From Desulfonatronospira thiodismutans ASO3-1 (GTDB taxonomy: Bacteria; Desulfobacterota; Desulfovibrionia; Desulfovibrionales; Desulfonatronovibrionaceae), in contig NZ_ACJN02000003.1 of the NCBI RefSeq assembly GCF_000174435.1, positions 1 through 64,000 of the forward strand: a DNA stretch of 64,000 nucleotides, read 5' to 3'. The notes beneath the pieces were generated by a model. The model was not told the origin of the DNA, ran no database searches, and saw nothing but the letters and a program-made list of their open reading frames with translations. Of the stretch, positions 1-64,000 are shown piece by piece. Position 1 is the first letter of the stretch. Every line of letters begins with the position of its first letter. The position numbers were made by a program, and so were the translations under genes.

Positions 1-226
1 GATTGTGGAAAAAGCCCGTAAAAAAGGCTACAAAATATCCAGGGTAGAGCGCTTCAGATACAGATGCCGGTATTTTACTGATTCCGGGGTTATCGGCGGA
101 AAGGATTTTGTTCAGGAAGTCTTTGACCAGGTCAAGCATTTACTGGGGTCCAAGGATACTAGGAAATTTACTCCCGTTGGCGGGGTGAAGGGGGTTTATT
201 CTATGAAAAGGTTGGGAGCAGGCTGA
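1..226 (+). CDS. REP-associated tyrosine transposase (RAYT), 3' end only
   Basis: The reading frame enters from the left window edge and ends at TGA 224-226. The ~74 residues match the C-terminus of the complete RAYT proteins at 7144-8064 and 14342-15262, including the RYRCRYFTDSGVIGG segment and the terminal VYSMKRLG. RAYTs are single-domain HUH (Y1_Tnp) enzymes related to IS200/IS605 transposases that act on REP hairpins. The HUH motif lies outside the window, so integrity cannot be judged. A DUF4258/DUF2283 pair follows ~100 bp downstream, as at two other RAYT ends here. Confidence 0.85.
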   Translation, partial: IVEKARKKGYKISRVERFRYRCRYFTDSGVIGGKDFVQEVFDQVKHLLGSKDTRKFTPVGGVKGVYSMKRLGAG

Positions 227-332
227 ATTCAAGGCTTTGCCTAGAATTTTATTTGCCTTTATCTTATTAAATTGATAAAATGTTTTAGATTTTAGAATGA
301 GCATAAGTGGGTAAAGCTAAAGGAAAGATCAG

Positions 333-683
333 GTGAGTATTGCGGTAGTTGACAGTCTTCCCCATGACAAAGGGACTTTATTTACCTTTGAAAAAAACGA
401 TGCTAAGTATAAAATAATTTTTACCACCCATGCTCTAACAAGAATGGAGAAATGGCAACTCACCCTTGAAGCGGTATCTAAAACGTTACTAGACCCTGAA
501 GAAGTCCTGGTGGGGCACAATAATAGATTCATAGCCCACAGATGTTTTGGTCAGCATGTATTAAGAGCAGTATATGAATATGATGATTTGGTTTCAGTGT
601 TGATCACTGTATATTGTCCTTATAAGGATAGATATTTTCAGGGAGGTGGAAGCTTTGAAGATCAAATACTCCCAAGAGACTGA
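333..683 (+). CDS. DUF4258-type small protein, putative toxin of a DUF4258/DUF2283 pair
   Basis: The 116-residue protein starts at GTG 333 after an AAAGGA site. Its core (FTTHALTRM, then VLITVY near the end) resembles DUF4258 proteins, a small family with a RelE/BrnT-like look often paired with a DUF2283 gene. Its 3' end overlaps the next gene, which suggests translational coupling. The toxin role is inferred from this pairing and is not shown by the sequence. Two further pairs of the same layout occur at 8435-8892 and 13306-13745. Confidence 0.6.
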   Translation: MSIAVVDSLPHDKGTLFTFEKNDAKYKIIFTTHALTRMEKWQLTLEAVSKTLLDPEEVLVGHNNRFIAHRCFGQHVLRAVYEYDDLVSVLITVYCPYKDRYFQGGGSFEDQILPRD

Positions 684-879
684 TATACTCGTAGTTGAAT
701 TTAAGGAAGGAGTTCCTGTAGATTCAATAGATATGAAGGAAGGAGTCATTCTTCATCTTGATAGTGAAGGAGTTCCTGTTGAGATGGAAATTCTGGATGC
801 TTCGAAATTTGTAGCTATGGACGAGTTTAATATTCTTGTTCCTATGATAAAGGACAAAAAGATACCGGTTCATGCCTAA
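655..879 (+). CDS. DUF2283 small protein, putative antitoxin partner
   Basis: The protein begins MKIKYSQETDILVVEF and contains the VILHLDSEGVPVEMEIL strand pattern typical of DUF2283. I chose TTG 655 rather than GTG 646 because GGGAGGT at 641-647 lies seven bases upstream, and because the two paralogues (8674 and 13545) begin at the equivalent residue (MKLNYYDETD, MRIRVDKETD). It overlaps the DUF4258 gene by 29 bp. Function as antitoxin is inferred from gene order. Confidence 0.65.
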   Translation: MKIKYSQETDILVVEFKEGVPVDSIDMKEGVILHLDSEGVPVEMEILDASKFVAMDEFNILVPMIKDKKIPVHA

Positions 880-980
880 TTGATCAAAATTGATCAAAAT
901 GGGACATCCATGCCAAGAAAGTCAAGGAGGTGAAGCGTGGGGCCAAGTCTTTGAGACCAGCACGAAGGAAGAAGGGGACA

Positions 981-1000
981 TTATGTTGCGAGTTTAGTTA
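981..1000 (+). repeat. RIT copy 1 left inverted repeat and subterminal repeat
   Basis: TTATGTTGCGAG at 981-992 is a perfect 12-bp match to the reverse complement of 5454-5465. A second TTATGTTGC begins at 997, which gives a tandem binding-site arrangement. Downstream to ~1110 are several ATACCCCGC-like units that differ between the copies. Confidence 0.8.
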
Positions 1001-1297
1001 TGTTGCCAGTATCCCGCGATAACCCGCTTTAACCCGCCTGCCTTTAGTATCTTTTTATTTTTAACGTACCCCGCATACCCCGCCTTACTCGGTATAGTTT
1101 TTACATACACCCCGCATACCCCGCCCTTAAAGTCGTTCTCAGACTCAAGAGTCAGTGGTCGGGCTCCACTCATGAGCACCGGCCTCAGCTTTTTTCTTAA
1201 CCCCGCCTGGATTCTTTCCATTCATTTTTCTTCTTTCCAAAACTACAACCTCTTGGAGTAACTGCTCCTGGAGGTTGTATGTCCAAAAAACGCTGCA

Positions 1298-1723
1298 GTG
1301 AGCCGGTGTCTTTTTCCCCTTACCAAACGTAACCCCGACCAGAAATACTGCTCCAAGCCTGATTGCCAGAGAGCGCGCAAGCGCCGGTGGCAAAGAAAGA
1401 AAATGCAGGTGGACCAGGCCTACAGGCTCAATAAAAGGGCTTCAGACCAACGCTGGAGTGCCAGGAACCCTGACTACTGGAATAACTACAGGGAAAACAA
1501 CCCTGACTATACTCGAAGCAACCGGGAAAAACAGCGATATAGAAACCGGCGCAGGAGGGCCATCGAATCCATTTCCAGCGAAATTGCAAAGCTGGACGCG
1601 TTATCAGCTGAAAACAGTGACATATCAGGAACTTACGCCATGATTTCTGTCCAGGATCTGCTGATTGCAAAGATGGACGCGAAAATCGTAAAAATCACAG
1701 AAGTATCAATGGGTTGCGCATGA
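1298..1723 (+). CDS. Cys-rich, Arg/Lys-rich DNA-binding-like accessory protein of the RIT element
   Basis: The 141-residue basic protein has an NPDQKYCSKPDCQRARKRRW core and a repeated N-P-D-Y-W/T pattern (NPDYWNNYRENNPDY), ending in a long Arg-rich stretch. The same core family is encoded in the IS21 element here (12183-12737: KYCSKVPC, then NPGYARR). Family members usually begin with a CxxCG knuckle. Here an ATG at 1279 (MSKKRC...) is out of frame with the core by one base, so either GTG 1298 is used or the N-terminus is frameshifted. Both RIT copies share this state. A nucleic-acid-binding role is inferred from composition. Confidence 0.6.
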   Translation: MSRCLFPLTKRNPDQKYCSKPDCQRARKRRWQRKKMQVDQAYRLNKRASDQRWSARNPDYWNNYRENNPDYTRSNREKQRYRNRRRRAIESISSEIAKLDALSAENSDISGTYAMISVQDLLIAKMDAKIVKITEVSMGCA

Positions 1724-1825
1724 TTTGGTCCTGATTGCAAAGGTAGGACTCGATAGCCTCCACTGCCGGGGTGGTGATAGGGAAGTCAAATCTTAATCAC
1801 TGACACTTATCTCGAGGAGGAAATC

Positions 1826-2122
1826 ATGGCCCAAAGATATTCCAGAGAGGAACTGCAGCGGTTGCGAAACAAGGTTTTGGTCAATGACGTTATTGTCCAT
1901 ATCCTGGATATGCCCTCCAAAGTCAGGGACGGATACTTGCGCTTTCTGTGCCCGCTTTGCTCCGAGTTTTTGACCGCCTGTAATCCCAGAACCAACCTGG
2001 CCAGGTGTTTTCGTTGCGAAAGAAATTTCAACCCCATTGACCTGGTCATGGTGGTCAAGGGCTTAAATTTCCGGGAGGCAGTGGAGTTTTTGCAGGACAT
2101 GGAACAAAGGCTGGGCAGGTAG
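1826..2122 (+). CDS. CHC2-type zinc-finger protein (DnaG-like zinc domain only)
   Basis: The 98-residue protein starts at ATG 1826 after a strong GAGGAGGAAATC. It carries CPLC (about residue 42) and CFRC (about residue 59), followed by NFNPIDLVM and NFREAVEFL. This is the layout of the DnaG primase CHC2 zinc-binding domain without the TOPRIM catalytic domain. It lies directly upstream of the recombinase trio, with 5 bp to the first gene, so it is probably co-expressed. In known primases this domain binds single-stranded DNA. Here it may help recognise element ends or a single-stranded intermediate (inference). Confidence 0.7.
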   Translation: MAQRYSREELQRLRNKVLVNDVIVHILDMPSKVRDGYLRFLCPLCSEFLTACNPRTNLARCFRCERNFNPIDLVMVVKGLNFREAVEFLQDMEQRLGR

Positions 2123-2127
2123 AGGTT

Positions 2128-3312
2128 ATGCTGGACAGGCAGATCCAGGACTACCTGGAATGGATGAACAATGCCGGGTATGCTCCATGGACAATGGCCC
2201 AACACAGCCAAATTCTAAACCGGCTGCTGGACTTTGTGGTGCTAAATAGCATCCCCTGGGAGCGTACCTTTGCCCGGGATACCTTGCAGGCATTTAAGGA
2301 CCATGTCCAGGTTAAGTATGCCGGGTTTGTCCTGCGCGGATTCATGCGCTACCTGCACCAGAATGGCATAATCTGCTTGCCGCCGGGTGCTTTGCCTGAA
2401 GGCAGAGGCAGGAGCAAGCTCCAAAGAGCCCAGCTGCCCAGGCTTTATGAAGAGTATCTCCAATTCTACACCCAAACCCGCCAGGTGGGACATGTTCAGA
2501 TCTACCGGGTCCGGGGGACTCTATCCGCACTTAATGACTACCTGCAAAACCAGGGCATGGAGCTTAAAGACCTGGATGTCTTACATATGGATGCTTTTCT
2601 GGCTGAGAGAAACAGGAAATACGCCCCTGAAACCAGAATACATGAACGATCAGGCCTTAGAGGTTTTTTACGCTACCTGTACCTGGAAAGACAAATCCTG
2701 AAGAAAGATTTGAGCGCTTTGATCCAGGGGCCGCCGGTGTATGCCCAGAGCAGACCACCCAGGTTTCTTACTTTGGAACAAATAAAGACCCTGTTTCAAA
2801 GCATTGACAAGGATCGCCCCGGGGGACTGCGGTCTTATGCCATGATCCATCTGGCCTACTCCCTGGGGCTTCGGCCGGGGGAAATCTGCCGGGTGACCCT
2901 GGATGACATTTTATTCCGGGACAAGCTGATATACCTGCCGGACAGAAAAAACTCTTCTCCAGCCAAACTTCCCCTGCCTCAGGGGGCACTCAGGGCTCTG
3001 GCCGCATACCTTGCCTGGAATAGACCAATGGATCCCGGGCACAGGTTTCTTCTTTGCAATACCAGGACACCTTACGGACCACTCACTCCTTTGACCGTGA
3101 GCCAGAATATCAGCGCCTGCTTCCGCCGGGCCGGGATCAAAGGATCTGCCTACTGGCTGCGCCATACCTATGCCCAGAACCTGTTGCAGGCGGAGGCGTC
3201 CATCTTTGAAATCAAAGAGATGCTGGGTCATGACATCATCAAGACCAGCAAGAGATATCTGCATGTACACACCAGACTGATGCGTGAGGTATTGTTCAAT
3301 GAAAAAGTTTGA
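2128..3312 (+). CDS. Tyrosine recombinase 1 of the RIT-like trio
   Basis: The 394-residue integrase-family protein has an N-terminal SAM-like/core-binding region and a C-terminal catalytic domain. The catalytic set is visible: Arg in SLGLRPGEICRV, His-x-x-Arg in YWLRHTYAQ, His in EMLGHDIIKT and Tyr in SKRYLHVH. It starts at ATG 2128. Its stop overlaps the beginning of recombinase 2, giving a translationally coupled cassette. It differs from the copy-2 protein (22074-23258) by an AWNRPMD/AWDRPMD change. Confidence 0.9.
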   Translation: MLDRQIQDYLEWMNNAGYAPWTMAQHSQILNRLLDFVVLNSIPWERTFARDTLQAFKDHVQVKYAGFVLRGFMRYLHQNGIICLPPGALPEGRGRSKLQRAQLPRLYEEYLQFYTQTRQVGHVQIYRVRGTLSALNDYLQNQGMELKDLDVLHMDAFLAERNRKYAPETRIHERSGLRGFLRYLYLERQILKKDLSALIQGPPVYAQSRPPRFLTLEQIKTLFQSIDKDRPGGLRSYAMIHLAYSLGLRPGEICRVTLDDILFRDKLIYLPDRKNSSPAKLPLPQGALRALAAYLAWNRPMDPGHRFLLCNTRTPYGPLTPLTVSQNISACFRRAGIKGSAYWLRHTYAQNLLQAEASIFEIKEMLGHDIIKTSKRYLHVHTRLMREVLFNEKV

Positions 3313-4267
3313 GAGCTTTCTGGCCGGACATCTAAATGATTTTATCCAGTACCGCAAGGAACTTGGATATGTGAACAAGAGCCTGGCAAACCAGCTGAGA
3401 GCACTGGATTATTATGTCCGGGATAATGCCCGGGGGTGGGAAGACCTCACGCCTGCCTTTTTTCTGGGCTTCCGTGATGGAATCAAGGGCTCGCCTGCAA
3501 CCGTCAACAATGTCATTCAGGCCACACGCAACTTCTTTGCTTATCTGCACCGGACAGGCTGCTGTGAACATAATCCGGTCCAGGATCTCCCGGCCAAGAC
3601 TGAAAACGCCTTTATCCCTTTCATTTTCTCCCCGGAGCAGGTGGAGCAGCTCCTGCAGGGGGTGCAAAGTCAGATCCGGCGCAGCAGGGAAAAGTGCTTC
3701 CTGGTGGATATGGGCATATACATAGCTCTAATGTTGCAGGCCAGGTGCGGGCTGCGCATGTCCGAACCACTCAACCTGGGGCTTGAACATTTTGATCCTG
3801 TGCAAGGCACTATCTATATCCAAAAGACCAAGTTCCATAAGGACCGCTTGATTCCCATTCCTTGGGAGGCCCAAAAAGAACTGGATAACTTCCTGAGTCT
3901 TCGAGACGCCCTGTGCTGCACAAGCCCTTATCTCCTGCCAGGATTTAAAAACGCCCTGAGAACCAATCAGGTGTATCCCGTCTTTCACAGGGCTGTGCGG
4001 GAAACGGGAATCCATGCCCCAAGAAGAATTATAGCCAACATGGTCTTTGGCCATCCCACTCCGCACAGCCTGAGGCATTCCTTTGCAGTCAACACCCTCA
4101 AGGCGGCCCGGGACCGGGGCCGGGACCCCCAGGCTGTTCTGCCAGTACTATCCGCGTATATGGGCCACAGCAAGTACCGCTACACCGCCCTGTATCTCAA
4201 GGTCATGGACGCCGAGAAGCGCCAGGGATTTGTGGACTTTGCCATCTCGCGACTGGAGGACATATGA
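3299..4267 (+). CDS. Tyrosine recombinase 2 of the RIT-like trio
   Basis: The 322-residue protein begins at ATG 3299 (MKKFESFLAG). A GTG at 3284 would add five residues. It overlaps recombinase 1 by 14 bp. Catalytic-domain motifs are RCGLRMSEPLNL (Arg), HSLRHSFAVN (HxxR), YMGHSKYRYT (His) and ALYLKV (Tyr). Proteins of such trios probably act together on the element ends. The individual roles are unknown. Confidence 0.9.
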   Translation: MKKFESFLAGHLNDFIQYRKELGYVNKSLANQLRALDYYVRDNARGWEDLTPAFFLGFRDGIKGSPATVNNVIQATRNFFAYLHRTGCCEHNPVQDLPAKTENAFIPFIFSPEQVEQLLQGVQSQIRRSREKCFLVDMGIYIALMLQARCGLRMSEPLNLGLEHFDPVQGTIYIQKTKFHKDRLIPIPWEAQKELDNFLSLRDALCCTSPYLLPGFKNALRTNQVYPVFHRAVRETGIHAPRRIIANMVFGHPTPHSLRHSFAVNTLKAARDRGRDPQAVLPVLSAYMGHSKYRYTALYLKVMDAEKRQGFVDFAISRLEDI

Positions 4268-5280
4268 ATCTGGGCTCCTGTCTGCATACCTTCTTTGATC
4301 AGTACCTGCCAAGAACCAAGGGCGTCAGCTCCAACACCATCCTGGCCTACCGCCATACCTTCAGCCTGTTTTTGCCCTTTGCCTCCAAAACCCTTGGCCG
4401 GGATATCAACTCCCTGGAGATTGAGCATTTAAGCACCCAGCTCATCCTGGATTTTTTAGACCATCTGGAGAGCGGCAGAAATAACAGTGCTCGCACCAGA
4501 GGCCACAGACTGGCGGTATTCAAGTCCCTGGCCAGAATGATCCGTTTTCTCTATCCCGAACATAAACTGCTGGCAGACCGGATTATCTCCATCCCTCAGA
4601 AGCGCTTCCCCAAAAAACTGGCTGCCTTTCTCACCCATGAAGAGGTTTTGCTGGTCCTGGATAGTATAAATCTCAAGAAAAGCGGAGCTTTCCGGGATTA
4701 TACCATCATCCACCTGCTCTACAACTCCGGGGCCAGGGCCGAGGAATCAGCCTCGCTACGTCTGGACTACTTTGACCCGCACAAGAAAACCCTGGCCATC
4801 CTGGGCAAGGGCAACCGCTACCGCCAAATCGAGCTCTGGCCCAAGACAGTCCAGCTCATGTCCATGTATATCCAGAAATACCGCCCCAGGCCCAAACCCT
4901 TGCATCAGAACACCCTGTTTTTAAATCAGCGCAGGCAAGGCTTTACCAGAAACGGCATCTACCGGTTATGCAGGAAATATCTGAGCCTGGTGTTTGAAGA
5001 AAACCGATTCCAGGGATTGAATCCGGTGCATTGCTTCAGGCATTCATGTGCCATCAACATGCTCGGGACCGGCTTCAGCCTGACAGACATCAAAAACCAC
5101 CTGGGACATGAAAACCTGCAATCCACCATGGTCTATCTCAAGCTGAGTCTGAATCGCAAACGAGAGCTGCAGCAGAAGTTCATTGAATACACCCAGAACC
5201 AGACCCAGGACCCCAAACTGGATGAACTTCTGGACTGGGAAAAAGAGCAGGAGACTCTGGACTGGCTGGACAGCCTGTAA
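4264..5280 (+). CDS. Tyrosine recombinase 3 of the RIT-like trio
   Basis: The 338-residue protein starts with an ATGA overlap with recombinase 2. Motifs are NSGARAEESASL (Arg), HCFRHSCAIN (HxxR), HLGHENLQST (His) and MVYLKLSL (Tyr). All catalytic residues appear present, so all three enzymes may be active. The 3' flank (5281-5465) contains only the right element end. Confidence 0.9.
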   Translation: MNLGSCLHTFFDQYLPRTKGVSSNTILAYRHTFSLFLPFASKTLGRDINSLEIEHLSTQLILDFLDHLESGRNNSARTRGHRLAVFKSLARMIRFLYPEHKLLADRIISIPQKRFPKKLAAFLTHEEVLLVLDSINLKKSGAFRDYTIIHLLYNSGARAEESASLRLDYFDPHKKTLAILGKGNRYRQIELWPKTVQLMSMYIQKYRPRPKPLHQNTLFLNQRRQGFTRNGIYRLCRKYLSLVFEENRFQGLNPVHCFRHSCAINMLGTGFSLTDIKNHLGHENLQSTMVYLKLSLNRKRELQQKFIEYTQNQTQDPKLDELLDWEKEQETLDWLDSL

Positions 5281-5368
5281 GGCCCATATGCAGGCTGAGT
5301 CCAAACAAGTGGTACTATATTCCAAGGCCAAAAATTATGTTGCCAGCCCAAAATAATTATGCTGCATG

Positions 5369-5465
5369 TCTTCATATCCCCCTGGTATCCATGAAGATAT
5401 GAAGACCCCGCCAAATCCGGTTTATTTACATGCATATCAGCCTGTTACGAGAACTCGCAACATAA
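5369..5465 (+). repeat. RIT copy 1 right end with hairpin and inverted repeat
   Basis: GTCTTCATATC and GATATGAAGAC form an 11-bp hairpin near 5369-5405. The terminal inverted repeat CTCGCAACATAA is at 5454-5465, and the flanking core GGGACA follows at 5466-5471. The region is also present in copy 2. Confidence 0.75.
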
Positions 5466-5498
5466 GGGACAGTCTCTTCTTGCGTTTATGAGACAGAG

Positions 5499-5861
5499 TT
5501 GACTTTAATCCAGTATGCCCTTGATAATAACCTGCCTGTATTTGGAGTATGCCGGGGGCTGCAGATCATGGCTCATTATTTTGAATATGAAATAAGCCCT
5601 TGCACAGGCCATGCTGGAACCAGACATGAGATAAGCCTTTCCGGCAACAAACGTACTGTAAACTCCTACCATGACAACTGCGGACCTCTTGAAATTAACC
5701 CTCCGCTTATAACCTTTGTCAGGGATATGGAGGGCCATATTGAAGGCTTTTATCATCAGGACAAACCTCTGATGGCTGTAATGTGGCATCCGGAAAGGGA
5801 ATTGCCGGTGCGGGATTTTGATATGGAAATAATCAGGAGGTTTTTTGGTTTACCACTGTAA
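5499..5861 (+). pseudogene. Class I glutamine amidotransferase, N-terminally truncated
   Basis: About 120 residues remain. They hold the nucleophile elbow FGVCRGLQ, the catalytic-type WHPERE, and YHDNCGPL. This corresponds to the C-terminal part of peptidase C26/gamma-glutamyl hydrolase-type class I amidotransferases, which normally have ~70-80 more residues before the Cys. The gene begins immediately after a GGGACA-GTCTCTTCTTGCG sequence at the RIT right border, so its 5' end was lost at that junction. A fragment of a sugar-type nucleotidyltransferase lies nearby (6983). Such a pair occurs in capsule phosphoramidate pathways of the Campylobacter type (inference from pairing). An unusual TTG at 5499 is the only start. 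Confidence 0.65.
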
Positions 5862-5908
5862 GTTTGCCTGTTAAGTATTTCTTCGTATCAACACACGAGG
5901 ATATTGCT

Positions 5909-6889
5909 TTGTACATATTTTACGTAGATGAGACAGGAAACCTGGATACCCACGGTATACATCCCGGGATGGATTATTCAGCTTCTCCCAAAGACTGGTT
6001 GTATGTATTAACAGCTTTGGGGATATTTGAACATAACTGGCGCAAGTTTTATGATCCTATAGCCGCCAAAAAGAAAATATTGCTCCAGATTCATAATGCA
6101 GGCCAGGTTTCACTTGATGAGTGCGAGATAAAATCAAACTGGATCAGGATAAACAGGGAAAGGCAAAAACATCCCTTTCTCTCCCTGCTGACCATGGAAG
6201 AAGTGGATGATCTTGTGGCTACATACTACAACCAGCTGTTTTCAGTTCCGGCAGTGCTGGTTTCCGTGGTTATAGATAAGAGATATCTGCAGGATTACAT
6301 GGACGCCTCAAAACTGCACCGCAAGGCCTGGGAGCTCTTATGTGAGAGGGTGGAAAACTATATGCGGGAAAAGCACCGCAAACATAAAGCTATAATGGTT
6401 ACAGATGATATCAGCAGACAGGCCAACCTTTCTCTGGCCAGAAAACATGCATATTTTCTGGAAAGTGGAACCAGTGCCGACTGCAGGTTCAGGCATATCG
6501 TGGAAATGCCTCTCTTTGTGCGAAGTGAACTTTCAGAAGGAATTCAGGCGGCAGATATGTGTTCATACAATATATACCATACAATGCGCTATCAGCGCTT
6601 TGATTATGAATATTTCAAAAAAGTATTCCCCCTGCTGTACAACTCATCTAATACCAATCAAAGCAAGGTGGATGGCTTGAAAATATTTCCAGATGACAGT
6701 CCCTTAATACCCTGGTGGGAAAAAAACAAAAGCCTCCTTGCGGAGGCTTTATTGTTTATTGATGTTCGGCGGGGCGGACCCTATCGAGCTGACAAGCAGC
6801 ACCGAACGTTATCAACATTAAACATCCATGCTTATTTTGTCAAGGTTTACCAGGCTGAGTTTATTTCTTTATGTTTTTCTGTGACCTGA
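5909..6889 (+). CDS. DUF3800 family protein
   Basis: The protein contains the N-terminal YVDETGN motif (acidic residue at the start of a beta-strand) and a C-terminal GIQAADMCSY motif, both typical of DUF3800, a predicted RNase H-like fold family. I chose TTG 5909 because GAGG at 5897-5900 lies eight bases upstream and families usually begin a few residues before the YVDE strand. An in-frame TTG at 5864 would add 15 residues. The last ~50 codons read through a terminator-like hairpin at 6729-6750, so the native protein may once have ended near WWEKNKSL. Confidence 0.65.
   Translation: MYIFYVDETGNLDTHGIHPGMDYSASPKDWLYVLTALGIFEHNWRKFYDPIAAKKKILLQIHNAGQVSLDECEIKSNWIRINRERQKHPFLSLLTMEEVDDLVATYYNQLFSVPAVLVSVVIDKRYLQDYMDASKLHRKAWELLCERVENYMREKHRKHKAIMVTDDISRQANLSLARKHAYFLESGTSADCRFRHIVEMPLFVRSELSEGIQAADMCSYNIYHTMRYQRFDYEYFKKVFPLLYNSSNTNQSKVDGLKIFPDDSPLIPWWEKNKSLLAEALLFIDVRRGGPYRADKQHRTLSTLNIHAYFVKVYQAEFISLCFSVT
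6729..6757 (+). terminator. Rho-independent terminator-like hairpin inside the DUF3800 reading frame
   Basis: AAAGCCTCC at 6729-6737 pairs with GGAGGCTTT at 6742-6750, followed by ATTGTTTATT. It lies within the 3' codons of the DUF3800 frame. Confidence 0.6.
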
Positions 6890-6982
6890 AAACACTTATG
6901 ATGTCAACAGAGGGCGTAAAGAGAGTTGTTCTTAACCTTTTTCTCTGTGAGCCTCTGTGCTCTCTGTGGTATAATCTTTTTT

Positions 6983-7051
6983 ATGAAAGCAATAATTCTG
7001 GCCGCAGGCCGGGGATCAAGGCTTCTAAGCCTTACAGATGACAGACCAAAG
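6983..7051 (+). pseudogene. Nucleotidyltransferase N-terminal fragment
   Basis: Only 23 residues remain, MKAIILAAGRGSRLLSLTDD followed by RPK. This is the diagnostic nucleotide-binding N-terminus (LAAGxGxRL) of sugar-phosphate or phosphoglutamine-type nucleotidyltransferases. The match stops a few bases before GGGGACA at 7058-7064, where the RAYT unit begins. A TATAAT box at 6970-6975 sits just upstream. With the amidotransferase fragment at 5499 it suggests a broken surface-polysaccharide cluster. Confidence 0.6.
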
Positions 7052-7143
7052 GAAGAAGGGGACAGTCTCTTCTTGCGTTTTATTTCAGCTTATGCTATCC
7101 ATTCTTCCAACAGCTCAACCACCAGCCTTAAAGGAGGTATCTC
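7051..7143 (+). repeat. RAYT leader repeat, type A (REP-like GGGGACA sequence)
   Basis: The stretch from GGAAGAAGGGGACA to the RAYT start codon is nearly identical to 14249-14341. GAAGAAGG...CTCTTCTTGC can fold into a small hairpin around GGGGACAGTCT. The strong AAAGGAGGTAT site at the end serves the transposase. Confidence 0.75.
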
Positions 7144-8064
7144 ATGCCCCGCATAGCCCGTTTTATCCGTAGTGACCAAGCCACCGTCTACCACGTCATA
7201 TCCCGTACTGCTCTGTCAGGTCTGCCCATTAAAGACACTGACAAGGATTATCTGTTGGGGCTTATCAAAAGACTGAGCAGGCTTTACTTTGTTGACGTGC
7301 TGGGTTTCGCAGTTATGGGGAATCATTTCCACCTGGTAGCCCGGATGCACCCTGAGGATGAGATTTCCAATTCAGATATCATCAAGAGGTGGCAGAAATA
7401 TTATGGTGACGAAGCCCAGATGCCTACTGACCGGATGGCTGAGGTCAAGAAGAGGCTTTGCAGCCTTGGGGCCTATGTGAAGGACATCAAGCAGAACTTT
7501 ACCAGGTATTACAACAAAAAGCACAGGCGGAAGGGATTTTTCTGGGGTGGCCGGTTTAAGAGTATGATTGTACAGGAAGGCAGTACTCTGGTGAACCTGC
7601 TTGCTTATGTAGACTTAAACCCTATCCGTGCCGGTATTGTTAAGAAACCGGAGAATTACCGCTGGAGTTCACTTGGTTATCATACCCAGACAGGTAATAA
7701 AGACGGTCTGCTGGATATTGATTTCGGGCTCAAGGAATGGAACGAGCTGGACCCCAAAGAGATAGTCCGCAAGTACAGGCAGTTCGTCTATGAAACAGGC
7801 GCAGTGGATGCGGGCAAAGGCAAGACCATTGAAAAAAAAGTTGTGGAGAAGGCCAGGAAAAAGGGCTACAAGATCTCCCGTGTAGAGCGCTTCAGGTACA
7901 GATGCCGGTATTTTACCGATTCCGGGGTTATCGGCGGGAAGGACTTTGTGCAGGAGGTATTTGATCAGGTCAAACACCTGCTGGGGTCCAAGGATGAGCG
8001 GAAATTTACGCCCGTAGGTGGTGTAGAGGGTTTGTACTCTATGAAGAGGTTGGGTGGTTCATAG
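7144..8064 (+). CDS. REP-associated tyrosine transposase (RAYT), type A
   Basis: The complete 306-residue Y1_Tnp/HUH protein starts at ATG 7144 after AAAGGAGG. The metal-binding HUH motif is HFH at 61-63 in VMGNHFHLV. Candidate nucleophile tyrosines lie at 111 and 122-123 in the segment AYVKDIKQNFTRYYNK. Conserved NPIRAGIVKKP and YRWSSLGYH segments follow. The family nicks and joins REP hairpins on single-stranded DNA. This copy is almost identical to the one at 14342-15262 and looks intact. Its downstream flank matches the flank of the RAYT remnant ending at 13178. Confidence 0.9.
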   Translation: MPRIARFIRSDQATVYHVISRTALSGLPIKDTDKDYLLGLIKRLSRLYFVDVLGFAVMGNHFHLVARMHPEDEISNSDIIKRWQKYYGDEAQMPTDRMAEVKKRLCSLGAYVKDIKQNFTRYYNKKHRRKGFFWGGRFKSMIVQEGSTLVNLLAYVDLNPIRAGIVKKPENYRWSSLGYHTQTGNKDGLLDIDFGLKEWNELDPKEIVRKYRQFVYETGAVDAGKGKTIEKKVVEKARKKGYKISRVERFRYRCRYFTDSGVIGGKDFVQEVFDQVKHLLGSKDERKFTPVGGVEGLYSMKRLGGS

Positions 8065-8282
8065 CCTGGGCCTTTCATTTTTCCCTTGCCTGCACCTTAA
8101 AAGCCTATTATATCAGTATCTATGCATCTTGAGAGTTAATAGCTCCTGGTTCTTCGTTCCTGGTTGAAAGAAATAAAGTCAATAAATTTGAGTAGATATT
8201 TGGCCTAGCTTGAAAGACATATTGATCTGCTAAAAAAGCTAAAAAAATAAATATTTACAAAAAAACTTTTGACTGTCCAGCT

Positions 8283-8352
8283 ATGCACGTAATCCATGGG
8301 CCACACGACAAGATATTCAAGCGTGTGATGGCAGACCGGGAAAATGCCATTA
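8283..8352 (+). pseudogene. Rpn-family nuclease N-terminal relic
   Basis: The frame at ATG 8283 reads PHDKIFKRVMADRENAI, which is the typical N-terminal helix of Rpn/PD-(D/E)XK transposase-like proteins. The similarity stops after about 23 residues. No D...ExK catalytic core follows, so this is a fragment. Confidence 0.45.
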
Positions 8353-8434
8353 TTTCGGCTTCAGTGTACCTTGCCAATCAGATTTACATGGATGAATTGT
8401 TAAAAAATATTGTGGTAAAGGAATTGTGTGGTGT

Positions 8435-8677
8435 ATGCCGACTTATCTGTATACAAAATACTTTGAAGAACAGGTCCTGAAAAAACGACCATATCTAAAA
8501 AAGGAATGGTGCGTAGAAGTAGTTGAAAATCCAATCAAATCAGAGCCACAAGAACATAATCGATATCGCTTCTGGGGAAGGATACCGGAGTTGGACAACC
8601 GTATTCTGCGCGTGGTAACTTTAGATGACAAGGTTACCATACATAATGCTTTCCTGGACAGGAGGTTTAAGTTATGA
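8435..8677 (+). CDS. DUF4258-like small protein, putative toxin
   Basis: The 80-residue protein (MPTYLYTKYFEEQVLKKRPY...) has the RFWGRIPELDNRILRVVTL strand pair of DUF4258-like proteins. It starts at ATG 8435 with AAGGA 12 bases upstream. GTG 8426 is possible but too close to that site. Its stop overlaps the DUF2283 start (ATGA), as in the pair at 13306. It is the second of three such pairs following RAYT 3' ends. Confidence 0.6.
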   Translation: MPTYLYTKYFEEQVLKKRPYLKKEWCVEVVENPIKSEPQEHNRYRFWGRIPELDNRILRVVTLDDKVTIHNAFLDRRFKL

Positions 8678-8892
8678 AGTTAAATTATTACGATGAAACA
8701 GATTCCCTGTATATTGAATTTTCAGATGAAACAAGCGCTGAAAGTGTGGAGATTTCTGAAGGAGTGGTCCTTGACTATGATGCCCAAGGAAAACTTGTTG
8801 GAATCGATATAGATAATGCTGGGCACAAGATTCAATTGCGGGATTTTTATCTCAAAGGTCTTCATCCCAACATCATGACAGTAGCTGCTTAG
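8674..8892 (+). CDS. DUF2283 small protein, putative antitoxin
   Basis: The 72-residue protein starts MKLNYYDETDSLYIEFSD, the standard DUF2283 opening, with VVLDYDAQGKLVGIDI in the middle. ACAGGAGGTTTAAGTT precedes ATG 8674. It overlaps the DUF4258 gene by four bases, so the two are translationally coupled. Confidence 0.7.
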   Translation: MKLNYYDETDSLYIEFSDETSAESVEISEGVVLDYDAQGKLVGIDIDNAGHKIQLRDFYLKGLHPNIMTVAA

Positions 8893-8945
8893 CTAGACCT
8901 TGATAAAAGTCTTCTACGCAAACTTGTTGTGAAAGATTGAGAGTA

Positions 8946-9060
8946 GGGACATTATGTTATGTTGCGAGTTTAGTTATGTTGCCAGCATCCCGCTATTTTT
9001 TCTTCCTTATCCTGCCCAACCCCGCATTGATTTTTAAAGTACCCTGCATATCCCCCGCTT
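8946..9060 (+). repeat. Solo left end of a third RIT-like element
   Basis: GGGACA at 8946-8951 is followed by TTATG and then TTATGTTGCGAG, TTATGTTGCCAG and CATCCCGCT, the same order as the left ends at 975 and 20900, with a 5-bp duplication next to the core. CCCGC-rich units continue to ~9060. No recombinase genes follow, so this is a decayed remnant. Confidence 0.75.
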
Positions 9061-9069
9061 TGAAATAAG

Positions 9070-9335
9070 GAACCAGGAGTTAGGAGTCAGGGGGCAGTGA
9101 AGAAGGTATCAGGAGTCAGCCTCCGGCCTCTCCGAGCTGGAAAGCTCTCCCCTCCGGCCTGGAGGCCCTACGGGCTGGAAGCGGAGCAGGAAGCCATAGG
9201 GGCCTACCCTCTCTCCGAGCTGTAGGCTCTACGAGCCGGAAGCCGGCCTGGAAGCCCTACGGGCTGGAAGCGGCCCCGGAGGGGGGACAGCCTCCGGCCC
9301 ATAGGGGCCTACGCCCCGGAGGGGGGTCAGTGAAG
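9070..9335 (+). repeat. GC-rich block of short palindromic repeats
   Basis: The block contains recurrent units such as AGCCCTACGGGCTGGAAGCGG (about two copies), ATAGGGGCCTAC (two copies) and CTCCGGCC, many of them self-complementary. GC content is far above the neighbours. A GGGACA is embedded at 9284-9289. No coding sequence is evident. It lies between the RIT remnant and a RAYT pseudogene. Confidence 0.6.
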
Positions 9336-9427
9336 AGAGGAATTGACCCAAAGATCGTGGAGAAGGCCAGAAAGAAAGGCTATAAAATATCCAGGGTTGA
9401 GCGATTCAGGTACAGATGCCGGTATTC

Positions 9428-9512
9428 ACCCGGTTAAACAGACCGAAGGTCTACGGCTCTGCCGTCCCAGTTAAATGGAAGAAGATTTAACCGGATAAAT
9501 GCTTAACTGGGT
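9428..9512 (+). mobile_element. 85-bp palindromic MITE-like element, copy 1
   Basis: ACCCGGTTAAAC at the left and GCTTAACTGGGT at the right form imperfect terminal inverted repeats. Internally it has ATTTAACCGGATAAATG and a CTACGGC/GCCGT hairpin. It interrupts RAYT codons between the RYRCRY and TDSGVIGG segments. A second copy at 20124-20206 interrupts another RAYT remnant at a different site. Confidence 0.7.
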
Positions 9513-9648
9513 AAACTGATTCCGGGGTTATCGGAGGAATGTTAGCGCCGGCTTGAAGATGCCATAAAACGCCGGTTTAAAAATGTTGTTTTGGAGCAAC
9601 CGCCAGCTCCAGACATAAAGGTTGATGCCGGCGGTTGCCTATGCGGAG

Positions 9649-10410
9649 CTATTGTTCCTGAACCTGGTCTTTCATCCGATAGCTTTTGCCTTCAATGAGG
9701 ATAGTTTCGGCATGGTGCAGAAGTCTGTCCAACATGGCTGAGGTCAGGGTGCTGTCGTTGTTGAACACCTCGGGCCATTTCTTGAAGGCTCTGTTGGTGG
9801 TCAGGATGGTTGATTTTTGTTCGTAGCGCTGGCTTATGACCTGGAAGAGCAGGTCTGCACCTTGCTTGTCTATGGGCAGGTAGCCAAGCTCATCCAGAAT
9901 GAGCAGTTCAGGACTTACATATTTCTTGAGCTCTGTTTTGAGCTTGTGTGCAGCCTGTGCGGCCGAGAGGGTGTTTATGACATCTATGGTGGTGGCAAAC
10001 AGCACAGAATGCTTTTCCAGGCATGCACTGTAACCCAGGGCTGTGGCTATGTGTGATTTGCCCAGGCCTACTCCTCCGAGGATTATTATGTTGGCCTTGT
10101 CCTTCATAAATCCAAGGCGAAAGAGGTTTTGGATGGCCGGGCGGTTGATCTTGGTCGGCCATGTCCAGTCGAAGTTCTCCATGGTTTTTATGCCTGGGAA
10201 ACGGGCCATCCTGATACGGCGCTGGATGGAGCGATCATGCCTGGCATCTGCTTCTGCCTGGACCAGCCTGGCCAGATAGCCCAGATGATCCCAGTTCTGC
10301 CTGGCAGCCTTGTCAGCCGCCGGCCTGTACTGCTCTTTTATACAGGTTAGCTTGAGCAGCTGGAGATTTTCTTCCAGCCTGTGCACCTCACTTTGGTGTT
10401 TGTTGGTCAT
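9649..10410 (-). CDS. istB: IS21 transposition helper ATPase IstB
   Basis: The 253-residue AAA+ protein has Walker A GGVGLGKS at about 112-119 and Walker B LLILDELGYLP near 170, followed by SQRYEQKSTILTTNRAF with the sensor Asn. IstB loads onto DNA as a clamp-like ATPase and stimulates the IstA transposase. Its start overlaps the istA stop by 4 bp. The gene appears intact, whereas its partner carries a nonsense codon. Confidence 0.93.
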   Translation of the reverse strand: MTNKHQSEVHRLEENLQLLKLTCIKEQYRPAADKAARQNWDHLGYLARLVQAEADARHDRSIQRRIRMARFPGIKTMENFDWTWPTKINRPAIQNLFRLGFMKDKANIIILGGVGLGKSHIATALGYSACLEKHSVLFATTIDVINTLSAAQAAHKLKTELKKYVSPELLILDELGYLPIDKQGADLLFQVISQRYEQKSTILTTNRAFKKWPEVFNNDSTLTSAMLDRLLHHAETILIEGKSYRMKDQVQEQ

Positions 10411-11882
10411 GGGTTTTTCTCCTTGGGTTTGTCGTAAATACTTAGATCAGGGTCTTTGACTTCAATATCCAGCAGATCCTCTCGCCTGGTCAGATGCAGG
10501 GCTCCTGGTGCGGGCATGGTCCTGGCTCTTTGCTCCAGGATGTTGGCTACATACTCACAGGAGAAGGCACTGTAGGTGAATGCGTCGTCCATGGCCCTGG
10601 ACACGGCTTCAGAGCCATAGATTTCGCTTAAGGCTACAATCTTCTGGACATGGTGTTTGATGTTCAAGTGCTTTTTCTCCAACTCAAAAAAGTAATCCTT
10701 TGCTCTTGGGGACAAAGCCAGGAACCGGGAAAACAATTGCTGATCCCTGGCTGCCCGGCGCTGGGCAATAAGCTCCTGGACATGATCGGGGTCTTCAATG
10801 TCCCTTTTTTTATCAAAGCTGCGGACATGCCTGGCCACAAGATTGTTGCCGTCATAGATGCATAAGCGATCAGGATAAGTCTTCAAGGTCAGGCGTTTGC
10901 CTGCGTACCTGGCTGGCACGGAATAGCGGTTGGACTCCAGGGTGATCCGGAACTGCGACGAGGCCCGGACCTGGGTTAAGACTCCGATATCATAGGTGTT
11001 AACAGGCAGGGGCAAAAGGTGCTCTCTTTCTTCTTCAAGCATGTCCACCGGCTTCTTGCCGGTCTGGGCATGGATACGCACATTGGCTGTTGCCCTGCAC
11101 CAGTGGCGGGCGTAATGGTTGATGGCCCGGTAATCCGGCAGTTCAAGGCCGGCCAGCAAGTTCTTTTTGACATAACCTATGGCATTCTCCACCCGGCCTT
11201 TTTCATGGGGCTTTCTGACTCCGCAGGCACTGATCTCAAAACCCCAGTGCTTTGCAAAGTCAAGATATTTGGGATTTAGAACCGGTTTTTGGCCATAGGG
11301 GTGCTTGAGCACTGCACATTTCAGGTTGTCCACCATGATTTTTCTGGGGACCGCCCCGAATGCGTCAAAGGCGTTTTGATGACAGGCCAGGAAGTGCTCC
11401 ATGCTTTGGGAGACAGTGAACTCAAGATACATCATCCTGCTGTAGCAAAGGACCATGACAAAGAAGCTGAGATTGCGCCTGCTGTCTCCCACCTGGATGG
11501 AGCCGTGATTTCCCCAGTCAACCTGGGCGCACTCTCCTGGGGCAAAGGCCAGACTTAAAAAGGCCCTGGACTTTTAGGGCCTGACTTTGCTTATGTATTC
11601 CTTGAGAATGGAGGAGCCTCCTGTATAGCCCTGCTCCTTGATGCTGCGCAAAACCTGGACGGCTGTGTAGGGGTGCTCCTCCAGCATCCTGACGATGGTA
11701 TCCTTGAAGGGATCAAGCTTGCTTGGTCTTGTTACTGACTTTCTTTGATGAAACTGCTTTGCTTCGAGCCATTTGCCCACTGTACGCGGATCCAGCTGCA
11801 GTTCTTTTGCTATCTGGGCCGGGGTAAGTCCTTTTTGTTCATGGTAGTGCTTTATTCTGGCATAAAGCTCATAATCAATCAT
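10407..11882 (-). pseudogene. istA: IS21 transposase IstA, interrupted by an in-frame TAA
   Basis: The N-terminal helix-turn-helix part (MIDYELYARI...; LTPAQIAKELQLDPRTVGKWL) ends at TAA 11576-11574, codon 103. The same frame then continues with KSRAFLSLAFAPGECAQVDW to the end at 10407. DDE residues are visible as QVDWG, KIMVDNLK and EKGRVENAIG. One base change thus splits an otherwise complete ~491-codon gene. A GTG at 11492 could start a C-terminal piece, but that lacks the DNA-binding domain and the first Asp. The element may therefore be non-autonomous unless the stop is read through. Confidence 0.85.
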
Positions 11883-12268
11883 GTGTTACCCCCGGCAAGT
11901 TTTTTGAGAACGTCTGAGAAGTGCACAGGCCCGGCCTGTGCTGTCCTGGCCTGATTTACGGGTGGGACCTGGATGGATAGAACCTGATAAAGCGGTTTCT
12001 TCCAGGCAATGAGGTCAGCCTGGATCAGATTGAAGCGCGCCTGCTGCAAAGTGACTTCATCCATGCCCAGGCGCTGCATGACAATGGGGTCGGAGTAGTA
12101 GCTAAGCCCCTGCTGATCGCCAACGGTCACCAGGAACAGGTACAAGGCTGCTGCAGCATGGCTTAACCTCTCAATATGACCGTCACGAACCAGCCTGTGG
12201 TCCACCCAGCTGAACTGTCTGGGAACCTTGCGCAGTCTCTGGGGATGAATCGGATACTTTTGGTACAT
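11879..12268 (-). CDS. Winged-helix-like accessory protein of the IS21 element
   Basis: The 129-residue protein starts at MYQKYPIHPQ (ATG 12268), preceded by AAAGGAGGATTTC. It contains HAAAALYLFLVTVGDQQGLSYYSDPIVMQRLGM, which looks like a replication/initiator-type winged helix, and then TLQQARFNLIQADLIAW. It ends with a 4-bp overlap with istA, so it belongs to the element operon. I do not recognise a named family. A regulatory or end-binding role is inferred. Confidence 0.6.
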   Translation of the reverse strand: MYQKYPIHPQRLRKVPRQFSWVDHRLVRDGHIERLSHAAAALYLFLVTVGDQQGLSYYSDPIVMQRLGMDEVTLQQARFNLIQADLIAWKKPLYQVLSIQVPPVNQARTAQAGPVHFSDVLKKLAGGNT

Positions 12269-12737
12269 GAAATCCTCCTTTGGGGTTGTTGATGACGTCA
12301 CAGCCCAGGGTGTACATCCGCCGGGCGGCCCTGACGATGTCATCTTGTAACGCACTCCCGCATAAGGAGGATATTAGTCCTATAATAACAGATGGTTGCG
12401 TGATCCAGTGATCTTGTAACGTTTTCTCAACACGTTGATTTTCAACGCTTTTTTGGAGGCAGTGATCTTGTAACGTTTTCCTGGGAGCAGTGGTCTTGCG
12501 CCTGGCATATCCGGGATTTTGCTTTCTCCAGTTCCGGACCCTGTCCACATGGGCCGGTCCCCGGAAATAATCCCTGTTTTCAGGCTTATCCAGCCAGGCC
12601 TTTTGACTGGCTTTCTTACTGGCTGCCCGACAAGGCACTTTGGAGCAGTATTTTTGCTTGCCCCTGTTTCGGTAGTCGGGACAAAAGGCTTCGCCACAGT
12701 GCAGGCAGACAACTTGTTGGCTTTGTTTACGGCCCAA
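12183..12737 (-). CDS. Cys-rich accessory protein of the IS21 element
   Basis: The 184-residue protein begins MGRKQSQQVVCLHCGEAFCP and continues RNRGKQKYCSKVPCRAASKK, giving a CxxCG...C...YCSxxxC zinc-binding pattern. NPGYARR follows. GLISSLCGSALQDDIVRAARR is the more C-terminal conserved part. Two exact AGTGATCTTGTAACGTTTTC repeats in the DNA encode KTLQDH units. It overlaps the next gene by 86 bp. The same core family is carried by the RIT-like elements (1298-1723), although the transposition chemistry differs. Confidence 0.65.
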   Translation of the reverse strand: MGRKQSQQVVCLHCGEAFCPDYRNRGKQKYCSKVPCRAASKKASQKAWLDKPENRDYFRGPAHVDRVRNWRKQNPGYARRKTTAPRKTLQDHCLQKSVENQRVEKTLQDHWITQPSVIIGLISSLCGSALQDDIVRAARRMYTLGCDVINNPKGGFHVPKVSDSSPETAQGSQTVQLGGPQAGS

Positions 12738-12934
12738 GAACTTAGCCTCCTTTGCCTCAGACAGGCAAAGAAGGCAGTAACGGCAAGACAGAAGAAGAGG
12801 AAGAAAAAGAAGGACAGAAAAGAAGATAAAATAAAAAATATTTTTTTCTTTTCTCTTTTAGAAGAAGATACAAGAATAAGATATTAACAATTTCAAACCG
12901 GCATAATTAAGACATATTCAGGTTGGCGCTCACA
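12738..12934. other. Purine-rich right-end region of the IS21 element
   Basis: This is a non-coding A/G-rich tract (AAGAAGAGGAAGAAAAAGAA) followed by the subterminal AAACCGGC block and the terminal GGCGCTCACA. It probably contains the element promoter reading leftwards. No gene is seen. Confidence 0.4.
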
Positions 12935-12958
12935 GAGGAAAAGACTTTGTGCAGGAGG

Positions 12959-13070
12959 CCCAAGTAAAATGGGAAAGACCCCAATGAAATGAGAAGAAAT
13001 TTCATGGGGCAGGAATTTTACCCAGTGAATCACCCAGAGGGAGCCCGGATTCACAAGGCAGGCGGGGTAA
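12959..13070 (+). repeat. About 112-bp palindromic insertion in the RAYT pseudogene
   Basis: Between GCAGGAGG and TATTTGACCAGG, which are contiguous in intact RAYTs, lies a segment with several hairpins: CCCAATGAAAT/ATTTCATGGGG and GTGAATC/GATTCAC. The right edge GGCGGGGTAAAT recurs at the RAYT remnant beginning near 20076, which suggests a repeated element with a preferred site. Confidence 0.5.
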
Positions 13071-13305
13071 ATATTTGACCAGGGGGAGCATCTGCTGGGG
13101 TCTAAGGATACAAGGAAATTTACTCCGGTTGGCGGGGTGGAGGGTTTATATGCTATGAAGCGACTGGGCGGTTCGTAGCCTGGGCATTCAATTTCCCCTT
13201 GCCTGCCTCCAAAAAGCCTATTATGTCAGTATCTATTGCACGACATGGCAATGAAATTTATACGGATAGCCTTCGACTATATCCTTCAATTTTTTTAGTA
13301 ATGAT

Positions 13306-13548
13306 ATGATTGATACAAAACATTTCACAGAGATGCTTAAAGAGCGGGAAATTTCAATGGAAATGGTTGATAAAACCATGACAATTCCTGATAAAACTGA
13401 AGAACGAAAAGACGGAACAAAGCACTATCTTAAGTTGTTTAATGTCAATGGCGGCCGCTGGCTCAGGGTCGTCATAAACATTAAAAGTGATCCACCTCGG
13501 AGGATAACAGCTTTTTTTGATCGCCGATTAAGGAGAACAGGACAATGA
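13306..13548 (+). CDS. DUF4258 small protein, putative toxin
   Basis: The 80-residue protein (MIDTKHFTEMLKEREISMEM...) shows the family pattern: an N-terminal HFTEML helix, DGTKHYLKLF, LRVVINI and the terminal ITAFFDRRLRR. ATG 13306 is the only good start. The stop overlaps the DUF2283 start by four bases. It follows a RAYT 3' end after a ~65-bp flank that resembles the flank at 8065-8130. Confidence 0.7.
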   Translation: MIDTKHFTEMLKEREISMEMVDKTMTIPDKTEERKDGTKHYLKLFNVNGGRWLRVVINIKSDPPRRITAFFDRRLRRTGQ

Positions 13549-13745
13549 GAATTAGAGTAGATAAAGAAACTGATGCACTTTATTTTCGACTTGACGAGAA
13601 CAAGATTGTTGAATCAGAGGAAGTTCAACCCGGTGTAATACTGGACTTTGACGCCAACAACCAAGTGGTTGGTATGGAAATCCTTAATATTTCGAAAAAA
13701 ACAGACAAAAAAAATCTTTCTACAATGCAGTTTGAAACAGTTTAA
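13545..13745 (+). CDS. DUF2283 small protein, putative antitoxin
   Basis: The 66-residue protein MRIRVDKETDALYFRLDENK continues to GVILDFDANNQVVGMEIL, the canonical DUF2283 pattern. It overlaps the DUF4258 gene (ATGA) and has AGGAGAACAGGACA upstream. This is the third pair in the window. Confidence 0.75.
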   Translation: MRIRVDKETDALYFRLDENKIVESEEVQPGVILDFDANNQVVGMEILNISKKTDKKNLSTMQFETV

Positions 13746-13760
13746 TTTCCAACTTATTTT

Positions 13761-13863
13761 ATGACTAAAAAAGCCCTAATCACCGCATAACAGGTCAAGA
13801 CGGAGCATATCTGGCAGAACTGCTCCTGCACAAGAACTACACAGTCCACGGTATCAAGCGCAG
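13761..13863 (+). pseudogene. gmd: GDP-mannose 4,6-dehydratase N-terminal fragment (frameshifted)
   Basis: ATG 13761 reads MTKKALIT, then a single missing base shifts the frame. In the next frame the sequence reads [20 protein letters not shown] and HGIKRR. Together this is the highly conserved Rossmann start ([14 protein letters not shown]) of GDP-mannose dehydratase, an enzyme of GDP-fucose and related sugar synthesis. Similarity stops shortly before GGGACA at 13876. Confidence 0.75.
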
Positions 13864-13901
13864 GAAGGAAGAACTGGGACAGACGAAAAATACTCACCGC
13901 G

Positions 13902-14248
13902 TTCGGCTTTGGCCTTGTCCTTTGGCTTTTTTCTCCTGGCAGGGATGACCGCCGTATTGTAGTGCAGGGCCATGTCTTGATAGGTGGGGTTCAGATCCGG
14001 CTCATATATATGGGGTTTATTGACTCCGGACTTGAGATTGTCCGGGATTGTAATCAAGGGGACTCCCTGTAGAAACTTGAAGGTCCGGACATGGGAGTTG
14101 ATCCAGTCCCACAGATTCTGGCTCCAGGTGGCTTCCGCATAGGTGTAGTTGCTTGCACCCATGACAGCTACAAAGATCTGGGCCTGGCTTATTTCTCCGG
14201 TTCCCGGATCCGTAACCGGTACAGTATGGCCGGCATAATCGACAAAGG
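13902..14248 (-). pseudogene. Second IS21-family IstA, internal fragment
   Basis: On the minus strand the frame reads [18 protein letters not shown], then [27 protein letters not shown]-like ([11 protein letters not shown]) and KPKDKAKAE. These are the central DDE region of a different IstA branch from the complete element here. Both ends are lost. It is bounded by GGGACA at 13876-13881 and GGGGACA at 14256-14262, with no IstB or inverted repeats left. Confidence 0.75.
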
Positions 14249-14341
14249 AGAAGAAGGGGACAGTCTCTTCTTGCGTTTTATTTCAGCTTATGCTATCCAT
14301 TCTTCCAACAGCTCAACCACCAGCCTTAAAGGAGGTAATTC
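14249..14341 (+). repeat. RAYT leader repeat, type A, second copy
   Basis: It is nearly identical to 7051-7143, from GAAGAAGGGGACAGTCTCTT to the AAAGGAGGT ribosome site. It marks the left boundary of the RAYT unit, where the IstA fragment is cut. Confidence 0.75.
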
Positions 14342-15262
14342 ATGCCCCGCATAGCCCGTTTTATCCGTAGTGACCAAGCCACCGTCTACCACGTCATATC
14401 CCGTACTGCTCTGTCAGGTCTGCCCATTAAAGACACTGACAAGGATTATCTGTTGGGGCTTATCAAAAGACTGAGCAGGCTTTACTTTGTTGACGTGCTT
14501 GGGTTTGCGGTCATGGGTAACCATTTCCACCTGGTAGCCCGGATGCACCCTGAGGATGAAATTTCCAACTCAGACATCATCAAGAGGTGGCAGAAATATT
14601 ATGGTGATGAAGCCCAGGTGCCCACAGACCGGATGGTTGAGGTCAAGAAGAGGCTTTGCAGCCTTGGTGCCTATGTGAAGGACATCAAGCAGAACTTTAC
14701 CCGGTATTACAACAAAAAGCACAGGCGACAGGGATTTTTCTGGGGAGGCCGGTTTAAGAGTATGATTGTCCAGGAAGGCAGCACTCTGGTTAATTTGCTG
14801 GCCTATGTGGATTTAAACCCTATCCGTGCTGGAATAGTAAAGAAACCCGAGGATTACCGTTGGAGTTCACTTGGCTACCATACCCAGACCGGGAACAAAG
14901 ACGGTCTGCTGGATATTGATTTCGGGCTCAAGGAATGGAACGAGCTGGACCCCAAAGAGATTGTCCGCAAGTACAGGCAGTTTGTTTACGAGACCGGAGC
15001 AGTAGACGCCGGCAAAGGCAAGACCATTGATCAAAAGGTTGTGGAAAAAGCCAGGAAAAAAGGCTACAAAATATCCAGGGTAGAGCGCTTCAGATACAGA
15101 TGCCGGTATTTTACTGATTCCGGGGTTATCGGCGGAAAGGATTTTGTTCAGGAAGTCTTTGACCAGGTCAAGCATTTACTGGGGTCCAAGGATACAAGGA
15201 AATTTACTCCGGTTGGCGGTGTCGAGGGTTTGTACTCTATGAAGCGCCTGGGGCAGACTTGA
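14342..15262 (+). CDS. REP-associated tyrosine transposase (RAYT), type A, second copy
   Basis: This 306-residue protein is almost identical to the product of 7144-8064, with HFH at 61-63 and intact Tyr-containing helix and NPIRAGIVKKP region. It starts at ATG 14342 after AAAGGAGGTAATTC. The last residues (LGQT) and the downstream flank differ from the first copy, so the conserved unit ends close to the stop codon. Confidence 0.9.
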   Translation: MPRIARFIRSDQATVYHVISRTALSGLPIKDTDKDYLLGLIKRLSRLYFVDVLGFAVMGNHFHLVARMHPEDEISNSDIIKRWQKYYGDEAQVPTDRMVEVKKRLCSLGAYVKDIKQNFTRYYNKKHRRQGFFWGGRFKSMIVQEGSTLVNLLAYVDLNPIRAGIVKKPEDYRWSSLGYHTQTGNKDGLLDIDFGLKEWNELDPKEIVRKYRQFVYETGAVDAGKGKTIDQKVVEKARKKGYKISRVERFRYRCRYFTDSGVIGGKDFVQEVFDQVKHLLGSKDTRKFTPVGGVEGLYSMKRLGQT

Positions 15263-15304
15263 GTTTACTGCTCCAAGCATGTTCACTGACAGGGTATGCC
15301 CTGA

Positions 15305-15502
15305 TCTGATTTTGGCGGAGCGATCCTCATTATTGTTGGCCGGACCTTTGCGCCAATGGATGGCCTGACAGGTCTTATCCATGAGCTGCAGGCCTGCTAT
15401 GAGCATTACCATGAGAACACCGGAGCCTTGCGTATGCTCTGGAATGCGATTACCGGCAAAACTCCCTGGGCTGATCCTGACTATGAAATAAGGAGGGAGT
15501 AA
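15305..15502 (+). pseudogene. Unidentified C-terminal gene fragment
   Basis: An open frame runs from after the stop at 15302-15304 to TAA 15500-15502 (…FAPMDGLTGLIHELQACYEH… ending DPDYEIRRE). A start at ATG 15356 would give 48 residues. The codon usage looks like the neighbouring genes and the end has a natural look, but I do not recognise the family. It lies directly behind a RAYT unit and may be the tail of an interrupted gene. Confidence 0.35.
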
Positions 15503-15547
15503 GCGGCTCCTTGCCAATTGCCGGAAGAATGCATAAAATGTAAGTTA

Positions 15548-15730
15548 ATGAAAAGACATCAGTTGATCAAACATTTGCAGGTACATGGCGCTTATCTTTT
15601 GCGAGAGGGAAGCAAACACAGTATATATCAGCTGGATCGAAAGAAGACTCAGGTCCCAAGGCATAACGAGATAGTAGATGATTTGGCCCGAAAAATTTGT
15701 AAAGATCTGAATATTCCTTTTGTGAGGTAG
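15548..15730 (+). CDS. hicA: HicA-type mRNA interferase toxin
   Basis: The 60-residue protein starts MKRHQLIKHLQVHGAYLLRE and continues GSKHSIYQLD and PRHNEIVDDLARKICKDLNI. This is the dsRBD-like HicA pattern with the active-site His in the GSKHS segment. I chose ATG 15548, since the ten codons before it are not family sequence. hicB follows after 3 bp. HicA cleaves mRNA and is neutralised by HicB. Confidence 0.85.
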   Translation: MKRHQLIKHLQVHGAYLLREGSKHSIYQLDRKKTQVPRHNEIVDDLARKICKDLNIPFVR

Positions 15731-15733
15731 ATA

Positions 15734-15949
15734 ATGCATTACAGAGCAGTAATAAAGAGGACCGATGACTGGTGGATAGGTTGGCTGGTTGATCTGCCTG
15801 GCGTAAACGCTCAAGAGAGAACCAGGGAAGAATTGCTTGAGTCCTTGAGAGAAGGGGCAAGGGACATGCTGGAAACAGAGGTCCCTTTCGAGCCAGGTTT
15901 TGAGATGGAAAAAGTGGAAGTCCCTGAACCTGAGTGGGTTTTTAAGTAG
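15734..15949 (+). CDS. hicB: HicB-type antitoxin (short form)
   Basis: The 71-residue protein reads YRAVIKRTDDWWIGWLVDLP then VNAQERTREELLESLREGAR, the partial RNase-H-like HicB fold. It ends before a C-terminal DNA-binding domain, so autoregulation may be weak or need another factor. It is directly coupled to hicA and followed by a strong terminator. Confidence 0.85.
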   Translation: MHYRAVIKRTDDWWIGWLVDLPGVNAQERTREELLESLREGARDMLETEVPFEPGFEMEKVEVPEPEWVFK

Positions 15950-15975
15950 GCAGGTTACGTCATTTAAGATTAATA

Positions 15976-16011
15976 CCCCGCCCTCCGGCAACTTGCCAGG
16001 GCGGGGTTTTT
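15976..16011 (+). terminator. Rho-independent terminator after hicAB
   Basis: CCCCGCCCT at 15976-15984 pairs with AGGGCGGGG at 15998-16006, followed by TTTTT. Confidence 0.85.
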
Positions 16012-16027
16012 CATTTACAAAACCCAA

Positions 16028-16738
16028 ATGCAACCCTTATCCAAAACAACACACGCTGGCAAAAGTTTCCATCCGGCAAAGAACTACCAACACGCCAAAA
16101 CCCGCACCACTGTTCCCATGGTTATCTCTGAATTACCCAGAGCAGTACCGGCATTTCCAATAGCCTTTACCTATTCCAGGAACAAGTACGTACTGAGTGC
16201 TGTGATGGGCTTAAAACCAGAACAGAACCTGTTTGTCACCCAGGAAGGCAAGTGGCAGACCAGCTATATCCCGGCATATCTGAGAGGCCATCCCTTTTAC
16301 CTAGCGGAATCTCAGGAAGGAAAACAAGTAGTCTGCGTAGACGAGAATTCTGATCTGATTACGGATGGCCCAGATGGTGAGCAAATGTTCGGAGAAGAGG
16401 GTAAGCCCACCCAGAAGATGCAGCAGATAATAGACTTTCTGGAAAAGATTGCCAGGGAGAGGGCTATAACTGACAGGGCCTGTGCTGCGCTTGCTGAGTT
16501 TGGTGTGATCGAGCCCTGGGAAGGGTACGGTGGCCTGTATAAAGTGAGCGAAGCCAAGTTGAAAGACCTGAGTGGAGAAGCCTTTGTGAAGCTCAGGGAT
16601 ACCGGCGGATTGAAGGTTATGTACGGGCAGCTTTATTCCTTGACTCAGATGGCAAGGCTTAAGAAACTGGCTGAACAGGATAAGGAGCCGGATTGGGAGA
16701 GTATGGAAGAACTGGATTTTGAGAAGATAAAAATATGA
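16028..16738 (+). CDS. SapC-family protein
   Basis: The 236-residue protein contains HAKTRTTVPMVISELPRAVP, FPIAFTYSRN and IPAYLRGHPFYLAE, the typical SapC (PF07277) pattern. The family is named after S-layer-associated Campylobacter genes but its biochemical role is unknown. No signal peptide is seen. It overlaps the NYN gene by 4 bp (ATGA) and heads a group of co-directional genes. A second, diverged SapC gene lies at 26477-27229. There is no strong ribosome site at ATG 16028, so the exact start is uncertain. Confidence 0.75.
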   Translation: MQPLSKTTHAGKSFHPAKNYQHAKTRTTVPMVISELPRAVPAFPIAFTYSRNKYVLSAVMGLKPEQNLFVTQEGKWQTSYIPAYLRGHPFYLAESQEGKQVVCVDENSDLITDGPDGEQMFGEEGKPTQKMQQIIDFLEKIARERAITDRACAALAEFGVIEPWEGYGGLYKVSEAKLKDLSGEAFVKLRDTGGLKVMYGQLYSLTQMARLKKLAEQDKEPDWESMEELDFEKIKI

Positions 16739-17376
16739 CACGCAAAGTAATCATTTTCACAGACGGCATGTTCATGCGCCGCCGGGTGCTGGAGAGAAAC
16801 CACTTTCTGTACAAGCCAAGAGAGATCCGGGAATACTGCCAGAAGCACCTGAGACCAAACGACTACCTGGTGCGTATTTATTATTATGACTGTAAGCCCT
16901 TGCAGGCCAGGGGAACATCTCCCTTGAATGGTAAGGAGATAGACTTTTCCAGGCTGGAGAGTGCAAGGCTAAGACACCAGCTGTTCGAGGGCCTGCGCCA
17001 TGCACCAAATTTCTGTTTGAGGCTTGGAAGCATGGAGTGGAACGGCAGGGACTGGAATGTTGTCGGCTCCAAGGTGTCTCCGCTTTTGAAGAAGGAGATA
17101 ACTGTGGATGACCTGTCAGACAGCGATATCCGACCGGGAAGCGAGACTACCCAGATAAGCGTAAAGATGGCCCTGGATATGATCACCCTTGCAGCCAGAA
17201 AAGCCGGGGATATGTTTGTTCTGATCACCGACAGAACAGATCTGGTTCCGGCTATGGAGATGGTCCGCCAGGAAGGGGTGCAGGTATGTCTGGATAATAT
17301 GCATGCCCCTGTCTCAATAGAGCTTTCGGAGCAGGCGGATTTTATAAGTACAAACTTGGGGAATAAGGAGAGTTAA
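16735..17376 (+). CDS. NYN-domain (PIN-like) putative RNase
   Basis: The 213-residue protein has acidic residues at the right places for an NYN/LabA-like nuclease: FTDGMFMRR near the start, KMALDMITLAARK in the middle and LITDRTDLVPAMEMV near the end, then VQVCLDN. Such domains bind Mg and cleave RNA in characterised relatives. It is translationally coupled to the SapC gene (ATGA overlap), and the small third gene starts 1 bp after its stop. This tight SapC-NYN-small-protein arrangement suggests a joint function. Confidence 0.7.
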   Translation: MTRKVIIFTDGMFMRRRVLERNHFLYKPREIREYCQKHLRPNDYLVRIYYYDCKPLQARGTSPLNGKEIDFSRLESARLRHQLFEGLRHAPNFCLRLGSMEWNGRDWNVVGSKVSPLLKKEITVDDLSDSDIRPGSETTQISVKMALDMITLAARKAGDMFVLITDRTDLVPAMEMVRQEGVQVCLDNMHAPVSIELSEQADFISTNLGNKES

Positions 17377-17377
17377 G

Positions 17378-17599
17378 ATGCACGTATTTGCGGACGGTAT
17401 TTCGAAAGTGACTTTGAGTAATGGAAACCTGAGGATTATGCTGACCCAGAGTGGAGCAGACGATTCCACAGTAGAGGCCGGAACCATGATTATTCCAGCG
17501 TCTCAAGCCAGTAACTTCCTGAACGGTTTGGCAAACAGTCTTAAGGAGCTGGAGAGCAGGTTGAAAGAGGCCAGGGAAGCTCAGCAGACTCAACAGTAG
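17378..17599 (+). CDS. Small beta-rich plus coiled-coil protein of the SapC-NYN group
   Basis: The 73-residue protein begins MHVFADGISKVTLSNGNLRI, contains EAGTMIIPASQASNFLNGLA, and ends in a Glu/Lys-rich helix (KELESRLKEAREAQQTQQ). It is co-transcribed behind the NYN gene (1 bp gap). I do not recognise a named family. Two disrupted copies occur at 35185-35387 and 39276-39500, each upstream of a giant modular protein gene, which links this family to those proteins. Confidence 0.6.
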   Translation: MHVFADGISKVTLSNGNLRIMLTQSGADDSTVEAGTMIIPASQASNFLNGLANSLKELESRLKEAREAQQTQQ

Positions 17600-17658
17600 A
17601 TTCAGGCAGGCCCCGGGGAACTGACTATTTATCCGTTAAACAGATTTCAGGAGTGACT

Positions 17659-18195
17659 ATGATAAAGAAGTTTTTGCTTTCAATCGCGCTTGTTTTGCTG
17701 CTTCTGCAGCCGGCTAATGCTTTTGAGCTCACAGATGACAGGGTGGAGAGGTTCGTGGATAGCTGGAGCGATGTGCAGAGCCTGGAGCATGAATTTGAAG
17801 ATATTGAACAGCCCGATGGTGAATTTGTGCCTGAAAGCCCTTTTTCTGCCTCCCTGGAAGAGGTCAGGGGGCATGAAGCCTATGATCGTCTGCAGCAGAT
17901 AGCTGTGGATCACGGTTTTTCCGATGCACAAGAGTGGGCTCTAACTGGTGACCATATTTTCAGGGCGTTTCTGGGGATGGAAATGCAGGATGAGGACCCC
18001 ACCGCTGAAATGAAGCAGGCCCTGGAGGAGATCAGGCAAAGCCCCCTGCCGGAAGAGCAGAAGGAACAAATAACCCGCCATATCCAGGAGCAGCTGGATC
18101 TTTTTGAAAGGATTCAAGACGTTCCCGCCGAGGATATTGAGACAGTCCGCAGACACGAAGGGGAGATCAACCGGATATTTGAGCCTGTAAACTGA
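17659..18195 (+). CDS. Exported small helical protein of unknown function
   Basis: ATG 17659 follows AGGAG at 17649-17653. The first ~22 residues (MIKKFLLSIALVLLLLQPAN, then AFEL) form a signal peptide with an AxA-like cleavage site. The mature part is acidic and helical (DDRVERFVDSWSDVQSLEHE) with two similar helical halves. No enzymatic motif was found. It lies between the SapC group and the protease gene on the same strand. Periplasmic location is inferred from the signal. Confidence 0.6.
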   Translation: MIKKFLLSIALVLLLLQPANAFELTDDRVERFVDSWSDVQSLEHEFEDIEQPDGEFVPESPFSASLEEVRGHEAYDRLQQIAVDHGFSDAQEWALTGDHIFRAFLGMEMQDEDPTAEMKQALEEIRQSPLPEEQKEQITRHIQEQLDLFERIQDVPAEDIETVRRHEGEINRIFEPVN

Positions 18196-18229
18196 ACAGG
18201 TGTGTATTTTGTTGATTCCAGGATAAGAG

Positions 18230-19246
18230 ATGAAAAAATTCGACACCACCTTGACCAGTCATGAGGCCTGGAGCGGAGTTGCCAAAGTAAGCGATGGATA
18301 CAAGCAGGGCTCCTCTGTTCTGCACGAGTCCGGGATATTTATTATCACAGCCGGGCATGTGGTTGAAGACTTTCACCTCTCCGGCGGCAGTGTGGATTTT
18401 GGCACTGACACTCGGGAGATTATCGGTTATGGCAAGCATCCGGGTTACGCAATAACCGATTCCGGGATGTATCACGATATAGGTCTGTTTGTGCTGGACA
18501 GGGCTGCTCCCCGGGATGCACAGAGATATGAGCTGTACCGGGAGCATGATGAAGCAGGGCAGCAGGTGGATCTTACCGGATACGGCGGGAGCTCTTTCTG
18601 GAGCGGCAGTAACACTGTTGCCGGGTTAGCCGGTGAATATGTGACTCACGGCAGCGTGTACCATCAACTGGCATTTAAGAGGGATACCGGGGATATGATT
18701 GCTGGCGGGGATTCCGGCGGGGGGATGTTTATTGATTCCAAGCTTGCAGGAGTGCACAGCTATACATCCGGGGACATAGGCGTATCCACAAGGGTGAGCA
18801 CCTACACGCACTGGATAGATCAGACTACAGGTACAGTGCAGGACCCCGAAGCCCGCAGCTCTGAGCCTCCCTCAAGGGACTCTGTGCCCATGGAAGTATC
18901 TGAAGGCGAAGGTGTATGGTTTCTGGTGGAGCTTGACTCTCCTGCCAGCCGGGAAGTCTCAGTTGATTTCTATACCCGTGACGGTACAGCCGAGGCTGGA
19001 TATGACTATATACCCACCGAAGGTACATTAACCCTGGCAGAGGGTGATCAGTGGGCCAGGGTCTGGGTTCAGACCCTGGCTAATTCCAATCAGGGCGAGC
19101 GGGATTTCTCCCTGGTGCTGGAAAATCCGGAAGGTGCCAAGTTTCCCGAGGGCAAGGAAGAGCTCACAGCCCAGAGGGTTGTGCACGATGACCAAGTAGG
19201 CCTGGCTGGAGTAACCCAGCTTGAGCCGGAGCTTTTTGATGTTTGA
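18230..19246 (+). CDS. Trypsin-like serine protease with C-terminal Calx-beta domain
   Basis: The 338-residue protein has the catalytic triad of chymotrypsin-fold enzymes: His in FIITAGHVVEDF, Asp in HDIGLFVLD and Ser in AGGDSGGGMF. A Calx-beta-like domain follows (~215-320; GEGVWFLVELDSPASREVSV, DGTAEAGYDYIPTEGTLTL). There is no N-terminal signal peptide. The acidic C-terminus (QLEPELFDV) would fit type I secretion, but this is speculative. The related giant protein at 40260 carries a truncated protease domain of the same class. Confidence 0.8.
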   Translation: MKKFDTTLTSHEAWSGVAKVSDGYKQGSSVLHESGIFIITAGHVVEDFHLSGGSVDFGTDTREIIGYGKHPGYAITDSGMYHDIGLFVLDRAAPRDAQRYELYREHDEAGQQVDLTGYGGSSFWSGSNTVAGLAGEYVTHGSVYHQLAFKRDTGDMIAGGDSGGGMFIDSKLAGVHSYTSGDIGVSTRVSTYTHWIDQTTGTVQDPEARSSEPPSRDSVPMEVSEGEGVWFLVELDSPASREVSVDFYTRDGTAEAGYDYIPTEGTLTLAEGDQWARVWVQTLANSNQGERDFSLVLENPEGAKFPEGKEELTAQRVVHDDQVGLAGVTQLEPELFDV

Positions 19247-19552
19247 TCAGCTATTTGAAGCTGCCTCATGTGGCTGAACCACCATTTCTATTTCCGAGCC
19301 CTTGAGTTCTCTGGTTGTTTTCAGGTCATAAGCCTGCTGCAGGTTCATCCAGAACTCGGCGGAAGTGCCGAAATACCTGCTCAGCCTAAGGGCTGTGTCA
19401 GGGGTTATGCTCCTTCTTTCATTTAATATCTGGGTCACCCGGTTTACAGGCACATCCAGCTTTTTAGCCAGCGCACTGGCAGACATGGTTAACTCTTCCA
19501 GTTCTTCCCGCAGGATCTCGCCTGGGTGAACCGGCGGCATTTTATTTTCCAT
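19247..19552 (-). CDS. higA: HigA-type antitoxin (XRE helix-turn-helix)
   Basis: The 101-residue protein starts at ATG 19552 (MENKMPPVHPGEILREELEE) after AAGGAGAAAGGATC. The HTH is SASALAKKLDVPVNRVTQIL, followed by SITPDTALRLSRYFGTSAEF, the classic HigA pattern. The toxin gene overlaps/abuts upstream on the same strand. It meets the protease gene tail-to-tail with no gap. HigA represses its own operon and neutralises HigB. Confidence 0.88.
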   Translation of the reverse strand: MENKMPPVHPGEILREELEELTMSASALAKKLDVPVNRVTQILNERRSITPDTALRLSRYFGTSAEFWMNLQQAYDLKTTRELKGSEIEMVVQPHEAASNS

Positions 19553-19565
19553 GATCCTTTCTCCT

Positions 19566-19844
19566 TCAGTGGTAGTCTTCAATGCCTACTTCCCGTGGGC
19601 CTTCCTCATCCCACTTGAAACAGATCCTCCACTGTCTGTTTATTCTGATGCTGTACTCGCCTTTTCTTTTGCCTTTCAAAGCTTCAAAGCGATTAGAGGG
19701 GAGTCCTTTCAGGTCATTCAGGGATGTCGCATTATCCAGAATCTGTAATCTCCGGATAGCCTGTCTTTCGAATCCGCTGAACTCTTTCACAAACAACCCG
19801 GAGTAGAGTTTCTGGGTATTCTGGTCTTTGAATGACTTGATCAT
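19566..19844 (-). CDS. higB: HigB-type mRNA interferase toxin
   Basis: The 92-residue RelE-superfamily protein has IKSFKDQNTQKLYSG, LPSNRFEALKGKRKGEYSIR and INRQWRICFKW, the HigB signature. It lies upstream of higA (toxin-first order, as usual for higBA) with a 13-bp gap. HigB cleaves ribosome-bound mRNA in characterised systems. Confidence 0.88.
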   Translation of the reverse strand: MIKSFKDQNTQKLYSGLFVKEFSGFERQAIRRLQILDNATSLNDLKGLPSNRFEALKGKRKGEYSIRINRQWRICFKWDEEGPREVGIEDYH

Positions 19845-19934
19845 TGGATATGTTATATAGCTGATTACTTGTTACGTCAAGCGTAAAAGGTTGCTTTGCA
19901 GTCAAGAAAGGGTTTGCAGCTTGGCCCGAATGGC

Positions 19935-20010
19935 TCATATCCCCATAAATAGCCTTCGCGTCCTCACACAGAGCTTCCAGCCTTTTATCCGGCCTCTCCT
20001 TCTCGTCTTT
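19935..20010 (-). pseudogene. Unidentified gene fragment (DKRLEALC peptide)
   Basis: On the minus strand the sequence encodes KDEKERPDKRLEALCEDAKA then IYGDM. A related peptide, DKKLEALCGAVRAIYKDV, is encoded at 39815-39920 on the minus strand. Both look like decayed C-termini of one unknown family. No start or full domain remains. Confidence 0.35.
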
Positions 20011-20075
20011 TTGCTTTCAAGTCCCTTATTAGGCCTTGTGTGAATTCAAAAATCAAGCCTTCTTCGGTTATAAAC

Positions 20076-20276
20076 GGGGTAAATATTCGACCAGGTCAAG
20101 CACCTGCTTGGGTCCAAGGATTGACCCGGTTAAACAGACCGGAGGTCTACGGCTTCGCCGTCCAGTTAAATGGAAGAAGATTTAACCGGATAAATGTTTA
20201 ACCGGGCAGGCGCAAATTTACGCTTTTAGGCGGTGTGGAGGGTTTGTATTCTATGGAGCGATTGGGTGGTTCGTAG
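20076..20276 (+). pseudogene. RAYT 3' remnant interrupted by the MITE-like element
   Basis: From ATATTCGACCAGGTCAAGCA to the YSMERLGGS-like end at 20276, the sequence matches the RAYT C-terminus. The MITE-like element at 20124-20206 splits the SKD/RKFTP region. The left edge CGGGGTAAATATT is shared with the insertion edge at 13065-13075. Confidence 0.7.
20124..20206 (+). mobile_element. 83-bp palindromic MITE-like element, copy 2
   Basis: The termini ACCCGGTTAAAC and GTTTAACCGGG are near-perfect inverted repeats. The interior matches 9428-9512 with a few substitutions. It is inserted in RAYT codons ~200 bp away, in gene terms, from the first copy's site. Confidence 0.7.
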
Positions 20277-20365
20277 CCAATATCATTATTCTCAAAAAAC
20301 ATGTCTTGGCAGTTGCATTATTTTGTAGTAAAGTTTCTACGAAGAGTTCTTCAAGGAGAATGGCC

Positions 20366-20644
20366 ATGAGTAAAACAATGACCAGCCGGGAATTCAATCA
20401 ATATGCAGGCCAAGCAAAAAAGGCAGCCGAGGCGGGGCCAGTATTCATTACAGACCGGGGAAAACCTTGTCACGTGCTGCTTAGTGCTCTGATTCGTAAG
20501 TTCGGTGACGTATTCTCTATGAGTCCAATCGAACCAAAAAATTGGGCGCTGACTTTATTAAATCCGAAATCCGAGTATCGAAATTCGAAACAAATCCGAA
20601 ATTCTAATTCTCCAATTCCCCAATTCCCTAATTCTCTAATGTGA
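20366..20644 (+). pseudogene. Phd/YefM-type antitoxin, 3'-truncated
   Basis: ATG 20366 lies seven bases after AAGGAG. The first ~40 residues (MSKTMTSREFNQYAGQAKKA, then GPVFITDRGKPCHVLL) are the Phd/YefM DNA-binding half. After SVLLS-equivalent codons the frame continues into SALIRKFGDVF and low-complexity sequence, so the toxin-binding tail is gone. The segment encoding LSALIRKFGD recurs at 39505-39535. No toxin gene follows. Confidence 0.65.
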
Positions 20645-20750
20645 TATCAAAATTAGTTAGACTTTGACTCCCACTCTTACGTTTCGAATTTTGTATTTTT
20701 GACATTCGAGTTTGTTTCGAGTTTCGTGCTTCGAGTTTCGTATTTTTAAG
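20556..20750. repeat. A/T-rich degenerate repeat with inverted CGAAAT and CGAGTTTCG units
   Basis: Units like AAATCCGAAATCCGAGTATC and GAAATTCGAAAC in the left half are mirrored by GTTTCGAGTTTCGTGCTTCG in the right half, so the block can fold on itself. It is non-coding and looks like an intergenic repeat that expanded. Confidence 0.55.
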
Positions 20751-20905
20751 TGTTGATTAAGGTACTGGAAACTTGCATGCACTTGGCATTGTAATGTCAT
20801 TGTATTTACGAATATCTGTACTTAGTATTGAGGAATATCACAGCCTGACCAGGAAAGAGGAAAACATTGCAGATTTATTGTGTATGGATAGGGAAGATAG
20901 GGACA

Positions 20906-20926
20906 TTATGTTGCGAGTTTAGTTAT
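20906..20926 (+). repeat. RIT copy 2 left inverted repeat
   Basis: TTATGTTGCGAG at 20906-20917 is followed by the subterminal repeat TTATGTTGCCAG, identical to copy 1. Confidence 0.8.
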
Positions 20927-21243
20927 GTTGCCAGTATCCCGCTATACCCCGCCTGCCTTTAGTATTTTTTTTAACATACCCTGCATACCCCGCCCTGATT
21001 GAATGCCCTAAGGGAAGTTTCGGCTCAACAGAATTAATCCACCCCGCCTCACCAGGTATAGACATATACCCCGCCCTTGAGGCAGTTCCCGGAATGTTCA
21101 GTGGTCAGACTCCAGTACTCAGCACTGATCCCTGATTTTTTCTTGACCCCGCCTGAATTCTTTTCATTCATTTTTCTTCTTTCCAAAACTACAACCTCTT
21201 GGAGTAACTGCTCCTGGAGGTTGTATGTCCAAAAAACGCTGCA

Positions 21244-21669
21244 GTGAGCCGGTGTCTTTTTCCCCTTACCAAACGTAACCCCGACCAGAAGTATTGCTCC
21301 AAGCCTGATTGCCAGAGAGCGCGCAAGCGCCGGTGGCAAAGAAAGAAAATGCAGGTGGACCAGGCCTACAGGCTCAATAAAAGGGCTTCAGACCAACGCT
21401 GGAGTGCCAGGAACCCTGACTACTGGAATAACTACAGGGAAAACAACCCTGACTATACTCGAAGCAACCGGGAAAAACAGCGATATAGAAACCGGCGCAG
21501 GAGGGCCATCGAATCCATTTCCAGCGAAATTGCAAAGCTGGACGCGTTATCAGCTGAAAACAGTGACATATCAGGAACTTACGCCATGATTTCTGTCCAG
21601 GATCTGCTGATTGCAAAGATGGACGCGAAAATCGTGAAAATCACAGAAGTATCAATGGGTTGCGCATGA
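21244..21669 (+). CDS. Cys-rich basic accessory protein of the RIT element, copy 2
   Basis: This 141-residue protein is identical in sequence to that of 1298-1723 (QKYCSKPDC core, NPDYWNNYRENNPDY repeat, Arg-rich stretch). The upstream ATG (MSKKRC...) is again out of frame by one base, so GTG 21244 may be the genuine start or both copies descend from the same frameshifted parent. Confidence 0.6.
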   Translation: MSRCLFPLTKRNPDQKYCSKPDCQRARKRRWQRKKMQVDQAYRLNKRASDQRWSARNPDYWNNYRENNPDYTRSNREKQRYRNRRRRAIESISSEIAKLDALSAENSDISGTYAMISVQDLLIAKMDAKIVKITEVSMGCA

Positions 21670-21771
21670 TTTGGTCCTGATTGCAAAGGTAGGACTCGAT
21701 AGCCTCCACTGCCGGGGTGGTGATAGGGAAGTCAAATCTTAATCACTGACACTTATCTCGAGGAGGAAATC

Positions 21772-22068
21772 ATGGCCCAAAGATATTCCAGAGAGGAACT
21801 GCAGCGGTTGCGAAACAAGGTTTTGGTCAATGACGTTATTGTCCATATCCTGGATATGCCCTCCAAAGTCAGGGACGGATACTTGCGCTTTCTGTGCCCG
21901 CTTTGCTCCGAGTTTTTGACCGCCTGTAATCCCAGAACCAACCTGGCCAGGTGTTTTCGTTGCGAAAGAAATTTCAACCCCATTGACCTGGTCATGGTGG
22001 TCAAGGGCTTAAATTTCCGGGAGGCAGTGGAGTTTTTGCAGGACATGGAACAAAGGCTGGGCAGGTAG
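21772..22068 (+). CDS. CHC2-type zinc-finger protein, copy 2
   Basis: It is identical to 1826-2122, with CPLC and CFRC pairs and no catalytic primase domain, and the same GAGGAGGAAATC ribosome site. Its perfect conservation between the copies argues that it is part of the functional element and not a passenger. Confidence 0.7.
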   Translation: MAQRYSREELQRLRNKVLVNDVIVHILDMPSKVRDGYLRFLCPLCSEFLTACNPRTNLARCFRCERNFNPIDLVMVVKGLNFREAVEFLQDMEQRLGR

Positions 22069-22073
22069 AGGTT

Positions 22074-23258
22074 ATGCTGGACAGGCAGATCCAGGACTAC
22101 CTGGAATGGATGAACAATGCCGGGTATGCTCCATGGACAATGGCCCAACACAGCCAAATTCTAAACCGGCTGCTGGACTTTGTGGTGCTAAATAGCATCC
22201 CCTGGGAGCGTACCTTTGCCCGGGATACCTTGCAGGCATTTAAGGACCATGTCCAGGTTAAGTATGCCGGGTTTGTCCTGCGCGGATTCATGCGCTACCT
22301 GCACCAGAATGGCATAATCTGCTTGCCGCCGGGTGCTTTGCCTGAAGGCAGAGGCAGGAGCAAGCTCCAAAGAGCCCAGCTGCCCAGGCTTTATGAAGAG
22401 TATCTGCAATTCTACACCCAAACCCGCCAGGTGGGACATGTTCAGATCTACCGGGTCCGGGGGACTCTATCCGCACTTAATGACTACCTGCAAAACCAGG
22501 GCATGGAGCTTAAAGACCTGGATGTCTTACATATGGATGCTTTTCTGGCTGAGAGAAACAGGAAATACGCCCCTGAAACCAGAATACATGAACGATCAGG
22601 CCTTAGAGGTTTTTTACGCTACCTGTACCTGGAAAGACAAATCCTGAAGAAAGATTTGAGCGCTTTGATCCAGGGGCCGCCGGTGTATGCCCAGAGCAGA
22701 CCACCCAGGTTTCTTACTTTGGAACAAATAAAGACCCTGTTTCAAAGCATTGACAAGGATCGCCCCGGGGGACTGCGGTCTTATGCCATGATCCATCTGG
22801 CCTACTCCCTGGGGCTTCGGCCGGGGGAAATCTGCCGGGTGACCCTGGATGACATTTTATTCCGGGACAAGCTGATATACCTGCCGGACAGAAAAAACTC
22901 TTCTCCAGCCAAACTTCCCCTGCCTCAGGGGGCACTCAGGGCTCTGGCCGCATACCTTGCCTGGGATAGACCAATGGATCCCGGGCACAGGTTTCTTCTT
23001 TGCAATACCAGGACACCTTACGGACCACTCACTCCTTTGACCGTGAGCCAGAATATCAGCGCCTGCTTCCGCCGGGCCGGGATCAAAGGATCTGCCTACT
23101 GGCTGCGCCATACCTATGCCCAGAACCTGTTGCAGGCGGAGGCGTCCATCTTTGAAATCAAAGAGATGCTGGGTCATGACATCATCAAGACCAGCAAGAG
23201 ATATCTGCATGTACACACCAGACTGATGCGTGAGGTATTGTTCAATGAAAAAGTTTGA
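22074..23258 (+). CDS. Tyrosine recombinase 1 of the RIT-like trio, copy 2
   Basis: The 394-residue protein differs from the copy-1 protein at very few positions, e.g. CNSTP-frame base change at 22403 and Asp for Asn in the AWDRPMD segment. Catalytic Arg, HxxR, His and Tyr are all present (LRPGEI, WLRHTY, LGHDII, KRYLHV). Confidence 0.9.
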   Translation: MLDRQIQDYLEWMNNAGYAPWTMAQHSQILNRLLDFVVLNSIPWERTFARDTLQAFKDHVQVKYAGFVLRGFMRYLHQNGIICLPPGALPEGRGRSKLQRAQLPRLYEEYLQFYTQTRQVGHVQIYRVRGTLSALNDYLQNQGMELKDLDVLHMDAFLAERNRKYAPETRIHERSGLRGFLRYLYLERQILKKDLSALIQGPPVYAQSRPPRFLTLEQIKTLFQSIDKDRPGGLRSYAMIHLAYSLGLRPGEICRVTLDDILFRDKLIYLPDRKNSSPAKLPLPQGALRALAAYLAWDRPMDPGHRFLLCNTRTPYGPLTPLTVSQNISACFRRAGIKGSAYWLRHTYAQNLLQAEASIFEIKEMLGHDIIKTSKRYLHVHTRLMREVLFNEKV

Positions 23259-24213
23259 GAGCTTTCTGGCCGGACATCTAAATGATTTTATCCAGTACCG
23301 CAAGGAACTTGGATATGTGAACAAGAGCCTGGCAAACCAGCTGAGAGCACTGGATTATTATGTCCGGGATAATGCCCGGGGGTGGGAAGACCTCACGCCT
23401 GCCTTTTTTCTGGGCTTCCGTGATGGAATCAAGGGCTCGCCTGCAACCGTCAACAATGTCATTCAGGCCACACGCAACTTCTTTGCTTATCTGCACCGGA
23501 CAGGCTGCTGTGAACATAATCCGGTCCAGGATCTCCCGGCCAAGACTGAAAACGCCTTTATCCCTTTCATTTTCTCCCCGGAGCAGGTGGAGCAGCTCCT
23601 GCAGGGGGTGCAAAGTCAGATCCGGCGCAGCAGGGAAAAGTGCTTCCTGGTGGATATGGGCATATACATAGCTCTAATGTTGCAGGCCAGGTGCGGGCTG
23701 CGCATGTCCGAACCACTCAACCTGGGGCTTGAACATTTTGATCCTGTGCAAGGCACTATCTATATCCAAAAGACCAAGTTCCATAAGGACCGCTTGATTC
23801 CCATTCCTTGGGAGGCCCAAAAAGAACTGGATAACTTCCTGAGTCTTCGAGACGCCCTGTGCTGCACAAGCCCTTATCTCCTGCCAGGATTTAAAAACGC
23901 CCTGAGAACCAATCAGGTGTATCCCGTCTTTCACAGGGCTGTGCGGGAAACGGGAATCCATGCCCCAAGAAGAATTATAGCCAACATGGTCTTTGGCCAT
24001 CCCACTCCGCACAGCCTGAGGCATTCCTTTGCAGTCAACACCCTCAAGGCGGCCCGGGACCGGGGCCGGGACCCCCAGGCTGTTCTGCCAGTACTATCCG
24101 CGTATATGGGCCACAGCAAGTACCGCTACACCGCCCTGTATCTCAAGGTCATGGACGCCGAGAAGCGCCAGGGATTTGTGGACTTTGCCATCTCGCGACT
24201 GGAGGACATATGA
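23245..24213 (+). CDS. Tyrosine recombinase 2 of the RIT-like trio, copy 2
   Basis: The product is the same as that of 3299-4267, starting MKKFESFLAG and overlapping recombinase 1 by 14 bp. Motifs LRMSEP, SLRHSF, MGHSKY and ALYLKV are intact. Confidence 0.9.
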   Translation: MKKFESFLAGHLNDFIQYRKELGYVNKSLANQLRALDYYVRDNARGWEDLTPAFFLGFRDGIKGSPATVNNVIQATRNFFAYLHRTGCCEHNPVQDLPAKTENAFIPFIFSPEQVEQLLQGVQSQIRRSREKCFLVDMGIYIALMLQARCGLRMSEPLNLGLEHFDPVQGTIYIQKTKFHKDRLIPIPWEAQKELDNFLSLRDALCCTSPYLLPGFKNALRTNQVYPVFHRAVRETGIHAPRRIIANMVFGHPTPHSLRHSFAVNTLKAARDRGRDPQAVLPVLSAYMGHSKYRYTALYLKVMDAEKRQGFVDFAISRLEDI

Positions 24214-25226
24214 ATCTGGGCTCCTGTCTGCATACCTTCTTTGATCAGTACCTGCCAAGAACCAAGGGCGTCAGCTCCAACACCATCCTGGCCTACCGCC
24301 ATACCTTCAGCCTGTTTTTGCCCTTTGCCTCCAAAACCCTTGGCCGGGATATCAACTCCCTGGAGATTGAGCATTTAAGCACCCAGCTCATCCTGGATTT
24401 TTTAGACCATCTGGAGAGCGGCAGAAATAACAGTGCTCGCACCAGAGGCCACAGACTGGCGGTATTCAAGTCCCTGGCCAGAATGATCCGTTTTCTCTAT
24501 CCCGAACATAAACTGCTGGCAGACCGGATTATCTCCATCCCTCAGAAGCGCTTCCCCAAAAAACTGGCTGCCTTTCTCACCCATGAAGAGGTTTTGCTGG
24601 TCCTGGATAGTATAAATCTCAAGAAAAGCGGAGCTTTCCGGGATTATACCATCATCCACCTGCTCTACAACTCCGGGGCCAGGGCCGAGGAATCAGCCTC
24701 GCTACGTCTGGACTACTTTGACCCGCACAAGAAAACCCTGGCCATCCTGGGCAAGGGCAACCGCTACCGCCAAATCGAGCTCTGGCCCAAGACAGTCCAG
24801 CTCATGTCCATGTATATCCAGAAATACCGCCCCAGGCCCAAACCCTTGCATCAGAACACCCTGTTTTTAAATCAGCGCAGGCAAGGCTTTACCAGAAACG
24901 GCATCTACCGGTTATGCAGGAAATATCTGAGCCTGGTGTTTGAAGAAAACCGATTCCAGGGATTGAATCCGGTGCATTGCTTCAGGCATTCATGTGCCAT
25001 CAACATGCTCGGGACCGGCTTCAGCCTGACAGACATCAAAAACCACCTGGGACATGAAAACCTGCAATCCACCATGGTCTATCTCAAGCTGAGTCTGAAT
25101 CGCAAACGAGAGCTGCAGCAGAAGTTCATTGAATACACCCAGAACCAGACCCAGGACCCCAAACTGGATGAACTTCTGGACTGGGAAAAAGAGCAGGAGA
25201 CTCTGGACTGGCTGGACAGCCTGTAA
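24210..25226 (+). CDS. Tyrosine recombinase 3 of the RIT-like trio, copy 2
   Basis: This 338-residue product is the same as that of 4264-5280, overlapping recombinase 2 by four bases. Motifs ARAEES, CFRHSC, LGHENL and MVYLKL are intact. It is followed only by the right element end. Confidence 0.9.
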   Translation: MNLGSCLHTFFDQYLPRTKGVSSNTILAYRHTFSLFLPFASKTLGRDINSLEIEHLSTQLILDFLDHLESGRNNSARTRGHRLAVFKSLARMIRFLYPEHKLLADRIISIPQKRFPKKLAAFLTHEEVLLVLDSINLKKSGAFRDYTIIHLLYNSGARAEESASLRLDYFDPHKKTLAILGKGNRYRQIELWPKTVQLMSMYIQKYRPRPKPLHQNTLFLNQRRQGFTRNGIYRLCRKYLSLVFEENRFQGLNPVHCFRHSCAINMLGTGFSLTDIKNHLGHENLQSTMVYLKLSLNRKRELQQKFIEYTQNQTQDPKLDELLDWEKEQETLDWLDSL

Positions 25227-25314
25227 GGCCCATATGCAGGCTGAGTCCAAACAAGTGGTACTATATTCCAAGGCCAAAAATTATGTTGCCAGCCCAAAAT
25301 AATTATGCTGCATG

Positions 25315-25411
25315 TCTTCATATCCCCCTGGTATCCATGAAGATATGAAGACCCCGCCAAATCCGGTTTATTTACATGCATATCAGCCTGTTACGAGAAC
25401 TCGCAACATAA
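25315..25411 (+). repeat. RIT copy 2 right end
   Basis: It carries the same GTCTTCATATC/GATATGAAGAC hairpin and terminal CTCGCAACATAA as copy 1. Flanking GGGACA follows. Confidence 0.75.
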
Positions 25412-25497
25412 GGGACAGGTTAATTATTGCAAGCAAAACCGAAATTTGTTAAGTTTACTCCAAACCGCTCAACCACAAGCCTTCCAGGAGGTCCACC
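25412..25497 (+). repeat. RAYT leader, type B, interrupted at its GGGACA by RIT copy 2
   Basis: GGGACAGGTTAATTATTGCA and the following bases up to CCAGGAGGTCCACC lead into the RAYT at 25498. The 3' half (AACCACAAGCCTTC) matches the type-B leader at 43344-43431. Confidence 0.65.
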
Positions 25498-26412
25498 ATG
25501 CCCAGAATAGCCAGATTTATCCGGGACAATCAGCCCAGTGTATACCATGTAATATCCAGAACCGCCCTGCAGGGCCTGCCCATCAAGGATAAAGACAATG
25601 ACTTTCTGCTGGGCCTGATCAAAAAGCTGTCACAACTCTACTTTGTTGATGTGCTGGGATTCGCACTTTTAGGCAACCACTTCCACCTGGTAATCCGCAT
25701 GTATCCAGAGTCTGATCCTACGGATGATGAAATCAAGGAAAGGTTGCAGAAATATTATGGAGATGAGCTTAATGTTACCGGGGTGCTTATATCCGACTAC
25801 CGCAAGAGGCTGACCAACCTGGGGGCTTATGTGAAGGACATCAAGCAGGGATTTACCAGGTATTTCAATAAAAAGTATGGCCGCAGAGGCTTTTTCTGGG
25901 GGGATAGATTCAAAAGTATGATTGTTCAGGACGGGTTAAGCCTGGTTAATCTTCTGGCTTATGTGGACCTCAATCCTATCCGGGCCGGGATAGTAAAGAA
26001 ACCGGAAGACTACCGCTGGTGTTCTCTTGGTTATCATACTCAGACCGGGAATAAGGGCGGGCTATTGTCCATGGACTTTGGCATGAAGGAATGGAATGAG
26101 TTTGATCCAAAAGAGATAGTTCGCAAGTACAGGCAGTTTGTATATGAAACAGGCGCTGTGGATGCGGGTAAAGGCAAGGTCATGGATAAAAAGATCGTGG
26201 AAAAGGCCCGGAAGAAAGGCTACAAAATATCCAGGACTGACCGGTTCAGGTATAGATGCCGGTATTTTACTGACTCCGGGGTGATCGGCGGGAAAGACTT
26301 TGTTCAGGAGGTATTTGATCAGGTCAAACACCTGCTGGGGTCTAAGGATACAAGGAAATTTACTCCCGTAGGCGGGGTTGAGGGAACTTATTCCATGAAG
26401 CGGCTTGGATAG
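25498..26412 (+). CDS. REP-associated tyrosine transposase (RAYT), type B
   Basis: The 304-residue protein is related to the type-A RAYTs but clearly distinct (e.g. SDPTDDEIKERLQKYYGDEL). The HUH motif HFH is in LLGNHFHLVIRM, and the Tyr-bearing segment is AYVKDIKQGFTRYFNKKY. It starts at ATG 25498 after AGGAGG. It is almost identical to 43432-44352 and appears intact. Confidence 0.9.
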   Translation: MPRIARFIRDNQPSVYHVISRTALQGLPIKDKDNDFLLGLIKKLSQLYFVDVLGFALLGNHFHLVIRMYPESDPTDDEIKERLQKYYGDELNVTGVLISDYRKRLTNLGAYVKDIKQGFTRYFNKKYGRRGFFWGDRFKSMIVQDGLSLVNLLAYVDLNPIRAGIVKKPEDYRWCSLGYHTQTGNKGGLLSMDFGMKEWNEFDPKEIVRKYRQFVYETGAVDAGKGKVMDKKIVEKARKKGYKISRTDRFRYRCRYFTDSGVIGGKDFVQEVFDQVKHLLGSKDTRKFTPVGGVEGTYSMKRLG

Positions 26413-26476
26413 ACATCTCTTCCAAGCTCATGTAGTAATAATCTCATTCATTCAACAACAATATGGAGCCCGTGGC

Positions 26477-27229
26477 ATGTACCAAAACACCCAGGCCCTG
26501 GACAAATCCCAGGACATAAAATTCACTCAGGTAAGTAACTACCACTTTGCAGCCAAAGAAAACTTCTGCCCGGTCTTCCTCCAGGAGCTGCCCCAGGTAG
26601 TAAGGGAATACTTTATCTGCTTCCCAAATAATCAGACAGACCTGCCCCACGCCCTCTTGGGCTTTCAGCAGAACACTAACCAGTACGTATCAGAAGACGG
26701 AAGCTGGCAAGCTGAATACATCCCAGCATACATAAGAAGATACCCGTTTATACTGGCCAAAAAGGAAGACTCTGCTCAAGACGAATTCACCCTGGCAGCC
26801 GACATAAACGCCCCGCACTTTGAGCAGGCCACTGGAGAGCCTTTATTCACCCTGAACAATCAGCCCACTGAGCTGATGCAAAATAAGATACAGCTGCTTA
26901 AAGGCATAGAGCAGCAGCGTATAATAACCCAGCAGGCTGTACAGGAAATAGAAAAAGCCGGGTTATTCAAAATGGAACAACTAACCATAAAGCTGAAAGA
27001 CCAGCCCGTGGCCTCAATAGGCGGGCTTAGAATGATAGACGAGGAAAAACTGAAAGGCTTTACAAGCAATTACGGCCCCACCATGGAGCTGATAGCCGCG
27101 CACCTGTTCTCTAAGGCTAATTTGCAGTACGGCGTGCTTGCTGGTAAGAAGCGGGCTGTGCCAGAGCCTGGACCTGTTGATCCTGGGTTCAGCTTTGGGG
27201 ATGATGATATAATAAGGTTTGACCAGTAA
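26477..27229 (+). CDS. SapC-family protein, second copy
   Basis: The 250-residue protein starts at ATG 26477 (MYQNTQALDK). The conserved parts are FCPVFLQELPQVVREYFICF, LLGFQQNTNQYV and YIPAYIRRYPFILAK. It is diverged from the first SapC protein and lacks the NYN partner. A frayed start of a DUF6447-like gene follows directly. The first codons overlap nothing, but the gene lies just behind a RAYT. Confidence 0.7.
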   Translation: MYQNTQALDKSQDIKFTQVSNYHFAAKENFCPVFLQELPQVVREYFICFPNNQTDLPHALLGFQQNTNQYVSEDGSWQAEYIPAYIRRYPFILAKKEDSAQDEFTLAADINAPHFEQATGEPLFTLNNQPTELMQNKIQLLKGIEQQRIITQQAVQEIEKAGLFKMEQLTIKLKDQPVASIGGLRMIDEEKLKGFTSNYGPTMELIAAHLFSKANLQYGVLAGKKRAVPEPGPVDPGFSFGDDDIIRFDQ

Positions 27230-27244
27230 AGGAGAGTTATTAAA

Positions 27245-27304
27245 ATGGCTACAATTACTATTGATGGAAAAGAATTTGATACCGATTGTCGTTGGGAAAA
27301 ATAA
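27245..27304 (+). pseudogene. DUF6447-like gene fragment
   Basis: AAAGGAGAGTTATTAAA precedes ATG 27245. The frame reads MATITIDGKEFDTDCRWEK and stops. ITIDGKEFDTD is the usual opening of small DUF6447 proteins, which I recall as frequent neighbours of SapC genes. The remaining ~40 residues are missing. Confidence 0.45.
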
Positions 27305-27747
27305 ATTCGGCATAAAAATATATAATAAGTAATATTTATAGCATACAAAATACAAAAATATAGCATCGCACCGTTGAAATTCAAACAGTTGGGAGCTGAA
27401 CTTTACTTAAATAGAGGCATGTGGGGTAACAAAAGAGTTTTGACAGGAAATTTGGACGCAGGTGTGCCTTGTGGTCCTCTGTGCAATTAAGCAGATTGAA
27501 TTTATGCCGCCCAGCGGTAGCTGTGATGAAACCCTCCCACCCAGGGGATGGATTCCAGATTGCAAACGCTTTTTTCTGCCTGCTTGAATTCTACAGGCTT
27601 AAGTACTGGGGGATATCCATCATTGGACATGTGGGGCCGGGCGTGATTGTAGAGAAAGTGGGGACAGGTTCTTTGAGTTGCCTTTTTTGCAAAGTCGATG
27701 TCTTTGTTTTTTATTCCCTTACGGTAAGCATGACCTTTTATTGATTG
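27305..27747. other. Non-coding remnant region with a solo REP-like motif
   Basis: Apart from the transposase remnant, this stretch holds GTGGGGACAGGTTCTTTGAG at 27658-27677, which matches the type-B RAYT leader at 43342 for about 20 bases and then diverges. No further gene is seen. Confidence 0.5.
27502..27657 (-). pseudogene. Integrase-core (DDE) transposase, C-terminal remnant
   Basis: The minus strand reads HFLYNHARPHMSNDGYPPVL then KPVEFKQAEK and ends at TAA 27504-27502. YNHxRPHxxxxGxxP is the C-terminal signature of rve-type (IS3/IS481-like) transposases. It is cut at GGGGACA 27660-27666. Confidence 0.6.
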
Positions 27748-28752
27748 TTAAAAATGATTGGTTTCAGGCTGGGGGGTAGGTATGACCCCTCTATTGTTTT
27801 TGATTGAAGTGCTGGCCTGCACGGCAAGTATTCCGCTGCCTCTGCCCCTGGCCTGATTTGGGTGGCCGTAAAACTGTTGGCAGCGGTCTGTAATGTGGCC
27901 CAACGCTTTTGCCAGATCCTCATGTGTCCATTTTTTCCCAGATTCACTTTTTAGGTTGGCTGCAAACTGATGCCTCAAGGAATAAGGAGAAACTCCTTTG
28001 AACCCAAGATTATCTGCTGCCCGGCGGATGGCTTTTCTAAATGCTTCTTTATTAATCCACACCAGGCGGGGTTCTTCGTAGGCCAAATTGAAAAGTCTGT
28101 GCGCATCTTCGAGTGCAAACTTGAGAACCCGTTGCTTTTGCCCCTGTTTATTTTTAATATATTTAGCACCCTTTATAGTAACCTTAAGATGGTCATGGTC
28201 CACAGTCTCCAGCCATACACCCTTCTCCAACTCTGCAGGCCTGCATCCGGTTAACGCCATGATCAGGGCCGCATCCTGGTGTTGGATGGGGAGTTCATCG
28301 ATGAGCTGGCCCACCCAATTACTGGGCAGTCCACGTAGAGCTTTTCTTTTTCCAGAAATTTTATCTTTTTTGTACGGTTTAGGTTGGTTACCTGGTGCTG
28401 GAGGATTAAGTCGATGTTGCTTTTCATAGTCTGGAGATAGTTTTTTCAGATCTTCGCCAAGCCTCAACGCCTCTTCCCTATATAACTTAACCTTGGTCTT
28501 GTCAGTTTTTTCCAGTTTGTCGGCCTCTTTCAACAGGGACCGGATCAGTAGAGAGGCACCATACTGGTAAGCTGCTTTGTATTTGTACCATGTCGTTTTT
28601 TTCAGATTCCTATTTTGAAAATACCTGAACAGACCGCCATTGGCGTAAATTCTTTTGAAAATTTTAAGCAGATGATTGTTTGTAGCCTGGTCATTATTTT
28701 GAGTGTAGTTAATAATATGAGTAGCAATAGCTCTTGCTGCTGACTTTGTCAT
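27748..28752 (-). CDS. Site-specific tyrosine integrase
   Basis: The 334-residue protein has a basic N-terminal region and a C-terminal catalytic domain with Arg in MALTGCRPAELEKG, HxxR in YSLRHQFAAN, His in LAKALGHIT and Tyr in CQQFYGHPN. It is unlike the RIT recombinases and the P4-type integrases here. A large palindrome lies ~70-170 bp upstream of its start, possibly its recombination site. The ribosome site is weak. Confidence 0.85.
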   Translation of the reverse strand: MTKSAARAIATHIINYTQNNDQATNNHLLKIFKRIYANGGLFRYFQNRNLKKTTWYKYKAAYQYGASLLIRSLLKEADKLEKTDKTKVKLYREEALRLGEDLKKLSPDYEKQHRLNPPAPGNQPKPYKKDKISGKRKALRGLPSNWVGQLIDELPIQHQDAALIMALTGCRPAELEKGVWLETVDHDHLKVTIKGAKYIKNKQGQKQRVLKFALEDAHRLFNLAYEEPRLVWINKEAFRKAIRRAADNLGFKGVSPYSLRHQFAANLKSESGKKWTHEDLAKALGHITDRCQQFYGHPNQARGRGSGILAVQASTSIKNNRGVIPTPQPETNHF

Positions 28753-28821
28753 AAGGAACCCTGTATTTTACTGACAGCTCATTTTATTCTTGAGCGACCA
28801 ATAGTTTTTTTGTTTATCCAG

Positions 28822-28952
28822 TGGCGGCTTATCACTACGGCTTCCAGCCTCCGTGATTTCCATAAGCTGATCAGTTCAGCGTATTACGCTTCACTGATCA
28901 GCTTATGGAACCAGCCGCCATAAGAACGGGACAAAAAATGTGCCCGTTCTTA
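28822..28952. repeat. About 100-bp compound palindrome plus adjacent hairpin
   Basis: TGGCGGCT (28822) pairs with AGCCGCCA (28913-28920). Inside, CCATAAGCTGATCAGT (28860-28875) pairs perfectly with ACTGATCAGCTTATGG (28893-28908). Immediately after, TAAGAACGGG and CCCGTTCTTA form another hairpin (28921-28952). The left unpaired bases would bulge on folding. Confidence 0.65.
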
Positions 28953-29056
28953 TACAAATCTGTAATACAATTTTTGGCCAAACAACCCTCTAAGTTTAGA
29001 GGACAATCCTTTTCGTTGTTCAAGCCTTTCCTCCACTGCATAAATTAAAGCGTTCA

Positions 29057-29356
29057 TTACGGAATTTTGTTTTCCAAATATTTTCTTAGCCCTTTAACTT
29101 CCTTGATCAGATTGTTGTGCGTTTTAATCAATTCTTTTAATATTTCACTGACTTGGCTCCAGTTACTTTTGTGTAAATTTTGTGAGTGCTCAATAATCCT
29201 GAATATAACATCTTCAATCTCTGTTTCACGCAACAACTTTTTCGTGATGACATTAGTCAAGGATTCATGAGATGACCTCGCCTCCTGCTCCAGCCTTTGA
29301 TGCACGTCATCAGCCAGCCTTATACTTACTGGTTTCTTTGCTATAGTGTTCTTCAA
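29057..29356 (-). CDS. Small ribbon-helix-helix-like protein
   Basis: The 99-residue protein starts at TTG 29356 with GAGGA nine bases upstream. PVSIRLADDVHQRLEQEARS resembles a ribbon-helix-helix DNA-binding segment, followed by a long helical C-terminus (KELIKTHNNLIKEVKGLRKY). It lies 22 bp behind the 194-residue gene on the same strand and probably forms an operon with it. It could be an antitoxin or plasmid-type regulator. Confidence 0.5.
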   Translation of the reverse strand: MKNTIAKKPVSIRLADDVHQRLEQEARSSHESLTNVITKKLLRETEIEDVIFRIIEHSQNLHKSNWSQVSEILKELIKTHNNLIKEVKGLRKYLENKIP

Positions 29357-29378
29357 AATTTGCTTCCTCTATATTAAC

Positions 29379-29963
29379 TTAACTTGACTCTTGCATTAAA
29401 TGCGTCAGATTAATTCCCAAGTCTTGTTCAGTTTCATCAAATCCCATGTCTTCTCTATCAGAACTTAAATCATGTTTTAATTTGCTTGCTACAAATGCAG
29501 CAATAATATTTTTTTCATCAATCCAGTCTTTGACTATATCAAATGCAATAATTAAGTTATCACTTTCTTCGTCAAAAATTATATTTGCACCGGATACAGC
29601 TGTTTGCTCGCACCACTCTTGTACAGCATCATTATGTAACATTGCATCCTTCATATTAACATATAGTATACCATCTTTTATGCAATTTTTTAAAATTCCC
29701 TTGGCATATGTGACTGGATATAACACTTCAAAAATCTGTTTTTGATGATTAAATCCAAGGCCATCTTCAGGTTCAGGTCTGTCCCCAATTTTCGGTATCC
29801 ATTGATTAAGTATATCCATTGCGCAAATCATACTGTTTTCAAAAGAAGCGCTTGTACCATCGTAATCATCGAATATAGTCAAATCACCTGATTGTTGGAT
29901 GTTCGCACTGTTCATCCAATCAATATTTTCCAGTTTTTTGATAAATTGCCTAGCTTTTTCCAT
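29379..29963 (-). CDS. Acidic protein of unknown function
   Basis: The 194-residue protein starts at ATG 29963 after AGGAG. It is acidic and mixed helical (KKLENIDWMNSANIQQSGDL; IAFDIVKDWIDEKNIIAAFV), with no recognised motif, signal peptide or membrane segment. Base composition is more AT-rich than the core genes, in keeping with the island. It probably forms an operon with the downstream RHH-like gene. Confidence 0.55.
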   Translation of the reverse strand: MEKARQFIKKLENIDWMNSANIQQSGDLTIFDDYDGTSASFENSMICAMDILNQWIPKIGDRPEPEDGLGFNHQKQIFEVLYPVTYAKGILKNCIKDGILYVNMKDAMLHNDAVQEWCEQTAVSGANIIFDEESDNLIIAFDIVKDWIDEKNIIAAFVASKLKHDLSSDREDMGFDETEQDLGINLTHLMQESS

Positions 29964-30031
29964 GTACTAATCTCCTGTATTCATTATTTTTTCAAAAGAG
30001 CAAAATTTATTTGGATGTTTTTATATATTGC

Positions 30032-31192
30032 CTATGCTACATTGTTTAATGGGACACTGTTTACAGCATCCAAGAGTGTCTGGTTGGCCAGATGTGCATA
30101 GCGCATGGTCGTTTTAATCTGGGTATGGCCCAAAAGCTCGCTTACTTCGTAAATGCTGCGGCCAGAGTTGATCAGAAAGCTTGAAAAACTGTGCCTGAGA
30201 TCATGTATCCGTACTTCTCCAAGTCCGGCTTTTTTCCTGGCTGTATCCCAGGACCTGAAAATGGCAGTAAATGGCTTTTGGGTGTCCGGGTTTGGAAAAA
30301 CATAAGGACAGCCATCTACATATTTTATTTTATCCAGCACCTCCAAAGCGCTATCAGACAAAGGTATTGTTCGAGTTTTTCCGGTTTTGGTGTCTGTTCC
30401 TGGAATTTGCCATGTCCGTCTTTCAAAATCGAAGTTATGCCATTTTGCCTTGAGCACTTCGCTTTTCCTGGCTCCGGTCAGTAGCAGCATTAAAATAATT
30501 GGTTCTAATAAGGGGTTCTCACTTTCCTTCAAAGCCTTGCAGAGCCTGTCCAGTTCATTTTTATCCAGGTATCTGTCTCGCTGATTATTCTCTTCGGCTA
30601 ACGTGACTTCTTTGGTTGGATTTGTCCGAACACCTGCTGTATCCCATTTCAGAGCCAGGTTGAAAATGTAGCGTAACAAAACGACCAGCCTGTTGGCGGT
30701 TGCAGGTTTGTAATCCGCAAGCAGACATTGCTGATGCAGGCTGATTATATGGTCTCTTTTTATCTGGTCCATGTGCATGCCTCCAAATTTGGGTATCAGA
30801 TGATTGCGCAGCAAGATAACATCTGTTTTCCAGGACTTTTTGTATGATTTTATATAAGGCAAATATTCATGCCACACAAACTCTTCAAACGTGGGCACGC
30901 TTTGTAGCACTTTCTTCTCTTGCTGCGGGTCTTTCCCCATTGCCACGTCTCCAAGTATCTTGTGTCCCAGCTTTCTGGCCTGATTCACAGACAGATCGGT
31001 AGCTCTACCGAGCTTTATTTGCTTATAGCGTCCACGTAGCGTTTTATACCTAATAAAGTATGTTTTGACCCCTGTAGGTCTAACCTCCAGTATCAATCCT
31101 CTGCACTTTTGGTCATGTACCTTCAACTTTTCTTTTCCTTTAGAACACTTTAGCTTGTTAACATAATTTTGTTTCAAAAGTTTAACTGACAT
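30032..31192 (-). CDS. P4-type tyrosine integrase
   Basis: The protein starts MSVKLLKQNYVNKLKCSKGK. ATG 31192 was chosen because TGGAG lies six bases upstream, and ATG 31204 would add four residues. It has an N-terminal arm-binding DUF4102-type domain (GLILEVRPTGVKTYFIRYKT) and then a catalytic domain with Arg in LLLTGARKSEVL, HxxR in HDLRHSFSSF, His in LLGHTQIKTT and Tyr in MRYAHLA. Such integrases drive genomic islands. A related but interrupted gene lies at 48859-50013, so the two may bracket an island. Confidence 0.9.
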   Translation of the reverse strand: MSVKLLKQNYVNKLKCSKGKEKLKVHDQKCRGLILEVRPTGVKTYFIRYKTLRGRYKQIKLGRATDLSVNQARKLGHKILGDVAMGKDPQQEKKVLQSVPTFEEFVWHEYLPYIKSYKKSWKTDVILLRNHLIPKFGGMHMDQIKRDHIISLHQQCLLADYKPATANRLVVLLRYIFNLALKWDTAGVRTNPTKEVTLAEENNQRDRYLDKNELDRLCKALKESENPLLEPIILMLLLTGARKSEVLKAKWHNFDFERRTWQIPGTDTKTGKTRTIPLSDSALEVLDKIKYVDGCPYVFPNPDTQKPFTAIFRSWDTARKKAGLGEVRIHDLRHSFSSFLINSGRSIYEVSELLGHTQIKTTMRYAHLANQTLLDAVNSVPLNNVA

Positions 31193-31204
31193 ACATTGCT
31201 CCAT

Positions 31205-31557
31205 ACATATAATTTATATTGTTTTGATTATTAAAACAATTAAACCATCATGAATATCGTATGTCAAGTTCACATGAAAATATTTGATCTGATACGAAAA
31301 CCTTTGTATACAACGTATTTGTACTGTTTAAATGCAAAAAAAGTGTAATATGATAAGAAAAAAATTATTAAAAAATATTGGCATTTAACACTTTGCTTTC
31401 AAAGTATAAAAATTCTTTTCTGTTAATATATAATGACAGCAAGTGTTAATATATTGAAATTTTGTGTAGTAGAGTGTAGGAGAAAGATGACAGGTAAGAA
31501 TATTGTCCATTGTTAGTTGGAGTGAATCTACGAATAAATTATATTTGGCATAAAATT
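31205..31557. other. AT-rich intergenic region
   Basis: The 353 bp between two minus-strand recombinase genes are rich in A and T (e.g. GTTAATATATAATGACAGC), with TGTTAATATATT repeated at about 31420 and 31444. It probably holds the promoter of the 30032-31192 integrase. No gene is seen. Confidence 0.4.
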
Positions 31558-32148
31558 TTATATTTCATGCATTAAAATGTTATTGACTTCCTTGTCTTCT
31601 ATGCCCAAATAACGCATAGTAACCGCAGGGCTGCTGTGATTGAACCTCTTGCACAGCAGCTCATAACCAACTCCATAGTGCACTCTCTGGATGTAGCCGA
31701 AAGTCTTGCGCAGTGTATGGGTGCCGTAGTTGCCCCGGAGGTTGATCTGCCTGCACCAGTCTTTGATCATCCTGTTGGCGTAGCTGACGGTCAGAGGGGC
31801 ATTTCCTTTCTGGCTTTTAAATAGGAAGTCCCCCGGATCAGACATGGTCTGGGACAGATACGTCTGCAGGGCTTTGTGCGTGGCCTTGTTGATGACCAGG
31901 ATGTTTGTCTTGCCTGTTTTCTGCTCCTTAACCCGGATGGTGTCTCCTGGTTTTACACCCTGCACGTCCATGACTTTAAGTTGCAGAAGATCGCCGATCC
32001 TAAGCCCGTTGTTTATGCCCATGGTGAACAGGAGGTGGTCCCTGGGGTTTCCAGATAAAAGTTTCTTGATGGACTTGATGTCTTCCTGGGATCTAATCGG
32101 TTCCACTGTGATGCTGGAACCCTTTTTGGGATGATTTGTGTTTGCCAT
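31558..32148 (-). CDS. Short tyrosine recombinase (catalytic domain only)
   Basis: The 196-residue protein lacks the N-terminal core-binding domain. It has Arg in NGLRIGDLLQL, Lys in KEQKTGKT, HxxR in GTHTLRKTFGY and Tyr in TMRYLGIED. RFNHSS takes the place of the usual LGH, as in XerC-like short recombinases of the Firmicutes phage type. No Shine-Dalgarno site precedes ATG 32148. Confidence 0.75.
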   Translation of the reverse strand: MANTNHPKKGSSITVEPIRSQEDIKSIKKLLSGNPRDHLLFTMGINNGLRIGDLLQLKVMDVQGVKPGDTIRVKEQKTGKTNILVINKATHKALQTYLSQTMSDPGDFLFKSQKGNAPLTVSYANRMIKDWCRQINLRGNYGTHTLRKTFGYIQRVHYGVGYELLCKRFNHSSPAVTMRYLGIEDKEVNNILMHEI

Positions 32149-32418
32149 TTTTAAATACTACCATAACAGTTCATTTATGTCAAGTATAATGATATAAATT
32201 GCATCTTAGTTGGCTAATTTATTTGTGCGTAGAGTGCATAAAAGTCTTTTATTCGTCTTTAAGCTATGATTGGCGTGGGTTAAGGCTGTTTTGAAAAATG
32301 CCAACTTTGTCCTAAAAGTTGGCATTTTGGGGCAATGCTTATATGTTCGTGCTGTGTTTGAGTGTAAATGTAAAAAACATCTTGCCAGCCTTTCTACTTT
32401 CAGATATAGGTCAACCCT

Positions 32419-33424
32419 ATGAGCAAGAAGATTCCAAATGCACATGACATTTGTTTTAAAAGTTTTTTTCAGCCGAGAGGAGTTTGTCCGGGACTTCATC
32501 CAGTACTATCTTCCTGAGGAAATCAAAAAACACCTGGACTTGACAATCATTGAGATTGATATGGAAGGTTATCTGTCTGAGGAATTTAAAGAGTTTTATT
32601 CAGACGTGGTAGCCAAGGTTTATTTCAATGACAGGGTTCACGAGCTGGAACTGTATTTCCTCTTTGAGCACAAAAGCAAGCCGTACAGGTTCACCATACT
32701 GCAGACCCTGAATTACCAAGTGCAGAAATGGATGCGGCTTTTAGTGGAGGGTAAACTCAACCAGCACTTGCCAATTATTGTTCCGGTGGTTATTTATAAT
32801 GGCTATAAGAGTTGGAATTTCAGTGTTCAGTTTGAAGACCTTTTTCAGCTGCCATCTGAGTATTACAAGGATTTCATTCCCCAGTTCCGGCATATTCTGC
32901 ACGATATCGGACAGATGGATGAAGCTTCATTCAAGACGACCACCATAATGGAGATATTTCATCTGCTCTTGAAATACATATATTATCCTGAGCTGGATAC
33001 TAAAATCCATGAAATTTATGATCTTTTGGAAAAATTGCCTGATAACGATAAGCTGACTGATTACCTGTTCATTATTGTCAGATACGTTATGGCTTCTGGT
33101 GCTATTCCAGAGAAGAGACTTCTTGAGCATGCCAAACGTTTTTCAGGGGGTGAGGAAATGATAGGTTTAGCCGCACGAGAAATAGAGGAGCGGGTTGAAC
33201 AAACAAGAAAGCCTTATTGGCAGAAGCAAGCCAAAGTGGAGAACTCTCAAGAAATGCTGATCAAATCCCTAAAAATGAGGTTCGATTTAGTAAGACCGAG
33301 TATCAAAGAGCAAATAAGGTCTATCCAAGATGTAGATACCCTGAACGATCTATTTGAGATGTCTTTCAAGTGCTCCTCTATAGAGGAATTCACCGACCTC
33401 CTAGAAAAGGTAGCAGAAAATTAA
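32419..33424 (+). pseudogene. Rpn-family PD-(D/E)XK protein with a frameshift at a T7 tract
   Basis: ATG 32419 gives MSKKIPNAHDICFKSFF, the expected Rpn N-terminus, but at TTTTTTT (32463-32469) the frame must shift to continue FSREEFVRDFIQYYLPEEIK and the rest. The catalytic core is FYSDVVAKV (Asp) ... YFLFEHKSK (Glu-x-Lys). Rpn proteins are DNA endonucleases implicated in recombination and phage defence. An ATG at 32438 would start the long frame without the first helix. A length change in the T tract could switch the gene on or off. Confidence 0.65.
33158..33424 (+). CDS. Candidate intragenic Rpn C-terminal protein (internal start)
   Basis: ATG 33158 in the Rpn frame follows CAGGGGGTGAGGAA, a plausible ribosome site. 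The 88-residue product starts MIGLAAREIEERVEQTRKPY and consists of the helical C-terminal domain. For E. coli Rpn systems a short in-frame C-terminal product acts as antitoxin. Whether this start is used is inferred from position and the three parallel cases below. Confidence 0.4.
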   Translation: MIGLAAREIEERVEQTRKPYWQKQAKVENSQEMLIKSLKMRFDLVRPSIKEQIRSIQDVDTLNDLFEMSFKCSSIEEFTDLLEKVAEN

Positions 33425-33586
33425 TACAATACTTAGTTTATCCCGCTCTGTAAGCGAATGAATGAGAAAAATATATGGGAACCATTGCTGGAATGTTTAG
33501 AAGAGAAGGGGATGAGAGGACGAAGTCAGAGTATGAAAACAGAATAAAAGAGTTGAAAAATGAATGGTTTGGTCAGGGGCATAAAC

Positions 33587-33871
33587 ATGGAAACCATAGC
33601 AGATATGTTGGAAAAGAGAGGGTATGATAGAGGATATGATACTGCTTATCAAGAAAAGCCGAAATGGGAAAAACAAGCCGAACTGAAAAACGCCCAAGAA
33701 ACCCTCATAGATGTGGCTGGAGACTTCCACGGCCCATTACCGAATTCTCTCCAGGATAAAATCAAAGCTATAGACTCGATTGATAACCTGCGGACTTTAA
33801 CCAGAAAGGTTTACAAAACCCAATCCCTTGAAGAGTTTACTGAGCTCGTAAATCGGGCAGCACAGAATTAA
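33587..33871 (+). CDS. Stand-alone Rpn C-terminal domain protein (RpnS-like)
   Basis: The 94-residue protein METIADMLEKRGYDRGYDTA continues to QAELKNAQETLIDVAGDFHG, nearly the same as the C-terminal domain of 34040-35083 (METLADQW... QAELKNAKETLIDVAGDF). ATG 33560 would add nine residues, and 33587 matches the internal start of the full genes. No nuclease core is present upstream. It is either a remnant or a free antitoxin-like gene. Confidence 0.5.
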   Translation: METIADMLEKRGYDRGYDTAYQEKPKWEKQAELKNAQETLIDVAGDFHGPLPNSLQDKIKAIDSIDNLRTLTRKVYKTQSLEEFTELVNRAAQN

Positions 33872-33896
33872 CCTTTTCTATCCTGCCAGCCCAAAA

Positions 33897-33931
33897 GCCA
33901 CTCTGTCCTTTAGCGGATAGGGTGGTTTTTT
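33897..33931 (+). terminator. Terminator after the RpnS-like gene
   Basis: CCACTCTGTCC at 33898-33908 pairs with GGATAGGGTGG at 33915-33925, then TTTTTT. The same element follows the Rpn gene at 45634. Confidence 0.75.
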
Positions 33932-34039
33932 CCTGATTACCGGCTTTTATGTTTTGTGGTTACATTCCAGGCTCCAACTCTCTGCCGCCTATAGAAATTT
34001 CCCCTTGCCCCCACCTCCAGGATAGATTATATTATCTAT

Positions 34040-35083
34040 ATGTCGACTAAAAGAAACCAAGCTCCACACGAAGGACTGTTCCTGAAGATATTCCAGAATC
34101 TGGATAACGCCAGGCACTTCCTGAAAAAACATATGTCTGAAGAACTCCAGAAACGCTTTGACCTGAATACTCTTCGACTGGAACCTACAACTTATGTGGA
34201 CGAGAAGCTCAAGAAGCACTACTCGGACCTGGTTTTCAGCGTACGATTGATAGGTTATAAAAACCAGTTCGCTAAGATTTACCTGCTTTTTGAGCACAAA
34301 AGTTCTCCTGACCCTTTGACTGGGGTGCAGGTACTCAAGTACATGGCTCTTCAGTGGTTGGATCTCCAGGAGCAGCATATGCTTGTGGATGGCAAGCTTC
34401 CTCCGATTATTCCCATAGTCATCTACCAGGGCCAGGAGGACGATAGAAATATGTGCTCATCTTTTCATGACCTGGTGGAAATGCCCTCGGAGTCATTCAA
34501 AGTCTATATCCCGGACTTTTCCTTTGCCTTTTTTAATGTTCGTGGTATAGATGAGGCCAAGGTTCGAGAGAAGATCCTGCTCAAGTTCTATGTGGAGATA
34601 ATAAAATACCAGAACGACCCCAGTGTAAAAGAGATCCCTCCAAGGCTTGTTCGGGGTCTGATTGAGTCCTTGGGTCACAGAACCGCCTTGGAGTACATTG
34701 ATATTTTCTTTAGGTATCTTGTAAAAAGCACTGGGTATCTGACCCAGGAAGACTATAAAAAGGCTCTGGAATTACTTCCAGAAGGAGGTGAGACTATAAT
34801 GGAAACTTTAGCTGATCAGTGGAAACAGCAGGGCAAGGAAGAGGAAAGGGAAGCAATATTGCTTGAGAAACCTATATGGGAGAGGCAGGCAGAGTTAAAA
34901 AACGCTAAAGAAACCCTCATAGATGTAGCTGGAGACTTCTTTGGCCCTTTACCGAATTCTCTCCAGGATAAAATCAACTCCATAGACTCCATTGATAACC
35001 TGCGGACCTTAACCAGAAAGGTTTACAAAACCCAATCCCTTGAAGAGTTTACTGAGCTTGTAAATCGGGCTACTCAACATTAA
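34040..35083 (+). CDS. Rpn-family PD-(D/E)XK nuclease
   Basis: The 347-residue protein starts MSTKRNQAPHEGLFLKIFQN. The catalytic triad is visible as Asp63 (HYSDLVFSV), Glu85 and Lys87 (LLFEHKSS). The ~250-residue nuclease part is followed by a helical C-terminal domain (residues 254-347). The leader GATAGATTATATTATCTAT runs straight into ATG 34040 with no Shine-Dalgarno site. The 44579 and 47755 copies share this leader. Characterised relatives are DNA endonucleases with phage-defence activity. Confidence 0.85.
   Translation: MSTKRNQAPHEGLFLKIFQNLDNARHFLKKHMSEELQKRFDLNTLRLEPTTYVDEKLKKHYSDLVFSVRLIGYKNQFAKIYLLFEHKSSPDPLTGVQVLKYMALQWLDLQEQHMLVDGKLPPIIPIVIYQGQEDDRNMCSSFHDLVEMPSESFKVYIPDFSFAFFNVRGIDEAKVREKILLKFYVEIIKYQNDPSVKEIPPRLVRGLIESLGHRTALEYIDIFFRYLVKSTGYLTQEDYKKALELLPEGGETIMETLADQWKQQGKEEEREAILLEKPIWERQAELKNAKETLIDVAGDFFGPLPNSLQDKINSIDSIDNLRTLTRKVYKTQSLEEFTELVNRATQH
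34799..35083 (+). CDS. Candidate intragenic RpnS-like antitoxin
   Basis: AAGGAGGTG at 34782-34790 precedes in-frame ATG 34799. The 94-residue product begins METLADQWKQQGKEEEREAI and equals the C-terminal domain. The ribosome site is far stronger than that of the full-length gene and is conserved in three paralogues. It is encoded in the same frame as the nuclease, as described for RpnL/RpnS pairs in E. coli. Confidence 0.6.
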   Translation: METLADQWKQQGKEEEREAILLEKPIWERQAELKNAKETLIDVAGDFFGPLPNSLQDKINSIDSIDNLRTLTRKVYKTQSLEEFTELVNRATQH

Positions 35084-35089
35084 CTGCCA

Positions 35090-35124
35090 AGGTGGCTGTC
35101 CTTAACCAAAAGGATGGCCACCTA
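35090..35124. terminator. Hairpin after the Rpn gene
   Basis: AGGTGGCTGTCC and GGATGGCCACCT form a long stem. It is followed by a weak U tract and probably terminates the Rpn transcript. Confidence 0.55.
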
Positions 35125-35184
35125 TATTTCCGGCTTTTTGAAAAAAGAAAGCTGGTATTCTAAAGATATGACGGAGAATCAACT

Positions 35185-35387
35185 ATGCACGTATTTGCAG
35201 ATGGAATCAGTAAAGTGACTTTGTCGAATGGAAATCTGAGGATCATGCTGACCAACGTGGAGCAGATGATTCCACAGTTGAGGCCGGCACCATGATTATT
35301 CCGGCGAGCCAGGCGAGTAATTTAATGAACGGTTTGGCGAACAGTCTCAAGGAGCTGGAGGGTAGATTGAAAGAGGCCAGGGAGTAG
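35185..35387 (+). pseudogene. Disrupted copy of the small SapC-group protein
   Basis: ATG 35185 follows GGAGAATCAACT. The frame reads MHVFADGISKVTLSNGNLRI as in 17378-17599, then loses bases in the TQSGAD region and shifts. The remaining codons (EAGTMIIPASQASN..., GLANSLKELEGRLKEARE) are recognisable in the other frame. It lies ~470 bp before a giant modular protein gene. Confidence 0.75.
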
Positions 35388-35723
35388 CAGACTTAGCAGT
35401 AACTGATTAAGAGTCAGTAGGGGGTGTCTCTGCAGGCTTTTACCTTCATGCCCTTGCAAATTACACTCACACAAAGCTATCAGGCCTGCTCCCTCTTTTC
35501 ATGGCCATTGTTTGGTTTGCTCTTGTACCGTCTGTTTATTTATGCTTTGGTGGTTATTGTTTACTTGAAGCTTCAAAAAAGTTATGTGGCTAAGACAAGG
35601 AGAATTTAGGCAGCAGATCAGTTTAAAAAACCTTGAACTTTATGGAAATTTAGGGTATATTGCAAACGTAGATTTGTCAGGTTTGGAGAACAAAATGCAC
35701 TTTTGTTTTTTTGATCACAGATT
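35388..35723. other. Intergenic region without a recognisable gene
   Basis: This is mixed sequence between the pseudogene and the duplicated leader. Short open frames exist but have no ribosome sites or family motifs. Confidence 0.4.
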
Positions 35724-35857
35724 AGAGCAAGGCTGGTCCCTGCACCAGGCCTTGGACCTGTCAATAATCTTGGGACATTCACAGGCTTATAGGCCCGTTT
35801 CTGCCTTTTATGGTGGGAGCGGGCTTTTTTTGTAACAAAATCTAATGGGAGGGGCTT
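35724..35857 (+). promoter_or_regulatory. Duplicated structured leader with terminator-like hairpin before the start codon
   Basis: These 134 bp are essentially identical to 40126-40259. AAGGC...GCCTT around the TGGTCCCTGCACCA motif can pair, and GCCCGTTTCTGCC...GGTGGGAGCGGGC forms a stem ending in TTTTTTT. Only ~27 bases later ATG 35858 follows, preceded by GGGAGGGG. A terminator so close to the start suggests attenuation, or the tail of a former upstream gene. Confidence 0.5.
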
Positions 35858-38800
35858 ATGAGTAAAGGCAGAGAGCTAACAGCAATGCTTAATGAGCAGC
35901 TGGAGTTAGGGATGGATCCTTTGGTAAAAGATTTTATGGGTTCCAGGTTTGATAGCGCCTTTTTTGAGGAAGATGAAGATGTTGATCCTTTAGGAGCACA
36001 GCTATATTTGACCAGCTGGGATGATAATGTAGACTTCTTAGATATCCAGAACCTTCAAAACGACCCCGATTTTTCAGGGTATTTTAAAAGTGAGGCTGAG
36101 TTTGATGTCGTGTATACAGTAACGGCAGCTGATGATGGGAGTTCTTTAGACGCAGATAGTGTACGTGAGGAACCTGCTAATTCTGTCCAGTTTGATTTTG
36201 AACCTTTTCCTAATGATGGAGCAACTGTAAGAATTGATAATTTTGGTTCAGAAGATCAACTCAAGACTAATGTAGACATCGATGACGACAAGTATGTCTG
36301 GGATACTCCTGAGAGTGATCAAATCCAGATTGGTTTTGATTGGGAGGAGGTGCCCGATAGCTACCTGGTCTACTTAAGAGGAGTAGATGAAGATCTTGTA
36401 GATGAAGTGTCATCTGCAATAGAGGCTGAGGATTCTACTCAGAAGATAATCAATTTAATAGGACAACATGAAGATTTTTCAACTGACTGGCTAAAACATG
36501 AACTCGACCAGGCAGGACTCTCCATCCAGTCTATAGATGTAACCCCGGAAGAACCTGAGCTAGGCCAGAGATTCACAGTAGATGTAACCCTGGAAGAACT
36601 GGTAGGTGTTGAGACTGAAAATCTGACTGTTAACCTGGCGATAGCTGGTACTGAGATAGATGAGACCATAGAGGTAGACTCACTCCAGGGAGCGCAGGCT
36701 AGTGTTACCTTTGAAGAACTGGTGATAGATGAGGCTGGGGAGTATGCGATTGAGGTTACGGCGGATGCGGATAATGCTGATGCGGTCACTTCCAGTTCGG
36801 TGATCGAGATAACTCCAGAGATTCGTGATGATTTTGCACTTACAGCAGAGCAATACGATTTAACTGATACTGACCTGGAAAATTTGGTTAATCAAGAATT
36901 TGAGCAAGAAGTAGCCATTGCAGACTGGTATGATATAGTTGATAGTTACGAGGAGGAGGGTATCGCTTTATTTGATTCTCTTGGAATGGATCCTGACGGT
37001 ATAAGAAGTGCAGGCGTTTTGCGGGACGGAGAGCAGTTTTATGGTACCGGAGAGTCCAGGGCATATTTTGTTCGATTGGGCGAGGTTTCCGGTAGCTTTA
37101 TGGTTCACGACAGCACAGAAGTAGACGGGTTGCCTTTGAACTTAGGATCATGGGATGTGACAAATCATGTGCTTGTCGAGTTAGATGTTGACGATCCTCC
37201 TGCCCAAATATCTGTAGATAACATAGAGATAGATCCATCCAGTCCTTCAGTAGGCGAGGATTTTACAATTGATGCTACAGTTTCCGAGATCGCCGGTGTT
37301 GAGACCGAGGATTTGGCAGTTTTACTGACTATCCATGATGAAGATGGCAGGGGTGTGTTGGGTAAATATAAATATCCCGGAGAGATTCGGGGGGAAAGCA
37401 TCGATGTGGAATTTGACACTTTAGATGACGGCAGTTCGATAAGTTTGGATGATCCCGGTGAGTATGAGGTCGTGGTAAGTGCTCAAGCTGAAAACGCTGA
37501 TCCGGATTTTGATTATGATTCAACATTTTTTACTGTTTACGAGGAAGGATATTCCCAGCTATTAATTGATTATGTGGAGGTAAATCCGTCCTCTTCTTCA
37601 GTGGGTGAGGAACTTACAGTTAATTTTGGAGTTTCCGAGATCGCCGGGGTAGAGACCGAGGATTTGGAAGTTATTCTAAATATTTATGATGAGAATGGCA
37701 ATATGATGGGTTCGAACTTTACAAGGCCCGGAGAACTACAGGATGAAAGCATCGATGTGGAATTTGATACTTTCATTGACGGCAGTTCGATAAGTTTGGA
37801 TGATCCCGGTGAGTATGAGGTCGTGGTAAGTGCTCAAGCTGAAAACGCTGATCCGGATTATGATTATGATTCAACATATTTTACTGTTCGCTCGGACTCG
37901 ATACCCGATACAATAACTGTTGAAAAGCACGAGCTTTATGAAGCTGCCTCTGACGGGTCATTTACTGTTGAAAGACACAATACAGAGTATACCTTTTGGA
38001 AATCTGATAAAAATATCGATACCTCCAATATTACAAACATGTCAGAGCTTTTCGCTGGTACGGATTTTGATGAAGACATAGGTCACTGGGATGTATCCAA
38101 TGTCACGGACATGAGCTACATGTTTTATAATGCCTATAACTTCAACAATGGCGGCAGTGGAAGCATTGATGAATGGAATGTATCCAAGGTTACGGATATG
38201 AGCGGCATGTTCCAAAATTCTAACTTAAGGCAGGATATTGGAAGTTGGGATGTATCCAGTGTTGAGTATATGAACTGGATGTTTCATGATGCCGAGCATT
38301 TTGGTCATAGCATGTTTAACGATACAATCGGAGACTGGGATGTATCCAATGTTCAAGGGATGAGTGGTATGTTTTGGGGAGCTAACGTGTTCGATCAGGA
38401 TATAGGAAACTGGGATGTATCCAATGTTGAATACATGTATGCTATGTTCTATCAAACTATATTTGATCAGGATATAAGCGACTGGGATGTGTCAAACGTG
38501 GAAAATATGGTGTGGATGTTTGGCCATAGCGATTTTTATCAGGATATTTCGGGCTGGTCCGTTCCTGAAATAAGTGAAGAACCACAATATTTTGCTTATG
38601 GATCACCTCTGGAGGGCAAAGAAGAGTGGCATCCGCAGTGGGGGGGAAACCCCTACCTGGACGATCTCGTATTCACTGAAACCACTGGCAGCGAAAATTC
38701 AGAGCACCAAATCTACGAAGCCAGCGAGCTGGGCATGACCTTCAGCTACCAGGAAAAGCTACCTCTGGAGGAGGATCTGGACCTGGATGCATTTGTTATT

Positions 38801-39085
38801 CAGATCAGCGATGTCGAAGGCAATCTGGAGAATATCGGTATAGACAGCGCTGACGTGGATGGTGCTCACCTCACCCTGAACTTCTCGGATGAGCTCAACC
38901 TGGAATGGAACGGCGAACAATACGTCATGTTCAGCGAAGATTGGGAACTGACCGCTGAGTCCTTGGATGATTTCGGAGTGGCTGTGGACTACGAGGATGG
39001 CAACATTTCGGATCAGGAGGACTTCAATAAGAAAGTTGATCTCCAGGGCATTGCCCAGGAGTTTGAAGAACTCTGCGTTGCATAG
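35858..39085 (+). CDS. Giant acidic modular protein with CARDB-like and DUF285 repeats
   Basis: This 1,075-residue, very acidic protein has no signal peptide. Residues 1-~230 form a unique N-terminal region shared with the protein at 40260. A CARDB-like beta domain follows (~230-320; LSIQSIDVTPEEPELGQRFT). After a unique part come two tandem CARDB-like repeats (~460-690; each with SEIAGVETEDL and SISLDDPGEYEVVVSAQAEN). Residues ~690-920 are DUF285/BspA-like repeats built on DIGxWDVSNVxxMxxMF. The last ~150 residues are unrecognised. The architecture is that of surface or secreted adhesins. The export route is unknown. Confidence 0.75.
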   Translation: MSKGRELTAMLNEQLELGMDPLVKDFMGSRFDSAFFEEDEDVDPLGAQLYLTSWDDNVDFLDIQNLQNDPDFSGYFKSEAEFDVVYTVTAADDGSSLDADSVREEPANSVQFDFEPFPNDGATVRIDNFGSEDQLKTNVDIDDDKYVWDTPESDQIQIGFDWEEVPDSYLVYLRGVDEDLVDEVSSAIEAEDSTQKIINLIGQHEDFSTDWLKHELDQAGLSIQSIDVTPEEPELGQRFTVDVTLEELVGVETENLTVNLAIAGTEIDETIEVDSLQGAQASVTFEELVIDEAGEYAIEVTADADNADAVTSSSVIEITPEIRDDFALTAEQYDLTDTDLENLVNQEFEQEVAIADWYDIVDSYEEEGIALFDSLGMDPDGIRSAGVLRDGEQFYGTGESRAYFVRLGEVSGSFMVHDSTEVDGLPLNLGSWDVTNHVLVELDVDDPPAQISVDNIEIDPSSPSVGEDFTIDATVSEIAGVETEDLAVLLTIHDEDGRGVLGKYKYPGEIRGESIDVEFDTLDDGSSISLDDPGEYEVVVSAQAENADPDFDYDSTFFTVYEEGYSQLLIDYVEVNPSSSSVGEELTVNFGVSEIAGVETEDLEVILNIYDENGNMMGSNFTRPGELQDESIDVEFDTFIDGSSISLDDPGEYEVVVSAQAENADPDYDYDSTYFTVRSDSIPDTITVEKHELYEAASDGSFTVERHNTEYTFWKSDKNIDTSNITNMSELFAGTDFDEDIGHWDVSNVTDMSYMFYNAYNFNNGGSGSIDEWNVSKVTDMSGMFQNSNLRQDIGSWDVSSVEYMNWMFHDAEHFGHSMFNDTIGDWDVSNVQGMSGMFWGANVFDQDIGNWDVSNVEYMYAMFYQTIFDQDISDWDVSNVENMVWMFGHSDFYQDISGWSVPEISEEPQYFAYGSPLEGKEEWHPQWGGNPYLDDLVFTETTGSENSEHQIYEASELGMTFSYQEKLPLEEDLDLDAFVIQISDVEGNLENIGIDSADVDGAHLTLNFSDELNLEWNGEQYVMFSEDWELTAESLDDFGVAVDYEDGNISDQEDFNKKVDLQGIAQEFEELCVA

Positions 39086-39275
39086 TTAAGGTGGATGAGT
39101 ATGGCCTCAAATCTTGCGTCGACAAGCGACTTTTGGAGATGATCTTTAGTCACCCGTATTCACTTAGTTGGGCAGTGATCTTCTACAGGAAGAAAGACAG
39201 GCTGAGGCATTACCTTGGATACTGGGCTGTGCTGTGAACAAGAGCTACAGTCAACAAATCCAAAGATGACCGATG

Positions 39276-39500
39276 ATGCACGTATTTGCAGATGGTATTT
39301 TCGAAAGTGACTTTGTCGAATGGAAATTTGAGGATTAAACTTACCCAAAGAGGTGCAGATGATTCCACAGTTGAGGCCGGAACCATGATTATTTTGCTTC
39401 TCAAGCCAGTAACTTCCTGAACGGTTTGGCGAACAGTCTCAGGGAGCTGGATGAAAAGCTTAAGGCGGTGAGAGAGGAAGAACGGGAAGAGATCGAAGAG
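39276..39500 (+). pseudogene. Second disrupted copy of the small SapC-group protein
   Basis: ATG 39276 reads MHVFADGIF..., where one extra T shifts the frame. Later frames still encode VTLSNGNLRIKLTQRGADDS and EAGTMII, then FLNGLANSLRELDEKLKAVR. The end merges into LSALIRKFGDIF, the same segment that truncates the Phd-like gene at 20490. Confidence 0.7.
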
Positions 39501-39539
39501 CTTAGTGCGCTGATTCGTAAGTTTGGTGATATATTTTAT

Positions 39540-39814
39540 CGTTGGTTTTTCAAGCGCACATCAACATACCTAAATGCCTGGGCGGTTAGAATAAGAAGCA
39601 GGCTGCATAACCTGCAAAAGACACCAGGAAGGCCTTACATCCCAAGGTCTTCCTGGCAAGCTCAATCAATAATCTGAGATGTTATCGGGAAAAAAGTAAA
39701 ACTTGGACATTTGGCTCATCCTGAATCTTTTAAAAATCAGGTGGATTAGGAAAGAAAAATAATTGCTTTACAACCATATCAATTTAAGGATAACTCTGCT
39801 GGCTTTTTTACTGC
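39540..39814. other. Intergenic region with a short hairpin
   Basis: CCAGGAAGGCCTTACATCCC...AGGTCTTCCTGG at about 39621-39655 can form a hairpin. No gene is recognised. Confidence 0.35.
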
Positions 39815-39920
39815 GCCCTCACATCCTTATAAATAGCCCTCACAGCCCCACACAGAGCTTCCAGCTTTTTATCCGATCCCTTTTTCCTCGTCTTTTTTCT
39901 TTCAGGGCATTTAAAAAGAT
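39815..39920 (-). pseudogene. Unidentified gene fragment (DKKLEALC peptide), second copy
   Basis: The minus strand encodes KTRKKGSDKKLEALCGAVRA then IYKDVRAQ and a stop. It matches the fragment at 19935-20010, indicating a repeated, decayed gene family of unknown function. Confidence 0.35.
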
Positions 39921-40125
39921 GTGCCTGCAAAAGTCCATTTTGTACCAGACAGAGGTAGCCAAGCGATTGTGAATTTCCAGACAGGCTATTTATCGGGCTT
40001 TGAAGGATAGGAAGGCTGAATAACCACCTCATTCAGGTAGGTTGAAAAAGACATTGCGTTTTATGAATATTTACAGTATGCTTTAATTAAATTAAGGAGC
40101 ATTGTGTGTTTTTAAACCATTTTAC

Positions 40126-40259
40126 AGAGCAAGGCTGGTCCCTGCACCAGGCCTTGGACCTGTCAATAATCTTGGGACATTCACAGGCTTATAGGCCCGT
40201 TTCTGCCTTTTATGGTGGGAGCGGGCTTTTTTTGTAACAAAATCTAATGGGAGGGGCTT
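40126..40259 (+). promoter_or_regulatory. Duplicated structured leader, second copy
   Basis: It is essentially identical to 35724-35857, including the GCCCG...CGGGC-T7 hairpin and the GGGAGGGG ribosome site before ATG 40260. The upstream sequence differs, so the duplication starts at AGAGC. Confidence 0.5.
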
Positions 40260-43200
40260 ATGAGTAAAGGTAGAGAGCTTACAGCAATGCTTAATGAGCA
40301 GCTGGAGTTAGGGATGGATCCTTTGGTAAAAGATTTTATGGGTTCCAGGTTTGATAGCGCCTTTTTTGAGGAAGATGAAGATGTTGATCCTTTAGGAGCA
40401 CAGCTATATTTGACCAGCTGGGATGATAATGTAGACTTCTTAGATATCCAGAACCTTCAAAACGACCCCGATTTTTCAGGGTATTTTAAAAGTGAGGCTG
40501 AGTTTGATGTCGTGTATACAGTAACGGCAGCTGATGATGGGAGTTCTTTAGACGCAGATAGTGTACGTGAGGAACCTGCTAATTCTGTCCAGTTTGATTT
40601 TGAACCTTTTCCTAATGATGGAGCAACTGTAAGAATTGATAATTTTGGTTCAGAAGATCAACTCAAGACTAATGTAGACATCGATGACGACAAGTATGTC
40701 TGGGATACTCCTGAGAGTGATCAAATCCAGATTGGTTTTGATTGGGAGGAGACACCTGATAGCTATCTGGTCTACTTAAGAGGGGTAGATGAAGATCTTG
40801 TAGATGAAGTGTCATCTGCAATAGAGGCTGGTGATTCTACTCAGAAGATAATCAATTTAATAGGACAACATGAAGATTTTTCAAATGACTGGCTAAAACA
40901 TGAACCCGACCAGGCAGAACTATCCATCCAGTCTATTGATGTAACCCCGGAAAAGCCAGAGCCAGGAGAGGAATTCACAGTAGAAGTGAATATAGAAGAA
41001 CTGGCAGGTATTGAGACTGAAAACTTGACTGTTAACCTGGCGATATCTGGTACTGAGATAGATGAGACCATAGAGGTAGACTCACTCCAGGGAGCGCAGG
41101 CTAGTGTTACCTTTGAAGAACTGGTGATAGATGAGGCTGGGGATTATGATTTTGAAGTGACCGTAGGGGCGGATAATGCTTCTAAGATAAAACAAGCTAA
41201 AGACTTTGAAATCACAGATGATGGACCAGGGGATAGCTTTGTGACTGCCTTGGATATAGGTGAGCTGGGCCTGGGAGATAGCTTGTCCAGACAAGATTTC
41301 GTAGGCGATGACCTGTCCAGGCATTATTACAGGTTTGAACTGGTAGAGTCTGCAAAAGTAGACATTGAGCTTTTATATGACTACGCTGACGATGGTAATC
41401 TGTTTATGACCCTTTACGATTCTACAGGTGTCGGCGGAGTAATAGATGTTTCCGAGACCTACGATGACAACGAGTATATCCAGGCGGAACTGGATGCAGG
41501 AATGTATTACCTGGAGGTCGAAACACAGGGATGGGATCATGAGAACGACTATGAGCTGAATCTGGATGTTCTTGATATGGATGGGGCATATTTCACTATT
41601 AATCCAGAAGCGGTTGAACTTCATAAGGTCTGGTTGTTTGACGGGGGGGCCGCTTCCAGTGTCAGCAACTTAGCCGTGGATCACGAGGGCTACGTCTATA
41701 GTGCTTCCCTCGATGACACTTTGCGAAAGATAGATCCCGGCGGCAATGAGGTCTGGAGTTACGATGAGCATAATGATGCTGTCTGGGCAGTAGCTGTGGA
41801 CCATGAGGGCTACGTCTATAGTACTTCTAGGGATAAAACCGTGCGAAAGATAGATCCCGATGGCAATGAGATCTGGAGTTACGATGGGCATACTGATTAT
41901 GTCAGTGGGGTAGCTGTGGACCATGAGGGCTATGTCTATAGCACTTCCTTGGATAGAACCGTGCGAAAGATAGATCCCGATGGCAATGAGATCTGGAGTT
42001 ACGATGGGCATAGCACTCTCATCTCTGGTTTGGATGTTGACCATGACGGTTATGTATATAGTACTTCACGGCATAGAGATGGCAGCGTGCATAAGATCGA
42101 TCCTGAGGGAGAAAAGGTCTGGTCCTACGAAAAAGACGATAGAGCGTTTTATGATATATCCTTGGCAAAGGATGGTTATCTTTATGTTGGAGGTTGGGAC
42201 TATACAGGAGGTTTTTTGAGCAAGTTGGATCTTGAAGGCAGCAAAGATTGGTTTCTCGAGCCGGACTATAGTAACGCTAGCATCAACAGTATAGCAGTAG
42301 GTGAAAACGACTTTGTTTATTTTTTCCAAAGAGATCTATCTTTTTCATATATAAGCAAGTATGATCCAGGGGGCAGTGAGGTTTGGTCTTTTAAAGCAGA
42401 GGATATAGGAATAGAAAGCAGCATCACCAGTTTAGTTGTGGGGCCTGATGATCTTATCTATATTGGTAATAATTTAGGAGAAGTGCTCAAACTAACACAG
42501 AAAGGCAATTTTGAAGATCAAAGCGTAGAAATGGGAGCTACTGCCACATTCTCTGCCCTGATAGAGAATGAAGGCGAAAATTCAGGGAGAAGGGATGTCA
42601 CCCTGTCTTTTGTAGACCCGGCCATAGACTGGAGTGCAGAGCAAAGCCTTGAGCTGGATGCAGGGGATTCCGAAATGCTCAGCTTTGTGGTGGATTCGGG
42701 AGAGCTGGGTTTGGAACTTGGCGAGTACGAGCTGATACTCAATACTGGGGACGAGACCCAGGCAGCCAATCTGGAAGTTCTAGATCCTGTAGAGCTTTCC
42801 ATTCAATCCATAGACATAGTCACCGAAGGAGAGGTAGGTTCCAGTGTTCAGGTAGATGCCATAGTAGGGCATACAGGAGGGGCTCAAGAGGTTGTGTTTA
42901 CAATTACCCAGAACGGTACCGTCGAGACTGTCATTGTAGACCTTGAGAGCGACACTCCTTATGTAGAAGATATCTCTGGTGTATTTGATAATACCAGCGA
43001 CTTTGAACCAGGAGCTGTGGACTTAGAAGCAAGGGTGGTTGAAGGTGCAGAGGTAGAATCTGATACTAAGACTTTCGGCCTGTATGAAGACGAAAAAAAC
43101 CGGGAATTCCAGTGGCAGTGGGCTGACACTGACAAGCCTCCTTTTGATATGATTGGGCATACCATTGTTGACCATGATGGGCTTGATCCAGGAACATTAG

Positions 43201-43520
43201 GCACTGGAACCGGCTTTATGATTAGCCCCAGACATATTATGACTAATGCCCACGTGTTGTCGGAAGAAGATTGGCATTCTGATTTGTCTGAACTGAACTC
43301 TGTTGATTTTTACTTGGGTCGAAATGGTGGAACAATAGAGAGTGGGGACAGGTTCTTTAAGTTGACTTTTCTACCCTATTTCGCTAAATTCCTTTCAACC
43401 CAGCAACCACAAGCCTTCATGGAGGTCCAACATGCCCAGAATAGCCAGATTTATACGGGACAATCAGCCCAGCGTATACCATATTGTTTCCAGAACAGCC
43501 CTGCAGGGACTGCCCATTAA
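40260..43520 (+). CDS. Giant acidic modular protein with CARDB, beta-propeller and truncated protease domains
   Basis: Residues 1-~300 are nearly identical to the protein at 35858. A PPC-like beta segment follows (~325-440; LGLGDSLSRQDFVGDDLSRH), then a seven-to-eight-unit PQQ/WD-like beta-propeller (~450-750) built on VAVDHEGYVYSTSxDxTVRK and KIDPDGNEIWSYDGH, then two CARDB-like domains. A trypsin-like domain begins with GTGFMISPRHIMTNAHV (catalytic His). Native sequence ends at ~43343, where a RAYT unit starts at GGGGACA. The last ~60 residues are translated RAYT leader and RAYT codons in a wrong frame. The Asp and Ser of the protease are therefore lost. Confidence 0.75.
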   Translation: MSKGRELTAMLNEQLELGMDPLVKDFMGSRFDSAFFEEDEDVDPLGAQLYLTSWDDNVDFLDIQNLQNDPDFSGYFKSEAEFDVVYTVTAADDGSSLDADSVREEPANSVQFDFEPFPNDGATVRIDNFGSEDQLKTNVDIDDDKYVWDTPESDQIQIGFDWEETPDSYLVYLRGVDEDLVDEVSSAIEAGDSTQKIINLIGQHEDFSNDWLKHEPDQAELSIQSIDVTPEKPEPGEEFTVEVNIEELAGIETENLTVNLAISGTEIDETIEVDSLQGAQASVTFEELVIDEAGDYDFEVTVGADNASKIKQAKDFEITDDGPGDSFVTALDIGELGLGDSLSRQDFVGDDLSRHYYRFELVESAKVDIELLYDYADDGNLFMTLYDSTGVGGVIDVSETYDDNEYIQAELDAGMYYLEVETQGWDHENDYELNLDVLDMDGAYFTINPEAVELHKVWLFDGGAASSVSNLAVDHEGYVYSASLDDTLRKIDPGGNEVWSYDEHNDAVWAVAVDHEGYVYSTSRDKTVRKIDPDGNEIWSYDGHTDYVSGVAVDHEGYVYSTSLDRTVRKIDPDGNEIWSYDGHSTLISGLDVDHDGYVYSTSRHRDGSVHKIDPEGEKVWSYEKDDRAFYDISLAKDGYLYVGGWDYTGGFLSKLDLEGSKDWFLEPDYSNASINSIAVGENDFVYFFQRDLSFSYISKYDPGGSEVWSFKAEDIGIESSITSLVVGPDDLIYIGNNLGEVLKLTQKGNFEDQSVEMGATATFSALIENEGENSGRRDVTLSFVDPAIDWSAEQSLELDAGDSEMLSFVVDSGELGLELGEYELILNTGDETQAANLEVLDPVELSIQSIDIVTEGEVGSSVQVDAIVGHTGGAQEVVFTITQNGTVETVIVDLESDTPYVEDISGVFDNTSDFEPGAVDLEARVVEGAEVESDTKTFGLYEDEKNREFQWQWADTDKPPFDMIGHTIVDHDGLDPGTLGTGTGFMISPRHIMTNAHVLSEEDWHSDLSELNSVDFYLGRNGGTIESGDRFFKLTFLPYFAKFLSTQQPQAFMEVQHAQNSQIYTGQSAQRIPYCFQNSPAGTAH
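43344..43431 (+). repeat. RAYT leader, type B
   Basis: GGGGACAGGTTCTTTAAGTT marks the left limit of the inserted unit, and AACCACAAGCCTTCATGGAG precedes the start codon. The first ~18 bases also occur as a solo motif at 27660. Confidence 0.7.
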
Positions 43521-44352
43521 GGATAAAGACAATGACTTTCTGCTGGGCCTGATCAAAAAGTTCAGTCAATTCTACTTTGTTGATGTGCTGGGATTCGCAC
43601 TTTTAGGCAACCACTTCCACCTGGTAATCCGCATGTATCCAGAGTCTGATCCTACGGATGATGAAATCAAGGAGAGGCTACAGAAATATTATGGAGATGA
43701 GCTTAATGTGACCGGGGTGCTTATATCCGACTACCGCAAGCGCCTGACCAACCTGGGGGCTTATGTGAAGGACATTAAGCAGGGATTTACCAGGTATTTC
43801 AATAAGAAGTATAACCGCAGAGGGTTTTTCTGGGGGGATAGATTCAAGAGTATGATTGTTCAGGACGGGTTAAGCCTGGTTAACCTTCTGGCTTATGTGG
43901 ACCTCAATCCCATCCGGGCAGGTATTGTAAAGAAACCTGAGGATTACCGCTGGTGCTCTTTGGGCTACCATACCCAGACCGGGAACAAAGACGGCCTGCT
44001 GTCCATTGATTTTGGGATGAAGGAATGGAATGAGTTTGATCCCAAGGAGATTGTCCGCAAATACAGGCAGTTTGTTTATGAAACCGGCGCTGTGGATGCG
44101 GGGAAAGGCAAGGTCATGGACAAAAAGATCGTGGAAAAAGCCAGAAAGAAAGGCTACAAGATTTCCAGAGTAGAGCGTTTCAGGTACAGATGCCGGTATT
44201 TTACCGATTCTGGTGTTATCGGCGGCAAGGACTTTGTTCAGGAGGTCTTTGACCAGGTCAAGCACCTCCTGGGTTCCAAGGACGAGCGGAAATTTACTCC
44301 GGTTGGCGGTGTGGAGGGTTTGTATTCTATGAAAAGGTTAGGTGAATCTTGA
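43432..44352 (+). CDS. REP-associated tyrosine transposase (RAYT), type B, second copy
   Basis: The 306-residue protein is almost identical to 25498-26412, with HFH in LLGNHFHLVIRM and an intact Tyr segment. It overlaps the out-of-frame end of the giant protein gene that it interrupts. ATGGAGG lies before ATG 43432. It appears complete. Confidence 0.9.
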   Translation: MPRIARFIRDNQPSVYHIVSRTALQGLPIKDKDNDFLLGLIKKFSQFYFVDVLGFALLGNHFHLVIRMYPESDPTDDEIKERLQKYYGDELNVTGVLISDYRKRLTNLGAYVKDIKQGFTRYFNKKYNRRGFFWGDRFKSMIVQDGLSLVNLLAYVDLNPIRAGIVKKPEDYRWCSLGYHTQTGNKDGLLSIDFGMKEWNEFDPKEIVRKYRQFVYETGAVDAGKGKVMDKKIVEKARKKGYKISRVERFRYRCRYFTDSGVIGGKDFVQEVFDQVKHLLGSKDERKFTPVGGVEGLYSMKRLGES

Positions 44353-44578
44353 GCTCAACTTTTTGTTAAAAGCTGGGATTATTCTGGGCTTTGAACTTGT
44401 CCTTGTCATTCCCCATTTCATGCATGGTATGTTTTGGGCAATTCAGCGCGTCATTTACCCATTTCAAGCAATGCACAATTTGGGCAGCGCTAAATAAAAA
44501 GTTAGCATTTAGTCCTGTTTCTCCGCCTAACAGAAATTTCCCCTTGCCCCCATCCCCTGGATAGACTATATTCTCTGT

Positions 44579-45634
44579 ATGGCGACTAAAAGAAATCAAG
44601 CTCCACACGAAGGATTATTCCTGAAGATTTTTCAGAATCTGGATAATGCCAGGCACTTCCTGAAAAACCATATGTCTGAAGAAATCCAGAAGCGCTTCGA
44701 CTTGGATACCTTGCGACTGGAACCTACAACTTATGTGGACGAGAAACTGAAGAAGCACTATTCAGACCTGGTTTTCAGCGTACGATTGATAGGCTATAAA
44801 AATCAGTTCGCCAAGATTTACCTGCTCTTTGAGCACAAGAGTTCTCCTGACCCTCTGACTGGGGTGCAGGTACTCAAATACATGGCTCTTCAGTGGCTGG
44901 ATCTCCAGGAACAGCACATGCTTGTGGATGGCAAGCTACCTCCGATTATTCCCATAGTCATCTACCAGGGCCAGGAGGACGACAGAAATATGTGCTCATC
45001 TTTTCATTACTTGGTGGAAATGCCTTCCGAGTCCTTCAAGGTCTATATCCCGGACTTTTCCTTTGCCTTTTTCAATGTTCGTGGTATGGATGAGGCCAAG
45101 GTTCAGGAAAAGATCCTGCTCAAGTTTTATGTAGAGATAATAAAATATCAGAACGACCCCAGTGTAAAGGAAATTCCTCCAAGGCTGGTACGGGGTCTGA
45201 TTGAGTCCTTGGGCCACAGAACCGCCTTGGAGTACATCGATATTTTCTTTAGGTATCTTGTAAAAAGTACTGGGTTTCTGACCCAGGAAGACTATAAAAA
45301 GGCTCTGGAATTACTTCCAGAAGGAGGTGAGGCTATAATGGAAACTTTAGCTGATCAGTGGATGGAGCAGGGCGCTCAGAAAGAAAGGCACCGGGCTGAA
45401 GAGTGGATAAAGCAGGAAAAGGATAAATGGGAGAGGCAAGCCGAGCTCAAGGCTACTCAAGAAACCCTCATAGATGCCGCCACCGAGCAATACGGCCCTC
45501 TATCCGGTATGCTCCACGAGAAAATCAAGTCCATTCAATCTCTGGAGAACTTAAGAGCTCTAAACAGAAAAGTGATCAAAACCCAGTCCCTCGAAGAATT
45601 CACTGAGCTCGTAAACAGAGCAGCACAGAACTAA
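44579..45634 (+). CDS. Rpn-family PD-(D/E)XK nuclease, second full copy
   Basis: The 351-residue protein MATKRNQAPHEGLFLKIFQN is ~90% identical to 34040-35083 in the nuclease part (Asp63, Glu85, Lys87 retained). The C-terminal domain differs more (QAELKATQETLIDAATEQYG). The leader GATAGACTATATTCTCTGT runs into the start codon as in the other copies. An internal ribosome site and start lie at 45321-45338. A terminator follows. Confidence 0.85.
   Translation: MATKRNQAPHEGLFLKIFQNLDNARHFLKNHMSEEIQKRFDLDTLRLEPTTYVDEKLKKHYSDLVFSVRLIGYKNQFAKIYLLFEHKSSPDPLTGVQVLKYMALQWLDLQEQHMLVDGKLPPIIPIVIYQGQEDDRNMCSSFHYLVEMPSESFKVYIPDFSFAFFNVRGMDEAKVQEKILLKFYVEIIKYQNDPSVKEIPPRLVRGLIESLGHRTALEYIDIFFRYLVKSTGFLTQEDYKKALELLPEGGEAIMETLADQWMEQGAQKERHRAEEWIKQEKDKWERQAELKATQETLIDAATEQYGPLSGMLHEKIKSIQSLENLRALNRKVIKTQSLEEFTELVNRAAQN
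45338..45634 (+). CDS. Candidate intragenic RpnS-like antitoxin, second copy
   Basis: AAGGAGGTGA at 45321-45330 precedes ATG 45338 in the Rpn frame. The product is METLADQWMEQGAQKERHRA and onward (98 residues). The site is conserved with 34799 and 48513. Confidence 0.55.
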   Translation: METLADQWMEQGAQKERHRAEEWIKQEKDKWERQAELKATQETLIDAATEQYGPLSGMLHEKIKSIQSLENLRALNRKVIKTQSLEEFTELVNRAAQN

Positions 45635-45659
45635 CCTTTTCTTTCCTGCCAGCCCAAAA

Positions 45660-45697
45660 GCCACTCTGTCCTTTAGCGGATAGGGTGGCTTTTTTTG
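45660..45697 (+). terminator. Terminator after the second full Rpn gene
   Basis: CCACTCTGTCC pairs with GGATAGGGTGG, then CTTTTTTT. It is a duplicate of 33897-33931. Confidence 0.75.
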
Positions 45698-45896
45698 TTT
45701 CTACTGCACAGCATAGCTTGCCAGATTACCGGCTTTTATGTTTTGTGGTTACATTCCAGGCTCCAACTCTCTGCTGCCTATAAAAATTTCCCCTTGCCCC
45801 AGGGCCAATTTATGCTCACAAAAAAATTCAAAAAATTTATAGAATTAACCCCAAATCCTGGACAAGTGCTCGAAAGTTTGTTACAAGGGGCTCGCC

Positions 45897-47692
45897 ATGC
45901 ACACAAAGCCCCGTCCTTCATATTTGCTCAGCGTAAGGCTGCAACCAATCAAAAGGGAGCAGGAAAGCCTGTTCAAGTCCTTGATGGCCAAGCATCACTA
46001 TCTTGGAGCCTCGCCTAAAATCAGCGAAACACTCTGGTATGTCGCCACATACTCTGATCAGTGGGTTGCCCTGCTTACATTCTCGGCTGCAGCCTTGAAA
46101 TGCGCGGCCAGGGACCGTTGGATTGGATGGGAATATCGGCATCGGTTTGACCGCTTGAAGCTTCTGGCCAACAACACTCGTTTTCTTATTCTGCCGGGCT
46201 GGAATCTGCCAAACCTGGGATCTCGCATCCTATCGCTTTGTGCAAAGCGCATCTCTTTTGATTGGCAACAACATTTTGGCCACCCACTGCTGCTCCTGGA
46301 AACCTTTGTAGATCCCAGACGTTACACAGGCACTGTATACCGCGCCTCAAACTGGACAGAGCTTGGACTGACCAAAGGCTTTAAAAGAGTCGGCCAAGGA
46401 TACAGTGCCAAACCTTCATCCCCCAAACTCATCTTTGTCTTGCCGCTTCAAGCCAACGCCAGAAAACTGTTGTCTTGTGCCATTCTTAACCCAGCATATC
46501 AAAAAGGAGAACCCAAAATGACCATGAATGCTAAACAGATGGAATCACTCCCGGATTACTTCAAAACTGTCACCGACCCTCGAAGAACACATGGACGCCG
46601 TCATCGAATCTCTACAGTTCTGTCCATTGCAGCAGCAGCCACCCTGTGCGGAATGAAAGGCTACAAGGCCATTTATGGCTGGGCCAACAAACTGGGACAA
46701 AAGGCCCGGCAACGGTTTCGGTGCCGCAAGGAAAATGGAAAATATGTTATCCCCAGTCAGTTCGTCATACGTGATGTTCTAGTCCGTGCGGACCCAGTTG
46801 AATTAGACCTGGCTGTGCAACGCTTTAATGAAGATCAAGGCCTCGAAGACACTTGTCTGGCTTTTGATGGCAAAACCATGAAAAACGCCATTGATGAAAA
46901 TGCCCGGCAAACCCATATTGCCAGTGTTGTTGGCCATGAATCCAAGACCACCCACACCCAAAAAAAGTAGGTGCTCTGCCTGCAGAGGATGATGACCAAG
47001 AAACGAAGCAGACAAACGAAATCGGGATGTTTATCCCCATCTTGGAACAAATAGAAGTCTCCGGGAAAACTATCACCGCCGACGCGCTTCTTACTCAGAA
47101 AAAACTGGCCGAATACATCGTTGGGCGCAACGCAGCCTACCTTTTTACCGTCAAAAAAAACCAGCCCACTCTCTACTTCGACATCAAGAACTACTTTGAA
47201 CACCGCAAAGAACCTGACTATTGCCTCCAAGATCCACCAGGTCATGGCCGAATAGATACCCGCTCCATATGGACTACCACTGAGCTAAATGAATACCTTG
47301 AATTTCCCCATGTCGGCCAGGCGTTTTGCATTCATAAAAAAAGCTATGACCCAAAAACCAATAAAGTCTGTGAAAACACTTTTTATGGCGTAACCAGCCA
47401 CCATCCAAATAAGGCTGATCCTGCCAGAATATTACAAATCCATCGTGGACATTGGAGTATTGAAAACAGCAAACATTATATCCTTGATTGGACTTATGAC
47501 GAAGACAGAAACAGAATAAGAACCGGCAACGGCCCTGCAAATACAAATCGCTTGAGAGGTTTTGCCATAGGCTTGCTCAAGTCCAAAGGAGTTAAGGACA
47601 TCGCTCAAAAAGTGAGAGACCTGCACCAACAAATCAGGCCCGTTCTGGACTATTTCAAGATGACAAAAAATTCTCAAAAACACAGAACATAA
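45897..47692 (+). CDS. DUF4338-ISAs1 fusion transposase, two frames joined by a -1 slip
   Basis: The first frame (45897-46970) holds a DUF4338 (DruA-like) domain (~20-205; KHHYLGASPKISETLWYVAT) and the ISAs1 N-terminus (ESLPDYFKTVTDPRRTHGRR; first Asp in CLAFDGKTMKNA). It stops at TAG 46968. The second frame continues VGALPAEDDD... with ITADALLTQKKLAEYI (second Asp) and HWSIENSKHYILDW (Glu) to 47692. The shift is at A_AAA_AAG. An internal ATG 46518 with AAAAAGGAGAACCCAAA would give the ISAs1 part alone. Whether frameshifting is programmed or mutational is unknown. Confidence 0.7.
46960..46987 (+). other. Candidate -1 frameshift signal (A_AAA_AAG plus hairpin)
   Basis: In the zero frame CAA AAA AAG TAG, the heptamer A AAA AAG (46961-46967) is the dnaX-type slippery sequence. 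Six bases downstream, CTCTG and CAGAG (46974-46978, 46983-46987) form a 5-bp stem with a 4-base loop. A -1 slip enters the second ORF exactly. Confidence 0.55.
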
Positions 47693-47754
47693 CAAAGGAG
47701 AACAAATTTGCCGTGCCCCTTGCCCTCAGCCCCTGGATAGATTATATTATCTAT

Positions 47755-48797
47755 ATGTCGACTAAAAGAAACCAAGCTCCACACGAAGGACTGTTCCTGA
47801 AGATTTTCCAGAATCTGGATAACGCCAGGCATTTCCTGAAAAAGCATATGTCTGAAAACTCCAGAAGCGCTTTGACCTGGATACCCTGCGACTGGAACCT
47901 ACAACTTATGTAGATGAGAAGCTCAAGAAGCACTACTCAGACCTGGTTTTCAGCGTACGATTGACAGGTTATAAAAACCAGTTCGCCAAGATTTACCTGC
48001 TCTTTGAGCACAAGAGTTCTCCTGATCCACTTACAGGCGTTCAGGTGCTCAAGTACATGGCTCTTCAGTGGCTGGATCTCCAGGAGCAGCACATGCTTGT
48101 CGATGGCAAGCTGCCTCCGATTATTCCCATAGTCATCTACCAGGGTCAGGAGGACGACAGAAATATGTGCTCTTCCTTCCATGCTCTGGTGGAAATGCCT
48201 TCGGATTCCTTCAAGGTCTATATCCCGGACTTTTCCTTTGCCTTTTTCAATGTTCGTGGTATAGATGAGGCCAAGGTTCGGGAAAAGATCCTGCTCAAGT
48301 TCTATGTGGAGATAATAAAATACCAGAACGACCCCAGTGTAAAGGAGATCCCGCCAAGGCTTGTTCGGGGTCTGATTGAGTCCTTGGGTTACAGAACTGC
48401 CCTGGAGTATATTGAGATTTTCTTTAGGTATCTTGTAAAAAGCACTGGGTATCTGACTCAGGAAGACTATAAAAAGGCTCTGGAACTACTTCCAGAAGGA
48501 GGTGAGAGTATAATGGAAACTTTAGCTGATCAGTGGGTCCAACAAGGTAGGCAGGAAGGCAGAGAAGAGGTTTTGCACGAGAAGGATAAATGGGAGAGAC
48601 AAGCCGAAGTCAGGGCTACTCAACGACTAATTGTAGAAATCTTGACCGAACGGTTTGATGTAGTAGGTTCAGGATTGACCCAGAAGATATACTCGATTGA
48701 ATCCCTGGATATATTGAATGGCTTGTTCAGAAAAACCCAAAGAGTAGGTTCCCTGGAAGAGTTCAGTAAGTTAGTGGATAAAGCCCTGGAGGCTTGA
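47755..48797 (+). pseudogene. Rpn-family nuclease, third copy, single-base frameshift
   Basis: ATG 47755 gives MSTKRNQAPHEGLFLKIFQN, but one G is missing at ~47853 (TCTGAAAACTCC against TCTGAAGAACTCC), and the frame changes after HMSE. The rest (KNQFAKIYLLFEHKSS... to 48797) is intact in the other frame. The catalytic Asp lies close after the shift. The C-terminal domain differs from the other copies (QAEVRATQRLIVEILTERFD). The nuclease is probably not made, whereas the internal start product could be. Confidence 0.8.
48513..48797 (+). CDS. Candidate intragenic RpnS-like antitoxin, third copy
   Basis: AAGGAGGTGA at 48496-48505 precedes ATG 48513. The 94-residue product starts METLADQWVQQGRQEGREEV. 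It remains intact although the full-length frame is broken upstream. Confidence 0.55.
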   Translation: METLADQWVQQGRQEGREEVLHEKDKWERQAEVRATQRLIVEILTERFDVVGSGLTQKIYSIESLDILNGLFRKTQRVGSLEEFSKLVDKALEA

Positions 48798-48811
48798 TAA
48801 CTATTGTAATA

Positions 48812-48841
48812 AAAGCCACCCTGAGCCCATACACCCAGGGT
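48812..48841. terminator. Bidirectional hairpin between Rpn and integrase genes
   Basis: GCCACCCTG and CAGGGTGGC form a stem around AGCCCATACACC, flanked by AAAA upstream. It separates two convergent genes. Confidence 0.65.
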
Positions 48842-48858
48842 GGCCCACATCCCAATCC

Positions 48859-50013
48859 TTAAGCTACCTTCCCTAAAGGCACTGTGTTCACCGCTTCCGC
48901 CAAGGTTTCATCCGCGAGGTGAGCATAGCGCATAGTCGTTTTTATTTGGCTGTGCCCCAGCAAAGTCGCTACTTCATATATGCTCCGCCCTGCATTGATC
49001 AGGAAAGAAGCAAAAGAATGCCGTAAATCGTGTACATGCAGATCTTCCAACCCGGCTCTTTTTCTTGCGCCTTCCCACCCATTAAATATGCACACGAAGG
49101 GTTTCTTTGTAGTTGGATTTGCAAAGACATAAGGACAACCCTTTATTTTCGGCAATCTGTTCAAAATCCCCAAGGCTGCTTCAGATAAGGGGATGGTCCT
49201 TGCTTTTCCTGACTTGCTGTTTGAAATCCTCCAGCTTTTTCTGGCGAGATCAAAATCTTCCCTCCGTGCATCCAGCACTTCTCGCTTCCTGGCCCCAGTC
49301 AGGATCAGCATAGATATGATCGGTTCCAGCATGCTGTTCTGGCTTTGGCTAATAGCTTCACATAAAGCCTTTAGTTCCTGTTCGCTCAGGTATCTCTCTC
49401 TCTTGGTGTTTTCCTTGAAGAGAGGCACACTCTTGGCTGGGTTGTTTTTTACCCCTGAGACATTCTACTGTATGGCCAGGTTGAACATGTAATTTATGAT
49501 TATGATCGCCCGGTTTGCTGAGGCTGGTGCATATCCTGATTCCAGCTGTCTTTTGTGGAAAGTGATAAGTTCTTCCTGAGTGATTTCATCCAAGTGTTTT
49601 TTTCCAAATCTTGGAAGGATATGCAGACGTAGGATCTGTTCATCTGTCTGCCATGATTTTTTATATCCTCTGATAAATGGCAGATATTGATCCTGGGTGA
49701 AACTTTCAAAGGTGGGCACTTGTTTAAGGATTCTCTTTTCTTCCTGGGGGTCCTTGCCCATGGCAATATTCGCCAAAGTGTTTTTCGCCAGCTCCCGGGC
49801 CTGGGCTACGCTTAGGAATGAGGCCCTGCCGAGTTTGAGCTGCTTATACTTTCCTCTTTTTCCTTTGTACCTGAGATAAAAGGTTTTGACGCCGGTTGGT
49901 CTGACTTCCAGGATCAGACCCTTGCATTTGTCATCGTAGATCACTTCCTTCTTTTTGTCCTCCGGGCATGCACAGTTATCAACCAGCTTTTGGGTTAATG
50001 TGTTCAAGGCCAT
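48859..50013 (-). pseudogene. P4-type tyrosine integrase with an in-frame TAG
   Basis: ATG 50013 (MALNTLTQKLVDN) follows TAAGGAGGAATCTCTT. The DUF4102-type arm domain (GLILEVRPTGVKTFYLRYKG) is intact. At 49467-49465 a TAG replaces the Trp found at the same place in the related integrase at 30032 (LAIQ-stop-NVSGV against LALKWDTAGV), and the same frame then runs on to 48859 with all catalytic motifs (TGARKREVL, HDLRHSFASF, LLGHSQIKTT, MRYAHLA). One TGG to TAG change thus inactivates the gene, unless suppressed. Confidence 0.85.
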
Positions 50014-50719
50014 AAGAGATTCCTCCTTATACACTTTTTCAAGTATAAGGACAGAAAAAAATTTTTTTAAATAATTTGTTCCGCTGGAAGGCATGATGCA
50101 GGCCTGTATATCTTTACCCACCAGAGATAACTATCTGATATTAATTGAAAATTAGAAGGTGTGGCATGCAAAAAATTAATTTGAGGCGGGCTTGAATGCA
50201 GGCATGTCGCAGTTTTTACTTCATCTGGGCGTCTGTCGACACTCTCACTTCGCGCCAGGCCTGGATTTCACGGTTTTCTCTACTCTCAGCGATGCTGATG
50301 TTTTTAAATGGCCAGGCAAACCATGTTTTTCAACATGATGAAGCTGCACATTTACACCAGCCTGCACCGGGATCATGCCTCAGCTTCAACAAAAAAGCGG
50401 CCCGCCGGATCAGCCGGAGGGCCGCTTTTGTTTCTGTCTTTTTAGCAGCGATTAGACGCCTGAACCATCAATCTTCGTAGTAGGCCAGGGGACTGTCCCC
50501 AGCTGAGTAATTACTATGCAGCTTCACTTCATATCTTGTCTGTACTTTTTGTATTCGTGAAGGAAAAGTGTCGCGGGGACTGTCCCCCTGATCGGTACCT
50601 GCCCCCCTGAATTGTTACGAAAAAATAGTGCATACATAATTATTCAGGGAGTCCTCGACGGTGATTACTGTCCTTAGGCAGATTGCGGCATCCCTGAATG
50701 GTTACGTATGAACACCAAC
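50014..50719. other. Intergenic region with BCCT tail duplicate and REP-like pairs
   Basis: The region holds the duplicated 3' end of the BCCT gene and its terminator (50371-50482), two GGGGACTGTCCCC palindromes (50488-50500, 50575-50587) and CCTGAATTGTTACG at about 50605-50619. This is the right part of the MITE seen complete at 63571-63747. A second, partial CCCTGAATGGTTACG follows near 50695. No gene is seen. Confidence 0.6.
50371..50482 (-). repeat. Direct repeat A: BCCT gene tail and terminator
   Basis: These 112 bp match 51417-51529 closely, including the GCGGCCCGCCGG...GGCCGC terminator and the last codons (Y-E-D-stop) of a BCCT-type gene read on the minus strand. The rest of that gene copy is absent. 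Confidence 0.75.
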
Positions 50720-51115
50720 TTAATACCAGTTTTCAACCATGAGCCCTTGTACCCTGCTGAATTCCCGCACATTTCTTGTTACCAGAATCCGGGCATTGGC
50801 CACCGCAGTTGCTGCTATGAGTATGTCATAAGGGCCTATGGGCATGCCTGATTCTTCCAGATCAGCTCTGATCCTGGCGGCCCGTTTGGCTTCATGGGTT
50901 TGGAAAGGTAAAACCACGACCATGCTTAAAAACTGGTCCAGGTTGCTGCGAAGTCTTTCCGGCTGCCTTGACTTGGCAATACCGGTTTCAATCTCGTAAA
51001 CTGTAATACTTGAAACGGTTGTTTCCCCCGGCGCAATTGCCAGCAGACGCTCAGGCACTCTTCCCTGACCTTTAAAAAAATATATCACAGTGTTTGTGTC
51101 CAGAAGATACATCAC
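50720..51115 (-). CDS. vapC: VapC-type PIN-domain toxin
   Basis: The 131-residue PIN protein has the acidic positions Asp in YLLDTNTVIYF, Glu in SSITVYEIETG and Asp in MPIGPYDILIAATA, followed by LVTRNVREF. It overlaps the antitoxin gene by four bases. VapC toxins cleave tRNA or rRNA. The operon lies between two copies of the BCCT-tail repeat. Confidence 0.88.
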   Translation of the reverse strand: MMYLLDTNTVIYFFKGQGRVPERLLAIAPGETTVSSITVYEIETGIAKSRQPERLRSNLDQFLSMVVVLPFQTHEAKRAARIRADLEESGMPIGPYDILIAATAVANARILVTRNVREFSRVQGLMVENWY

Positions 51116-51342
51116 AAGGGCTCCCTGAAAAAATCAGGAGCAAGGTCCTTCCTCAACTCTTCCGCCTCGGGAAAATCATTCCAGGCTCCGGCCAGTCTTT
51201 TGATCTTTTCCGGCCATTCCCTGGAAGTCTGTTCTCTGATCAATGAGGCTATCCACTTGCTTTTAGATATATTGCTGCCTTCCAGAAAAGCCTTGAGCTT
51301 TTGCTCTGTCTCCGGATCAAGATATATAGTCATCTGCCCCAT
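51112..51342 (-). CDS. vapB: Antitoxin of the VapBC-type pair
   Basis: The protein MGQMTIYLDPETEQKLKAFL continues with SNISKSKWIASLIREQ, a ribbon-helix-helix DNA-binding pattern of CopG type. ATG 51342 is taken as start, and ATG 51354 would add four residues. The C-terminal part (KRLAGAWNDFPEAEELRKDL) would bind the toxin. It is translationally coupled to vapC. Confidence 0.8.
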   Translation of the reverse strand: MGQMTIYLDPETEQKLKAFLEGSNISKSKWIASLIREQTSREWPEKIKRLAGAWNDFPEAEELRKDLAPDFFREPL

Positions 51343-51416
51343 GCTGTCCTCCATAACTTAATATATAAGTTAAATTATATGTGTTCCTCCTTGCATGTCA
51401 AGAAAATCCAGCCCAG

Positions 51417-51529
51417 GATCATGCCTCAGCTTCCACAAAAAAAGCGGCCCGCCGGATCAGCCGGCGGGCCGCTTTTGTTTCTGTCTTTTAAGCAGCGATT
51501 AGACGCCTGAATCATCAATCCTCGTAGTA
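51417..51529 (-). repeat. Direct repeat B: BCCT 3' end with terminator
   Basis: This is the counterpart of repeat A (50371-50482) at the real end of the BCCT gene. It contains AAAAGCGGCCCGCCGG/CCGGCGGGCCGCTTTT (about 51438-51476), a near-perfect stem flanked by A and T runs that works as a terminator for the minus-strand BCCT transcript. Confidence 0.8.
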
Positions 51530-53077
51530 CTTGAGCCAGTGTCTTCTAAGGCCCTTGAACAGGGACCAGCACATGATGAAGATGATGATGGCAAAGGGCA
51601 GTCCGGTAATGAGCGAGGCGGTCTGCAGGGCCACCAGCCCGCCGCCCACCAGAAGCACCCCTGCCACCAGGCCTTCCAGAACCACCCAGTACACCCTCTG
51701 AATCTTGGGTGGATCAGGGTTTCCGCCGGCATTGATGATGTCAATGACCATGGACCCGGAGTCCGAAGAGGTCACAAAGAAAGTGATGACCACCAGTACG
51801 GCCAGTATGGAAGTCAGCATTCCCAGGGGAAACTGTTCCAGAAATACAAACATGGATACAGGCATGTTTGCCAGAACAGCGTCGGCTAGACCCACTTCAG
51901 CGAAGTGCTCCAAATAAATGGCGCTGTTGCCGAATACGGTCAACCAGACAAAGGTAACAGCCACTGGCACCAGAAGTACGCCGGTGAGGTACTGCCGGAT
52001 GGTCCTGCCGTAGGAGACCCTGGCGATAAACATACCCACAAAGGGAGACCAGGCTATCCACCAGGCCCAGTAGAACAGGGTCCAGGCGCTCTGCCAGCCG
52101 CCCTCGTCATAAGCCTCGCTCCACAGGGCCAGAGACGGCAGGTTCTGCAGATAATTGCCTGTATTTTCCAAGAGCCCCGTCAAAATAAACAGGGTCGGCC
52201 CAAGAATAAAGACAAAGAGCATCAAGACAGCGGCAATGCCGATATTTATCTGGCTTAAAAGCTTAATGCCCGCGTCCAGACCGCGAAGTACAGACCACAG
52301 CGCTATAGCTGTTATGCCGGCAATGAGCAGTCCCTGGACAAATGTATTTTCAGGAATGCCCGTTAAATGGCTTATCCCGGCGTTGATCTGCTGTACCCCG
52401 AGTCCCAGGGAGGTGGCCACTCCGAACAGCGTGGCAATGGTGGCCAGAATATCAATAAAGTTACCTATGGGGCCGTAGATGCGTCTTCCCAGAACCGGAT
52501 AAAAAATATTGCGTATGGACAAAGGCAGTTTTTCGGAAAAGCCGAAAAAGCCTATGCCCAGGCCCACTACTGCATATATGGCCCAGGGATGAAAACCCCA
52601 GTGCAGAAAAGTAATCTCCATGGACATTCTGGCGGCTTCTATGGATTCGGATTCGCCCAGGGGGTTGTCCAGGTAGTGATACATGGGCTCAGCCACGCCG
52701 AAAAACAACAGCCCGATCCCCATGCCTGCTGAAAAGAGCATGGCGAACCAGCCGATAATGGAAAACTCCGGCTCAGCGTCTTCTCCTCCCAGGCGCATTC
52801 CTGCATACTTGGTAAATATTAGAGCAATGCAGAACACCAGCACCAGGTTCATGACCAGGATATAAAACCAGCCGAAATGCGTGGTTATCCACCCCTGTAT
52901 AGCTCCGAAAGCCTCCAGTGCAACATCTCCTGCCGCCAGGGTAACAATCACTCCCAATAAAATGATCACCGTGGATACAAAAAATACCCACGGATGAATG
53001 TCGTATCTAAACTTTCCTGTTCTCTTTTTCCAGGTTGACTTGCGCATCTGGCGCGGCATTTGAATATCTTCTTCCAT
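51515..53077 (-). CDS. BCCT-family betaine/choline/carnitine transporter
   Basis: The 520-residue membrane protein has ~12 hydrophobic segments. Signature parts are FSAGMGIGLLFFGVAEPMYH, the Trp-rich transport motif LFYWAWWIAWSPFVGMFIAR and TSSDSGSMVID. The start at ATG 53077 follows CAGGAGGTACGC. The family takes up glycine betaine and related osmolytes by Na or proton symport and is central in salt adaptation. The specific substrate cannot be told from sequence. No ligand-specific neighbour is present. Confidence 0.9.
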   Translation of the reverse strand: MEEDIQMPRQMRKSTWKKRTGKFRYDIHPWVFFVSTVIILLGVIVTLAAGDVALEAFGAIQGWITTHFGWFYILVMNLVLVFCIALIFTKYAGMRLGGEDAEPEFSIIGWFAMLFSAGMGIGLLFFGVAEPMYHYLDNPLGESESIEAARMSMEITFLHWGFHPWAIYAVVGLGIGFFGFSEKLPLSIRNIFYPVLGRRIYGPIGNFIDILATIATLFGVATSLGLGVQQINAGISHLTGIPENTFVQGLLIAGITAIALWSVLRGLDAGIKLLSQINIGIAAVLMLFVFILGPTLFILTGLLENTGNYLQNLPSLALWSEAYDEGGWQSAWTLFYWAWWIAWSPFVGMFIARVSYGRTIRQYLTGVLLVPVAVTFVWLTVFGNSAIYLEHFAEVGLADAVLANMPVSMFVFLEQFPLGMLTSILAVLVVITFFVTSSDSGSMVIDIINAGGNPDPPKIQRVYWVVLEGLVAGVLLVGGGLVALQTASLITGLPFAIIIFIMCWSLFKGLRRHWLKYYED

Positions 53078-53348
53078 GCGTACCTCCTGATTAGAAAGAT
53101 TAACTCCTGCTGGCAGTTAAGCTTTTATGCACAGCTGAATACACGTCACAAAGATACTTTGCTATGCAGGCAGGTTGTTCAGCATCCCTGCGAGAAGTCG
53201 ATTCCCTGAGGATGTAGAAACTTTTCCAGGCTCAAAAAATTGGCAGGAATCAAGCAGTAAAGCAAAAAACCTGATAACTAAAAGACGACTGTGTTCATCA
53301 AGATGCCTGCCATACCAAGTCCGGATGTACCCGCCAGGTAATAAAACT

Positions 53349-53693
53349 CTAAATTTTTTTCAGAATCACCCGGTCGTCTTCAACTACCATTTCAAAGGCG
53401 TCTCCGGGTTTAAATCCGGTATACTGGAGCATCTTTTCGGAAAAAATCACTCCATCCTTCTTGTATTTCCACCATCTTCTCTCTTCCAGAGTGGGTGGGT
53501 CCAAAAGCCCTGGGATCTCGTAAAGTTCGTTGTCCTCGTCCTGAAGCATGAGCAACTGCTCATAAAGGCTGTACCTGGAAATCTGCAGATCCTTCATGAT
53601 CGCCTTGGCATCCTTTTTGTCCTTGATTAACTGCCGCAGGCGGTCAGGATCATAATTGTGGGTATAAGTTCCTTTGCGCTTACCCTGTTTCAT
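53349..53693 (-). CDS. AbrB/MazE-domain protein
   Basis: The 114-residue protein starts MKQGKRKGTYTHNYDPDRLR (ATG 53693 after TGGAGGTAGACTT). Residues ~80-114, DGVIFSEKMLQYTGFKPGDA followed by FEMVVEDDRVILKKI, form a swapped-hairpin AbrB-like DNA-binding domain at the C-terminus, unlike most family members, where it is N-terminal. The N-terminal half is helical (LRQLIKDKKDAKAIMKDLQI) and resembles a helix-turn-helix. A transcription regulator is likely. Confidence 0.6.
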   Translation of the reverse strand: MKQGKRKGTYTHNYDPDRLRQLIKDKKDAKAIMKDLQISRYSLYEQLLMLQDEDNELYEIPGLLDPPTLEERRWWKYKKDGVIFSEKMLQYTGFKPGDAFEMVVEDDRVILKKI

Positions 53694-53706
53694 AAGTCTA
53701 CCTCCA

Positions 53707-53800
53707 ATTAGTTTCCATCCGAAAACGGTTCTTTCGGTAAAGAAAACCAATAGCTTTAACATCTGGAAAGAAAGACTTTCCGGATGGAAACCAGTTAGAA
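53707..53800. repeat. Inverted repeat upstream of the AbrB-domain gene
   Basis: GTTTCCATCCG (53711-53721) and CGGATGGAAAC (53781-53791) are perfect complements, extended by AATTA/TTAGAATT outside. The ~90-bp unit lies just upstream of the ribosome site. It may be a MITE-like insertion or an operator. Confidence 0.55.
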
Positions 53801-54118
53801 TTCAGGTTGACAAGTGACAACCCATGTTCAGAAGGGGCATCAATCCTAAGCAGATCTTTGCTGATGCTGCGCCATTTCCGAAAATCCATTACACTGCAAG
53901 TCATCTTGAGCAGATCAAAAATAACCGCAATAATGTTTGAAATAAATTCTAATATGAACTATATTCTTACCAAAAGTCAATATAGTGCAAATAATAACAC
54001 CACCCGGAACACAAACAAAACCCCTGAGACGGCAGAATCAGGAAAATTCAGCAGCAATATTTCAACCCGGTTGCATGCAGAACTCAAAACAATTCAACCA
54101 GGGCGAACTCTTTGCAAT
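53801..54118. promoter_or_regulatory. Divergent promoter region of the AbrB-domain and archease genes
   Basis: The region is AT-rich with TTGACAAGTGACAAC at about 53804-53818 and several TATAGT/TATATT-like boxes near 53950-53985. No gene is recognised. Open frames here only extend archease upstream without family similarity. Confidence 0.4.
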
Positions 54119-54541
54119 ATGAATAACGCTTACTGGAAACACCTGGATCACAGGGCGGATATCGGCATTCAGGGGGTTGGCCCCAGCCTGGAGCAGGCTT
54201 TCGCCCAGGCCGGACTGGCTCTCATGGCGGTTATGTGTGACCTTGAACTTATACACCGTAAAGAATCCAGGATAATAAACCTGGAAGGCCATGACCCGGA
54301 ACTACTGTTTTTCGATTTCCTCAACGAACTGATTTTCCTGGTTTCCGCCGAGGGATTTGCTTACTCCTGGATCGAGGCAGACATCAATGATGGCCGACTG
54401 CGGGCCAGAGTTCTTGGAGAATCCCTGGACAGCCTCAGGCACCAGCCCGAAGTAGAAGTTAAGGGAGCAAGTTTCAACGGGCTGAAGGTGTGGCAGGACA
54501 AAAACGGAAAATATATTGCCACCTGCATTGTTGATGTATAA
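54119..54541 (+). CDS. Archease (RtcB activator)
   Basis: The 140-residue protein starts MNNAYWKHLDHRADIGIQGV (ATG 54119). The family pattern is clear: LDHxADIGI at the N-terminus, HDPELLFFDFLNELIFLVSA in the middle and VEVKGASFNGLKV near the end, finishing IATCIVDV. Archease binds metal through the acidic residues and speeds guanylylation of the RNA ligase RtcB. The next gene is RtcB, which supports the assignment. Longer upstream starts have no family similarity. Confidence 0.9.
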   Translation: MNNAYWKHLDHRADIGIQGVGPSLEQAFAQAGLALMAVMCDLELIHRKESRIINLEGHDPELLFFDFLNELIFLVSAEGFAYSWIEADINDGRLRARVLGESLDSLRHQPEVEVKGASFNGLKVWQDKNGKYIATCIVDV

Positions 54542-54609
54542 AGATTTGACAACCTTCTGGAGTGTATTAGTTTAAAAGATTAACCCGGATATTGTTAAGC
54601 TATACCAAC

Positions 54610-56034
54610 ATGCAAAAGCCTACCAGAGTCTCTTCATATATACATCGCCTGGAACCTGAAGGACCCATGCGTGTGCCAGGCTTCATTTTTGCCGATGACG
54701 AACTCCTGGCGGACATGGAGGGGGACGTCTTCAGGCAGCTGGCCAATGTGGCTACTCTGCCGGGCATAGTTCACGGAGCGCTGGCCATGCCGGACGCCCA
54801 TCTGGGGTACGGTTTCCCCATAGGCGGAGTCGGCGCCTTTGATCCTCACCAGGGGGGTATCGTATCCGCTGGAGGAGTGGGGTTCGACATCGCATGCGGA
54901 GTGCGTACGCTGGTGACAGGAATTCACAAAGACAGAGTCCTGGCTGAAAGAAAAACTTTGGCTGACCTTTTGTATCAGAATGTCCCGGCGGGACTGGGGA
55001 CCAAGAAGGGGCTGAAAATTTCCGGCAGAGATATGGACCGGATGCTGGCCCAGGGGGGCAAATGGGCTGTAGGCAGAGGATACGGAACAAGCTCGGACCT
55101 GAAAAAAACCGAGGAAGGCGGTACAGCTTCCGGGGCGGATCCGCTGGCGGTAAGCGATAAGGCCCGCAAACGCCTGGACCGGGAACTGGGCACACTGGGC
55201 TCGGGAAATCACTATCTGGAAGTCCAGGCCATCCAGGAAATCTTTGACGACAACGCCGCCCAGGCCTTTGGACTGCGCAAGGACGACGTGGTCATAAGCA
55301 TTCATTGCGGTTCCAGGGGGCTGGGGCACCAGGTGGCTACAGAGTATATCAGGCTCATGGTCCAGGAATCAGCCAGGCAGAAGATCAGGCTGCCGGACAG
55401 GGATCTGGCCTGCGCCCCGATTTTTTCCGATACCGGGCAGCAGTATCTGGGGGCCATGCGAGCAGCCATAAATTGCGCCCTGGCCAACCGCCAGATCTTA
55501 AGCCACCTGGCCCGGGAAAGCTTTGAAACTGTCTTTCCCGATGCCCGTATATCCATGCTCTATGATGTCTGCCACAACACCTGCCGGGAAGAGGATCACG
55601 AATTTCAAGGGCGAAGCATCAGGCTCTTCGTACACCGGAAAGGAGCCACAAGGGCCTTTGGCCCCGGACATCCGGATCTGCCTGCCGAGTATGTCCAGGT
55701 GGGGCAGCCGGTGCTCATTGGCGGCAGCATGGGCACTTCTTCCTATATAATGGCCGGAACCTTGGAAGGAATGGGTATAAGTTTTGGATCTGCCTGCCAT
55801 GGAGCAGGCAGAGTAATGAGCCGCAAACAGGCGGTGAAAAAATATCCCGGCCGTCAGGTTATTGACCATTTGCAAAAAATGAATATCGAAGTTAGAAGTC
55901 ATAGCTTCAAGGGGCTTTCCGAAGAAGCCCCGGAAGCATACAAGGATGTAAGCCGTGTGGTGGAGGTAAGCCACAACAGCTCTCTGGCCCGCAAGGTAGC
56001 AAAGCTCAAGCCCATGATCTGCATAAAGGGATAA
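54610..56034 (+). CDS. rtcB: RNA-splicing ligase RtcB
   Basis: The 474-residue protein has the RtcB signature blocks: MPDAHLGYGFPIGGVGAF, GGVGFDIACGVRTL with the metal-binding Asp and Cys, LGSGNHYLEVQ, IHCGSRGLGHQ, and SACHGAGRVMSR with the His that accepts GMP. RtcB joins 2',3'-cyclic phosphate and 5'-OH RNA ends using GTP and Mn. ATG 54610 is taken as start (MQKPTRVSSYIHRLEP). A TTG at 54592 is possible. It sits 68 bp behind archease and 2 bp before the DUF1992 gene, and probably forms one operon. Confidence 0.93.
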   Translation: MQKPTRVSSYIHRLEPEGPMRVPGFIFADDELLADMEGDVFRQLANVATLPGIVHGALAMPDAHLGYGFPIGGVGAFDPHQGGIVSAGGVGFDIACGVRTLVTGIHKDRVLAERKTLADLLYQNVPAGLGTKKGLKISGRDMDRMLAQGGKWAVGRGYGTSSDLKKTEEGGTASGADPLAVSDKARKRLDRELGTLGSGNHYLEVQAIQEIFDDNAAQAFGLRKDDVVISIHCGSRGLGHQVATEYIRLMVQESARQKIRLPDRDLACAPIFSDTGQQYLGAMRAAINCALANRQILSHLARESFETVFPDARISMLYDVCHNTCREEDHEFQGRSIRLFVHRKGATRAFGPGHPDLPAEYVQVGQPVLIGGSMGTSSYIMAGTLEGMGISFGSACHGAGRVMSRKQAVKKYPGRQVIDHLQKMNIEVRSHSFKGLSEEAPEAYKDVSRVVEVSHNSSLARKVAKLKPMICIKG

Positions 56035-56036
56035 CA

Positions 56037-56414
56037 GTGGACATCTTTGCCCAAAAAGCCGAGGAAAGGATTCTGGAGGCCCTGAAGAAGGGAGATTTTG
56101 AAAACCTGCCTGGACGGGGCAAGCCTCTGGATCTTGCTGATGATTCAAACATCCCTTCGGACATGCGAATAGCCTACAAGATCCTTAAAAATGCAGGCTA
56201 CGCTCCACCTGAAGTGGAGCTGCAGAAAGAAATCGCCACCACGAGAGAACTTCTTGAAAACAGCCGGGAAGAAGAAGAGGCTTACCGCCGCATCCAGAAG
56301 CTCAATCTCATGGTCACCAGGATGAACATCATGCGCAAACGGCCCGTGAACCTGGAAGAACACCAGGAATATTACCAGAAAATCGTGAATAAGGTCCAGA
56401 TAAATAAAAAGTAA
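56037..56414 (+). CDS. DUF1992 (DnaJ-homologue C28-type) domain protein
   Basis: The 125-residue protein starts at GTG 56037, 2 bp after rtcB. MDIFAQKAEERILEALKKGD then GDFENLPGRGKPLDL is the DUF1992 consensus, followed by MRIAYKILKNAGYAPPEVEL. The family (YhdN-like) is found in bacteria and as the core of the human DNAJC28, with unknown biochemistry. The rest is coiled coil (EKxREEEEAYRRIQKLN). Confidence 0.8.
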   Translation: MDIFAQKAEERILEALKKGDFENLPGRGKPLDLADDSNIPSDMRIAYKILKNAGYAPPEVELQKEIATTRELLENSREEEEAYRRIQKLNLMVTRMNIMRKRPVNLEEHQEYYQKIVNKVQINKK

Positions 56415-56418
56415 AATC

Positions 56419-56525
56419 CACCCCGCACTTACTTTTTCCGGCTTGTTAATCAGGCCGTCAGCTGGTTGCACATAGCTGTCGCACCTGGAATCGGGAACAG
56501 CTCTGGAAAAAGTAAGTGCGGGGTG
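56419..56525. repeat. 107-bp palindrome with 21-bp perfect arms
   Basis: CACCCCGCACTTACTTTTTC plus C (56419-56439) is the exact complement of the arm at 56505-56525. The 65-bp loop contains AGCTGGTTGC...AGCTGTCGCA. It separates the DUF1992 gene from the FKBP gene. It could act as terminator and may be a MITE-like insertion. Confidence 0.8.
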
Positions 56526-56548
56526 AGAAAAACCAAAGGAGAAGATTG

Positions 56549-56968
56549 ATGTCCAAAGTAGAAGACGGCACCCAGGTAAAAGTACATTACACCGGAAAGC
56601 TCAATGACGGAACGGTGTTTGACAGCTCCCAGGACAAGGAACCCCTGGAATTTACCATGGGCAAAGGTGAGGTTATCCCTGGCATCGAGGATGCTGTCCG
56701 GGATATGGACGAGGGTGAAAGCAAGCAGGTTACCATCGGCAAGGACCAGGCCTATGGGGACAGGCGCGACGACATGATTATTGATGTGCCCAAGGACAAG
56801 TTTCCTGATGAAATCCCCCAGAACGTGGGCCAGCAGCTCATGCTCAAGCACCCTGAAGGCCAGGAGTTCCCGGCGGTAATAGTCGAAGTCAAGGATGAGA
56901 CTGTGACCCTGGACGCCAACCATCCCCTGGCCGGTGAAGACCTGAATTTTGAGATCCAGAGGGTATAG
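56549..56968 (+). CDS. FKBP-type peptidyl-prolyl isomerase (SlyD/FkpB-like)
   Basis: The 139-residue protein starts at ATG 56549 after AAAGGAGAAGATTG. VKVHYTGKLNDGTVFDSSQD and PLEFTMGKGEVIPGIEDAVR are the FKBP active-site strands. The inserted IF domain (QAYGDRRDDMIIDVPKDKFP) is typical of SlyD-type enzymes with chaperone activity. The C-terminal His-rich metal-binding tail of SlyD is absent. A strong terminator follows. Confidence 0.88.
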   Translation: MSKVEDGTQVKVHYTGKLNDGTVFDSSQDKEPLEFTMGKGEVIPGIEDAVRDMDEGESKQVTIGKDQAYGDRRDDMIIDVPKDKFPDEIPQNVGQQLMLKHPEGQEFPAVIVEVKDETVTLDANHPLAGEDLNFEIQRV

Positions 56969-57006
56969 CCCGATGAATGGCTGAAACCAGCCAGGCCACC
57001 CACAAA

Positions 57007-57045
57007 AAAATCCCTGCCGGGGTTACATTTCCCGGCAGGGGAACT
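57007..57045. terminator. Bidirectional terminator after the FKBP gene
   Basis: CCCTGCCGGG and CCCGGCAGGG (about 57011-57040) form a 10-bp stem preceded by AAAAAAA. It ends the rightward operon. The leftward rsh gene ends ~150 bp further on. Confidence 0.8.
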
Positions 57046-57192
57046 TATCCGCAGCGACGTCCCCCGTCTCCTGACTTCTGCTTGCTGCCCTCTTATCTCT
57101 GACTTCTGCTTGCCCCGTGAAACCGGGTTCTCTTTCAGCGTGTTTCACCGGGGTCCTCTGATCCCTGACCTTTGATCCCTGACCTTTGTTCT
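57046..57192. repeat. Short tandem-like repeats between fkbp and rsh
   Basis: CTGACTTCTGCTTGC occurs twice and GATCCCTGACCTTT occurs about twice. These are imperfect intergenic repeats. No gene is seen. Confidence 0.5.
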
Positions 57193-59355
57193 CTATTCTG
57201 CAATGCGTATGACCTCCTGCACTTCGGACAGCTTGCGCAGCTTTTCTATGGTCGAATACAGGTGATTGGAGTCCTGAACCATGATCGTGAAGACCACCTC
57301 GGTTTTTCCGTCCACATTGGACTTGAACGTGCCTGCGTCAATATTGACGTCCTCCTTGGTCAAAAGCTCGCTTATCTTGGCCAGGACGCCCTTGCGGTTT
57401 TGGCACAGCATCTTGATCTTGGCCGGAAAATCCTTGTCCGTCTCCCCGGCCCAGGACACCTCAAGCTTGCGCTCGGGCTCCATTTCCTGGCAGTTGGCGC
57501 AGTCCGCTGTATGAATGGTCACTCCCCTTCCCCGGCTGATGTAGCCCACGATGGGGTCCCCTGGAAGCGGGTTGCAGCACTTGGAAAACCTTACCAGGAC
57601 ATCTCCCACCCCTTTTATCTGTACCCCTTCCTTTTTGGCCACCTGTGGTGCCGGTTTTTCCTCCGGCTTTTCCTGTTGATCGCCTGCTTCCCCCTTGGCC
57701 GGGCGCTGTTCCTCCCTGGGCAGAAGTCTGTTTAAGACCTGCCTGGGAGTAATGCGGGCATACCCCACGGCTGAAAGCAGATCGTCAACCGACTTGTACG
57801 AAAAATCCGCAGCTATGGGCTGGAGCTGTCCCTGCTTTAAGACCTTGTTGATGTTTATGCCCATCTTGCGGCCTTCTTTTTCCAGGACCTCCTTGGCCAG
57901 GGCGATGCTCTGCTGTCGCTCCTCGTTGCGGATCCACTGCTTGACCCTGGTGCGGGCCTTGGCGGTCTTCACTAACCTGAGCCAGTCCCGGCTGGGATGA
58001 CGGTGAGGGTCGGTGATGATCTCTACTGTATCCCCGTTCTTAAGAACGGTATTCAAGGGCACAAGCTTACCGTTGACCTTGGCTCCGGCACAGCGGTCCC
58101 CCACCTCAGTGTGGATCATGTAGGCGAAATCGATGGGTGTGGCCCCTTCTGGCAGTTCCTTGACCTCCCCGCGGGGAGTAAAAACGTAAACCTCGTCCTC
58201 GAAAAGATCAAAGCGCAGTGAGGCCATAAACTCCCTGGGGTCCTTGAGCTCTTCCTGCCAGTCCAGAATCTGCCTGAGCCAGGAAAATCTCTCTGCGTCC
58301 TTGTCCTTGAACCTGTTTTTACCGTCCTCCTTGTAGCGCCAGTGTGAAGCCACCCCGAACTCAGCCATCTTGTGCATTTCCTCGGTGCGGATCTGGATTT
58401 CAATACGTTCCCCGTCAGGACCGATGACAGTGGTATGCAGACTCTGGTACATATTGGCCTTGGGCATGGATATATAATCCTTGAACCGCCCGGGCACCGG
58501 TTTCCAGATGGAGTGTACCAGTCCCAGTACGGCATAGCAGTCCTTTATGCTCTGCACCAGCACCCTGAAAGCGATAATGTCAAAGACCTGGTCCAGGCTC
58601 AGGCCCTGCTGCACCATCTTGTGGTAGATGCTGTAAATATGCTTCATGCGTCCCGAAACGCGCCCCTCAATAGAGTTTTGCTCCAGTATCTCCTCAATGT
58701 TTTGGCAGACCTTCTGAATATATTGTTCGCCGACGACCTTCTGCTTGTTCACCCCTTCCTGGATCTGAAAATAGACGTCCGGCTTCATGTACCGAAGACT
58801 CAGGTCCTCCAGCTGGATCTTGAGCCGATAAAGGCCCAGCCTGTTGGCCAAGGGGGCATATATGTCCATGGTTTCCTGGGCCACGGCCTTTTGCTTGAAT
58901 GAACTCTGGTGCTCCAGGGTCTTCATATTGTGCAGGCGGTCGGCCAGTTTGACCAGGATGACCCGGATGTCGTCGGCCATGGCCAGGATCATCTTGCGGA
59001 TATTCTCGGCCTGGGCCTCCTCCTTGGAGTCAAAGCTCATCTTGCCGATCTTGGTCACACCCTTGACTATCCTGGCTACTTCCTCCCCGAACTGATCCCG
59101 GACCTCCTCCAGGCTGGCCTTGGTGTCCTCCACAGTATCGTGCAGAAGACCTGCAGCAATGGTGTCTGCATCCAGATGCAGGTCGGCAAGCATGTCCGAG
59201 ACTTCCAGGGGATGAGACAGATAGGGCTCTCCGCTCAAGCGTATCTGTCCGGCGTGGGCGGACGCGGAAAACACGTACGCCTTCTGTATAAGGGCCTGGT
59301 CCGGCCCGGAAAGGTAACCGGAAACCTTGTCCAGTATTTCGTTAATTCTTACCAT
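57193..59355 (-). CDS. Bifunctional (p)ppGpp synthetase/hydrolase (RelA/SpoT homologue)
   Basis: The 720-residue Rsh protein has an HD hydrolase domain with LSHPLEVSDMLADLHLDADT and LLHDTVEDT (intact HD residues), a synthetase domain with GRVSGRMKHIYSIYHKM, RFKDYISMPK and IEIQIRTEEM, then a TGS domain (VYVFTPRGEVKELPEGATPI), and a C-terminal ACT domain (RKGVLAKISELLTKEDVNID). Both activities look intact, as in organisms with a single Rsh enzyme. It overlaps mltA by 14 bp. Confidence 0.95.
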   Translation of the reverse strand: MVRINEILDKVSGYLSGPDQALIQKAYVFSASAHAGQIRLSGEPYLSHPLEVSDMLADLHLDADTIAAGLLHDTVEDTKASLEEVRDQFGEEVARIVKGVTKIGKMSFDSKEEAQAENIRKMILAMADDIRVILVKLADRLHNMKTLEHQSSFKQKAVAQETMDIYAPLANRLGLYRLKIQLEDLSLRYMKPDVYFQIQEGVNKQKVVGEQYIQKVCQNIEEILEQNSIEGRVSGRMKHIYSIYHKMVQQGLSLDQVFDIIAFRVLVQSIKDCYAVLGLVHSIWKPVPGRFKDYISMPKANMYQSLHTTVIGPDGERIEIQIRTEEMHKMAEFGVASHWRYKEDGKNRFKDKDAERFSWLRQILDWQEELKDPREFMASLRFDLFEDEVYVFTPRGEVKELPEGATPIDFAYMIHTEVGDRCAGAKVNGKLVPLNTVLKNGDTVEIITDPHRHPSRDWLRLVKTAKARTRVKQWIRNEERQQSIALAKEVLEKEGRKMGININKVLKQGQLQPIAADFSYKSVDDLLSAVGYARITPRQVLNRLLPREEQRPAKGEAGDQQEKPEEKPAPQVAKKEGVQIKGVGDVLVRFSKCCNPLPGDPIVGYISRGRGVTIHTADCANCQEMEPERKLEVSWAGETDKDFPAKIKMLCQNRKGVLAKISELLTKEDVNIDAGTFKSNVDGKTEVVFTIMVQDSNHLYSTIEKLRKLSEVQEVIRIAE

Positions 59356-60586
59356 ATTTGCGAACCATGAAAAAAATATCAGCCCTGTCGCTCATCTTGC
59401 CGGCAATATATTCAGCCCTCTCCCCGAAACCGCAGAAAAAATCCAGATGTCTGCCCCGGATGGCTCCTCCAGTATCCTGAGCGGTTACCGGCCCCTGGAT
59501 GTGGGTCTTTTGACCCTGGTATTCCGGCAGTTCTGCATCCATTATCATGACAGAACCCCAGGGAATAACCTCCGGATCGCTGGCCACGCTGACCCAGGGG
59601 GTAAGTATCTGCCCCGTGGAGCCTCTTGGGCCCTGGTCATCCAGGTGAAAAAATATATAACTGGGATTTTTGGCCATGAGCTCATGCTTTATATCCGGGT
59701 TTTCCTGAAGTACTGCCCGTATGGACTGCATGCTCACCTCGTCCTGCTCAAGAAAGCCAAGATCCACCAGGACCCTGCCCAGGGCAACATACTGATGGCC
59801 GTTTCTATCGGCGTACAGGACATGCTTGTAATCTCCGCCTGGATACTTAAGCCTTCCCGATCCCTGGATGTGCAGAAAAAACAGGTCAATGGGATCCTTA
59901 ACCCAGGCTATCTCCAGGTCGCGTCCGGCCAGGGCGTCTTCCAGTTCTATCTCCCCCCTGCTGTAATAGGGCTTTATTTCGCCGTTCTCCAGCCTGTAAT
60001 AAAGCCTCTGATCTTTCCAGCGGGGGTGAAACTGGCCCAGATCAACACTTTTCAGGTTGTCCGGCCTGCCATAAACCGGATGCCTGAAATCATCATGTTT
60101 CTCCCTGGAAGCCTTAAGCTCTGGCTCGTAATAGCCGGTGAGAAGCACGTCAGGGTTTACCGCGTAAAAATCAAAATAATGTTTAAGCAGTTCAGGGTTG
60201 CGGTCAATATCCGGCAAAAGCTGGATAAAAAGTTCCAGGGTTTCTTTTATATCCGACCAGGTCAGGCAAAGCTCCGGCTGGCAAACCGCCTTTTGGTCGC
60301 CGTCCCTGGTCCTGACGTAATCAAGGCTCTTTTCCAGGGCCGGAGCCAGGTCTTCCCAGCTGTCAAGGCCCTGTTCCTGAAGGTCTTTCTGCACAATCCC
60401 CACGACTTCCCGGCCGTCCACCGGTGCAAACAGGGGTGGAATATCCACCGGCTCGGGTTCCAGAACGGGCTCTTCCGGGGCGCACCCCCAGAGAAAAAGC
60501 ACCAGGAAGGCCGGGATCACCGCCCAGCAAGGATATCCTGCAAGCCAGCCTGTGAATAAATCCCGCGCTTTTCTAAAAACTGGCAT
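59342..60586 (-). CDS. mltA: Membrane-bound lytic murein transglycosylase A
   Basis: The 414-residue protein has an N-terminal lipoprotein signal with a lipobox ending LFLWGC (Cys35). The MltA domain reads DPIDLFFLHIQGSGRLKYPG, and the 3D domain with the catalytic Asp is TAQDTGGAIRGRHLDFFCG. It cleaves peptidoglycan to 1,6-anhydro products at the outer membrane. It overlaps the rsh start by 14 bp and the upstream ARMT1-like gene end by 14 bp, so the four minus-strand genes form one operon. Confidence 0.9.
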   Translation of the reverse strand: MPVFRKARDLFTGWLAGYPCWAVIPAFLVLFLWGCAPEEPVLEPEPVDIPPLFAPVDGREVVGIVQKDLQEQGLDSWEDLAPALEKSLDYVRTRDGDQKAVCQPELCLTWSDIKETLELFIQLLPDIDRNPELLKHYFDFYAVNPDVLLTGYYEPELKASREKHDDFRHPVYGRPDNLKSVDLGQFHPRWKDQRLYYRLENGEIKPYYSRGEIELEDALAGRDLEIAWVKDPIDLFFLHIQGSGRLKYPGGDYKHVLYADRNGHQYVALGRVLVDLGFLEQDEVSMQSIRAVLQENPDIKHELMAKNPSYIFFHLDDQGPRGSTGQILTPWVSVASDPEVIPWGSVMIMDAELPEYQGQKTHIQGPVTAQDTGGAIRGRHLDFFCGFGERAEYIAGKMSDRADIFFMVRKYGKN

Positions 60587-62348
60587 ACTGCTCCGGTTCC
60601 TTTTCTATATTGGCGTCAAAAAACTTGCCCACTCCGTACTCCCTGCGCCTGAAAAACTGTTCCGGGCTGGGTCCGATGATCTGCATCTCCGGATACTTTT
60701 TCTGCACGTCTAAGGCAATGTGCATTTCCTTGGTACAGCCCGTGGAAAAGGTAGCGTCCTTGCCCGCCCAGACAGGCGGGACACGCTCACCCATAAGCTC
60801 AAAGCTCTTTTCAATGTCGCGCACACTCTGAAATCTCCAGACATCTATGAGGCCGCTTCGCTGCACGATCTCCCACATGTACATCAGGTCGTCTCCATCC
60901 ATACCCTGCTCGAAATGTTCGGCCGGATTGATGATGAAAGTACCGGACATACGGCTGCGAATATAGTCCACAAAGGTATTGAGGACCCTGAGGGCGGTCC
61001 TGGTCTGTCCAGGTATGCTTCCGATGATGGCGCTGTAGAACAGCACCCTCTGCCCCTGCCTCCTGACTTCAGCCATCTGCTTCTTGATGTTTTCCGCCTT
61101 GGCCAGGATCTCCTTTTCGGTAATTTTGCGCACCCTTGAACTTTTGGACTTGAATTCGAACTTCACCTCATAATCTTCATCCCTGAACAGGCAGAGAATA
61201 TCGCGGGTAAAAGCACAAGAGTTCTGGATAAGCCTGCGATAGTTTCCCAGGCCCTTGGCAATCACCAGGTCAGATTCTTTCCAGGCCCGGGAGAAGGTGA
61301 CACTGGTACGGTAGAGGTTAAGTCTCTCCCTGCTGCCGTCGGAGATGACCACCAGGTTGTTTTCCCTTTGTTTTTTCAGAAAATCATTTTTGGATGCCTG
61401 GCTCTCCTCCAGGAAGCTGGCTTCACTGAGCAGATGAGCCAGCACACTGTCTGCATAGCAATCCCAGAGAGTCGGGTACTCGTAGTAGAATCCCTCCTTC
61501 AGGGCCAGGGTCACCTTGTGTCCCTGGCGGATGAGATTTTTTATCACCTGCATATCATAGACCAGCCCTCCGCTCTGGCTGGGGAGATAGAGTATCTTGA
61601 TCCGGTATACGTTTTCCGGGCCGAAAAGACTGGTCATTACCTCGCGGAAGTCCTGCCAGCTTCGGCTCAGCTCCTGCTCTATCTCCTGCTGGTCCGGGGC
61701 GAAATCCTCTTCTTGCCAGATGCTGTCCCATGTAGACAGGCAGAAAAAACGCTTGAGTTCCAGCAGATCCAGCTCCCAGCGCAGGTCCTGTATCTTCTCG
61801 CAGCTCATGGTGGAACTGGGACAGGAACTTATAAACCTGAAAAATCCGGGGGTGTGCATGAACTCCAGAGCTCTGCGGTTGTAGGTGCATTTGCGCTCCC
61901 GGTAAGGATCCTGCAGGGTGTTCTGACTGAGAAAAATATCCAGCATCCTTTTGTGCAGCCTGGAAGGTATCATGAAAGGCGACCTGAGCACCTTGCCCAG
62001 AATATGCTTGCACAGGGAGAGGACCTTCTTTTTGACGAAATCGTCGCTGGAATAGTTTCTAATGAGAAAAATCAGCTTCTTCCAGGTCTGCAGGTATTCT
62101 TTTTTTAGATCCGGGCTCATCCTGGTCTGCAGAAGGTTGGCGAACATCCAGTCCGTGCATGGAGCGAAAAGCTGGCCTTCGTCGATGTCCACCATGAACC
62201 GCAGCTGTTCAGCTGAAGCGTTGACCCTGGGATTGACCAGGTGCTCGATATTGTTTTCCAGCATGAAATGCAGGAGCCAGGCATCCAGGTGCGGATCCTG
62301 GCCGTAATATACATTGGAAACCGATGAAATGTGCGGCAGCCTTGCCAA
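60573..62348 (-). CDS. ARMT1-like (DUF89-related) protein
   Basis: This is a 591-residue cytoplasmic protein without membrane segments. The C-terminal half shows the metal-dependent ARMT1/DUF89 fold motifs: ILYLPSQSGGLVYDMQVIKN, VVISDGSRER and SDLVIAKGLGNYRRLIQNS (Lys-Gly-x-Gly-Asn-Tyr/Phe). DUF89 proteins are metabolite damage-control phosphatases. The N-terminal ~250 residues are unassigned. The position between NAD kinase and MltA suggests a housekeeping role, but a substrate cannot be named. Confidence 0.6.
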   Translation of the reverse strand: MARLPHISSVSNVYYGQDPHLDAWLLHFMLENNIEHLVNPRVNASAEQLRFMVDIDEGQLFAPCTDWMFANLLQTRMSPDLKKEYLQTWKKLIFLIRNYSSDDFVKKKVLSLCKHILGKVLRSPFMIPSRLHKRMLDIFLSQNTLQDPYRERKCTYNRRALEFMHTPGFFRFISSCPSSTMSCEKIQDLRWELDLLELKRFFCLSTWDSIWQEEDFAPDQQEIEQELSRSWQDFREVMTSLFGPENVYRIKILYLPSQSGGLVYDMQVIKNLIRQGHKVTLALKEGFYYEYPTLWDCYADSVLAHLLSEASFLEESQASKNDFLKKQRENNLVVISDGSRERLNLYRTSVTFSRAWKESDLVIAKGLGNYRRLIQNSCAFTRDILCLFRDEDYEVKFEFKSKSSRVRKITEKEILAKAENIKKQMAEVRRQGQRVLFYSAIIGSIPGQTRTALRVLNTFVDYIRSRMSGTFIINPAEHFEQGMDGDDLMYMWEIVQRSGLIDVWRFQSVRDIEKSFELMGERVPPVWAGKDATFSTGCTKEMHIALDVQKKYPEMQIIGPSPEQFFRRREYGVGKFFDANIEKEPEQYASF

Positions 62349-62350
62349 CT

Positions 62351-63193
62351 CTACCCCCTGATAAAAAACTTTTTATACCTGAGCTTGTTTATAAAACCCT
62401 CATCGCGGCACATGAGAAGCTGCAGGTCCACATGATATCTTTTGACTCTCAGCTCATCACCTGGTTTTAGGACAAAACCGGTCTGTCCGTCTACAGTCAG
62501 GTAGGCTTCCTGGGTGGAGTTGCCGATGCGCAGCAGTATGGACTCCGAGGCCGGCATGACCATGGGCTTGAAATCGTGCAGGAAAACGCATACCGGGGTC
62601 AGGATCATTGCCTGCATTTCCGGGTGGACCAGGGGGCCTCCGGCGGAGATACAGTAAGCTGTGGAGCCTGTGGGAGTGGAGACAATGAGGCCGTCTGCCC
62701 GTATGGATTCAAGGGCGCCCTGGGATGACTCCAGGTCCAGGGAGATTATCCTGGCCAGTTCCCCCCGGCTGACCACCAGTTCGTTGACGGCCACCCCGGT
62801 ATCCCTCTTGCGTCCTCCACGGAAAATGGAGTACTCCAGCAGCATCCTGCGCGAGATCCGGCCGCCGGATTCCAGGACCATGCTCAGTTGCTCCTTCCAG
62901 GTCAGGGGGGATACCTCGGCCAGAAACCCCACTTTGCCCAGGTTGATCCCCAGAAAGGGCACCTGCCAGTCCAGCAGGGTGCGCACCACGCTCAGCATGG
63001 TCCCATCCCCGCCCAGGACCAGGATAAGATCAGGGGTGTTCCAGGGCAGGTCTTCCATGTCCTTTTCATAAGGAAAGGCGGCCATGCAGGAACTGCAGTT
63101 TCTTTTTTCCATCCAGGCCATGATCTCCTGGGCCATGTTCCTGGCGCCTCTGCTTTCCATTTTGGTGGCGAGTAAAATTTTGTCAATACTCAT
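62351..63193 (-). CDS. nadK: NAD kinase
   Basis: The 280-residue protein has LILVLGGDGTMLSVVRTLLD (the GGDG motif), GINLGKVGFLAE, AVNELVVSRG and GLIVSTPTGSTAYCISAGGP, the full NAD kinase set. It phosphorylates NAD to NADP using ATP or polyphosphate. It starts MSIDKILLATKMESRGARN and ends 2 bp before the ARMT1-like gene, heading the minus-strand operon. Confidence 0.95.
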   Translation of the reverse strand: MSIDKILLATKMESRGARNMAQEIMAWMEKRNCSSCMAAFPYEKDMEDLPWNTPDLILVLGGDGTMLSVVRTLLDWQVPFLGINLGKVGFLAEVSPLTWKEQLSMVLESGGRISRRMLLEYSIFRGGRKRDTGVAVNELVVSRGELARIISLDLESSQGALESIRADGLIVSTPTGSTAYCISAGGPLVHPEMQAMILTPVCVFLHDFKPMVMPASESILLRIGNSTQEAYLTVDGQTGFVLKPGDELRVKRYHVDLQLLMCRDEGFINKLRYKKFFIRG

Positions 63194-63570
63194 ATTGTGA
63201 GGTTGTGCATGGTTAGAGGTTCATGAATAGCGATACTCCGGCTGGACAGATTGGACCGATAAAAAAAACACGGCAACTGATAAACCGTAACCGAGGCAAA
63301 CCTGTCGGTAACCGTCCACATGGCCCCTGCAGCGGGCAAAGTATGTGTTGTAGACAATATCCTGGAATGCTTCAAGGATAAGTTATACAGACGGAAGCAG
63401 GGATTAAATTGAATCATTCAGGAATCTGGAATTGAGGTATTGGGGATCAAGGAATCCAGGGATCAAGAGACCGCTTTAAAAACCGGCAGTAGTTCATGCA
63501 GACTTAATCTCTGGCCCGGCTCTGGTAATCTCCATGAAAAAAAATATCCTGCAGACAATACCCGTTGAGT
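63194..63570. promoter_or_regulatory. Upstream region of the nadK operon
   Basis: These 377 bp are non-coding and contain the promoter of nadK reading leftwards. A minus-strand open frame exists here but has no ribosome site or family similarity. No conserved RNA motif was recognised. Confidence 0.4.
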
Positions 63571-63747
63571 CGTAAGCATTCAGGGGGTACTCAGTTTTAG
63601 TCCCTGGCACCAGGCTTGGGGACTGTCCCCCGCTAAGCACTAACTGAGCAGGTTCACACAATTTCGCGTTTGTCAGGTTATTTTGTGCAGTAGAGGTGTC
63701 GCGGGGACTGTCCCCTGGCCGGTTCCGGCACCCCCTGAATGCTTACG
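63571..63747. mobile_element. 177-bp MITE-like element with 17-bp terminal inverted repeats
   Basis: CGTAAGCATTCAGGGGG (63571-63587) is the exact complement of CCCCCTGAATGCTTACG (63731-63747). Inside are two GGGGACTGTCCCC palindromes (63618-63630, 63703-63715), the REP-like core also seen in RAYT leaders. TTGAG occurs just outside each end. A left-truncated copy lies at 50488-50620. Confidence 0.7.
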
Positions 63748-63879
63748 TTGAGCCTAACCAGTTGAAATAAGATGTCTTTCTCAGTCCCTCAACAAAGCGC
63801 CCTGAAAAGGAAAAAAAAGAGGTTTTTTTCTAAAGCTATTTTATAATTTGCCGATACACATAAATAGAAGAGGCTAAAT
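63748..63879 (+). promoter_or_regulatory. Promoter region of the gene at the right window edge
   Basis: TTATAAT at about 63839-63845 is a plausible -10 box with a T-rich -35 region. GAGG at 63869-63872 is the ribosome site. Confidence 0.45.
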
Positions 63880-64000
63880 ATGACAATTAATCAGTCCCTG
63901 GTAAAAAACATGTTTCAAAACTATGATCGCCAGCTGGTCAACGGGCGTAAACTCTCCCGGCTGTCCAGATACCTGCGTGATCCCCAGGGAGAAGACCCAC
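63880..64000 (+). CDS. Unidentified protein, N-terminal part (runs off the window)
   Basis: ATG 63880 follows GAAGAGGCTAAAT. The 40 visible residues (MTINQSLVKNMFQNYDRQLV, then NGRKLSRLSRYLRDPQG) are basic and probably helical. Too little is present to assign a family. The good ribosome site and promoter suggest a real gene. Confidence 0.6.
   Translation, partial: MTINQSLVKNMFQNYDRQLVNGRKLSRLSRYLRDPQGEDP

Follow-up and report, generated by a model that had tools for sequence, protein, structure and literature searches.

IS66-family insertion sequences are described in the excerpted text of PMC11946415 as having inverted repeats that begin with GTAAGCG and direct repeats of 8 bp, and the IS66 row of a table in the available part of PMC3281130 likewise supports both values. 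REPs carry a tetranucleotide foot that is mostly GTAG, according to the portion of PMC8266576 consulted. We analysed a stretch of 64,000 nucleotides of Desulfonatronospira thiodismutans ASO3-1 (contig NZ_ACJN02000003.1, positions 1 to 64,000; hereafter the window), near the end of which lies a short repeat with GTAA termini. We use MITE as a structural term. The following features belong to the element and to its relatives in the window.

63572..63746, + strand: MITE proper, two-palindrome class, 175 bp, with a pair of terminal inverted repeats (TIRs) and a 7/8 target duplication; its nearest copies elsewhere are 95-99% identical over the matched stretches
63564..63571: left target-site duplication GTTGAGTC, a 7/8 match to 63747-63754
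63747..63754: right target-site duplication GTTGAGCC, pairing with 63564-63571 at 7/8
63572..63588, + strand: left TIR GTAAGCATTCAGGGGGT, a perfect inverted repeat with an IS66-like GTAA end
63730..63746, - strand: right TIR, a perfect inverted repeat with the left TIR
63618..63630: palindrome 1, an exact match to GGGGACTGTCCCC
63703..63715: palindrome 2, an exact match to GGGGACTGTCCCC, 85 bp downstream of palindrome 1
50488..50618, + strand: second MITE copy, left end lost, both palindromes and the right TIR present
50636..50705: degenerate palindrome-less relative of ~70 bp with the same arms (83% complementary; compare the short class below)

The element at 63572-63746 is a real MITE and one of a large family. 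A reading made from the sequence alone (the sequence-only reading) had described a 177-bp MITE with perfect 17-bp terminal repeats and two internal palindromes. The repeats and both palindromes were recovered exactly as described, and the status of MITE is strongly supported by the TIRs, the 8-bp duplications, the high copy number and the empty sites. The length was not upheld. The inverted ends are perfect over 18 bp if the outermost base on each side is included (63571-63588 against 63730-63747), but the C at 63571 and the G at 63747 belong to the target site and lie outside the mobile unit, which is 175 bp with perfect TIRs of 17 bp and no ORF of at least 100 aa. Folded alone, a strand of the MITE forms a single long hairpin, with one palindrome paired to the other (z -5.83, partly from the TIRs). 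The truncated copy that had been placed near 50488-50620 is present, with palindromes at 50488-50500 and 50575-50587 and a right end at 50603-50618, and the palindrome-less relative adjoins it on its far side. Searching the window for GGGGACTGTCCCC with up to two mismatches gave 11 matches against 1.79 expected; the two MITE copies, scored on each strand, account for eight of these, and the two that lie upstream of RAYT genes are within chance. The TIR pattern with up to three mismatches gave four matches against 0.12 expected. No Rfam family matched 50000-64000 of the window at gathering score, and the MITE had no match in a plasmid and phage comparison.

The genome-wide copy search that the sequence-only reading had proposed was performed on the 4,107,394 bases (5 contigs) of the genome. 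It returned 175 exact palindromes and 195 exact GTAANCATTCAGGGGG ends (101 + 94), with none of either in the read-backwards controls. Given that 126 of the 220 ends in the 110 end pairs described below are exact, the genome would hold ~170 elements, which is a rough inference and no count. A scan of genome contigs for end plus palindrome yielded 73 stretches. Their titles nearly all read Desulfonatronospira sp., and four go under other names. One of these four, titled Candidatus Nealsonbacteria (L236, PWGJ01000001.1), is 99.96% identical to this genome over 5,001 bases and is probably a misplaced Desulfonatronospira contig; L245, which has Desulfonatronospira in its title, shows 99.85% identity over 4,683 bases. 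The exact end pattern matched in 10 of 247 genomes of the order Desulfovibrionales and in 2 of 395 of the phylum. One such match, in G146, sits in an apparent coding stretch and was set aside as probably due to chance. The same ends and 8/8 duplications, around different interiors, recur in L168 (192 bp) and L170 (364 bp), which come from a different family of the order.

Target duplications were scored at inverted ends no more than 330 bp apart. The stretches examined cover 536 kb out of the 4.1 Mb of the genome and were chosen around 98 end matches, eight additional loci from BLAST and, on contig C1, 20 regions with palindromes. The consensus terminus is GTAACCATTCAGGGGG, which starts with GTAA. 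Direct repeats of 8 bp were perfect at 53 of the 110 end pairs, 7/8 at 18 and poorer at 39; 71 of 110 thus reached at least 7/8, compared to a mean of 0.76 in shuffled pairings, and none of the 110 had a perfect 9-bp repeat. Part of this set was drawn from regions picked by BLAST or palindromes, and among the 89 pairs picked by TIR alone, 58 reached at least 7/8, 41 of them perfect. Empty sites were found in sister contigs. Among the matches listed, the site corresponding to C3:179019 holds one 8-mer, GATTTCAT, in L264 (84% over 592 bp), that corresponding to C3:451823 holds one 8-mer, GCTTATTC, in L198 (97% over 425 bp), and C3:621009 has a near match to an empty site. MITE insertion sites in L215, L243 and other Desulfonatronospira contigs also show at least two other dispersed repeats that are palindromic, CTTTTGCCG...CGGCAAAAGAGCC and GCACTCCGGGACCC....

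The elements of Desulfonatronospira fall into size classes with common arms: ~60-80 bp without a palindrome, ~90 bp with one, and ~175 bp with two, ~85 bp apart. The ~90-bp class has the structure expected from a deletion between the direct palindromes of 13 bp and may have arisen in this way. Another palindrome, CACGCC(A/T)(G/C)(A/T)GGCGTG, was counted 12 times in the segments analysed, seven times inside elements and five times beside remnants, indicating a modular family. A second MITE subfamily, 299-344 bp long (G000 C4:71965-72263 and C2:640700-641043; L181), shares the ends and duplications but has a hairpin-rich interior of its own. The junctions of short elements, read by eye and without statistics, join TGGC to CGG and AGGC to A; left flanks of GTCCCCGC are seen at C4:105695 and C3:248243, and TTAC is joined to GCGGGGAC at C1:830165 and C2:425452. 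We do not claim the palindrome as an insertion hotspot, as a strict search gave just C4:105695 in this genome and nothing in the 73 named stretches.

Conservation was measured on 51 own-genome copies of 140-200 bp with duplications of at least 7/8. The palindromes diverged from the consensus by 1.9% and the TIRs by 3.5%, compared with 20.5% for the spacer and 22.4% for the arms, so that the spacer diverges about ten times more than the GGGGACTGTCCCC palindromes; the G/C columns of the spacer diverged by 25.7%. Of 102 palindromes in these copies, 79 were perfect and 23 had one mismatch, and the spacing between palindrome centres was 83-88 in 44 of the 51. As a check for bias, 40 copies of two-palindrome size picked by their ends alone gave 2.3%, 3.9%, 21.8% and 22.3% for the same four regions. 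The conservation of the palindromes is real, the same result being obtained in the set chosen by TIR. Perfect duplications nonetheless also flank copies of ~60-80 bp that have no palindrome (for example C1:529944, C1:1077686 and C3:880448), and two near-identical 63-bp copies lie at different sites (C1:681610 and C3:246035, 7/8 each). Since palindrome-free copies duplicate their targets, transposition does not require the palindromes. Something keeps them, dispensable as they are for movement.

The ends point to the type of enzyme involved. The MITE is probably mobilised in trans by a DDE transposase of IS66-family type (we put this at roughly 0.8), a sequence-based assignment made because of its GTAA ends and the 8-bp length of its duplications. 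Such a transposase would recognise the ~16-bp GTAA(C/G)CATTCAGGGGG ends and join them to target strands cut 8 bp apart, giving the 8-bp duplications. It would belong to the IS66 family itself, and the partner may have been lost, may lie outside the sample, or may be a resident GTAAGC-ended IS66 acting on related GTAAGC ends. In the resident IS66 (L033, L302) the ends are GTAAGCGTCC and the duplication is 8 bp long. Duplications of 8 bp also accompany IS66s from other genomes of the order, with GTAAC and GTAAGCG as their ends (L162, L266), and the ends of the resident IS66b are GTGT. PF03050 gave 16 rows in this genome, four across 17 genomes of the genus and family, and seven (one a repeat) across a 15-genome set that overlaps the 17 by one; none of these rows belonged to an IS66 with the exact MITE ends. 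At its right end the resident IS66 agrees with the MITE terminus at just 15 of 20 bases, at its left end at fewer, and IS66 is undetected in the MITE-bearing draft G001. No ORF-sized element bounded by MITE ends was present in the segments analysed (TIR pairs up to 9 kb), and no transposase lay between MITE-type ends in the other loci scanned (pairs 400-5000 bp apart, L291 of G567 included). The resident IS66, present in nine near-identical copies, may itself move the youngest GTAAGC subfamily, the window copy included, and we regard this as possible though doubtful. It is the sole GTAA-ended IS66 found in this genome, its copies are mutually 99.2-99.7% identical, and it has GTAAGC in common with the window subfamily, which shares 15 of 20 end bases with its right end. 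However, the MITE ends continue as CATTCAGGGGG unlike those of the resident IS66, and G006 has 172 MITE ends but one PF03050 row, the ends of which are GTAACTTCTCAATAG. That another DDE family with 8-bp duplications made the ends appears quite improbable. The failure to find a transposase with exact MITE ends in the genomes and segments searched would fit such a source, but to our knowledge the other families with 8-bp duplications have different ends. GTAA termini with 8-bp duplications are seen in IS66s of the order and are reported for IS66 in the available text of PMC11946415.

The sequence-only reading had instead suggested that the element is mobilised by the RAYTs of the window, that is, that the palindromes are REPs and the unit a REPIN moved as single-stranded DNA. 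The following genes were the proposed partners.

7144..8064, + strand: Y1_Tnp (RAYT/IS200-like) gene, PF01797, not part of the element; its flank hairpin differs
14342..15262, + strand: second Y1_Tnp copy, PF01797, not part of the element, 91.5% identical to the first
43432..44352, + strand: third Y1_Tnp copy, PF01797, not part of the element

Each of the three genes encodes 306 aa, and PF01797 confirmed all of them. RAYT-like Y1_Tnp copies at 7047-8046, 14243-15244, 25470-26384 and 43404-44344 are 77-92% identical with a sharp left end. The window also holds a repeated 4.3-kb block (1152-5472 and 21098-25418, 99.5% identity) that encodes three overlapping tyrosine recombinases and resembles a RIT (recombinase-in-trio) element. 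Mobilisation by RAYTs is very improbable, despite RAYT-like genes being plentiful in this genome, a GGGGACAGTCTCT hairpin lying upstream in five of seven compared copies of the 306-312-aa RAYT-like group, and the two strongly conserved palindromes standing ~85 bp apart with inverted flanks, as in the REP doublets described in the consulted part of PMC3116915. What moves is delimited by TIRs that lie 30-46 bp beyond the palindromes and come with 8-bp duplications, and the palindrome-free copies also duplicate their targets. The palindromes are nearly confined to MITEs: of 82 exact ones on C1, 68 lie between two MITE ends, nine by one and five by none, and some of those five adjoin MITE-like remnants, suggesting that the palindrome is not dispersed by itself. 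The GTAG foot is missing, with GCCT, GCCA or CCCT before the first palindrome and TCGC before the second. The hairpin flanking the RAYTs is GAAGAAGGGGACAGTCTCTTCTTG, at the left end only and with two mismatches in 13 to the MITE palindrome, and near matches of this type occur at chance frequency in the window. The ends, the duplications, the RAYT flanks and the missing foot together led us to reject the RAYT/REPIN explanation for the mobility of the element. The sequence-only reading had named ends explained by another transposase as evidence against itself; GTAA ends and 8-bp duplications that fit IS66 largely provide this, the exact partner not having been found. It had also named elements in genomes without a RAYT, and these exist in the drafts G001 (seven exact ends, no Y1_Tnp) and G003 (one and none), an observation that does not discriminate because IS66 is undetected there too, G001 being an 82% complete draft. 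The comparison it suggested of RAYT number with element number gave Y1_Tnp rows and palindromes of 31/175 in G000, 4/213 in G006, 10/6 in G010, 4/1 in G012 and 2/0 in G009, where rows are domain matches and some genes yield two. The contrast between G006 and G012 at four rows each speaks against a RAYT partner, but across genomes the counts do not separate the hypotheses because IS-rich genomes have more of everything.

Movement by an IS66-type transposase leaves the palindromes to be accounted for. In a non-coding element they are more conserved than the TIRs, raising the question of which protein reads GGGGACTGTCCCC and whether it aids spread or host tolerance. Our guess is that they form a putative sequence-specific protein site that helps two-palindrome copies to spread or to be tolerated. 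A bolder version, which we consider unlikely, is a two-layer parasite: an IS66-type MITE with the constrained palindrome pair as a second module, whose putative reader would be a host factor or a Y1/RAYT-type enzyme. If true, two systems would select on one element.

Collectively, these results correct a plausible RAYT/REPIN story and reveal a clean, high-copy MITE family of IS66 type, marked by target duplications and empty sites, in a soda-lake sulfate reducer whose genus has been little studied. The MITE family with IS66-type ends is new; neither an IS66-derived MITE nor repeats of Desulfonatronospira were recognised in the excerpts of the literature consulted, ISfinder lying outside them. 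Compared to the REPINs and REP doublets of the available parts of PMC3116915 and PMC8266576, the family is alike in its two conserved hairpin-forming palindromes, its high copy number and the RAYT-like genes in the genome. In contrast to them, it has outer TIRs and 8-bp duplications and lacks the GTAG foot, its palindromes are almost never free of the MITE, and its palindrome-free copies have duplications. The RAYT-like genes of the window resemble mobile IS200-type units more than the single-copy RAYTs of the consulted portion of PMC3116915. With IS66-family insertion sequences and their non-autonomous derivatives the MITE shares GTAA ends and 8-bp target duplications, whereas it has no transposase genes, its ends continue as CATTCAGGGGG, and no full-length partner with these ends was found. 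MITECca01, with 169 copies and IS982 as its parent in the accessible text of PMC9769881, is likewise a short, high-copy derivative with TIRs. It belongs to another IS family and its parent is present, whereas that of the Desulfonatronospira MITE was not found, and the latter is distinguished by its constrained internal palindromes.
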